DNA of 35,531 nt, taken from a virus. Made by a program: the position numbers and the translations under genes. Below, one piece after another: positions 1 to 35,531 of this stretch. The stretch lies in IMG/VR virus record IMGVR_UViG_3300032265_002388, positions 1-35,531 of that record; one strand, written 5' to 3'. Numbering within the stretch: the first letter of the stretch is position 1; each line of letters opens with the position of its first letter. The notes below the pieces were generated by a model. It saw only the letters and a list, made by a program, of their open reading frames with translations. It was not told the DNA's origin and searched no databases.

Positions 1-1285
1 AAGTTCCAGAATTGTGCCAGTCTTGTTGTAAGCTAATCAAACTATTCACATTTAACAAACCCACAGTTGATGTTACAGTAAAATTTACATGCGGGCACCG
101 AGACTTAACTAACTCTAAATTTGATTCAATGGTATTCCAGTTAGTACCGTGTCTAACGTATTCAGCCACACCGTCTCGGGCATCTAAACTAGCACCAATT
201 TTAATGTTGGAAAATTTTTTCCAAAGATCTAATACACTACGACCTCGATAAGTTAACGTTGTAAAATTAGTGGTGTATGTGATTTCTAAATCAGTGTTGC
301 CGCACTCAATTAACGCATCTAAAATTTCATAATGTTCTGTAGTTAGTAGTGGTTCACCGCCAGCAAAATATATTTTTTCAACCGTTGGTACGTACTCTAA
401 AATTTCGTTTAATCCTAAATTTCTTTGTTGTAATTTTAGAGATGACTCTACTGAATTTTTCTTGCCAAATAATACACCTTCTTCTTGAGCAATAGCACTG
501 CTAAAGTACCCACTACACATGCGACACTTAAGATTACAAATATTATTCAATCGAATATCAAGATATACAGGATCGAAGTTGTCAATTGACCCATCCTTAT
601 TAAGCGTGGCTTGTTTTATGTTTTTCCATCGAGCATTATTATACAATCTGTTGCTTTGCAAGTTAATATCTTCTTGAGCATAACACCTGCTACATTCTTT
701 GCTACGCGACCCAGACAGCATGTTTTTTCGTAATTGATTAAATGCAGGAGAGTTTAAAATCGTGGTTATACTTTGTTTCTCAATGTTACCCATGGGGTAT
801 TGATGATCGGCTACACAACATGGTAACACATTTCCATCGGGCCCTACATATAGATGCATCCAAGGCAACACACAAAAGGTGTCTTGCGTTTTATATGTTG
901 GTGTATATTCAATTCCTTCTACAATATAACTTTGAATAGCACATGAATCAGTAGAATCTAATTTTTGAACTTGCTCAAGCTCAGCCACTATGTTTTTGTT
1001 ACCGGTAATAACTAAAATAAAAAAATTACTAATATCAATTTGGCTAACATGTTTCTGCAAAGCACAAATAGCACGACCTGGCAGATCTGCATAATCATAC
1101 TTGTCTGCACAATCTTGAACTATAAGTATACGAAAATTAGGGCTGTACTCGGCCCGGTGAACCGAAGTTAAAAAATCATGTAAATGTTTATTGCCGCCAG
1201 GTTGAAAAAAATTAGATAAGTAATACGGCCCTACAGTGTCGTAAAGAGTTTGTTGGTCAGCAATGGCATTTTCAAATTGATACAT
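1..1285 (-). CDS. Radical SAM protein with N-terminal twitch-like region (C-terminus beyond the window)
   Basis: Reading the minus strand from the ATG at 1285-1283 gives an open frame of about 428 codons that leaves the window at base 1. The radical SAM signature CNLKCRMC lies at residues 249-256 and would bind the [4Fe-4S] cluster that cleaves S-adenosylmethionine; a GGEP motif follows at about 308-311. Before the core are FCVLPW (C138), LPCC (C156, C157) and ECSRC (C198, C201), the pattern of an N-terminal auxiliary-cluster (twitch/SPASM-like) region known from phage radical SAM proteins. Residues 1-130 form an additional domain I do not recognise, with hydrophobic strands RILIVQD and FFILVITGN. 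The start overlaps the stop of the gp47-like gene (TAATG), so the two are translationally coupled. The substrate is unknown and no precursor peptide is visible nearby. Family assignment is firm; function is open. Confidence 0.88.
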   Translation of the reverse strand, partial: MYQFENAIADQQTLYDTVGPYYLSNFFQPGGNKHLHDFLTSVHRAEYSPNFRILIVQDCADKYDYADLPGRAICALQKHVSQIDISNFFILVITGNKNIVAELEQVQKLDSTDSCAIQSYIVEGIEYTPTYKTQDTFCVLPWMHLYVGPDGNVLPCCVADHQYPMGNIEKQSITTILNSPAFNQLRKNMLSGSRSKECSRCYAQEDINLQSNRLYNNARWKNIKQATLNKDGSIDNFDPVYLDIRLNNICNLKCRMCSGYFSSAIAQEEGVLFGKKNSVESSLKLQQRNLGLNEILEYVPTVEKIYFAGGEPLLTTEHYEILDALIECGNTDLEITYTTNFTTLTYRGRSVLDLWKKFSNIKIGASLDARDGVAEYVRHGTNWNTIESNLELVKSRCPHVNFTVTSTVGLLNVNSLISLQQDWHNSGT

Positions 1286-2301
1286 TAAAGATTTTGGTAT
1301 ATTTTTAATAACAATTTAGGATCATAAAACTCACTTTCGATATTGGTCAATTGATCTGTGACAATCTGATCCACACTTTCAAACTTGACTTCTCCAGGAG
1401 ACATGTCTGTGTCTATCGCTGAACTTTTAACAGGAATCAATGCCATTTCTCGCAAGTTGTAGTCCTTAATAAATGTGTCTTTGATAAAATTAGCTTCTTC
1501 GTAACTAATGTCAATATCTAATTCAACTCGGACATGCATACTAGATTTGAATATACTAGCGCCACAATCAATGGCTTGACTTAGTTTCATAACCTTGTAC
1601 AACGGTTGTCCTGGCCAGGCAAGGTATTGATCTTCTTTACCCCACTCTTTGATCATCATACCACGCTGATCATCTCCAGCATCGGCAAAATTATGTGGGA
1701 AACAGTTACCGATGTAGTTAATATTTTTTTTATGTTGACGTAAATGAAAGTGCCCAGAGTAGACGCTTTCGATATCGCCAAAGTTTTCTACCTTAAGTTC
1801 TCCGTGATCTGGCATTTCTACCATGGCATTCATTTTAAAATGTGGCAACTCAAAATGCCCAAACATATATTTGGCTGACATTTTGGCCAACTTTTTATGA
1901 TCGTCACCTACAAGCCAAGGAGCAATAATAACATCGCCGTCTTTGAAAAAGTCATTAACAATAACAATATTAGGAATGTGCTTGGCCCATTCGGTAGAAT
2001 AGATATCACGCTTGTCCCTGTAATACAAGTCATGGTTGCCAGGAATAAAGTAAAAGCGGTCAAAGGCCGCTGACAATTTTTCTAAACTGCGCAAACTATA
2101 CTGTAAGGTCTGCATGTTAATGGCCGCACGTTGATGCGACCAGTCCCCAAGAAACATTCCGGTTTCACATCCATTAGTTTTGGCTGTGGCAATAAACCAA
2201 TCAATGAAATCACTACAATCCTGATTGTGTTGTTGGCTATTTGATTTTAGGCCAAAATGGATATCGGTACAAACAGCTGCCTTGCGAAATAGATTAGTCA
2301 T
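1285..2301 (-). CDS. 47: gp47-like recombination nuclease subunit (Mre11/SbcD-type metallophosphoesterase)
   Basis: This 338-residue calcineurin-like phosphoesterase closely matches T4 gp47 in length. All metal-binding motifs are present: TDIHFG (D13, H15), LGDW (D53), PGNHD (N89, H90, D91), FGHFE (H149) and SGHFH (H184, H186). In T4, gp47 pairs with the ATPase gp46 to resect DNA ends for recombination-dependent replication; a gp46 partner is not in the window. The ATG at 2301 lies only 7 nt after a TATAAT box and has no Shine-Dalgarno sequence, suggesting a leaderless mRNA. The gene ends in a TAATG overlap with the downstream radical SAM gene. Assignment to the SbcD/gp47 family is strong; that it is the functional gp47 rather than another phosphoesterase is inferred from length and phage context. 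Confidence 0.88.
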   Translation of the reverse strand: MTNLFRKAAVCTDIHFGLKSNSQQHNQDCSDFIDWFIATAKTNGCETGMFLGDWSHQRAAINMQTLQYSLRSLEKLSAAFDRFYFIPGNHDLYYRDKRDIYSTEWAKHIPNIVIVNDFFKDGDVIIAPWLVGDDHKKLAKMSAKYMFGHFELPHFKMNAMVEMPDHGELKVENFGDIESVYSGHFHLRQHKKNINYIGNCFPHNFADAGDDQRGMMIKEWGKEDQYLAWPGQPLYKVMKLSQAIDCGASIFKSSMHVRVELDIDISYEEANFIKDTFIKDYNLREMALIPVKSSAIDTDMSPGEVKFESVDQIVTDQLTNIESEFYDPKLLLKIYQNL

Positions 2302-2303
2302 AG

Positions 2304-2337
2304 ATTATATTATACGCTTTGTTTTTGGATAAATCAA
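2304..2337 (-). promoter_or_regulatory. Sigma70-like promoter for the gp47-like gene
   Basis: On the minus strand, TTGATT (2337-2332) and TATAAT (2314-2309) are separated by 17 nt, and a second overlapping TATAAT lies at 2309-2304. From the first box, transcription would start at about 2302, at the ATG itself. No ribosome-binding site is present between the box and the ATG. Confidence 0.6.
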
Positions 2338-2346
2338 GTCAACTGG

Positions 2347-3504
2347 TTAGATAAGATGTTGATCGGTTAGTGCAATTACATTGGGCCATAACTCTTGAAA
2401 ATGCACAGTGCTCCATTGATCGTACCATTGAATTTGTTTTTGAAACTCTAATCGGCTAATCAGTTGACTTTTGTTATTGTTTTCCAAATGCACAGATAAT
2501 TGTTCAATTCCCTGGATAGGATACAAATTTTTATCCTCTGGGTGTAACGAATTAGTATGATATTCAACAACTTGATTTAAAATTTGGCTGGCTACTTGTC
2601 GGATGGGTTGAGGCATAAAAGAAACGACCATGCCCTTATTATCATTAATTGGCAATAGATTAAATTTTTGTAGGCCCAGTGATTTAAATACTTTTATAAT
2701 CTCTAAGAGATCAAGTGCATTAAACATACTATAGACCATGTTCATAGTAAGAGTGTTCTCCCAGTGCTGATGCAAAAATTTAATATTTTCTTCTAACTGA
2801 TTCCACTTGGCACCTTGTCGTACATACTCAAATTGTTTGTAAGTATTTTCCGCACTAATATTCCACATAATTTTATCTGCAGGCCGTTTTAGTAAATCTG
2901 GCAAACAAGGCAAGTTCTTTAAATCATAACTCAAGTTGGTAATAATACTAATTTGGCAGTCGTTTGGTAATACTTTTAACAGTTCGTAATTTTGTTTCAT
3001 TAGTAGTGGCTCACCACCGACCAACAAAATTTCCTTCACATGTGAAACTCTGTTTAAAATCCAAAACAATAATTCATCTTGGTATGGTTTAACCGGTCGC
3101 AGACCATTCTCTTTCAGTTTATCATTCCATGTGCTACTAAACAACGGACTACAATACATGCAAGATAAATTACAAGTGTTATTCCACCGAACATCTATAA
3201 ATTTTAAACTAATTTGATGCGGATCAAATTCAGGATAGAACGTATTATAATGATTTCTAAGAGTTGAGTGACCATTAATTTTTTCTTGTTCAATACAACT
3301 ATTACAATTTTCTAAATCTGGTTTACCATTTAACATTGCAGACTGAATTTCTTTTAATATCGGGGAATTTTCAATATTATCAACCCACTCGACATTTAAG
3401 TCAGCCAAACTTTTTTGTCCAGAACAACAAGTTCTAACATGCCCGTTTTCGCGTATAGTTAACCCATTCCACGGAGCCGTGCAATATACAGATTTTTTAT
3501 CCAT
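2347..3504 (-). CDS. Radical SAM protein with N-terminal twitch-like region
   Basis: This 385-residue protein carries the radical SAM motif CNLSCMYC at 111-118 (C111, C115, C118) and GGEP at 163-166. The N-terminal region has C8 (YCTAPW), C26-C27 (RTCC) and C67/C70 (NCNSC), matching the arrangement in the other radical SAM protein of this window, so the two are paralogues. In the twitch-type family these cysteines are expected to hold an auxiliary iron-sulfur cluster. It lacks the 130-residue N-terminal domain of its paralogue. The start ATG overlaps the gp55 stop (TAATG, 3502-3506), so it is co-transcribed and probably coupled with the late sigma factor. Substrate unknown. Such genes recur in T4-like aquatic phages, where they are annotated only by family. 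Confidence 0.9.
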   Translation of the reverse strand: MDKKSVYCTAPWNGLTIRENGHVRTCCSGQKSLADLNVEWVDNIENSPILKEIQSAMLNGKPDLENCNSCIEQEKINGHSTLRNHYNTFYPEFDPHQISLKFIDVRWNNTCNLSCMYCSPLFSSTWNDKLKENGLRPVKPYQDELLFWILNRVSHVKEILLVGGEPLLMKQNYELLKVLPNDCQISIITNLSYDLKNLPCLPDLLKRPADKIMWNISAENTYKQFEYVRQGAKWNQLEENIKFLHQHWENTLTMNMVYSMFNALDLLEIIKVFKSLGLQKFNLLPINDNKGMVVSFMPQPIRQVASQILNQVVEYHTNSLHPEDKNLYPIQGIEQLSVHLENNNKSQLISRLEFQKQIQWYDQWSTVHFQELWPNVIALTDQHLI

Positions 3505-4418
3505 TAGTTCTCGTTGTTGTATTCGGCAATGTCAATATTTGTAACCACCGAGCCAAAGTTGGGATTTTTCTTGCCGGCATTCTGACGAGTCCAGCTAGGA
3601 TTAAGTCCTGCTTGCTCCAACATGTCATCACGAATGTTTTGATTTTTCTTTTCTAAATTTAAAATTCTTGTAAACGAGTTAGTGATAGCAGCCGTATAAT
3701 ATGCAAAAGGATTTTGACTTTTTGACTCGTCAAACTGTAGGCCAATTTGACTTAGCTGTAACAGGGCCTGACCACGCATTTCTTCGTTGTAGGTATAGCC
3801 GCGCCAGTTTGAACGTGTAGCATAACGTTCACACAGTTTCATATACATAGTGGCCAAGGTACGGGTGGCCTGTCCATGATCCTTTGAGAATTCACCAGTT
3901 TCAAAATCGCCAATCCAGTGACTTTTGCCCACTTGATATGGTTGTTTGTTTTCGTCTAGACGATAGTGATAAAAAGGAGGAAAGTTTAAACGTACATGTT
4001 TTTCGTCTAGCACCGGCACGTCGAGTAGTTCAGCCAGTGGATCATCCTCGGGTATGTCTAGCTCAAAAATATCTTCAATTTTTTTCTTTTTTGCCTGAGT
4101 TTTAGGTACCTTTTTAGGTGCCATAGGTATATGATCCCAGCAGGTAATACGGAATACTAAATCAGTATTTGCGATCTTTTTGGGATCAATAATCACTCCA
4201 GTCTCGCGTTTGATGCGATCAGCGCGATTGCGACGAGCTTCGGCAATGGTACGCTGATTGATTTTGGCCAAGGTGGGCAAAATGATATCATACTGATGAT
4301 CGTTTACAGGATCTAGGTAGCTACAGTAGGTATTTTTGCTTAGGTGTATTTGCTTCAAGATATCTCTATTGTTGAGATAATTGGTTTTTGCTGGTGTTCT
4401 TGTGGGTGTAGTTGACAC
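3504..4418 (-). CDS. 55: gp55-like late-transcription sigma factor
   Basis: The C-terminal half contains the gp55 hallmark: YTYNEEMRGQALLQL followed by FDESKSQNPFAYYTAAITNS, matching the T4 gp55 region around FDETKYKNPHAY. YLNNRDILKQ near the N-terminus matches YVNNKELLQA of T4 gp55. gp55 replaces the host sigma factor on RNA polymerase so that late promoters are read. I place the start at GTG 4418-4416 because TAGGAG (4432-4427) lies 8 nt upstream and a strong promoter begins transcription at about 4437; a GTG at 4505 would extend the frame by 29 residues but lies upstream of the promoter. From GTG 4418 the protein is 304 aa, well above the 185 of T4 gp55, owing to an insertion with a basic run (KKVPKTQAKKKK) and an acidic stretch (EDIFELDIPEDDPLAELL). 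Confidence 0.85.
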   Translation of the reverse strand: MSTTPTRTPAKTNYLNNRDILKQIHLSKNTYCSYLDPVNDHQYDIILPTLAKINQRTIAEARRNRADRIKRETGVIIDPKKIANTDLVFRITCWDHIPMAPKKVPKTQAKKKKIEDIFELDIPEDDPLAELLDVPVLDEKHVRLNFPPFYHYRLDENKQPYQVGKSHWIGDFETGEFSKDHGQATRTLATMYMKLCERYATRSNWRGYTYNEEMRGQALLQLSQIGLQFDESKSQNPFAYYTAAITNSFTRILNLEKKNQNIRDDMLEQAGLNPSWTRQNAGKKNPNFGSVVTNIDIAEYNNEN

Positions 4419-4443
4419 TCGTTGATCTCCTAATAGTATATTT

Positions 4444-4471
4444 ATTGTAGCATAAAAACCACAGTTGTCAA
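4444..4471 (-). promoter_or_regulatory. Strong sigma70-like promoter for gp55
   Basis: On the minus strand a consensus -35 TTGACA (4471-4466) and -10 TACAAT (4449-4444) are separated by 16 nt. An extended -10 TG (4452-4451) lies one base before the hexamer. The predicted start is at about 4437. The leader holds the TAGGAG ribosome-binding site (4432-4427) before GTG 4418. Host-type recognition suggests gp55 is made early or in the middle phase. Confidence 0.72.
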
Positions 4472-4505
4472 CCTTTAAATCATTATCTGGGTGGTTTATT
4501 TTCAC

Positions 4506-4515
4506 GGTAAATATA
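4506..4515 (+). promoter_or_regulatory. Candidate late promoter (GGTAAATATA) for the baseplate operon
   Basis: GGTAAATATA aligns with the T4 late promoter TATAAATA. It is followed by a short leader with AGGAAA (4520-4525) and the ATG at 4531. It faces away from the gp55 promoter in a compact divergent control region. Confidence 0.5.
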
Positions 4516-4530
4516 AGATAGGAAACAACG

Positions 4531-5676
4531 ATGGCAGAAGAAAATACAAGCGCAGTCCCTGTAGGTGACGAAGATCCTTATGCTGCTCAAGAGCAGGCGT
4601 TAGCCAACGACTTAGCTGGAGATGGCGTATCTGTTAAATCTATTGAAACTAAACCGCAACCTGTTGACCCTGCAGTAGCACAAGATTTAGAAAACGGACC
4701 AGGAACCAACGTTGCGGTCCCCACAGCCGATGTTAAGAAAAGTGCTGCGGATGTTGGCTCTCAAGATCCGGCCGCGGCATTTACAAATCCTGCATCAGCC
4801 GGAACCTTTACCAGTGCGGCATTTGGGCTTGGTACTGCCGGTGAGGCAGCAGCTCGAGCAATAGTAGGAGTAGGACAAGCCCAAAGCCAAGAAACCAACA
4901 TGAGCCTGTCACAGCAGTTGCCGGCCAACACCGACTGGCGTGTGACCTTGAGACTAGCCCCAGGAGCTACTTATTTGTACAAGGCTGCAAATGCTGGCCT
5001 ATTACAACCACTAAAAGTTACCAATGGAGTGATATTCCCGTATACTCCAACAATAACCACTGCCTACAAGGCCAAATACAGTGAATACGATCTTACTCAT
5101 TCAAACTACCGTGGCTACTTTTATCAAAACAGCTACACCGATGCTGTTACTATTAACGCAACATTTACAGCACAAAGTACTGCAGATGCAGCCTATGTGC
5201 TGGCAGTGATACATTTTTTCCGTTCAGTGACTAAAATGTTTTATGGCCAAGATGCCCAACGTGGAAGCCCGCCACCATTGGTATTTCTCAGTGGGCTAGG
5301 TGACTATCAATTTAACAATCATCCTTGCCTGGTCAGTCAATTCAATTATACCTTGCCGGCTGATGTGGACTACATTAGCTCTGGAACGCCTAATAATTTA
5401 GGATTAAATCTAGCACCCTTGCAAAATTTGTACTCTACAACACTCAATGCTGTAGCGCCCACAGTTACACGATTGGCCACAGCCTTTCTTCCACCAGGAG
5501 CACAAAATGCCATACCTGCACCCCTGCAAGGCCTGTTGAGCAATCCTACTTATGTGCCTAGCAAAATAGATATACAACTGACTCTATTACCAGTACAAAG
5601 TCGACAACAAGTCAGCACACAATTTAGTCTCAAAGGATTTGCAAACGGTCAATTACTCAAAGGAGGGTTCTGGTAA
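4531..5676 (+). CDS. Baseplate tail-tube cap/junction protein, gp48-like (tentative)
   Basis: A 381-residue structural protein. Residues 1-125 are rich in Ala, Pro, Gly and Gln and look disordered. The folded part begins near NTDWRVTLRLAPGATYLY and contains FPYTPTITTAYKAKYSEYDL, then YTDAVTINATFTAQSTADAA and HFFRSVTKMFYG. This pattern is familiar from tail-tube-junction/baseplate proteins of T4-like phages. It is the first gene of the baseplate operon, directly before gp53, which fits gp48 or gp54. The start has a good ribosome-binding site (AGGAAA, 7 nt spacing). The peptide VAQDLENG in the flexible tail recurs in the hub-like protein at 7127. Structural role is likely; the exact T4 equivalent is inference. 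Confidence 0.6.
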   Translation: MAEENTSAVPVGDEDPYAAQEQALANDLAGDGVSVKSIETKPQPVDPAVAQDLENGPGTNVAVPTADVKKSAADVGSQDPAAAFTNPASAGTFTSAAFGLGTAGEAAARAIVGVGQAQSQETNMSLSQQLPANTDWRVTLRLAPGATYLYKAANAGLLQPLKVTNGVIFPYTPTITTAYKAKYSEYDLTHSNYRGYFYQNSYTDAVTINATFTAQSTADAAYVLAVIHFFRSVTKMFYGQDAQRGSPPPLVFLSGLGDYQFNNHPCLVSQFNYTLPADVDYISSGTPNNLGLNLAPLQNLYSTTLNAVAPTVTRLATAFLPPGAQNAIPAPLQGLLSNPTYVPSKIDIQLTLLPVQSRQQVSTQFSLKGFANGQLLKGGFW

Positions 5677-5978
5677 TGTCGGCACAATACTCTAGCACCA
5701 GTCCGTATTTCCTAACAGGATACAGTCAATTTTTCCTAGATGTCATGGTCAATAGACCTATACCCAAAAGCACCGATGATATTTTGTTTACTATTAACAC
5801 CACATTCCAATATCGTCCAGATCTATTAGCTTATGACTTGTATGGTGATGCTGGCCTATGGTGGGTATTTTATCAACGCAATCCCAATACCTTGACCGCG
5901 CCACCCATGGACTTTGAGGCAGGCGCTATAATCTATTTGCCTAAAATTGACACTTTAAAAACAGTGTTGGGATTCTAA
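5676..5978 (+). CDS. 53: gp53-like baseplate wedge protein
   Basis: A 100-residue protein matching the T4 gp53 family core: FQYRPDLLAYDLYGDAGLWW, then QRNPNTL, then FEAGAIIYLP near the C-terminus. In T4, gp53 joins the wedge sectors around the hub. It is shorter than T4 gp53 (about 196 aa), as in many relatives that keep only this core. The start ATG overlaps the stop of the previous gene (TAATG) and has a near-perfect ribosome-binding site AGGAGGG (5661-5667), so both genes are on one mRNA. The conserved core and the location next to other baseplate genes make the call secure. Confidence 0.82.
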   Translation: MSAQYSSTSPYFLTGYSQFFLDVMVNRPIPKSTDDILFTINTTFQYRPDLLAYDLYGDAGLWWVFYQRNPNTLTAPPMDFEAGAIIYLPKIDTLKTVLGF

Positions 5979-5979
5979 C

Positions 5980-7125
5980 ATGCCGGCCAATCGTCAAGAC
6001 AATCCAAGTTTTTTTGGCAATGTAAATCTTTTTAGTAATGCAACGGGAACACAAACCTACGCAGATAAAGTTTTAACAACAAAACAAAGTCAATCTACTC
6101 CGGCTGATAATTTTGGAGTACTCAAACCTGATTCCTGGGATGATAGTCCTAAAAATGCACCAACCTCGCCTGGCGCCGGTACAGGCACTGGACAACAGGG
6201 CGGTGACGATACTCCAGGACCTAACACCGCTACTACACAACAGGCCCTGGCGGTATTTTCAACTTCAAATCCAAATCAGCTGATTCCAACACAACCCAAT
6301 CAACTAGATCAATATGCTAGTTATACCTACAGTATCGGTTGGTATGTACTAAGCGAAGCTCAATTTAAAACCATGGCCAAAACACAACAGGCCAACATAG
6401 CTGGATGGCAATTGCTCATGCAAAGCGGTGGAGCCCCTACAAAAGGTCGTAGTCCAGCATTTCCGGTAGACTACTACATGGACGACCTTGAAATCAGTAG
6501 TAAAATATGGGGCGGCGGAAAAAATGCAGCCAACAATGCTGTGGATATAAAATTTCGAGTAACAGAACCCAACGGTATCACTCTAATACAAAGCATATTT
6601 AATGCGGTCAAATCGGTGTACGGTGCCACCCCAACCACCAGCGGAACCGTGAATGCTCCAAACTATCTTACTGCACAATATTGCCTGGTCATACAATTTT
6701 ATGGCTACGATGCAAATGGCAATCTAGTGGCGCCAGCCAAAGGATCTTACAACACCTCTGGTGGTTATGGACAGACAGCTGTGATTACCAAGTATTATCC
6801 GTTTACCTTGACAGATATAAAATTTACAGTGGCTAACAAAGCCGTAGAGTACTCAATATTTGGCAAACCTATACCCATGAAATATAACAGCAGTAGCGAT
6901 CGCGGGACAATTCCACATGCGTTTACTATGACTGGACAAACTGTAAATCAATTATTAAATGGAAAACCAATAACCACTCAGAATACCGCTGACCAGAGTG
7001 CCAGAGATAAACCGGCTCCTAGTAATACAACTATTGTACCTCAGACATTATCAAGTATAGCGACTGGACAAGATAATCCATTGGCTACCTCAGGTGGCAT
7101 GGACTTTACCGCAGGGAATTTTTAA
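5980..7125 (+). CDS. Baseplate hub-like structural protein
   Basis: A 381-residue protein. The first 105 residues are low-complexity (Gly/Thr/Gln/Pro-rich), followed by NQLDQYASYTYSIGWYVLSE, DYYMDDLEISSKIWGG, FRVTEPNGITLIQSIFNAV and YCLVIQFYGYD. The C-terminal part includes YYPFTLTDIKFTVANKAVEY. The EPNG...IQSIFNAV pattern resembles hub/spike-associated proteins of T4-like phages. No enzymatic motif is seen. It begins one base after the gp53 stop and ends 1 nt before the next gene. Position between gp53 and the gp5-like spike suggests a hub component comparable to gp27 or gp26, but I cannot assign which. Confidence 0.6.
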   Translation: MPANRQDNPSFFGNVNLFSNATGTQTYADKVLTTKQSQSTPADNFGVLKPDSWDDSPKNAPTSPGAGTGTGQQGGDDTPGPNTATTQQALAVFSTSNPNQLIPTQPNQLDQYASYTYSIGWYVLSEAQFKTMAKTQQANIAGWQLLMQSGGAPTKGRSPAFPVDYYMDDLEISSKIWGGGKNAANNAVDIKFRVTEPNGITLIQSIFNAVKSVYGATPTTSGTVNAPNYLTAQYCLVIQFYGYDANGNLVAPAKGSYNTSGGYGQTAVITKYYPFTLTDIKFTVANKAVEYSIFGKPIPMKYNSSSDRGTIPHAFTMTGQTVNQLLNGKPITTQNTADQSARDKPAPSNTTIVPQTLSSIATGQDNPLATSGGMDFTAGNF

Positions 7126-7126
7126 A

Positions 7127-8875
7127 ATGGCTGCAATATATGATGCAAACGGGATGTATGCCGGCGAGGACAATACTGGACCTGGCGTACGATCTGCAGG
7201 CGGCCTAGATAACAATAAACCGCCGGCACCAACTCAGACTGCGCCATCCAAAGCCTCGGCTGCTCCGGTTGCCGGCAAACAAGATATTTTTACGGGTTTA
7301 TGTGACGCACTTAATCAATTTCAAGCACAACTGGTCAAAGATAAAAAACGCGAAATTCCTGATCAATATGTGATTGAATTTGCGCCTAAGGCCTTGGGTG
7401 ATGCCACAGTCAAACGCCCCGGAGATCAAAACAATGCCCAAGCTCCTATGCAGAATAACACTACGGCAGCCGATAAACTTGCCAAAGAAAAAAATAGTGT
7501 AAATCGTAATGCCATGACTTGGCCAGTATCTGCAGGTACACAGATTGTGCAACTGATCGACAACGTAATGCGAGTCAGCAGTTACATTACAGATCAACAG
7601 ATAGTACAAATAAGTCCAGTACCAGATCCAAAAACTGGAGTGCAAAAACAAGTGCCAAGTCCTGGCACTGGTAAACCACCAGCCTGGTTTAAAATCAGTG
7701 TAGCCGCCGAACCCCTGGGTAAAGACAATATAATAAATGATTTTGCTTATCGAATGACATTTATTGTTAGTCCATATCAGCCTGCACAATTGATCAGCCA
7801 ATATTTCCCTGAAAGCAAATATCGTGGAGTACACAAGTCATATCAATATTGGTTTACTGGACAGAATACACAGATTTTAAGCTACGAACAAAAATACGAC
7901 AATGCTTATCGTATAGCTCTAAGTGGCATTGGAGCAGACACACAAAAAAAACTCAAAACAGATTTTCGAGATCAAAATCGCAAAATCTATGTGGCCACTA
8001 GCGAAAATCACGCTCAAGGGGCCAAAGATTATACTAACGAGCCTGGCGACAATGCCGCTAGTTTTTTGTATGATCCCAAGTCGTTATCCACAGTCAAAAT
8101 GCGCATAGTAGGGGATCCTGCTTGGTTACAACAAGGCGAATGTGGACTGGGAGTCAGCGCCAGAACATTTAATTTTGCACCGTTTACTCCTGACGGCAGT
8201 ATCAATTTTGATGCTTCGGCAATCATGTTTGATGTGAGTTTCAATCAGCCAGTGGACTATGATTTTAATACAGGCATTATGAATACCAACACTATGAACC
8301 GTCAAGGGCTTCCACAAGAGCACTATACTTTTACTGCCATAGAATGTAAAAGTACGTTTAGCAAAGGTCGTTTTGAACAAGAGCTTACTGGCAAGTTAGT
8401 AACAGACGAAGCAAAGTCCTCTACAACCGCTGGTACAGGAAGACCGGGTGCTACAACAGCTCTAGCAGCAGGCGCCGGATCTCGTGTTGGAGCGATCCCA
8501 CAAAGTCAGGCTGATGCTCAAGATTTAGAAAATGGAGCCAATGCCGGAACAGGAACTAGCTCAACATTGCCAGATGATGGATCTCACGGATATGCTATAC
8601 AAGATGAAACAGGCCAGGTGTCCAATCTTAGAAAAAATGAATACGGGGACCTGTACTATCCAGCATCGCCACAACCGGCTGCGCCGCCGGCAGCAACAAC
8701 CTCTAGTGGTGACGTTAAACCAGCAGACGCACCAGCGCCAGATAATGCAGGACAATTACAACAGTTAAGTTTTGGATCATTAGGAACTAATATAGCATCC
8801 GGGTTTACTAATTTCAATAACAAGTTGACCGGATTAAATAAACCACCACAACAAATAGCAAAGGATGATTCATAA
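7127..8875 (+). CDS. Baseplate hub-like structural protein
   Basis: A protein of 582 residues if it starts at ATG 7127. I prefer this start to ATG 7094 because it follows the previous stop by one base and has AGGGA (7113-7117) nine bases upstream; the longer version would overlap the previous gene by 32 bases. Recognisable segments are TFIVSPYQPAQLISQYFPES, HKSYQYWFTGQN, IVGDPAWLQQGE and FTPDGSINFDASAIMFDVSF. The last two match a motif I know from structural proteins of T4-like cyanophages. The C-terminal 160 residues are low-complexity and include the repeated peptide AQDLENG. Role as a hub or spike-associated protein is inferred from position between gp53 and the gp5-like spike. The next start overlaps the stop (TAATG). 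Confidence 0.6.
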   Translation: MAAIYDANGMYAGEDNTGPGVRSAGGLDNNKPPAPTQTAPSKASAAPVAGKQDIFTGLCDALNQFQAQLVKDKKREIPDQYVIEFAPKALGDATVKRPGDQNNAQAPMQNNTTAADKLAKEKNSVNRNAMTWPVSAGTQIVQLIDNVMRVSSYITDQQIVQISPVPDPKTGVQKQVPSPGTGKPPAWFKISVAAEPLGKDNIINDFAYRMTFIVSPYQPAQLISQYFPESKYRGVHKSYQYWFTGQNTQILSYEQKYDNAYRIALSGIGADTQKKLKTDFRDQNRKIYVATSENHAQGAKDYTNEPGDNAASFLYDPKSLSTVKMRIVGDPAWLQQGECGLGVSARTFNFAPFTPDGSINFDASAIMFDVSFNQPVDYDFNTGIMNTNTMNRQGLPQEHYTFTAIECKSTFSKGRFEQELTGKLVTDEAKSSTTAGTGRPGATTALAAGAGSRVGAIPQSQADAQDLENGANAGTGTSSTLPDDGSHGYAIQDETGQVSNLRKNEYGDLYYPASPQPAAPPAATTSSGDVKPADAPAPDNAGQLQQLSFGSLGTNIASGFTNFNNKLTGLNKPPQQIAKDDS

Positions 8876-10386
8876 TGGGTGAGAACCTAGAACTCAGCGC
8901 CGGGAAACCACGGAATTATAAACCCGACCGTGGTGGTATGCCGATTCCTCCTGGCGCATATATTGGCATAGTAAAAAACAATGTTGACTCTACCCGTTCT
9001 GGAAAACTCCAAGTCTACATCCAACAGTTTGGCGGACCTGATCCAACCAATTCGCAAACGTGGGCCACTGTGAGCTACTGTCCTCCATTCTATGGATCAA
9101 CCCCCGCGGGTGCTAGTGCCGGTACAGGTGCCTTTGAACAAGGCAATCCGCAAAGCTATGGCATGTGGTTTACTCCACCTGACATTGGTGTACAGGTACT
9201 GTGCTTATTTGTAGCTGGAGAGCCAACTGGATATTATGTGGGTTGCGTTCCAGCTCAGGGAATTACACACATGGTTCCTGCAGTTGGATCAGTAGTCAAG
9301 GCTCAAGCCATAACACAAAATGCCACCCAGGCTAGTTATTTTGGCAACTCAGAACGATTACCTGTAACAGAAATCAACAATTCCAATAAACAAATCAGCC
9401 AAAATCCTAAATATTTTGATCAGCCCAAACCAGTACATAGTTATGTAGCAGGCATCTTGTTCCAGCAAGGATTAATTAATGATCAAGTCCGAGGAAGCAT
9501 TGGAAGCACAAGTCAACGAGAAAGTCCTAGTAATTGTTATGGCATCAGTACTCCGGGTCGTGCAATTTATCAAGGTGGTATTGGCGCTGGCGCCGGTGGC
9601 GAAGCCGGCATCACCGGCAAAACCCTGGATGCAGCCGCACCCAACGCTGCCACAGTGATTGCTCGACGTGGTGGACATACTATAGTAATGGACGACGGAG
9701 ACCTACAAGGCAAAGACAATCTTGTGCGTATTCGCACCAGTAAGGGCCATCAAATTACCATGAGTGATGATGGAGACTGCCTGTATATTTGCCATGCCAA
9801 TGGACAGGCCTGGATTGAGCTAGGTCAAGAAGGCACCTTGGATGTGTATACTACCAACAGTGTAAATTTACGCACACAAGGCACCATTAATCTCCATGCT
9901 GACGAAGATATCAACATGTTTGCCGGTGGCAAAATTAATATGAAAAGCGTCAAGGGTACAACCATGCAAAGCGATACTGACATGACGGTATCCAATAAAG
10001 GGAAGTTAACTTTGTTTAGTCAAGGAACTATTGGCATAAAAAGTGCAGGTACTGTGGCTATAAGCAGCCAACTAGGCAGCTGGGCCGCTGGCTCAGAATT
10101 AAGTTTCAATGGTGGCAAGATACAACTTAACGGTGGCCCTAAGACAGAAGTAGCAACACCTGCAGGTTTAACCAAATACCTGTTGCCCAAAGTAGAGTTT
10201 AATGCCAGTGCTGGTTGGGTAACAGAGCCCACTGGACTGGAAAGCATAGTGACTCGTGCGCCTACACATGAACCATATCCGTATCATAATCAAGGTGTAA
10301 GTGTGTCGGTTAAATTTAGTGGAGCACCTACTCCACCTCCTGATGCTCCACCAGTACCTGCTGGAACAACTATCACTAAAACATAA
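8875..10386 (+). CDS. 5: gp5-like baseplate hub/tail spike without lysozyme domain
   Basis: A 503-residue protein. Residues 25-135 form the gp5-type OB-fold: IPPGAYIGIVKNNVDSTRSG, then MWFTPPDIGVQVLCLFVAGE and YYVGCVPAQG. From about 265 onward is a repetitive beta-rich region (HTIVMDDGD, QITMSDDGDCLYI, INLHADEDINMFAGGKINMK, LTLFSQGTIGIKSAG), like the triple-stranded beta-helix of T4 gp5 or VgrG proteins. In T4 a lysozyme domain sits between these parts; here the intervening 130 residues show no lysozyme motif, so the spike probably only punctures the envelope. A Pro-rich end (PTPPPDAPPVPAG) closes the protein. It is flanked by TAATG overlaps on both sides. Confidence 0.82.
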   Translation: MGENLELSAGKPRNYKPDRGGMPIPPGAYIGIVKNNVDSTRSGKLQVYIQQFGGPDPTNSQTWATVSYCPPFYGSTPAGASAGTGAFEQGNPQSYGMWFTPPDIGVQVLCLFVAGEPTGYYVGCVPAQGITHMVPAVGSVVKAQAITQNATQASYFGNSERLPVTEINNSNKQISQNPKYFDQPKPVHSYVAGILFQQGLINDQVRGSIGSTSQRESPSNCYGISTPGRAIYQGGIGAGAGGEAGITGKTLDAAAPNAATVIARRGGHTIVMDDGDLQGKDNLVRIRTSKGHQITMSDDGDCLYICHANGQAWIELGQEGTLDVYTTNSVNLRTQGTINLHADEDINMFAGGKINMKSVKGTTMQSDTDMTVSNKGKLTLFSQGTIGIKSAGTVAISSQLGSWAAGSELSFNGGKIQLNGGPKTEVATPAGLTKYLLPKVEFNASAGWVTEPTGLESIVTRAPTHEPYPYHNQGVSVSVKFSGAPTPPPDAPPVPAGTTITKT

Positions 10387-11879
10387 TGGCACAATTTAAC
10401 TATACCCTTCCATCTGGTGCAACATTTACTATGCAGGCCCCCAAAGGTACCACGCAGGATCAGGCCGACTATATATTTTATAGTCAAGTAGCTGCGGGCG
10501 CTTTGGTAGGATTTGAGCCTGGGCAAAGCGTCAGTGGAACCACATCCTCTTTGGCCAAGTTTGAGCTTAGCCGACTGGATCGTGGCACCGCCGGAGTTGA
10601 TGACACCGTAATTTTAGCTATTATCAACGGCCTGCCAACAGTGGCTAGTATTCCATCTTTAGTTAATACTCCGTTGACTAATCCTGTAACACAAGCCAAC
10701 ATAGCGGCTATTACTGGCACAGGATTTACTGCCCCAGCTATAGGATCGCTGACCTCTGACCAAACCCTGGCACTTATGGCACAAGTGGCCAATACTGTAG
10801 ATCAAGCGGCTGACACCGCAACCAATGAAACCGGAGTAGGTCAATACGGTTTTAGTTGCCAGCAGTTAGAAATGGCTGGATATGTTAAACCTGGTACCTG
10901 GCAACAATTTTTACAAAATGGTTCTAGCAACCTAGTTGATGTGCTTAGTGCTCCGGGCATATGGACTGGACTAAATGGAATTTATTCTCTTACTGATTTC
11001 CTTAATAGTACGGCGGCGCAAAATGATGCCCAAGCAAGATTAATGCAAAATGGATACGATAGTCTACAAGCCGCTGGAGTAATTACAACTCCGGCCGCAC
11101 AATCTGTATCGGCTGTAGTAGGCACTGTTTACACTGGCAGTAACACAACATTAACAACTGCAACAGCGACCATAACCAATAGTGTAAACGGTCAGGTTGC
11201 AGCATTGGTCACAAATTCTAGCCAATACGGAACAGAACTTACATCTCAATGGGCCAACGATTTGCCTGGATTGACTACTCTTACTTCTAACTTGACCAGC
11301 ATAAATGGTATACCGGCATCATTGGCCATAACTCCTAACTTGATGTCAGTAAAAACTGCCATGGATACTTTAGGTAAAGCCAGCCAATTTGCCGCCACTG
11401 CATCTAGCACATTGACCAGTGGGTTGAAAAGTTTATCGAGCCTCAACTTATCTAATTTTAATTTGTCAAATATTAATGTTGGAAATTTAGCTGATAAATT
11501 GGGTGGATCAGCCACAGCACTAGCAGGACAAATACAGGGGCAATTAGCTGGACAGGCCAAAGCCTTGATTGGCCAAGCACAAGGACAATTTAATTCATTG
11601 ATCGCTCAAGGTGATAGCCTGGTGTCAAACGTGCAAAAGGCTGCGGGATTTGCCAACACAGTAAATCGTGCCACAGTTGATACCGCATTTACAAAAATTC
11701 TTGGCAGTGCAAAAATACCTGTTCCTAGTTTTGGAGCAGATTTGCCTAGTTCTGCTAGCATTGGTGCCGCCCTTGATATTAGTAAAGCTCAAAGTGTGTT
11801 AAAAGGACTACCCAGCCAGGCCACAAACTTTGGCGGAATTAGCCAATCGCAGGCTACTCAATTGATTACTTTAAGCTAG
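10386..11879 (+). CDS. Virion structural protein, possible peptidoglycan-interacting tail protein
   Basis: A 497-residue protein. It opens with FNYTLPSGATFTMQAPKGTT and QVAAGALVGFEPGQS, a segment familiar from T4-like aquatic phage structural proteins. A second block, GVGQYGFSCQQLEMAGYVKP, then PGIWTGLNGIYSLTDFLNST, resembles a domain seen in tail proteins thought to bind or cut peptidoglycan, but I cannot point to a proven catalytic residue. The rest is Ala/Ser/Thr/Gln-rich, including GQIQGQLAGQAKALIGQAQG, and probably helical or fibrous. It follows the gp5-like spike in a TAATG overlap, so a spike-tip or baseplate-associated role is plausible. A lysin role would compensate for the lysozyme missing from gp5, which is speculation. 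Confidence 0.55.
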   Translation: MAQFNYTLPSGATFTMQAPKGTTQDQADYIFYSQVAAGALVGFEPGQSVSGTTSSLAKFELSRLDRGTAGVDDTVILAIINGLPTVASIPSLVNTPLTNPVTQANIAAITGTGFTAPAIGSLTSDQTLALMAQVANTVDQAADTATNETGVGQYGFSCQQLEMAGYVKPGTWQQFLQNGSSNLVDVLSAPGIWTGLNGIYSLTDFLNSTAAQNDAQARLMQNGYDSLQAAGVITTPAAQSVSAVVGTVYTGSNTTLTTATATITNSVNGQVAALVTNSSQYGTELTSQWANDLPGLTTLTSNLTSINGIPASLAITPNLMSVKTAMDTLGKASQFAATASSTLTSGLKSLSSLNLSNFNLSNINVGNLADKLGGSATALAGQIQGQLAGQAKALIGQAQGQFNSLIAQGDSLVSNVQKAAGFANTVNRATVDTAFTKILGSAKIPVPSFGADLPSSASIGAALDISKAQSVLKGLPSQATNFGGISQSQATQLITLS

Positions 11880-11889
11880 TACTAAAAAG

Positions 11890-11899
11890 AGTAAATATA
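11890..11899 (+). promoter_or_regulatory. Candidate late promoter (AGTAAATATA) for gp25
   Basis: The motif fills most of the 23-nt gap before gp25. Aligned with TATAAATA, transcription would begin at about 11903, the first base of the gp25 ATG. Confidence 0.45.
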
Positions 11900-11902
11900 C
11901 AC

Positions 11903-12277
11903 ATGCCTACATTTATTGGATTTAACACCATAGGTCAAAACAAAAAATTCACAGCCGTGGACTTTGATCTTATTAAAATTGACCTGCTCAATGCCTTTAA
12001 CATTAGACAGGGTGAGCTAGTAGGCCGCCCTGGCTACGGCACAGTGATTTGGAACTATTTGTTTGAAAATCAAACCTCTGAAACAGAAGCAGCAATTTAC
12101 GCAGAAATACAGCGAGTGTGTGCTGGGGATCCTAGAGTTTATATCAGTGGCATACAGGTGTTTCCACAACAAAATGGCATGTTAATTCAATTAGGAATAG
12201 CAGTAGTGCCTAGCACTCAAGCACAACAATTAAGCCTGTTTTTTGATCAACAACAACGCACGGCCACCTACGTTTAA
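11903..12277 (+). CDS. 25: gp25-like baseplate wedge protein
   Basis: A 124-residue member of the GPW/gp25 family, close to T4 gp25 (132 aa). Characteristic stretches are DLLNAFNIRQGELVGRPGYG, VIWNYLFENQ and the GDPRVYISG segment that corresponds to the conserved arginine region of the family. In T4-like baseplates and type VI secretion (TssE), this protein sits in the wedge core and triggers sheath polymerisation. It is separated by short gaps from its neighbours, each gap holding a TAAATA motif. There is no clear ribosome-binding site except AAGAG 12 nt upstream. The gene order gp25-gp6-gp7 is the standard T4 order. Confidence 0.88.
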   Translation: MPTFIGFNTIGQNKKFTAVDFDLIKIDLLNAFNIRQGELVGRPGYGTVIWNYLFENQTSETEAAIYAEIQRVCAGDPRVYISGIQVFPQQNGMLIQLGIAVVPSTQAQQLSLFFDQQQRTATYV

Positions 12278-12296
12278 CTACCCAGATTATTAGTTC

Positions 12297-12305
12297 CATA
12301 AATAC
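12297..12305 (+). promoter_or_regulatory. Candidate late promoter (CATAAATAC) for gp6
   Basis: ATAAATA in the 46-nt gap before gp6, close to the T4 late consensus, with the ATG 18 nt downstream of the motif and a weak GGAA ribosome-binding site (12315-12318). Confidence 0.5.
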
Positions 12306-12323
12306 TTTAACATTGGAATAATT

Positions 12324-15300
12324 ATGGCCACAACCTCAAGACAAACTGCGATATTTGGTGTTGAAGATTGGAAACGAATCTATCAAACCTACCGCGAAGC
12401 CGACTTTCAAAGCTACGATTTTGAAACCCTACGCAAGAGTTTTGTAGATTATTTGCGCCTTTACTATCCAGAAACATTCAACGATTATATTGAAAGCAGT
12501 GAGTTTATTGCCTTGTTGGACGTCATGGCGTTCATGGGTCAAAGTCTGGCATTCCGCACAGATTTAAACACCAGAGAGAACTACTTAGACACAGCAGAAC
12601 GCAGAGACAGTGTTGTTAGACTTGCAAATTTGGTCAGCTACACAGCCAAACGCAACACAGAAGCTTCAGGTTATCTCAAAGTGTTTAGTGTCAGTACCAC
12701 AGAAAATCTCACCGACTACAACGGCGTTAATCTGGCAAACCTTACAGTTAACTGGGCCGATCCCACCAACCTTGATTGGCAAGAACAATTTATTACAATT
12801 ATTAATGCCAGTCTAACCAACGCACAAAAATTTGGTAATCCGGGTAGCCGACAAACTATTCTAGGCGTGGACACACAGGAATATACTATTAATTTGGTGC
12901 CTGGTTTCTTGCCAGTGATTCCATACACTGCCACAGTAGACACAGTCAACATGCCGTTTGAAGTGGTCAATGCTACCTCTGCTGGTGCAAACTTTGTCTA
13001 CGAACCACCTCCATTACCTAACGGACAGTTCAATGTGCTGTTTCGCAATGATCAACAAGGGTTCCTTAGCAATAACACAGGATTTTTCTTCTTGTTCAAA
13101 CAAGGAGTCTTACAAAATCAAGATTTTAATTTGCCCGAGCGTATTGAAAATCGTGCCGTGGCCATCAATATTGAAGGCATCAATAATACCGATGTCTGGT
13201 TGTATCAACTAGACAATCTAGGTAATGTTGCAGGTTTCTGGGAGCAAGTCCAAAGTGTTTACGCAGCCGCAGTAGAACAACTAGCACCAGGTACTAGAGA
13301 TATCTACAGTGTGAGCAGTAGGACCAATGATCAAATTACTTTAAACTTTGGCGATGGCATATTCAGTACAATTCCAGTGGGTACTTTCCGCAACTATGTG
13401 CGAGCCAGCAATGGACTAACCTATATTATTAATCCTGTAGAGATGCAAAGCGTCACGGTACCTATCAGCTATGTAAGTCGCACAGGACAGATTGAAACCT
13501 TAACATTTACCTGCGGCATCACTGAACCAGTGACCAATGCACAGGCACGTGAGACCATCCAAGAGATCAAACAACGTGCTCCAGCTGGATATTACACACA
13601 AAATCGCATGGTCAACGGCGAAGACTATACAAATTTTCCGTTTACCCAATACAACAGCATACTCAAAAGCACAGCGATCAACCGTGCCAGCATTGGTACC
13701 AGTCGATATCTTGACCTGGTAGATGGCACTGGAAAATATTCCAGCACCAACATATTTGCCAGCGACGGTGCCTTGTATGAATCCAATAACCTGTATAGTT
13801 TTCAATTCAGCTGGCTGACCAGCAATGACATCAGCGATGCTGTGGTCAATCAAATTAATCCTTTGGCACTTAAGGCAGGCTTACAACAGTTTTACTATGC
13901 TAACTTTCCACGTCCTAATCTAGCGGTATTAAATTACACTTGGCATCAAAGCACATCGATAACCAACGAAACCACAGGCTATTTCCAAAATGAACTGGGC
14001 AATCCAGTGTCCATTGGTGCCTTTGCCAGCAACAGCGGCAAGTACATCACCCAAGGCAGCCTAGTTGAGTTTGCAGCACCTACCGGATATTATTTTACTG
14101 CTACCAATCATTTGGCAGTTGGCACGCCTACTCGGCCAGGTGAAAAGCTCACAATCTGGGCTAGCCCCACAGCGGTGTATCTAGCAGGAACAGCACAAGG
14201 TCTTGGCAATTTACCGTCAGGCATTGGTCCAGTGGTGTTAAACAATTATGTACCAACCGGCGCGATTCCGGTTCAAGTGATTCCGGTGTTTACCACAGAT
14301 ATCCCTACTAGTATACAACAAACTATAGCCGGACAAATTGCATTAAATCAAAACTTTGGTCTAGGCTACAATAACCTTACCGATACTTGGTATGTAATCA
14401 CTGCCAGCAATCTTGCGGTAGATGCAACGTGGAGCCAGGCCAACGCACAGAATACGTCAGGTGCAAATCTTGATGCCAGTTGGTTAATACAAGCCACCTA
14501 CAATGGCTCAACCTATACTGTGGTTTCGCGAAGTTTAGAATACTACTTTGGCAGCGTATTACAAACCAGATTTTTCTTTTATACCAGCGATCCGATCTAC
14601 GATAGCAGGACCGGTACAGTAATACGCGACTACATCAATGTGTTAAAGGTTAACAGTCGTCCTGACAATTCTACCCCAATGGGCTCAGACAATGTATTGA
14701 CTATTATTGATCAACCAGTGCTCAGTGATGGACTGGTAGACGACTTCCAAGTTGTGGTTAGTTTTGATAGAACTGGTGGAGACCTAGCACCGGTTAATCC
14801 AGATTTCTTTGACGAAATTGTAGCACCTGGAGTGGATGCTACTCAGAAATTAGTGTTCTTCCAAGCTACCGTAGACTTTGATAACCTACAACGTTATCTC
14901 TTAATCGAAGCAGGCATAGTCAACAGCGACTATGCAACCCTGGCAGATATACAAGCAGTGCAGACACAGTATGTGATCGGTCAGGTATTTTATGCCTACA
15001 ATCCTAACAACGCCGCTACTATTGATTATAGTGCTGGAACATTTTACATTCTAGGAGTAGACAGCCTAAACAATCCTACGTTGACTGTAACCTACGACTA
15101 TATAGCCCGTATAGGTCGTCAAGATTTGTACTTCCAGTATCGCCACAACAGTCCATTGACCAGCAGAATTGATCCAGGATCAACAAATATCATTGACGTA
15201 TATGTGGTCACAAATGCTTATTACACCGCCTATACCAATTGGTTACAAGATACCACCGGTACAGTAGTAGAACCAGAAACACCAACTATTAATGAATTAA

Positions 15301-15758
15301 ATACTGCTTACCAAGGTCTACAAAATTACAAAATGTTATCTGACAACATGATTCTTAACTCAGTAGATTTCCAACCGTTGTTTGGACAGAAAGCTGATCC
15401 TGCATTGAGAGCCACAATCAAAGTTATCCGAGCATCTGGTAGTACAGCCAGTATTAGTACCATTAAAAATTTAGTAGTATCTAATATGAATGCATATTTT
15501 AATCTTGACACTTGGAATTTTGGTGATACTTTCTACTTTAGTGAATTGGCTGCTTATATACATCAAAATATTGCCGACGTGGTCAGTAGTATAGTTTTGG
15601 TTCCGTTAGACCCACAAAAGAGTTTTGGAGACCTTTACGAAATTAGATCAGCCCCTAATCAAATTTTTGTTAATGGAGCCACAGTAAACGACATAGAGGT
15701 TATCACTGCCTTGACCAGTACCAACTTGCAGACTGCTCCTGGCAGTGGAGTAATTTAA
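12324..15758 (+). CDS. 6: gp6-like baseplate wedge protein
   Basis: A 1144-residue protein. Its first 150 residues are typical gp6: FETLRKSFVDYLRLYYPETF, EFIALLDVMAFMGQSLAFRT, DLNTRENYLDTAERRDSVVR and LVSYTAKR. The C-terminal 100 residues also fit (DTWNFGDTFYFSELAAYIHQ, NGATVNDIEVI). gp6 forms the dimeric ring that holds the six wedges around the hub and rearranges on contraction. It is nearly twice the length of T4 gp6 (660 aa); the extra length lies in the middle, with many beta-rich segments. The stop overlaps the ATG of the giant gene (TAATG), giving translational coupling. Confidence 0.9.
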   Translation: MATTSRQTAIFGVEDWKRIYQTYREADFQSYDFETLRKSFVDYLRLYYPETFNDYIESSEFIALLDVMAFMGQSLAFRTDLNTRENYLDTAERRDSVVRLANLVSYTAKRNTEASGYLKVFSVSTTENLTDYNGVNLANLTVNWADPTNLDWQEQFITIINASLTNAQKFGNPGSRQTILGVDTQEYTINLVPGFLPVIPYTATVDTVNMPFEVVNATSAGANFVYEPPPLPNGQFNVLFRNDQQGFLSNNTGFFFLFKQGVLQNQDFNLPERIENRAVAINIEGINNTDVWLYQLDNLGNVAGFWEQVQSVYAAAVEQLAPGTRDIYSVSSRTNDQITLNFGDGIFSTIPVGTFRNYVRASNGLTYIINPVEMQSVTVPISYVSRTGQIETLTFTCGITEPVTNAQARETIQEIKQRAPAGYYTQNRMVNGEDYTNFPFTQYNSILKSTAINRASIGTSRYLDLVDGTGKYSSTNIFASDGALYESNNLYSFQFSWLTSNDISDAVVNQINPLALKAGLQQFYYANFPRPNLAVLNYTWHQSTSITNETTGYFQNELGNPVSIGAFASNSGKYITQGSLVEFAAPTGYYFTATNHLAVGTPTRPGEKLTIWASPTAVYLAGTAQGLGNLPSGIGPVVLNNYVPTGAIPVQVIPVFTTDIPTSIQQTIAGQIALNQNFGLGYNNLTDTWYVITASNLAVDATWSQANAQNTSGANLDASWLIQATYNGSTYTVVSRSLEYYFGSVLQTRFFFYTSDPIYDSRTGTVIRDYINVLKVNSRPDNSTPMGSDNVLTIIDQPVLSDGLVDDFQVVVSFDRTGGDLAPVNPDFFDEIVAPGVDATQKLVFFQATVDFDNLQRYLLIEAGIVNSDYATLADIQAVQTQYVIGQVFYAYNPNNAATIDYSAGTFYILGVDSLNNPTLTVTYDYIARIGRQDLYFQYRHNSPLTSRIDPGSTNIIDVYVVTNAYYTAYTNWLQDTTGTVVEPETPTINELNTAYQGLQNYKMLSDNMILNSVDFQPLFGQKADPALRATIKVIRASGSTASISTIKNLVVSNMNAYFNLDTWNFGDTFYFSELAAYIHQNIADVVSSIVLVPLDPQKSFGDLYEIRSAPNQIFVNGATVNDIEVITALTSTNLQTAPGSGVI

Positions 15759-18700
15759 TGAAGCAAGTTCGCAGTGTAGAGTTCTTACCAGAAATATTTC
15801 AAACCCCGGTTAACAAACAATTTCTGTCGGCTACGTTGGATCAGCTGATCCAAAATCCAGCATACACACAAACACAAGGATTTATTGGCCGTAGAGTTGG
15901 GCCTGGAGTCAATGCCAACGACAAGTATGTTGTTGAACCTACAAAAACTCGCACAGATTACCAACTAGAACCTGGGGTAGTACAAGTTGACCCAGCAGAC
16001 AGTCACAAGGTTGTGGATGCAATAACTTATCCTGGTATCAATGATGCTCTACAATTACAAGGCGCATTTACCGATAACGCCGACAGACTTTACACCAGTG
16101 ACTATTATACCTGGGATCCATTTGTTGATTTTGACAAGTTTGTAAACTATGCACAATATTATTGGGTACCCGAAGGTCCACTCGCAGTGGATATATCGTC
16201 TACAACTATTCCGCTTACTGATAGTTTTACAGTTACTAGAGCCAATGGAGTATATACATTCTCAGGAATCACCGGGGATAATCCAGCGATCACTTTAGTG
16301 CGCGGTGGCAGTTATACTTTTAATGTGGCCCAGAATCAATCAGAAACTGTAAACTTTCGTGTAACCAATAACCATACTAGCAGCTGGAATATTGATTATT
16401 CACCCAACCCTACATTAACATTAACTCGTGGCAACACCTATGTGTTTAATCTGTCACAGTCATTTCCTTGGGCATTTTATTTTAAAACAGAACCTAGTCT
16501 GGGCACAACCAACGTGTATTCAGATGGAGTATTCAACAACGGTGCCGGTGCCGGCCTAATTACGTTTACAGTGCCACAGGATGCTCCTGATGTGTTGTAC
16601 TATTGCAATGACCTAGAAATCAATCTGCGTGGCCAGATTAATGTCATAGATGGCACGCCCGGCACTGGGCCAGGATTTTGGATTCAATCCGCCCCAGGAG
16701 TTGATGGGCGGGTTCCCACTACTCCTAACATCAGCAGTAGACATGTATTAGGAGTAATTAACAACGGCGAAGATTTAGGCACGGTTACATTCAATGTACC
16801 ATATGCTGATGCCCAGAATTTTTATTACGATATGCCTAGTATCGGTACGGTAGACTTGGTTACTAGTTTATCCTTTGATCAAATCGATGGCCAGTATATT
16901 TCAGATTTTTTTACCACATACCCTAACGGCATTGATGGAATAACAAATTTACAAAACAGAACATTGGTTTTTATAACCGAGGATGTATTGCCTACTCCTG
17001 CTAATCTATATAGTATATGGCGCATACAGTATTTGACCGATACAAATGGTGTTTACTTATCACTACAATTTGTTCAGTCAGTAGACCTAAACAATAAATT
17101 TACCATTGGGTTTGGTAATGAATATTCTAATACCAGTTGGTATTATAACAACGAATATTTTGTTGAAATCCCTCTGCTGACCGCCGACAAGAATGTTTTG
17201 TTTTATCAAGATGGCACTGACCCAGAAATAGTAGGACGATTTAACATAATCGATCTTGATATGTCGACTTCAATTGATGTTGACGCCATTATTGGATCAC
17301 CTACCTACACCAGCCCCAACGGAGTGACTCTCACCAATGGTATGAAAGTGGTATTCCGCGGCAATGTATATCCTACAACATATCAAAACAATGAATACTA
17401 TGTAGAAGGAGTAGGAACAGCTATACGATTATTATCTGTACTCGATTATGTTACGCCAGAAACCTACACCAACAGTGAAACAATTCCTTACGATACTACA
17501 CCGTACGATTCTAACAACTTTGATGGAAATTTAAATCAACCTACCGTTCCAGATTACTTGACCATTAATCGTGCCAGTCCTGATCTTAATGCTTGGACCC
17601 GTAGCAATCGCTGGTTCCATATTGATGTGATTACTGCCAGTGCTGAATACAATAATACAACGCCTGTGGTAAACAATTTGTTCCGTGCTCGTAGACCTAT
17701 CCTAGAATTCCGTGCCGGTACCCGTTTATTTGATTTTGGTACTCAAGGTCTAGCACCGGTAGATATTATTGATTTTGTTCAGACCGACGCCCTAAGCAAT
17801 GTCAATGGCTCAATAGGCTACAGTACCGATGGCTACACGTTAATCAACGGAAGTACTATTATTTTTGCCGCTGACACAGATCCAGAAGTTCGTAAAACAG
17901 TGTACCAAGTTCAATTTGTAACTCCTGATACCCAACCACCATTGATTCCAGAACCCATTATTGTTCTTATACCAATTACAACAGCATTGGTAGATCAAAC
18001 TGTGGTTGTACTTGACGGCATTACACAACAGGGATTGTCGTACTACTATGATGGCGTAGCGTGGATCAAAGCACAACAAAAAATTAGCGTAAACCAACCC
18101 CCGTTGTTTGACATCTATGACAGCAACGGAGTTAGTTTTGGCAATCGTGCTATCTACCCTAGTTCAAACTTTACAGGCAGTCCACTATTCAGTTATGCCA
18201 TAGGCAATGCTGCGCCTGATCTAATATTAGGTTTTCCATTGACCTATCTAAGTCTGACCAACATTGGTGACATCGTTTTTGATAATAATTTTTACAAAGA
18301 TTCTTTTAACTATACCATAAACAGCGCAGGACAAACAGTTCCACTTAGCACTGGCTTTGTACGAGAATACAGCACTAGAGTCACCTTTGAAAGAGAAATT
18401 GGCTGGCAGACAGCAGTAACTCCTAGCCTAATACGTCAACAATTCCAGTTTACCTATGATGGAGGTCCGCTGTTATTGGATGTGGCTGTCAATCCCAATA
18501 CCACTGTACCAGCTGTACAAATATATGCCAACGGCACCTTCCAGGAAGCCTATAACTATCAATACACAGTAGGCACCAACACAACTACAATTAACCTGTC
18601 GACCACCTATGTACCTGGAGATTTAATTGAAGTAACTGTGCCCAGCGATCAAGTCAGTGTGGCAGGATTCTATGAAGTTCCTATTAATTTAGAAAATAAT

Positions 18701-21700
18701 CCGCTAAATGGCAACAGCGAGCAATTTACCCTGGGCACCATACGCAATCATTATATTGGACTTGCAGAAAATCTTATAGCCTTACAGGGACCTGCCATCG
18801 GTTCAAACAACACTAGAGACCTTGGCAATATTGTTCCTTACGGTCTACAAATACTACAACAAAGTTCGCCATTGACGTTGACCGGTTACTTTATGAGAGA
18901 TGCCAACTATAATATTTTTGCGTCATTGGCCTACAATAGTACAGAATACATTAAATTTAAATCACAGTTGTTAAATGCTGTAACTACCTTTGGTATTGCA
19001 GAATATGGCAATTGGACCGTGGCTCAGTTACTAGATGCCAGTATTGCCCAAATAACCGCAGGCAGAACTAATCTAAATCCATTCTATTGGAGTGATATGT
19101 TGCCTACCGGCACAACGTTTACGTCAAATAGTTACACGGTCAATCCTATAACCACTAATAGATTTAACACGATACAGACCTATAACTTTACTGAATCAAA
19201 TTATCTGGGGTTGTGTGTCTACGTTAACGATGTTATGTTAACACGTAACTATCAATATGTAGTAAGCACCGAAGGCCCTACGTTGACCATCTTAGTACCT
19301 TTAGCAGTAGGTGACGTAGTTACTATCAATGAATATTCTGATACCGCCGGAAACTTTGTTCCTAACACCCCTACTAAACTAGGCCTGTATCCTAAATATG
19401 AGCCCAAAATTTTCTTAGACACAGATTATGTAAATCCTACCCCGGTGATCCAAGGACACGATGGATCAATCACTGTGGCCTTTGGTGACATACGAGATCA
19501 AGTATTATTGGAGTTTGAAAAACGAATTTTTAGTAATCTTAAAAATGATGACAATCCTCCTCCACTAGTTGCTGAAGATGTAATTCCAGGTTATTTCCGC
19601 AAGACAGATTATACACAAGCCGAGATCAATCAGATCTTAGGTGAAAATTTCTTGGCGTGGGTAGGGGCCAACAAATTAAACTATACTGAACAAACCTACA
19701 TAGCTGACAATGAGTTTACCTACAACTATAGTCAAGCTGGCAACAGACTCGACCAAGAACCATTGCTCGGAGCATGGCGCGGTATCTATCGTTATTTCTA
19801 CGATACACTAACACCCAATATCACACCATGGGAAATGTTAGGTTTAAGCGAACAGCCTGAATGGTGGGAAAATACTTATGGCCCAGCACCATACACCAGT
19901 GACAACTTGGTACTATGGGATGACCTGGCTGCTGGCTTGATCAAGGATCCTGTTGCACCTTATATAAACCCTAAGTATGTGCGATCAGGATTACTTGATG
20001 TAATTCCGGTTGATAGTCAAGGCGAGTTGTTGCCACCATTCTATAGTGTAATGGGTGCCTACAATCCACAAGGATTTATTAAGAGTTGGCAAGTAGGCGA
20101 TGGTGGTCCAGTTGAAGCTTCGTGGTGGATGAGCAGTAGCTATCCATTTGCTGTTATGCGTTTGTTAATTCTAACACGTCCAGCAGAATTTTTTAGCCTG
20201 TTTGCTGATCGCGATCGGTATCGTTATAGCCCAGAATTTGATCAATATCTTTACAATGGTCGTTATAGAATACAACCACAAAACATCGAAGTGTACGGCA
20301 ATGGTGTCAGCAAGGCCAGTTATATTGACTGGATTGTTGACTATAATCAGCAACTAGGTATCAATAGTACAGATGCTCTAACCACAGATTTAGCCAATCT
20401 AGATGTACGTTTGTGCTATCGTGCTGCATCGTTTATTGCGCAACAAAACTTGGCCATTTATTTGGAAAAAAGTAGCCCTAAAAGTCAAAACAGCAGTCTG
20501 CTGATTCCTCCTGAAAGTTACAATTTATTGTTGTACAAAAATCAGCCATTTAACAGAATAAACTACAGTGCTGTGATTGTAGAAGTAGTCGATGGCGGAT
20601 ACAGTGTATATGGATACAGCACCACCGATCCGTATTTTTCAATTTTAGAAAGTCAAGTTTCTGGACTTACACAAACCTTGACAGGTGGAAATATATCAGT
20701 AACAGTGCCTAAACAGTATACTGATCGAACAGTACAGATCCCCTATGGTTATACCTTTACTAACTTGACCAGTGTGGTTGATTTCTTGTTGAGCTACGGT
20801 CAATATCTAGTCGACCAAGGTCTTACATTTATCGCCCAGGAAAATGGCTATACCTTAAACTGGATACAAATGGCCCAAGAATTCCTATACTTTGCTAACC
20901 AAGGCTGGGCCACCGGAACCATTATCAACTTAAATCCGTCGGCTACGCAAGTCATATCATTTAAGGCCGGTGCAATAGTAGATTCTATTGTGACTTACAC
21001 TCCAGAAAATTTGTTGCTAGATCAAAATCGTCAGGCATTCAATGCTAGAAATTTGATCATCCAACGCGAAGGCAATACATTTACGTTAAATCCAGAACCT
21101 GGTGGCAACCAAACCATTAGTTATTTGCAGTTAAAATTTACTGATTATGAAGACATGGTGGTCTTAGATAATCGAACAATTTTTAACGACTTGATTTACA
21201 ATACTGTCACAGCTGAAAGACAGAATCGTCTTAAATTGATTGCGGCCACAAGTACCCAGTGGAACGGTACCTTAAATGCCCAGGGCTTTATATTAAATCA
21301 AAACAATGTGGTTGCCTGGAAGGCCAACACCAAATATACCAAAGGTGACATTGTCATTTACAAAAACAGTTATTGGCAGGCAGCTACAATTGTACAGCCT
21401 AAACTTAAATTTGAATATGCAGATTGGTACAAGAGCAACTATGACGCTATACAACAGGGACTATTACAGAACTTAGCCACCAAGGCTGATCAGTTGGCCA
21501 ACAGCTACGATACACAAACGGCCAATCTCAATAGAGACAATGACTTATTGGCCTATAACTTAATTGGATTTAAGCCAAGGCAGTACATGGTAGATTTGGA
21601 TTTAAGTGACACTAGTCAGATAAATTTATATCAACAATTTATCAAAACCAAAGGAACCATACGGGCCACAGATCTGTTTACACAGGTTAATTTTAACAAG

Positions 21701-24700
21701 TTATCTGCCCAATACAATATATACGAAAATTGGGGGATACTAGCCGGGACATATGGTGCTCAAGCCAATCGTAGTTGGTTTGAAATCGCTCTCAACGAAG
21801 CGGTGTTAACTGGTAATCCAAGCACAGTACAAATCGTCCAGCCAGGAACTGAAAGCCAAGCCGACCAGACTGTCTTGTTGAGTAATCTCTGGGCCGAGAG
21901 CTACGCAATACCTAACACCGATATACTACCTACTACCTATACCACTGATTCAGATACAGCGTTGCCAAGTGCAGGGTATGTCAATATCAATGACGTAGAT
22001 ATCACGGTATTCAATCTCAACAATCCTAGTAGCATTGCCGCTAATCTTAGCACTGTTGGCAACGGCACCACAATCTGGGTAGCGCAGGATAACAGTTATG
22101 ACTGGAACATTTATCAGTGTGCCCAAGTCACCGGTCGAGTAATACAACTAACCGATAATCTTAACGGCACCAGCCGCGCACAGTTCAGCACTACCGTTGA
22201 TCTTACAGTGGGTGATTTAATCATTATTCGCTATTTTAGCAACACTGTAGATGGCGTGTATCGCGTATTAAGCCGCCCAACAATTGACAGTGTGGTAATC
22301 CAGTATGCATTTACTAACTCTAATCAGACCACACTAACCGGCACAGGCATTGCATTTTACCTACAGACCATGCGTGTAAGTCAGGCCAGCGACGTTGGCA
22401 CATTACCCTATGTAAATCAACTCATACCAGGAGCCATGGCCTGGGTTGACAATGATGGATCAGGCCATTGGGAGGTACTGCAAAAAACTAATCCGTTTGC
22501 ACCAATTGACTTATTGAGTGCAAATGATGTACGGCCAAACGCATTGTTTGGTTACAGCTTGTCTCAAAGTGCAGATCACTATGCATTATTAGTTGGTAGT
22601 CCTGGAGATTATGAAGGGCTTGGATCGGTATATACTTTTAGACTAGGTAATGTTAATAATTATATAGACAACACTGAACTATATCTAACAGCAACCGATG
22701 CAAGTGGTTATGGTTGTAGTGTGGACTTTGGTGATCGTACCTGGGCTGTAGCCGGGGCAAACACTAGTAATTCTGGCGCTGGGTATGCCACAGTGCTTTA
22801 TTTGATTCCTGGATCAAATGATTATTTACAAACACAATTATTAGTAGCACCAGACGAAGACTTCGGCGCTATTGGATTTGGCACTGCGGTGCAAATGAGC
22901 GATAACGAGCGTTGGATGTATATTAGTGCCCCTGGCGGCAATCGAATATATGCATATGGCCGTGTTGATGTTCCTAACCAGTCAGTGTCTTACATTACCA
23001 ACGGAACCACCGCTACATTTGTTTACAATAACAATATCATAATTGATCCAACATATCCTGATCAATTGTTAGTAACTCTTAATAATAATCTACAAGTGTA
23101 TGGCATAGATTATACCATTAATGGTGTATTAGTTCAATTTTTAACTACGCCTGGACCTAATAATAAAATAGTTATAAGCCGCCGCACAACTGTACAGTTA
23201 GATTTTGAAACTTATTATGGAGTAACACAAAACAGCACCACAGGCTCGGGGTCTGAGGCCACATTTACAATAACCAATACTCGCGGTGATTACTCAGTTA
23301 GTTTAACTGCACCTGGTATTAATTATACAGTTGGCAATCAATTGACTATTAGTTATACACAAATTGATCCATTTGGAAGTGCGGCCAATAATATTACTGT
23401 TACAGTAACCGAAGTAACCGACGGTGGCATTACTGGGTTTACGTGGACTGGTAGTGGTGTTAACAATACTTCAGTATTTTCTCTAACAGATTATTTGTAT
23501 ACTGTAACTACATATGACTCATTTACTGTGGACGTCAACGGCGTACTGCAACGTCCCTACATCGACTATACGTTTAGTAGTGGCACACTTACATTTATTA
23601 CCGTTCCTGATCCAGGTGCTATTATTGCAGTACAGTCAGCTACAGTCGGAGCTTATTGGCAATATGTAAATACGCTTGACTCTAATTATTATCCCATCAA
23701 TGTTGATCCCAATGCCCAGCTTGGTCATAGTATTACTGTAGATAAGTTAGGTACTCAAATACTAGCAGGCGCACCGTATGATACTGCCATGGATGCCCAG
23801 GGCAACCCTATTGCCAATGCAGGTGCGGTGTATGCATTTGATCGCAGTGTAGTTGAATATATCATTACCGATGTTGCACAATTGACCTACGCTATTCCTG
23901 GAGCATATACCAATCCCGTAGCAGTGGTATTAAACAATCAATATCTAACCAATACGGTTCAATACATCAATGGTCAATTTACCGTAAGCGGAAGTAATAT
24001 TGTGTTGTCTGGCTCTGTGTCTTTGACTGTGGGTGACATTTTAAAAATTGAAACCAATCAGTTTCAATTTGTGCAAAAATTTACAGCCAATACTGTAATT
24101 GATGAATCAGAATTTGGGCATAGCATAGATATTTGTTCTAATAGCTGTAGCGTATATGTTGGCGCTCCACTTGATTCTTTTGCTAGTGGAGTTCCGCAAG
24201 CTGGCATGGTTCAACGCCAAGTGAACCAGTCAAGGGTCTATGGTATAACTACTAGCACTGTGGCAAATCCTGCATTAACCCCAGGCGACACTATTCGTAT
24301 CAATAATATAGAAGTCACAGTACCTGATAGTCCTAATAATACCGTAGCTGGACTGATATCAGCTATTAACTCATCTAAGATACCTAATGTTGTGGCAACC
24401 AACGCAACCGATGTTACATTAACCGGTGACGGAATAACAAAGATATTCAGTGTTGGCAACATTTATTCGTCTGCTAGCTATGTAAATAAAACGGTAGTCT
24501 ATATCAACAATGTGTTACAAACTCCTAACGTAGATTATACCTACAATACCACCACACGTCAGATTGCATTTGTATCAACTCCTGCCAAGGGTGCAACAAT
24601 ATTAGTAGTTGCTGGCCGAATGACTGTGAGTGTAATCAATCTTGCAGCCGCAGAAGAATTTAACAAACTTACTGTGTTACCAGGGGTCGTTGCGGATGAT

Positions 24701-27700
24701 AGTACTATTGGTTCAGCGTTTTATGATCTTGGCTTTACTACCTATGCGTATACACAAACTATTACGAGTCCGGTGCCCACAGAGTTTGCCCAGTTTGGTG
24801 CTGCGGTAAATGTAAATACCGGTGCCGTGAATTTAGTAGTAGGCGCACCAAATGGCAACGTCTACGAACCAACTACCTTTGACGCTGGCAAAACCTACTT
24901 TGATGAGCATAGTACTACGTTCTTTGGATATATTAAAAATTCTGGAGTAGTTTATACCTATGATTATTTGCCTAGTTCTGATAACAGTCTAGCCAATCCT
25001 GGAAAATTTGTTTTTGGACAACAGGTCTATGTAACCACGTTGGCTACTGGAGACCTATTTGGTACAGCAGTTAACTATAGAAATGGTAGATTGTTAGTAG
25101 GAGCACCCGGCAGTGATCTTGGCGACAGCAGTGTAAACTATGGCAGTGTATCCGTGTTAGATAATCCCAAAGATGCGGCAGTATGGCAAGTGCTTTATTC
25201 TCAACAACCAATGGTTGATGTAAACTTAATCAATTCAGTATATTCTTACGATAAACTGTTAAACAGCACACAGACTTACTTTGACTACATCGATCCATTA
25301 CAAGGTAAAATCTTGGGCGTGGCACGTAGAAATATTGATTATATTGGTGCCGTTGATCCAGCCAGTTACAACACTGGCACTGTACACAATATAGGCACTA
25401 GCTGGGGCCCTGCACACGAAGGAGAAATTTGGTGGGATACTAACTCAGTTAGATTTATTGATGCCAATCAAGACAATATAACTTACGCTAGCCGCAGATG
25501 GGGACAAGTATTCCCAGGCAGTACAATTGATATCTATCAGTGGACTGCTAGCTCTGTACCACCAGTTAATTATACCGGTATCGGTACACCACTTAGTACC
25601 ACTAGTTACACCGCACACTCATCTATAGATAATCAAGGTCTGTTAGTTACAACCTATTACTTCTGGGTCCGCGGAATCAATACTGTAGCCACCGCACACG
25701 GTAAAACTCTGAGTGCTACAGCTATTGCCAGTTATATTCTAAGTCCATCCAGCAGTGGCTTGCCCTACATAGCAGCACTGACGGCCAATGCCATTGCTAT
25801 CTACAATGCCGATACGTTATTGTCAGCATTTGATACTATATTACACGTGGAATATGACCGGCAGGCTCAAGGCGGCACCAACGACATACACACAGAATAT
25901 GATTTTATTGCCGACGGAAAAGCTGATGCATTTTTAAACGCAAATTTATATCGTAAGTTTGTAGATAGTTTCTGCGGGGTAACTGCTTCGGGTGCTGCCG
26001 TACCAGATCCTTTGTTAAGTCCTGGCATGCAGTATGGCGTACAGTTCCGGCCACGCCAAAGTATGTTTGCTAATCGCTTTAAGGCCTTGGAAAATTACCT
26101 AGGTTATGCCAATACTGTATTGGCACAATATCCTATAAGCGAAACCCGCAGTTTCCGTTTGTTAAACAGTAGTGAACCTACTCCGGCAGCCAACTCCGGT
26201 GCCTGGGACTACGAAGTAGCCACGCTTGAAATATTAGCCTACCAAGATCTTTATGTAGTACCTATTGGATATCTATATCTAGTGTTAAGTGATACTAGCC
26301 AGAACGGACGTTGGACCATATATGAAGTCGCCAATGGTACCTTGCCTGGACAACGTGTATTAAATTTGGTACGGGTACAGAACTATGATACCCCTTTATA
26401 TTGGAATTACATCAACTGGTACCTCCCAGGATACAACAACAGTATTCAACCCGTTGCTACAGTGGCTAACACAGCTGGGCTACAAACTTTAAGTTTGAGC
26501 TCTGCACCCGTTGGCAGCAGTGTCAAAGTCACTGCCAATGGCCGAGGTAAATTTGAAATTTATCTGCGCACTGATCTTGGGTTTGACCGCGTAGGTCTTG
26601 AGGACGGAACCATTGAATTTAGTTCGGTGCTATGGGATTATGCCGCAGGAGGATATGGATTTGATGCCGAAGTGTTCGACGCAAATTATTTTGACCAAGA
26701 GCCTGTGATTGAAACTCGTCAAATTATCAAGGCAATCAACGAAGACCTGTTTGTTGACGATCTGCTAGTTGAACGCAATCGTGCATTGATGTTAACATTT
26801 AAATTTATCTATAGTGAATTTACTAGTCCCAATTGGCTGATTAAGACCAGCTATATTGATGTAGATCATGTGATCCGTGGCCTGTTACCATACGAGCTAT
26901 ATCAACCAGACAATCAAACTTTTGTGTCAGATTATATTACTGAGGTCAAACCGTATCACGTACAGACGCTTGCATTTAATTTGATCTATGATGGTATTGA
27001 TCGTTATCCCGGTGCATTGACTGATTATGACGTGCCCGCTTATTGGAACACCACACTAGATGCTCCACAATTTACAAGCCCGGTATTAACACCTTATACA
27101 TATTCTAACAGTGTAGATCAATCATTTATCAGTGATGCCGCTCCTAATGCTCAAATTTGGTTAGAAAGACCCTGGAGCGATTGGTTTAATAATTATACAT
27201 TAAGCCTAGACATTGTCGATGTAAATGACACTACGACATCATACTACGATGTTCCAGTTATAACCATTGGAGCAGAATGGGAAGCTGCCACTGCGTACTC
27301 TGTTGGACAACAAATAGCATACCGCAGCAATCTGTATACCGTAACCGCGGCTGGAATCACAGGAACCTCTGCACCAACATTTACCTCTGGAAGTTCTGTT
27401 GACGGTACTGCAACTTTAGCTTACACAGGACCAAGAGCACAGGCCACAGCCATACTTAAAGCCAATGGCACTATAGCTACTATTACAGTGACAGTGGCCG
27501 GGTCAGGATATTTGACCACTCCACTGATAGCTATCAATGGCGTTTATCCTGATTTTACAACGTCCGCTATAAAATTAATTGCTGTGATGGGCAACAATTT
27601 AGTTAGAAGCATTAATACTACTATCAAGTACGATCGTTATCAATATGCCACTACCATTTATGAATGGCAAGCAGATGTGGTCTACACCCAAGGTGAGCAG

Positions 27701-28132
27701 GTACGCTGGCGCAACCGTGTTTGGTCGGCCAATGCCACACAATCGTCTTCTACTTTTGTTGTCGAAGACTGGACTCCAGTTAATGCTGATTCATTGAGTG
27801 GTGTAGATCGCACCATGGGATTCTACGTACCTACTGTAAACATGCCTGGACTTAGTTTGCCACTGTTAATCGACGGAGTTGATTATCCAGGCGTACAAGT
27901 TGATGCCCCCAATTTCAATCAAAACACTGGATTTGATATAGGCAACTATGATATTAATCCGTTTGATAATATATCCTACGATGCAGAAGGGCGCCCAACA
28001 TACGATCCAGCTATATTGGATGCTCGCTATTCCAGTGCCTATTTAGATCCATATCTTGGTACCAGAGCCACAGATATCAACGTAGATGGAGGTGCTTATG
28101 TTGGACCTTACAGTAGTCATGCACCCGAATAA
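15758..28132 (+). CDS. 7: Giant gp7-like baseplate wedge protein, upstream part (4124 aa, ends at an in-frame TAA)
   Basis: The N-terminus (FLPEIFQTPVNKQFLSATLD, FIGRRVGPG, then TWDPFVDFDKFVNYAQYYWV) matches the oversized gp7-type wedge proteins of T4-like aquatic phages. Approximate residue map: duplicated cupredoxin-like domain 150-300 (ITLVRGGSYTFNV, LTLTRGNTYVFNL); FRARRPILEF near 635; wedge core 1255-1400 (WRGIYRYFYDTLTP, PWEMLG, PEWWENTYGPAPYTSDN); CBM5/12-like WKANTKYTKGDIVIYKNSYW near 1853; seven FG-GAP-like repeats 2258-3140; TTYYFWVRG near 3300; VSDYITEVKPYHVQT near 3725; two more CBM-like motifs near 3840 and 3968. Small beta modules with a 'V-N-G-x-x-Q...DY' pattern recur throughout. 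T4 gp7 has 1032 residues. The frame stops at 28130-28132 but continues without shift; see the entries below. Confidence 0.82.
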   Translation: MKQVRSVEFLPEIFQTPVNKQFLSATLDQLIQNPAYTQTQGFIGRRVGPGVNANDKYVVEPTKTRTDYQLEPGVVQVDPADSHKVVDAITYPGINDALQLQGAFTDNADRLYTSDYYTWDPFVDFDKFVNYAQYYWVPEGPLAVDISSTTIPLTDSFTVTRANGVYTFSGITGDNPAITLVRGGSYTFNVAQNQSETVNFRVTNNHTSSWNIDYSPNPTLTLTRGNTYVFNLSQSFPWAFYFKTEPSLGTTNVYSDGVFNNGAGAGLITFTVPQDAPDVLYYCNDLEINLRGQINVIDGTPGTGPGFWIQSAPGVDGRVPTTPNISSRHVLGVINNGEDLGTVTFNVPYADAQNFYYDMPSIGTVDLVTSLSFDQIDGQYISDFFTTYPNGIDGITNLQNRTLVFITEDVLPTPANLYSIWRIQYLTDTNGVYLSLQFVQSVDLNNKFTIGFGNEYSNTSWYYNNEYFVEIPLLTADKNVLFYQDGTDPEIVGRFNIIDLDMSTSIDVDAIIGSPTYTSPNGVTLTNGMKVVFRGNVYPTTYQNNEYYVEGVGTAIRLLSVLDYVTPETYTNSETIPYDTTPYDSNNFDGNLNQPTVPDYLTINRASPDLNAWTRSNRWFHIDVITASAEYNNTTPVVNNLFRARRPILEFRAGTRLFDFGTQGLAPVDIIDFVQTDALSNVNGSIGYSTDGYTLINGSTIIFAADTDPEVRKTVYQVQFVTPDTQPPLIPEPIIVLIPITTALVDQTVVVLDGITQQGLSYYYDGVAWIKAQQKISVNQPPLFDIYDSNGVSFGNRAIYPSSNFTGSPLFSYAIGNAAPDLILGFPLTYLSLTNIGDIVFDNNFYKDSFNYTINSAGQTVPLSTGFVREYSTRVTFEREIGWQTAVTPSLIRQQFQFTYDGGPLLLDVAVNPNTTVPAVQIYANGTFQEAYNYQYTVGTNTTTINLSTTYVPGDLIEVTVPSDQVSVAGFYEVPINLENNPLNGNSEQFTLGTIRNHYIGLAENLIALQGPAIGSNNTRDLGNIVPYGLQILQQSSPLTLTGYFMRDANYNIFASLAYNSTEYIKFKSQLLNAVTTFGIAEYGNWTVAQLLDASIAQITAGRTNLNPFYWSDMLPTGTTFTSNSYTVNPITTNRFNTIQTYNFTESNYLGLCVYVNDVMLTRNYQYVVSTEGPTLTILVPLAVGDVVTINEYSDTAGNFVPNTPTKLGLYPKYEPKIFLDTDYVNPTPVIQGHDGSITVAFGDIRDQVLLEFEKRIFSNLKNDDNPPPLVAEDVIPGYFRKTDYTQAEINQILGENFLAWVGANKLNYTEQTYIADNEFTYNYSQAGNRLDQEPLLGAWRGIYRYFYDTLTPNITPWEMLGLSEQPEWWENTYGPAPYTSDNLVLWDDLAAGLIKDPVAPYINPKYVRSGLLDVIPVDSQGELLPPFYSVMGAYNPQGFIKSWQVGDGGPVEASWWMSSSYPFAVMRLLILTRPAEFFSLFADRDRYRYSPEFDQYLYNGRYRIQPQNIEVYGNGVSKASYIDWIVDYNQQLGINSTDALTTDLANLDVRLCYRAASFIAQQNLAIYLEKSSPKSQNSSLLIPPESYNLLLYKNQPFNRINYSAVIVEVVDGGYSVYGYSTTDPYFSILESQVSGLTQTLTGGNISVTVPKQYTDRTVQIPYGYTFTNLTSVVDFLLSYGQYLVDQGLTFIAQENGYTLNWIQMAQEFLYFANQGWATGTIINLNPSATQVISFKAGAIVDSIVTYTPENLLLDQNRQAFNARNLIIQREGNTFTLNPEPGGNQTISYLQLKFTDYEDMVVLDNRTIFNDLIYNTVTAERQNRLKLIAATSTQWNGTLNAQGFILNQNNVVAWKANTKYTKGDIVIYKNSYWQAATIVQPKLKFEYADWYKSNYDAIQQGLLQNLATKADQLANSYDTQTANLNRDNDLLAYNLIGFKPRQYMVDLDLSDTSQINLYQQFIKTKGTIRATDLFTQVNFNKLSAQYNIYENWGILAGTYGAQANRSWFEIALNEAVLTGNPSTVQIVQPGTESQADQTVLLSNLWAESYAIPNTDILPTTYTTDSDTALPSAGYVNINDVDITVFNLNNPSSIAANLSTVGNGTTIWVAQDNSYDWNIYQCAQVTGRVIQLTDNLNGTSRAQFSTTVDLTVGDLIIIRYFSNTVDGVYRVLSRPTIDSVVIQYAFTNSNQTTLTGTGIAFYLQTMRVSQASDVGTLPYVNQLIPGAMAWVDNDGSGHWEVLQKTNPFAPIDLLSANDVRPNALFGYSLSQSADHYALLVGSPGDYEGLGSVYTFRLGNVNNYIDNTELYLTATDASGYGCSVDFGDRTWAVAGANTSNSGAGYATVLYLIPGSNDYLQTQLLVAPDEDFGAIGFGTAVQMSDNERWMYISAPGGNRIYAYGRVDVPNQSVSYITNGTTATFVYNNNIIIDPTYPDQLLVTLNNNLQVYGIDYTINGVLVQFLTTPGPNNKIVISRRTTVQLDFETYYGVTQNSTTGSGSEATFTITNTRGDYSVSLTAPGINYTVGNQLTISYTQIDPFGSAANNITVTVTEVTDGGITGFTWTGSGVNNTSVFSLTDYLYTVTTYDSFTVDVNGVLQRPYIDYTFSSGTLTFITVPDPGAIIAVQSATVGAYWQYVNTLDSNYYPINVDPNAQLGHSITVDKLGTQILAGAPYDTAMDAQGNPIANAGAVYAFDRSVVEYIITDVAQLTYAIPGAYTNPVAVVLNNQYLTNTVQYINGQFTVSGSNIVLSGSVSLTVGDILKIETNQFQFVQKFTANTVIDESEFGHSIDICSNSCSVYVGAPLDSFASGVPQAGMVQRQVNQSRVYGITTSTVANPALTPGDTIRINNIEVTVPDSPNNTVAGLISAINSSKIPNVVATNATDVTLTGDGITKIFSVGNIYSSASYVNKTVVYINNVLQTPNVDYTYNTTTRQIAFVSTPAKGATILVVAGRMTVSVINLAAAEEFNKLTVLPGVVADDSTIGSAFYDLGFTTYAYTQTITSPVPTEFAQFGAAVNVNTGAVNLVVGAPNGNVYEPTTFDAGKTYFDEHSTTFFGYIKNSGVVYTYDYLPSSDNSLANPGKFVFGQQVYVTTLATGDLFGTAVNYRNGRLLVGAPGSDLGDSSVNYGSVSVLDNPKDAAVWQVLYSQQPMVDVNLINSVYSYDKLLNSTQTYFDYIDPLQGKILGVARRNIDYIGAVDPASYNTGTVHNIGTSWGPAHEGEIWWDTNSVRFIDANQDNITYASRRWGQVFPGSTIDIYQWTASSVPPVNYTGIGTPLSTTSYTAHSSIDNQGLLVTTYYFWVRGINTVATAHGKTLSATAIASYILSPSSSGLPYIAALTANAIAIYNADTLLSAFDTILHVEYDRQAQGGTNDIHTEYDFIADGKADAFLNANLYRKFVDSFCGVTASGAAVPDPLLSPGMQYGVQFRPRQSMFANRFKALENYLGYANTVLAQYPISETRSFRLLNSSEPTPAANSGAWDYEVATLEILAYQDLYVVPIGYLYLVLSDTSQNGRWTIYEVANGTLPGQRVLNLVRVQNYDTPLYWNYINWYLPGYNNSIQPVATVANTAGLQTLSLSSAPVGSSVKVTANGRGKFEIYLRTDLGFDRVGLEDGTIEFSSVLWDYAAGGYGFDAEVFDANYFDQEPVIETRQIIKAINEDLFVDDLLVERNRALMLTFKFIYSEFTSPNWLIKTSYIDVDHVIRGLLPYELYQPDNQTFVSDYITEVKPYHVQTLAFNLIYDGIDRYPGALTDYDVPAYWNTTLDAPQFTSPVLTPYTYSNSVDQSFISDAAPNAQIWLERPWSDWFNNYTLSLDIVDVNDTTTSYYDVPVITIGAEWEAATAYSVGQQIAYRSNLYTVTAAGITGTSAPTFTSGSSVDGTATLAYTGPRAQATAILKANGTIATITVTVAGSGYLTTPLIAINGVYPDFTTSAIKLIAVMGNNLVRSINTTIKYDRYQYATTIYEWQADVVYTQGEQVRWRNRVWSANATQSSSTFVVEDWTPVNADSLSGVDRTMGFYVPTVNMPGLSLPLLIDGVDYPGVQVDAPNFNQNTGFDIGNYDINPFDNISYDAEGRPTYDPAILDARYSSAYLDPYLGTRATDINVDGGAYVGPYSSHAPE
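16200..16655 (+). other. Duplicated cupredoxin-like domain inside the gp7-like protein
   Basis: Two successive modules read ITLVRGGSYTFNV...VNFRV and LTLTRGNTYVFNLS...FYFKTEP, then ITFTVPQDAPDVLYYC. This is the beta-sandwich pattern of cupredoxin-like domains. The usual copper ligands (Cys-x-x-His...Met) are not preserved after YYC, so metal binding is doubtful. Confidence 0.55.
22530..25180 (+). repeat. Seven FG-GAP-like repeats (beta-propeller candidate) in the gp7-like protein
   Basis: Seven segments share '(F/Y)G-x-(S/A)-(V/I/L)...(V/I)-G-(A/S)-P'. They are LFGYSLSQSADHYALLVGSP, SGYGCSV...WAVAGA, FGTAVQMSDNERWMYISAP, LGHSITVDKLGTQILAGAP, FGHSIDICSNSCSVYVGAP, FGAAVNVNTGAVNLVVGAP and FGTAVNYRNGRLLVGAP. 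The number fits one seven-bladed propeller, with beta modules inserted between blades 3 to 6. Confidence 0.65.
28130..28132 (+). other. In-frame TAA interrupting the giant gp7-like reading frame
   Basis: The frame reads SSHAPE-TAA-LIPGSEFDTLDLRVYT. The position after the stop is exactly in register with the 687-codon frame ending at 30223. From my recollection of homologous phage proteins, this junction reads PEELxPG...FDTLD, so a GAA codon is expected where TAA stands. No ribosome-binding site, late-promoter motif or ATG occurs at the junction. Confidence 0.75.
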
Positions 28133-30223
28133 CTAATTCCAGGCAGTGAATTTGATACATTGGATCTACGTGTATACACACGCCCAGGTGCAGATTGGTT
28201 ACGACGCGGCCACGGATTTCCTTCTGCTAGTATCAAATATACCATAAGTCTGTCTAATTTGACTTTGAGTTTTGCTGGGTTATTACCATACACAGCCTTG
28301 GTACTAGTAGCCAACCAGACTCAAAGTCTAGATCTTCATGAGGGTACAGACTACACAGTAGATTATGTTGCTCAGACAGTAACCGTAATACTTGGAGGTA
28401 ATGTACAAGTTGAAGACGTAATTATAATCACTGCATACGAAATTGGTGGCGGCAATCAACTTTACAAAAATATCTATAATGGTGCTGATATAGGTAATAC
28501 TATTACAGTGCCGGTGGCCTACTACACAGACACTGGCGCCGAACAAATACAAGAATTTGTAATCTTTGTAAACGGTGTTGTAACCACAGATTATACTTAC
28601 GCTGCAGATGGCGTACAAAATACAACCGTTACATTTGGAACAACCTATACAGACACAGATAGTATTACCGTGTACGTGTTGGCACCCACATTTGTTGAAG
28701 CTACCAATACAACCATTAACTACAGTTGGAGTGCACCGCAAACACAGCTAATCACTGCGGATGGAACTACACTGAATTTTATCCTTGACAATAGTTTGAT
28801 CTATGTTAATCCCGATAGCTTGATAGTTACAGTCAACGGCAATCGTGCTAGAACCGCGGCTGGAATACGTCATGTAGGTGATGGTAGCACTGCATATACT
28901 TTGCCTGACAGGTTAGGATTTAATCAGTCTATAATTGTAGACAACGAAGTAAATGTCTACATAGATGATATTCCACAAATACTATACGTAGATTTTGTAT
29001 TAGAACCCTACGATGGAACCCCAAGAGAAATAATCTTTATTACAGATCCGCCCGTTGGTTCTGAGATACTAATCTATGTAACAACCGATACACAATGTTA
29101 TGTTAGCGGTAATCAGTTGATATTTAATCCAACTGGTGGGCTTGTTCCAGTAGCTGGAGATATTATTGCAGTCACTACCTGGAATGACACCCGTCAGCAA
29201 AAAATACTAAGTCAGTGTTTTGTAGGTCCTGTCACCTCAGGCATTACCGCAGTAGAACCATACGACAGTACCGACTTTGATGTAGGCATCACTACCGGAG
29301 ACGCAGGCAGCTACGATTACAGTTCGGGCATTATTGTTACAAGAAACAATCTTGATTTAGGCACAGTAATAACTGACCCAGATCGTTTATGGGTATCATT
29401 GAACGGTCGTAGACTATTCAACAACATTGGGTTTACTGTGAGCGGAACTGAAGTGATCTTAACCTCGGGGATATTAAGTGCGTCGGATGTGGTTATGATC
29501 ACCCAGTTTACAAATTTTGTAGTTCCAGAAAGCATGGCATTCCGCATATTCCAAGACATGCGTGGAGTACAGGCCACTTACCGTATCACTCCAGAGACTA
29601 CCACTGCCACTACAGCCACAGTAGCAGTTAACGCCGATATAATCCATGTAGCCAATGCCGCAACATTACCAGAACCTAATTTTGATGTCAACGTTTGGGG
29701 AGTGGTAACTATTGATGCCGAACGCATCATGTATCGTTACCGAGACACTGATAACAACACCATCAGTGGCTTAATGCGCGGCACTGCTGGCACTGCGATT
29801 ACGGCACACGCCAATGGCTCTATAGTTTACAACATGGGTCGCGGTAATTTGTTGCCAACAGAATATCAAAATTACATAGTGTCTAACATAACTTATCCAT
29901 TGGTATCGGGTGTAAATCTTGGAGACGGCTCAACCACCGTCTTTACAGCTGACGCTATTAATTTATTATTAGAAGACAGTACCATTAGAGACGAAAGTTT
30001 GGAAATATATGTGGGTGGAACTAGAGTGACCACCGGATATACCGTTACCGCTAACGATCCAGCTGAAATTACCTTTGATGAAGCACCCCCAGATGGAGTA
30101 GAAGTAACTATGCTGGTACGCCGTGGAGTTACATGGTATGCACCGGGTACAAGTACCGCTAGTAATGGTAATCCTTTACAAGTTACTGAAACAGCGGCCG
30201 CAAGGTTTTTACGGGGCCTATAA
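28133..30223 (+). pseudogene. 7: C-terminal part of the gp7-like protein, separated by the in-frame TAA
   Basis: This open frame of 696 codons is in the same phase as the 4124-aa frame. The first possible start is TTG 28160, with only a weak AGGCAG 13 nt upstream, so independent initiation looks poor. The content continues the upstream protein: FDTLDLRVYTRPGADWLRRG at the beginning, then five or more beta modules of the same type (FVIFVNGVVTTDYTY; VNVYIDDIPQILYVDF; LWVSLNGRRLFNNIGF; LEIYVGGTRVTTGYTV). Then follow FQDMRGVQATYRI, VVTIDAERIMYRYRDTDNNT, SGLMRGTAGT and the terminal TAAARFLRGL, which I recognise as the normal end of gp7-type proteins. It may be the product of stop readthrough, of separate translation from TTG, or a lesion or sequencing error; the coding itself is not decayed. 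Confidence 0.65.
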
Positions 30224-30227
30224 ACCA

Positions 30228-30237
30228 GGTAAATAAA
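30228..30237 (+). promoter_or_regulatory. Candidate late promoter (GGTAAATAAA)
   Basis: The motif lies in the 19-nt gap between the gp7-like stop and the 43-codon gene. Transcription would begin within two or three bases of the ATG at 30243. Confidence 0.45.
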
Positions 30238-30242
30238 TTACG

Positions 30243-30374
30243 ATGAGCGATAATACTAAACAACCAACTCCTGCACCAAAGCGCCCTAACGAAACTGGGT
30301 CAATTAGTGTTGAGGGATTTATAAAGATTTTTGATCCAAAAACCAAACAAGTAATTGTGGAGAAACGAGCATGA
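30243..30374 (+). CDS. 43-residue protein related to the N-terminus of the next gene product
   Basis: ATG 30243 to TGA 30372-30374 encodes MSDNTKQPTPAPKRP followed by ISVEGFIKIFDPKTKQVIV and EKRA. The stop overlaps the next start (ATGA). Its second half aligns with the start of the following protein (KIEGFVKITDPATGEVLLDK): VEGFIKI-DP-T--V---K versus IEGFVKI-DP-T--V---K. It therefore looks like a partial duplication of a single beta-hairpin module preceded by a Pro-rich flexible tail. Function is unknown; binding the same baseplate or fibre partner as its neighbour is a reasonable inference. The tight overlap and the motif similarity make it very likely to be a real gene despite its size. Confidence 0.7.
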   Translation: MSDNTKQPTPAPKRPNETGSISVEGFIKIFDPKTKQVIVEKRA

Positions 30375-30976
30375 TCCAGCCAGGCCTATGTAAAATTGAA
30401 GGGTTTGTTAAAATTACAGATCCAGCCACAGGCGAAGTTTTGCTGGATAAAAAGAATGCAATCCATTACGAAAATATCAGCATCTGCATGGCCAATACTC
30501 TGGCTGACAGAAATACTGGATTTATTTACAAAATGGCCTTTGGCAATGGCGGCAGTGCCGTAGATCCCACAGGCGTTATTACCTATTTGCCGCCAAATAC
30601 CACTGGACAAAATGCCAGCTTGTACAACCAAACTTACAGCAAAGTAGTTGACAATAATTCAGCAGCCGATACAGATCCTGCCAACAACTATATGACTGTG
30701 GTACACACCTCGGGAAATGTGTACACTGATATTATAACCACTTGTTTGTTGGACTACGGCGAGCCTGCTGGGCAACAGGCCTTTGATAACAGCACCAATT
30801 TTAATGGTGAATACGTGTTTGACGAATTAGGATTACAGTGCTGGAACGGAAGTGCCAGTGATTTATTATTAATTACTCATGTTATTTTCCACCCAGTGCA
30901 AAAGAGTTTAAATCGTCAAATTCAGATTGATTACACGCTTCGCATACAAACGTTAACTAACTTGAGTGCGGCATAA
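30371..30976 (+). CDS. Virion structural protein, possible baseplate/gp8-position protein
   Basis: A 201-residue protein beginning KIEGFVKITDPATGEVLLDK and NAIHYENISICMANTLAD, then YKMAFGNGGSAVDPTGVITY, LYNQTYSKVVDN and FDELGLQCWNG. This layout recurs directly behind gp7 in T4-like aquatic phages and the gene occupies the place of gp8 in T4, but I cannot show homology to gp8. No signal peptide, membrane segment or catalytic motif is visible. Composition is rich in Asn, Thr and aromatic residues, as in virion proteins. It starts inside the ATGA overlap with the 43-codon gene, whose product resembles its N-terminus. Structural role likely; exact role unknown. Confidence 0.55.
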   Translation: MIQPGLCKIEGFVKITDPATGEVLLDKKNAIHYENISICMANTLADRNTGFIYKMAFGNGGSAVDPTGVITYLPPNTTGQNASLYNQTYSKVVDNNSAADTDPANNYMTVVHTSGNVYTDIITTCLLDYGEPAGQQAFDNSTNFNGEYVFDELGLQCWNGSASDLLLITHVIFHPVQKSLNRQIQIDYTLRIQTLTNLSAA

Positions 30977-31005
30977 ATATGAGTATATTACTTTGCGGTA
31001 AATAT
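30971..31005 (+). promoter_or_regulatory. Two candidate late promoters (GCATAAATAT and GGTAAATAT) before the fibre gene
   Basis: GCATAAATAT (30971-30980) overlaps the preceding stop, and GGTAAATAT (30997-31005) lies further on. The second would start transcription near 31010, leaving a 14-nt leader with GGAG (31014-31017), 6 nt before ATG 31024. Confidence 0.5.
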
Positions 31006-31023
31006 CTGAATACGGAGCAATAA

Positions 31024-32304
31024 ATGTCATATACAATTAACTTAACAGATGGTGCGTTATTTGCTACCATAGCAGACGGTACAATTAATACCTCCAGCTC
31101 AATGACCTTGGTAGGCAAAAACTACGCCGGGTATGGACAGTTTTTAGATACCAACTTTATCCATCTGTTGGAAAATGCATCAAATACTACAGCCCCAGGT
31201 GCGCCACTTACTGGTCAACTTTGGTGGGACTCGGGCAACGGCCTGATGAAGGTATATACCGGCACTACATGGAAAACAATCAGCAGTGCTACTTCTAGCT
31301 CAACTGCTCCAACTAGTAATGTAACTGGTGACTTATGGTACGACACAGTTAATCAACAATTAAACGTATGGACTGGCTCAACATGGTTATTGGTTGGCCC
31401 ACAATTTACCGCTGGACAAGGTACCACAGGTGCCATTGCAGCTATAATCACAGATAATTTAAGTGTTGCCCACACTGTTGTTGAATTATATGTGAACGAT
31501 GACATTGTAGGCATTATCAGCAAGGATGCTACTTTTACTCCTGCTGTAGCAATTCCAGGATTTACCACAGTTCGCCCTGGTATTACTTTGGCCACAGTTG
31601 TTGGCAGCCAAGCTCCATTATTCCAAGGCACAGCTACTAATGCACAACAACTCGGTAACGTTGCTGCTACCTCATTCATGCGTACAGATGCCAACACTAG
31701 CACCAGCGGTACTTTATCAGTGCTTAACAACACAGGATTAGCAGTAGGCGCCAGCAGTAACTTCAGAGTTTCTGTGGCTGGTAATGATGTTACATTAAGA
31801 AACCAAACTTCGGGCGGCAATCTCTACCTTGGTGTAAATGTAGCAGGAAATGTTACTCCAACATTGATCATGTATGGGTCAAACGGTGCCATTAGCGGCA
31901 ATCAAATCAATGCCAACTATGCTGACGTTGCAGAACGTTTTGAAGCCGATACAGAATTAACACCTGGCACTGTAGTCGAACTAGGTGGGTCAGCAGAAAT
32001 TACTCAAGTTAATACGGATTTAAGCGAAAATGTGTTCGGGGTCATAAGTACACGAGCAGCATATTTAATGAACAGCTCAGCAGGCTCAGACGCTACACAT
32101 CCCCCAGTTGCAATGACTGGACGAGTTCCTGTAAAAGTTGTCGGCCAAGTGTGCAAGGGCGATAGATTGGTTTCGGCTGGTAATGGCATGGCTAGAGCAG
32201 CACAGGCAGGCGAGGCCACAGCATTCAATGTAATTGGTCGAGCTTTAAAAGATAAATTAGATGTTACCGAAGGCACAGTAGAAGCCATCGTTACAATTAA
32301 ATAA
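31024..32304 (+). CDS. Tail fibre/virion surface protein with C-terminal YADVAERF domain
   Basis: A 426-residue protein. The N-terminal third carries FLDTNFIHLLENASNT and two copies of a tryptophan motif, GQLWWDSGNGLMKVYTGTTW and GDLWYDTVNQQLNVWTGSTW, common in phage fibre proteins. The middle is Thr/Asn/Gly-rich. The C-terminal 130 residues start YADVAERFEADTELTPGTVV and continue MTGRVPVKVVGQVCKGDRLV to VEAIVTIK. This end is frequent in fibres of marine phages and is reminiscent of the Peptidase_G2 (intramolecular chaperone autoprotease) fold, where the C-terminal domain guides trimerisation; self-cleavage here is not shown. GGAG lies 6 nt upstream of the start. Confidence 0.7.
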   Translation: MSYTINLTDGALFATIADGTINTSSSMTLVGKNYAGYGQFLDTNFIHLLENASNTTAPGAPLTGQLWWDSGNGLMKVYTGTTWKTISSATSSSTAPTSNVTGDLWYDTVNQQLNVWTGSTWLLVGPQFTAGQGTTGAIAAIITDNLSVAHTVVELYVNDDIVGIISKDATFTPAVAIPGFTTVRPGITLATVVGSQAPLFQGTATNAQQLGNVAATSFMRTDANTSTSGTLSVLNNTGLAVGASSNFRVSVAGNDVTLRNQTSGGNLYLGVNVAGNVTPTLIMYGSNGAISGNQINANYADVAERFEADTELTPGTVVELGGSAEITQVNTDLSENVFGVISTRAAYLMNSSAGSDATHPPVAMTGRVPVKVVGQVCKGDRLVSAGNGMARAAQAGEATAFNVIGRALKDKLDVTEGTVEAIVTIK

Positions 32305-32305
32305 G
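32296..32305 (+). promoter_or_regulatory. Candidate late promoter (ATTAAATAAG)
   Basis: The TAAATA core overlaps the end of the fibre gene. It is followed by a leader reading TAGGAAACAACA before ATG 32324, almost identical to the leader before ATG 4531. Confidence 0.4.
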
Positions 32306-32323
32306 AATTAATAGGAAACAACA

Positions 32324-33328
32324 ATGACATATCAATCAGGCGGACTAATACAAGCGGCGGATTTTAACGGATTCGCAGGACCTACAGCATCAGGCGGCAA
32401 CGCAAATGCAAACTTAAACGATGTATGGTCTACCGGCAGCGGCGACAAGGGTTGGGGACAAACAGCGGTACCTACCGTGGCCGCTGGAGCCACAGTGGCC
32501 GCTGGAGTAACTGGTCCAATTGCATCGGCTACTTCCTGGGCAGGATTGGTTACCGATCTTTCTTTAGCTGGCCAACAAACAAACACAACATTAACTTCAA
32601 GAACAGCTCCAACAGCTGGTCAAACCATTAGTATTTTATCTGCGGTAAACACTGACTTAACTAACGTTACCACCAATCGTGGCAATGCTGCCGCATCCGG
32701 CTCACAGTATACTACCAGTGGATCCAGTGCTGGACCTGCTGAATCCAACAATGCCGCTGGTTGGACAATGACATTTACACAGACCATGACATTTGCTAAT
32801 GCCAACTCAGCACGTTATTTCTTTAACGCAGGCGGCATTGTGCGTGTAGCCTACAGCAAAAGCTCAACTGGTACAGACAAAGATCCAGACTGGAACCAAC
32901 TGGCTGGCTGGTGCGGAACCATTAACTTTACCGGTCGTGTTGCAGGTGCAGCCCAAACTATTGCTGGACAAGCCTACACAGGAACTACACGTCTAGGTGG
33001 GTCGGGTGGCACACAAACTACACTAGCTACAACCACTGGTTTTTATAGCCTTACTCCTGGTGCAGCCGCAACTCCATTATTCCAATTAAATGATTCTGCG
33101 CCATACGGCAGCGACTACATCAAAACTACTGTGGCATTAAACTCCGGTTCTACTGTGTTGACTTTTGTAACAACCTGGGTCGACGCCGGATATTCTGGAG
33201 CAGGTAAATCCAATAATATCACAGCTGGAGCAACCACCGCATTGAGTTATTTCCCACCTAGCTCGCTCTATTTGACTCCAAGTTGGAACTCTCCGTCAGC
33301 GCCCACATTGAGCTCCTCAGTAGCTTAA
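32324..33328 (+). CDS. Virion surface/tail fibre-type protein
   Basis: A 334-residue protein rich in Ala, Thr, Gly and Ser. It starts YQSGGLIQAADFNGFAG and contains FTQTMTFANANSARYFFNAG followed by GIVRVAY, a motif known from tail fibre or tail proteins of large phages. No enzymatic motif is apparent. AGGAAA lies 8 nt upstream of the start. It is the last gene of the late operon: a perfect hairpin terminator follows the TAA by about 20 nt. Exposed position (host contact) is inferred from composition and from its fibre neighbour. Confidence 0.6.
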   Translation: MTYQSGGLIQAADFNGFAGPTASGGNANANLNDVWSTGSGDKGWGQTAVPTVAAGATVAAGVTGPIASATSWAGLVTDLSLAGQQTNTTLTSRTAPTAGQTISILSAVNTDLTNVTTNRGNAAASGSQYTTSGSSAGPAESNNAAGWTMTFTQTMTFANANSARYFFNAGGIVRVAYSKSSTGTDKDPDWNQLAGWCGTINFTGRVAGAAQTIAGQAYTGTTRLGGSGGTQTTLATTTGFYSLTPGAAATPLFQLNDSAPYGSDYIKTTVALNSGSTVLTFVTTWVDAGYSGAGKSNNITAGATTALSYFPPSSLYLTPSWNSPSAPTLSSSVA

Positions 33329-33345
33329 TCAAACCAGTCTTACCA

Positions 33346-33365
33346 AAAGCCCCGCAAGGGGCTTT
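33346..33365 (+). terminator. Intrinsic-type terminator after the late operon
   Basis: AAAGCCCC (33346-33353) pairs perfectly with GGGGCTTT (33358-33365) around a GCAA tetraloop. The following U-tract is short (ACTTTATCTGC, then CTTTTT). The hairpin separates the fibre gene from the next operon. Confidence 0.8.
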
Positions 33366-33391
33366 ACTTTATCTGCTTTTTGTAGTATAAT
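33363..33391 (+). promoter_or_regulatory. Sigma70-like promoter overlapping the terminator
   Basis: TTTACT (33363-33368), a 17-nt spacer and TATAAT (33386-33391). The predicted start is 33398, exactly the A of the ATG, with no ribosome-binding site. The -35 begins inside the last bases of the terminator stem. Confidence 0.55.
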
Positions 33392-33397
33392 CAATCT

Positions 33398-33706
33398 ATG
33401 AACACTGACGAATTAATTTCCTATGGTCGCGCTCGTTTTGAACATGCGGCCGCACGACGCACCCTTAAAGAAAAATATCAAGCCAAAATGACCTTTGCCT
33501 ATCGTGGTGGTATGTGGAAGGCTGGTCCAGAACTAAATTCAACAATATTTACTTGTGGACGTATTGGTGAAGTAGTGTTGCTAGACTTGTATGAAAACCC
33601 TGTTAAAATTGATACCAAGGAATTAATGGCACTGAGTCAAGAACGCTTTAACGAGCAAATGAACGCTTGGCTTGTAGAATACGAACAACTTAATCAAAAT
33701 AGATGA
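33398..33706 (+). CDS. Conserved phage protein of unknown function
   Basis: A 102-residue protein with TFAYRGGMWKAGPELN, then EVVLLDLYENPVKIDTKEL and FNEQMNAWLVEYEQL. I have a sense of meeting this pattern in T4-like aquatic phages but know no function. It is soluble, mixed alpha/beta, with no membrane segment or catalytic motif. It is the first gene of an operon with glycosyltransferase-like genes and ends in an ATGA overlap with the next. Its ATG lies 6 nt after a TATAAT box, suggesting a leaderless mRNA. Confidence 0.7.
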   Translation: MNTDELISYGRARFEHAAARRTLKEKYQAKMTFAYRGGMWKAGPELNSTIFTCGRIGEVVLLDLYENPVKIDTKELMALSQERFNEQMNAWLVEYEQLNQNR

Positions 33707-34461
33707 AGACTGGCGCACTGATATTTGCCCGTAACAATGAGCAGATTGATTATGTTGCCATGGCCGAGTGGTCGGCTCAGAATATTAAACGTCATCTGGG
33801 CATACCAACACACATAGTAACCGACGACGCAACACCCGGCGATAACACTAGACATTTTACAGATGTTGGGCATGTGACCTGGCACAATCTTAATCGTATG
33901 GATGCTTACCGACTAAGTCCATGGGATCGCACATTAGTATTAGATGCAGACTATGTTGTTGCCAGCGATCAATTAAAAATATTATTAGACAGCAATTGTA
34001 ATTTTCTAGCACACCGCCAAGCATACGACGTCACTGGATGTAATGACTTTAAGGAATTAAATTATTTTGGCCGTAATCATATGCCCATGTGGTGGGCCAC
34101 AGTTATGATGTTTTGCCGGAGTCAACATGCAGAATTAATATTCGATTCAATGCAAATGGTACGAGACAACTGGAATCACTATCGTGCGTTGTATAAAAAC
34201 TCAAACTCGACATATCGTAATGACCATGCATTAAGCATTGCGCTGGGCATAGTCAATGGACATACATTAAATCACGCTGAAATTCCCTGGGCTCTCGCAA
34301 GCCTAACACCCGATCACCAACTAACACAACTAGCCCAAGATCATTATCGTGTTGAGTTTATAAACACAGAAAATCGACCACGCTGGATTCAATTAAAGAA
34401 TCAAGATTTTCATGCCATGGGTAAAAAGCATTTAGGAGATATAGTTGCCAATAACACATGA
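33703..34461 (+). CDS. GT-A-type glycosyltransferase-like protein
   Basis: A 252-residue protein. The N-terminus MKTGALIFARNNEQIDYVAM, then THIVTDD, resembles the nucleotide-binding start of GT-A folds, and DRTLVLDADYVVASD contains a DxD motif (DAD) for metal/nucleotide-sugar binding. Further conserved-looking parts are MWWATVMMFCRS and the YRNDHALSIAL segment, as in GT8-like enzymes where an aspartate helps the acceptor side. It likely transfers a sugar from a nucleotide sugar; the acceptor (phage DNA base, virion protein or host surface) is unknown. It overlaps the preceding gene by ATGA and the following gene by 17 nt. Confidence 0.65.
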   Translation: MKTGALIFARNNEQIDYVAMAEWSAQNIKRHLGIPTHIVTDDATPGDNTRHFTDVGHVTWHNLNRMDAYRLSPWDRTLVLDADYVVASDQLKILLDSNCNFLAHRQAYDVTGCNDFKELNYFGRNHMPMWWATVMMFCRSQHAELIFDSMQMVRDNWNHYRALYKNSNSTYRNDHALSIALGIVNGHTLNHAEIPWALASLTPDHQLTQLAQDHYRVEFINTENRPRWIQLKNQDFHAMGKKHLGDIVANNT

Positions 34462-35170
34462 ACGTGGTTATCTAATACCAGCCATTGGCGATGCGTATGT
34501 AAAATGCGCAAACCAATTAGCCGATAGTATTAGGCACTGGCATCCTGCAGCTAATATTACTATTCTAACCAAAGAAATGTTACCGCACGGTGACCTGGGT
34601 GGCTACACCAACGATTGGCAAGTGTTTCAATGTAGTCCTTATCGTCAAACAATTAAACTAGAAGCCGACATGGTATGCGCCAGTCCTATAGATCATTGGT
34701 GGACGTTGTTTGAACGACGTGATGTTGTTATTAGCCAAGGCGCAAGAACATTTTATGATGAGTCTGCCCAATCAAGATATTATAGAAAAATATTTGACCA
34801 AAATAATCTACCAGACGTTTACAATGCCATTACCTATTGGAGGTTAAGTACTACAGCTAAAGAGTTTTTTGATCTAGTTCGTAATATATTTGAACATTGG
34901 GAAGAATATAAAAAATTGTTAAAGTTTCCAGAAGAGACCCCTAGCACCGACGTGGTGTATGCTATAGCCGCAGTAATCATAGGGCCGGAAGTTGTAACAC
35001 TGCCGCAGGGACTTGGTCCAACAATAGTGCATATGAAACAATATATTAATCCATTAATTGGCAACGACTGGACAAAAGAATTAACGTGGGAAAACAATCC
35101 GTTAAGGATTAATACTATAGCCCAGTGGGGCCTAGTGCATTATCACATCAAGGAGTGGAACTATGAGTAA
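34445..35170 (+). CDS. Second glycosyltransferase-like protein (TTG start)
   Basis: A 241-residue protein. The start is TTG 34445, supported by AGGAG (34434-34438) at 6 nt; the nearby ATG at 34458 is in another frame. It overlaps the previous gene by 17 nt. PYRQTIKLEADMVCASPIDH corresponds to the DxD region of its neighbour (LEADM versus LDADY), here with E-A-D in place of D-A-D. The remainder (VYNAITYWRLSTTAKEFF, STDVVYAIA, GPTIVHMKQYIN) also parallels GT-A proteins, where the final His can bind metal. The two proteins are probably diverged paralogues. Whether the altered DxD keeps activity cannot be judged. Confidence 0.6.
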   Translation: MPITHERGYLIPAIGDAYVKCANQLADSIRHWHPAANITILTKEMLPHGDLGGYTNDWQVFQCSPYRQTIKLEADMVCASPIDHWWTLFERRDVVISQGARTFYDESAQSRYYRKIFDQNNLPDVYNAITYWRLSTTAKEFFDLVRNIFEHWEEYKKLLKFPEETPSTDVVYAIAAVIIGPEVVTLPQGLGPTIVHMKQYINPLIGNDWTKELTWENNPLRINTIAQWGLVHYHIKEWNYE

Positions 35171-35447
35171 TGAACAAGATAAAACCAAGCACAACACACG
35201 CATGCACCGCGCCTGGAGAGCAATTAAAAAGCAACTTGGCATTATTAAATCTCACAAAAACTTTGGTACAGCAAGTAAGCAGATTGATGAATCACAACCA
35301 CATCGCTTGGCCAAAAAACATGCAATGGATTGTGGGCAACCGCATTGTACATTGTGCGGCAACCCCAGGCATAATCGAGCTCGTAAAGGCAAAGATAAGT
35401 TAACCACCCAAGAACGCCGTAACAATCAAAAGAGCAACGATGAGTAA
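35163..35447 (+). CDS. Small basic cysteine-rich protein, probable zinc binder
   Basis: A 94-residue, strongly basic protein. AAGGAG (35150-35155) lies 7 nt before ATG 35163, and the start overlaps the preceding gene by 8 nt. A compact motif DCGQPHCTLCGNPRH (C57, C62, C65, H61/H70) precedes the basic stretch NRARKGKDK, a layout common in small phage proteins of T4-like viruses and suggesting zinc coordination and possibly nucleic-acid binding. Function unknown. The stop overlaps the next start. Confidence 0.7.
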   Translation: MSNEQDKTKHNTRMHRAWRAIKKQLGIIKSHKNFGTASKQIDESQPHRLAKKHAMDCGQPHCTLCGNPRHNRARKGKDKLTTQERRNNQKSNDE

Positions 35448-35531
35448 AGAAACTACAGAAAATTTCTGGCAGGTATGGAATAATTTTAAATGGCCAGACC
35501 CAGTTACAGTTTTTTTTAGGTTATATCATAA
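35440..35531 (+). CDS. Start of a small conserved phage protein (truncated by the window)
   Basis: ATG 35440 overlaps the previous stop by 8 nt and opens a frame of 30 codons to the end of the window: ENFWQVWNNFKWPDPVTVFF, then RLYH. The aromatic-rich WPDPVTVFFRLYH segment looks like a conserved small-protein start, but too little is visible to name it. It continues the operon that begins at 33398. Confidence 0.6.
   Translation, partial: MSKETTENFWQVWNNFKWPDPVTVFFRLYH

Follow-up and report, generated by a model that had tools for sequence, protein, structure and literature searches.

We found that the largest gene of a virus contig is interrupted by a single in-frame TAA at a position where the relatives invariably encode glutamate, and that the frame stays open for the whole of the downstream part. 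The window, i.e., the stretch of DNA analyzed, is the entire IMG/VR virus record IMGVR_UViG_3300032265_002388 (35,531 bases). The TAA is very probably an isolated single-base nonsense change without function, private to this contig, in an otherwise intact single gene of about 4,820 codons, whose product would be a giant structural protein associated with the baseplate of a T4-related jumbo-type phage. Either the metagenome consensus is in error here, or the assembler captured a nonsense allele that is rare, defective or very recent, with an error being somewhat the more probable of the two. The normal phage population would, we infer, produce one continuous polypeptide from this gene.

A TAA at an invariant glutamate position

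An open reading frame of 4,124 aa that ends with TAA (15758 to 28132) shares its phase with a frame of 687 aa listed from a TTG (28160 to 30223), and nine sense codons lie between the TAA and the TTG. This arrangement had been pointed out in a first-pass annotation of the same DNA, and we confirmed it on the sequence. Past the TAA, 696 more codons follow in the same phase without any stop, and the junction of the giant gene is translated as ...SSHAPE*LIPGSEFDTLDLRVYTRPG. The features are collected in Table 1.

Table 1. Coordinates of the giant gene, its interruption, and the gene upstream of it
Feature	Position	Strand	Basis
Upstream gene for a baseplate wedge subunit (PHROG: T4 gp6-like family); places the giant gene at the gp7 position	12324..15758	+	PHROG match
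Giant virion structural gene, first 4,124 codons, closed by an in-frame TAA	15758..28132	+	ORF; phrog_10938; single-frame full-length homologues of 4,458-5,014 codons
Motif with strong conservation, ...SSHAPE-(stop; E in relatives)-L(V/I)PG(S/A)EFDTLDxRVYT	28100..28190	+	Alignment
In-frame TAA; Glu codon in all relatives	28130..28132	+	Comparison with relatives
Last 696 codons of the giant gene, open and under purifying selection, with the conserved C-terminus ...ARFLRGL	28133..30223	+	Translation; selection tests
TTG, listed start of the 687-aa ORF; plain Leu codon in FDTLD, no credible start	28160..28162	+	Codon comparison

Loci were gathered from viral contigs by searching with the two parts that flank the stop (67 and 13 loci). 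Seventy-nine loci, representing 54 distinct junction sequences with 31 to 87% identity, span the site; every one of them has GAA or GAG at the codon aligned to the TAA and a reading frame that is open before and after it. The first-pass annotation had expected glutamate at this position, with one gene interrupted and a single substitution sufficing to explain it; the alignment bears out the former and supports the latter. An alignment of 44 sequences has 24 invariant columns, one of which is this glutamate, within the motif ...SSHAPEEL(V/I)PG(S/A)EFDTLD...; when the whole gene was aligned, 37 of 37 relatives had E at the position. Conservation in the junction region is highest in the block DINPFDN...SSHAPEELVPG.EFDTLD (27950 to 28190), which AlphaFold2 nevertheless predicts with low confidence, as extended chain. 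The whole gene is present in seven records from which the nearest loci derive (with six different junction sequences, that of L003 being shared by L021), and in each it is one stop-free frame of 4,458 to 5,014 codons.

The same stop, which had been proposed as something to look for in related contigs, was carried by none of these loci, and a degenerate pattern scan of viral contigs returned zero stop codons within the HAPE-E-L(V/I)PG motif. The exact junction, with either allele, had no match in viral contigs, so that no further representative of this population was found. The nearest relatives (L002/L074, L003/L070, and L004/L081) are uncultured IMG/VR contigs that match about 12.9 kb of the gene at 80 to 82% DNA identity; they share the junction motif with the contig, but have the Glu codon and a single open frame. 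Because the nearest relatives are uncultured, a DNA-level search of annotated phages and a protein search with the C-terminal part gave no matches. We also failed to find relatives in a genome-contig search. Among the relatives, the part beyond the motif measures between about 266 and 857 codons, with internal modules apparently lost or gained and an ARFLRG-like C-terminal motif retained.

Age and origin of the stop

The 696 downstream codons gave Ka/Ks values of 0.085 to 0.15 against the four nearest relatives, compared with 0.03 to 0.09 upstream, and a higher value downstream than upstream was also seen between intact relatives. Changes private to the contig, given as nonsynonymous:synonymous counts, were 18:17 after the stop versus 46:76 before it, so that the excess of nonsynonymous change on the contig's own branch after the stop was not significant (P = 0.17); the intact relative L074 showed the same trend (43:26 versus 80:79). 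With selection retained downstream and no significant nonsynonymous excess, the downstream part was therefore translated until very recently or still is.

These results bear on the possibility that the nonsense allele is established in the lineage and yields a baseplate protein that is shortened to 4,124 aa yet functional, which we regard as very improbable. The variation in length of the C-terminal part after the site is compatible with it, as is the prediction, at low confidence, that the site lies in an extended chain and not in a globular domain, such that a cut there need not break the fold (AlphaFold2 on the junction region, pLDDT under 50 at model residues 112 to 177, with the site at residue 151). 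However, the downstream codons show no decay, and five relatives whose C-terminal part is short (L006, L027, L039, L040, and L041) retain the terminal motif ARF(L/F)RG or a near variant. These therefore look like internal deletions, not truncations, and give no evidence of a dispensable C-terminus.

An isolated nonsense change agrees with two of the options raised in the first-pass annotation, a sequencing or assembly error and a recent nonsense mutation. The contig is not error-rich: it deviates at only 1 of 674 otherwise invariant columns, and that by a conservative V-to-I change, and any consensus error here would therefore be an isolated one. Since 4.2% of all single-base changes in the giant gene (1,816/43,380) create a stop, a random stop substitution in this gene, the contig's largest, is unremarkable. 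In 2 of 55 relatives the gene is broken once in another way, by an in-frame TGA (L056) or a frameshift (L038), which amounts to about two events in 0.7 Mb of inspected gene and shows that gene-breaking events are sporadic in these assemblies.

The TGA (L056:12635-12637) is located 230 codons past the site; L058, which shares 90.8% DNA identity with L056, has an open frame there. After the TGA, the frame of L056 runs about 450 codons on to the normal C-terminus. The apparent frameshift in the giant gene of L038 (positions 4480 to 4540, frame 1 to frame 2) has homology persisting on both sides.

Readthrough, recoding, and a separate second gene

Programmed readthrough of the TAA, also raised in the first-pass annotation, would make the stop a lineage-specific leaky codon from which this phage obtains a short and a long form of its giant baseplate protein. 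If true, phage baseplates would be varied by a mechanism that is new; the evidence does not favor it, and we consider it very unlikely. The downstream frame is open and under selection, and the base after the TAA is C, both of which would suit readthrough. On the other hand, the stop is absent from every other viral contig scanned, the 100 nt downstream have no stronger a fold than shuffled sequences (z = 0.52), and synonymous codons near the site vary freely, with no nucleotide conservation beyond the demands of the protein. The C after the stop had been taken as a weak termination context, but the same TAA-C also terminates three ordinary genes of the contig (2347-3504, 5676-5978, and 11903-12277), and UAA is recognized by both bacterial release factors (PMC5009743). 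No tRNA genes were found in the 35,531-base contig or in 21 related loci. Viral programmed readthrough, e.g., that of retroviral gag-pol (PMC5009743), likewise involves an in-frame stop with an open frame behind it, but the stop of the contig is not conserved, and neither a stimulatory structure nor a suppressor tRNA was found. Readthrough in a phage baseplate gene was not described in the literature searched.

Wholesale stop-codon reassignment was considered separately and rejected: TAA is the normal terminator, closing 16 of the 19 other ORFs that have their stop inside the contig, there is no tRNA gene in the contig, and its downstream genes are intact where compared with relatives.

A natural split into two polypeptides, with translation restarting at TTG 28160, is hardly credible. 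The 687-codon ORF does begin at this TTG, although mechanically. None of the relatives is split at the site, and where the first-pass annotation had allowed for homologues with a separate start there, the frame was continuous in every spanning homologue. The TTG aligns with a freely varying leucine codon (CTA, CTG, CTT, TTA, or TTG; Met in L006). As noted in the first-pass annotation, the junction has no ATG, no ribosome-binding site or close Shine-Dalgarno-like sequence near the TTG, and no TAAATA motif, the last of which stands a short way before the genes at 4531, 11903, 12324, 31024, and 32324. Promoter matches at the junction were no better than the chance level, and no terminator was found there.

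The isolated nonsense change, preferred here over readthrough, serves mainly as a caution: when the largest gene of a metagenomic phage contig has a solitary in-frame stop, the site should be compared with relatives before recoding is invoked.

The giant gene and its relatives in known phages

Three successive 1,200-aa pieces of the giant protein matched phrog_10938 (virion structural protein) with E values of 9e-89, 3e-125, and 8e-48, and the gene lies directly behind the gp6-like baseplate wedge gene, the position that phrog_10938 genes also have in known phages. The first-pass annotation had called the gene gp7-like, which holds for its position directly after the wedge gene; neither the N-terminal piece, the junction profile, nor the C-terminal piece had a sequence match among solved structures in the PDB. 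The likeness to T4 gp7 would therefore be one of gene order only. With about 4,500 to 5,000 codons, the intact gene is a very long phage structural gene.

Elsewhere on the contig, two radical SAM domain genes on the minus strand (2-1285 and 2347-3504) stand on either side of an SbcD-like nuclease gene, and a late sigma factor gene (3504-4505) adjoins this group.

Known members of phrog_10938, from isolated jumbo phages, include gp355 of Pseudomonas phage PA5oct (3,857 aa), whose product is marked as detected by ESI-MS/MS, gp180 of Agrobacterium phage Atu_ph07 (4,449 aa), a 4,555-aa protein of Sinorhizobium phage Phosso, and gp236 of Pectobacterium phage CBB (3,340 aa). The giant protein of the contig shares roughly 20 to 38% identity with these over several long segments; the similarity fades before the junction, so that the comparison ends ahead of the motif at the stop. 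The contig differs from the four phages by its in-frame TAA. In all four, the giant gene also directly follows a gp6-like wedge gene, and it is one continuous gene.

Follow-up and report, generated by a model that had tools for sequence, protein, structure and literature searches.

A 43-codon gene beside a predicted phage baseplate connector gene resembles a separately encoded N-terminal arm of that connector

The small gene directly upstream of a predicted baseplate connector gene in this virus record very probably encodes a genuine protein, namely a copy of the connector's N-terminal arm that is translated on its own. Judged by its sequence, it appears to be the arm of the main protein in detached or duplicated form. 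The explanation that best accounts for the data as a whole, namely a separately encoded connector arm with an endonuclease-linked origin and a role in trans, has in our view roughly an even chance of being right. The window, by which we mean the whole stretch of DNA analysed, is a 35,531-base virus record with baseplate and tail genes. PHROG matches identify wedge subunits at 5676, 11903 and 12324 and a hub/lysozyme at 8875. From 5′ to 3′, the genes of interest are a giant baseplate gene, the mini-gene, a 201-aa gene and a 426-aa fibre-like gene, and the features used below are these:

15758–30223, + strand: giant baseplate gene upstream of the mini-gene, matching phrog_10938 (virion structural protein); two ORFs here, with an in-frame stop at 28130–28132
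30243–30374, + strand: mini-gene, 43 codons, flexible tail and one β-hairpin (ORF, near relatives, selection, AlphaFold2 hairpin)
30285–30299, + strand: tail-motif codons, PNETG here (general pattern P[NDQT][ED]), from motif counts in minis versus main N-termini
30318–30368, + strand: hairpin codons of the mini-protein, residues 26–42 (AlphaFold2 strands)
30359–30362, + strand: GGAG, Shine–Dalgarno-like, in the last mini codons and 8 bases before the ATG of the 201-aa gene; putative function
30371–30374, + strand: ATGA stop/start overlap (main ATG 30371–30373, mini TGA 30372–30374)
30371–30976, + strand: main gene, 201 aa, phrog_11259, baseplate connector by predicted fold (PHROG, AlphaFold2, fold matches)
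30392–30454, + strand: first hairpin in the main protein itself, codons for residues 8–28 (AlphaFold2 strands 8–16 and 23–28; aligns with the mini-protein)
31024–32304, + strand: fibre-like gene, 426 aa, downstream (PHROG virion structural and tail fibre matches)

The best local alignment of the 43-residue mini-protein (MSDNTKQPTPAPKRPNETGSISVEGFIKIFDPKTKQVIVEKRA) places its residues 17–42 on residues 3–28 of the 201-aa protein, ungapped and with a BLOSUM62 score of 67. Shuffling the mini-protein over 20,000 rounds gave a mean of 22.3 and a maximum of 48, with no round reaching 67, and comparison with 20 other frames of the window gave scores of 17–47, the 47 coming from a 593-aa frame. A profile of 23 minis matched a profile of 20 main proteins with a probability of 97.1 (E 7e-11) over 27 columns. 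The resemblance to the N-terminus of the 201-aa protein on which the original prediction was built is thus borne out, and the tandem arrangement with an ATGA overlap that it described is seen directly in the sequence; its coordinates, 30243–30440, span the mini-gene together with the greater part of the matching segment in the neighbour. Its claim that the small gene duplicates the first module of its neighbour stands as far as homology goes but is incomplete, because other phages carry the same tail and hairpin as the N-terminus of the main protein itself. AlphaFold2 (54 rows) predicts one hairpin only, as had been proposed: residues 1–25 are without secondary structure, and strands at residues 26–31 and 36–42 form a block with pLDDT 84–85 (pTM 0.29). 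The window mini matched no named family, PHROG included, and in particular not the phrog_11259 profile, against which the mini of phage Atu_ph07 reached E 0.068. Searching phages with the window mini by tblastn returned weak unrelated matches and nothing else, and a profile search of nine phage records found the module nowhere besides the main gene or the adjacent mini.

The recurrence of the same gene pair in related phages had been named beforehand as the check on this gene, with conservation of the small frame as the deciding point. The frame is intact in 79 of the 80 closest IMG/VR loci, the remaining one (L033) being cut by the contig end, and in near relatives it likewise ends at the ATG of the main gene. 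Across 69 distinct sequences the core of the mini-gene has pS 0.716 and pN 0.219, and its tail pS 0.685 and pN 0.465; the residues of the mini-protein are under purifying selection. Hairpin columns such as I, D and P are invariant across minis while using several codons. The last five codons stand apart: their pS is 0.206, and GTG is kept in 66 and GAG in 68 of the 69 sequences. Since GGAG lies 8 bases before the main ATG and these codons are conserved, the last mini codons seem to double as the putative ribosome-binding site of the 201-aa gene, and a ribosome-binding site inside the mini-gene would mean that the two genes are translated together. Of the ten distant two-gene loci that have a usable mini start (L106, L111 and L152 are outside this count), nine have −1 to +15 nt between mini stop and main ATG, and L093 has 329 nt. 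In L106 the end of the mini is divergent.

Other routes of expression were tried and rejected. A fusion by programmed −1 frameshifting finds no X XXY YYZ slippery heptamer in the last 12 codons of any of 80 minis. Read-through of the stop fails as a general route, the frames being in register only in L095 and L104 among the ten distant two-gene loci; when the read-through chain of mini plus main protein was aligned for these two, the minis fell on the wrong hairpin. Nor does the mini occur as a stand-alone gene elsewhere: all 80 loci found with the mini profile have a main gene, bar one contig-end case. If the mini-gene is what it appears to be, frames as short as 40–50 codons next to tail genes can be genuine.

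The 201-aa protein matches the phrog_11259 profile over residues 9–194 (E 4.5e-72) and so joins a family present in RaK2-, PBECO4-, Atu_ph07- and PA5oct-like jumbo phages (60 records). Its AlphaFold2 model (80 rows) has pLDDT 83.7 and pTM 0.81. Searched by sequence, the main-protein family has no relatives of solved structure. Foldseek with the predicted fold gave no match below E 0.1 in the PDB, and 38 matches at E 0.001 or better in a viral library, mostly to uncharacterised or tail-fibre proteins. The nine best rows of VIA-align are all tail and baseplate proteins of phages or tailed viruses: HFTV1 tail (Z 9.3), A511 gp105 (Z 7.4, rmsd 3.9, 123 aligned), a phi812 arm segment (7.0), phiKZ gp139 (6.8), phi812 baseplate (6.8 and 6.6), phiKZ baseplate periphery (6.2), a Klebsiella phage baseplate protein (5.6) and T4 baseplate (5.6); the tenth row has Z 4.0. 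Because Z values below 8, as in most of these rows, can reflect a common arrangement, we grade the fold match as moderate, and with that moderate confidence the 201-aa protein resembles the baseplate-to-fibre connectors of the T4 gp8/A511 gp105 type, which link the wedge to the fibre network (BW3TFN; PMC10811340). In its favour, the predicted fold matches A511 gp105 and the phi812 arm segment over most of its length, and the gene lies between baseplate and fibre genes. According to PMC10811340, such connectors are dimers arranged as beads on a string and threaded by an extended chain. This peptide-binding habit of its structural relatives makes a peptide ligand for the connector plausible. The baseplate or fibre setting suggested by the original prediction agrees with the gene neighbours, with these fold matches and with the PA5oct record, in which the homologue of the 201-aa protein and the neighbours of the mini carry an ESI-MS/MS annotation; the PA5oct mini itself is without one.

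Relatives alternate between two architectures. In one, tail, hairpin and body are encoded by a single gene; in the other, a mini-gene for tail and hairpin is followed by a gene for hairpin and body. The flexible tail is marked by a KPNE/RPNETG motif, which reads KPNETG in the tail that mini-protein and one-gene protein can have in common. The window shares the second architecture with PA5oct and Atu_ph07, where mini-genes of 41 and 42 codons, annotated as hypothetical, lie upstream of a phrog_11259 gene, and differs from RaK2, Munch, Vibrio 2.275.O, SCTP-2, RAS14, XacN1 and Phosso, which have no separate mini. The proteins of Atu_ph07 and PA5oct retrieved 13 loci, Atu_ph07 itself included, of which 12 have a separate mini; the exception, L103, has a longer main protein that opens with a mini-like tail. 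A further 80 loci comprise eight with a separate mini (three repeating earlier contigs) and 72 of the one-gene type, three of which are doubtful: L107, L169 and L170 start within 75 nt of the contig start, where absence of a mini cannot be judged. Four loci (L092, L105, L119 and L171) duplicate the genome or contigs of Atu_ph07, L093, L096 and L099, and later counts exclude them. Searching with the mini profile gave 80 loci, partly overlapping the contigs of the 80 closest IMG/VR relatives: in 52 the mini leads straight to the main gene, in five an insertion of ∼640 nt separates them, 22 are one-gene and one is at a contig end.

Many one-gene proteins open like a mini; that of L216, for example, reads KPNETGSISVQGHIKIFDPQTKEVFIDKR and then NAIHYENF. 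At the point where the L216 protein reads on into NAIHYENF, most mini-genes stop after KR and one further residue, which is A, G or S. Over tail and hairpin, one-gene N-termini reach up to 0.83 identity to minis (29 residues), whereas the main N-termini of two-gene loci reach at most 0.61 (28 residues). The tail motif P[NDQT][ED] is present in 68 of 69 minis of the window's clade, in seven of 16 distant minis and in 22 of 73 one-gene N-termini (nine distant minis and 51 one-gene N-termini are without it), but in none of 73 main N-termini of two-gene loci. It is as if the function of the tail had moved to the mini-protein. The idea that minis are nearer than two-gene main proteins to one-gene N-termini also in the hairpin alone was refuted, with medians of 32.7 versus 35.1 bits; hairpin-only identity to one-gene proteins was 0.536 for minis and 0.570 for two-gene main proteins, the mini being the closer in 16 of 40 cases. 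Only the tail, therefore, separates minis from two-gene main proteins. RaK2, Munch, Vibrio 2.275.O, SCTP-2, RAS14 and XacN1 are without both mini and tail motif, suggesting that the arm is dispensable in some lineages. In Munch and RaK2 (L083 and L084) a 165-codon gene lies directly upstream of the phrog_11259 gene, in the place of the mini; its start is unlike the mini module.

Three observations lead us to the tentative reading, which we hold at somewhat less than an even chance, that the mini-protein acts on the connector as an arm in trans: the way in which the tail motif is distributed, the constant gene neighbourhood and the binding of peptides by the structural relatives. Mini and connector would be made from the same message, and the hairpin of the mini would dock on the connector by edge-strand addition or hairpin exchange. 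Its tail could then extend to an adjacent subunit or to the giant wedge protein, in the way expected of the covalent arm of one-gene phages. If true, this is a natural split baseplate connector whose arm can be removed or tagged separately, so that its role between fibre and baseplate is directly testable. The original prediction had raised competition or capping as a possibility, and an assembly cap can still be framed: the mini would occupy the hairpin site on the connector or on its partner during assembly only, blocking premature polymerization, and would then be displaced and so be absent from the virion. The hairpin common to both proteins fits this, as does the PA5oct mini, which lacks the mass spectrometry note that its neighbours have. 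However, in one-gene phages this tail and hairpin are a permanent part of the main protein, which favours a lasting arm; endonuclease-bearing phages (below) have a normal mini next to a main hairpin of foreign type, so that the two copies need not match closely; and the occurrence of the tail motif on minis and one-gene proteins but on no two-gene main N-terminus also disfavours a competitor or cap. We regard it as unlikely.

A role chiefly in translation seems less likely still. Here translation of the mini-gene would open or feed the ribosome-binding site of the connector gene and so set the connector dose, in keeping with the ATGA overlap, with the GGAG in last codons that hardly vary and with the short gaps in nine of ten distant loci. 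Such a leader needs no particular protein, and selection acts on the residues: pN is far below pS in the core without its last five codons, and hairpin columns such as I, D and P stay invariant while their codons vary. Slow decay of a non-functional leftover of a gene split would explain the altered end of the Atu_ph07 mini, yet it is very improbable given the intact frame in almost every near locus and the purifying selection. To us the arm acting in trans is the most likely reading.

How the two-gene state came about is suggested by what lies at the junction in some relatives. A tree of main-protein bodies (123 rows, the window's clade thinned to 25) needs eight state changes, at least three of them forced by starred branches. 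With 60 rows, omitting four long-branched one-gene rows (L087, L088, L089 and L103) and many near copies, a single two-gene clade was rejected (p-AU 0.004). Four of the 80 closest loci of the window's clade (L022, L069, L072 and L073) have an endonuclease-like ORF that begins at the ATGA of the mini, the main gene coming after it; the window and most two-gene loci have none. PHROG scans of the junction ORFs in L022 and L069 identified both as homing endonucleases, and at the corresponding position Atu_ph07 carries a GIY-YIG/NUMOD3 ORF. Main proteins encoded behind the endonuclease have a foreign hairpin, with an identity to that of the window of 0.36 or 0.50 against 0.95 or 0.90 for the body; in the 76 loci without an endonuclease the medians are 0.82 (hairpin) and 0.84 (body). 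These endonuclease phages retain a normal mini beside the foreign hairpin. L236, compared with the endonuclease-free L016, has a replaced hairpin of the L069 kind, and its DNA similarity to L016 resumes at the IHYEN codons. Between L069 and L073 identity is higher in the endonuclease (0.96) and hairpin (1.00) than in the upstream DNA (0.79), mini (0.90) or body (0.91); in the less clear pair of L022 and L073 the 5′ part of the endonuclease is common (0.93) and the hairpin differs (0.62). The one-gene N-terminus of Phosso aligns with the Atu_ph07 mini at a score of 89 and with the main N-terminus of Atu_ph07 itself at 56.5.

The replaced hairpins and the Phosso/Atu_ph07 alignment suggest a cassette of endonuclease plus replacement hairpin that enters just behind the hairpin codons. 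A cassette with its own start and hairpin would insert there into a connector gene, the cut-off arm would persist as a mini-gene, and later loss of the endonuclease would leave the overlap; recombination between the two hairpin copies could restore a single gene. That two-gene states arise through a homing endonuclease at the junction is, on these sequence comparisons, about as probable as its opposite. The endonucleases may instead simply have entered junctions that already existed. Somewhat short of evens, we would place a history that starts from an ancient two-gene state, with one-gene forms produced by fusion when the hairpin copies recombined and with endonucleases as late invaders. The scattered two-gene state (6–8 changes), the minis in very different lineages such as PA5oct and the presence of an endonuclease in only four of the 80 loci of the window's clade all speak for it, and since one-gene proteins are no closer to minis in the hairpin alone, an old two-gene state with repeated fusion is a plausible order of events. 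The endonuclease-linked replaced hairpins and the Atu_ph07/Phosso pair fit a split, though not exclusively. The full chain of events, in which a cassette with a replacement hairpin severs the arm, the resulting peptide of ∼45 residues becomes a staple or string joining connectors in trans and the two forms are exchanged repeatedly, is improbable. If it is true, a very small protein gene was born from a structural gene and then retained, with possible intermediates extant in phages.

Both components have precedents. Genes of T4-like phages, among them nrdA, gene 60 and gene 43, are split by homing endonucleases (PMC2988022). The present case is like them in that the endonuclease ORF overlaps the stop of the upstream fragment and flanking sequence is replaced; an endonuclease ORF at the break is seen in L022, L069, L072, L073, L236 and Atu_ph07. 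It also looks like a split gene in that the mini equals the tail and hairpin of unsplit one-gene N-termini in relatives, although here the hairpin is kept downstream as well. What sets it apart from the T4-like split genes is that the downstream gene still encodes the segment that was cut off, and that the junction lacks an endonuclease in most two-gene phages. For the gp8/gp105 connectors, the available part of PMC10811340 mentions no mini-gene of the kind found in the window. We did not meet a conserved separate arm beside a hairpin-keeping main gene in the available parts of PMC6102473, PMC7247149, PMC2988022, PMC11406892 and PMC10811340, a literature not targeted at the mini-protein, and phrog_11259 is named in no paper examined, supplementary tables aside in both cases.

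Some further observations concern the surroundings. An in-frame TAA at 28130–28132 (+ strand) parts the giant gene (15758–28132) from a same-frame ORF at 28133–30223. The frame is uninterrupted in relatives whose locus extends that far, such as L023, L031, L042 and L061, and the TAA is either a sequencing or assembly error or a true nonsense change in the window phage. Near its C-terminus the 426-aa fibre-like protein (31024–32304) matches the Peptidase_G2 intramolecular chaperone domain, though below threshold (23.3 bits, cut-off 25). The adjoining 252-aa and 241-aa frames at 33703–35170 (+ strand) look alike as putative proteins of glycosyltransferase type; the 241-aa frame, the second of the pair, matches phrog_1903, of unknown function. 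Two frames on the minus strand, 2–1285 and 2347–3504, have CxxxCxxC-type cysteines, by which they look like candidate radical-SAM proteins. In Phosso, too, a radical SAM protein is annotated right behind the tail genes.
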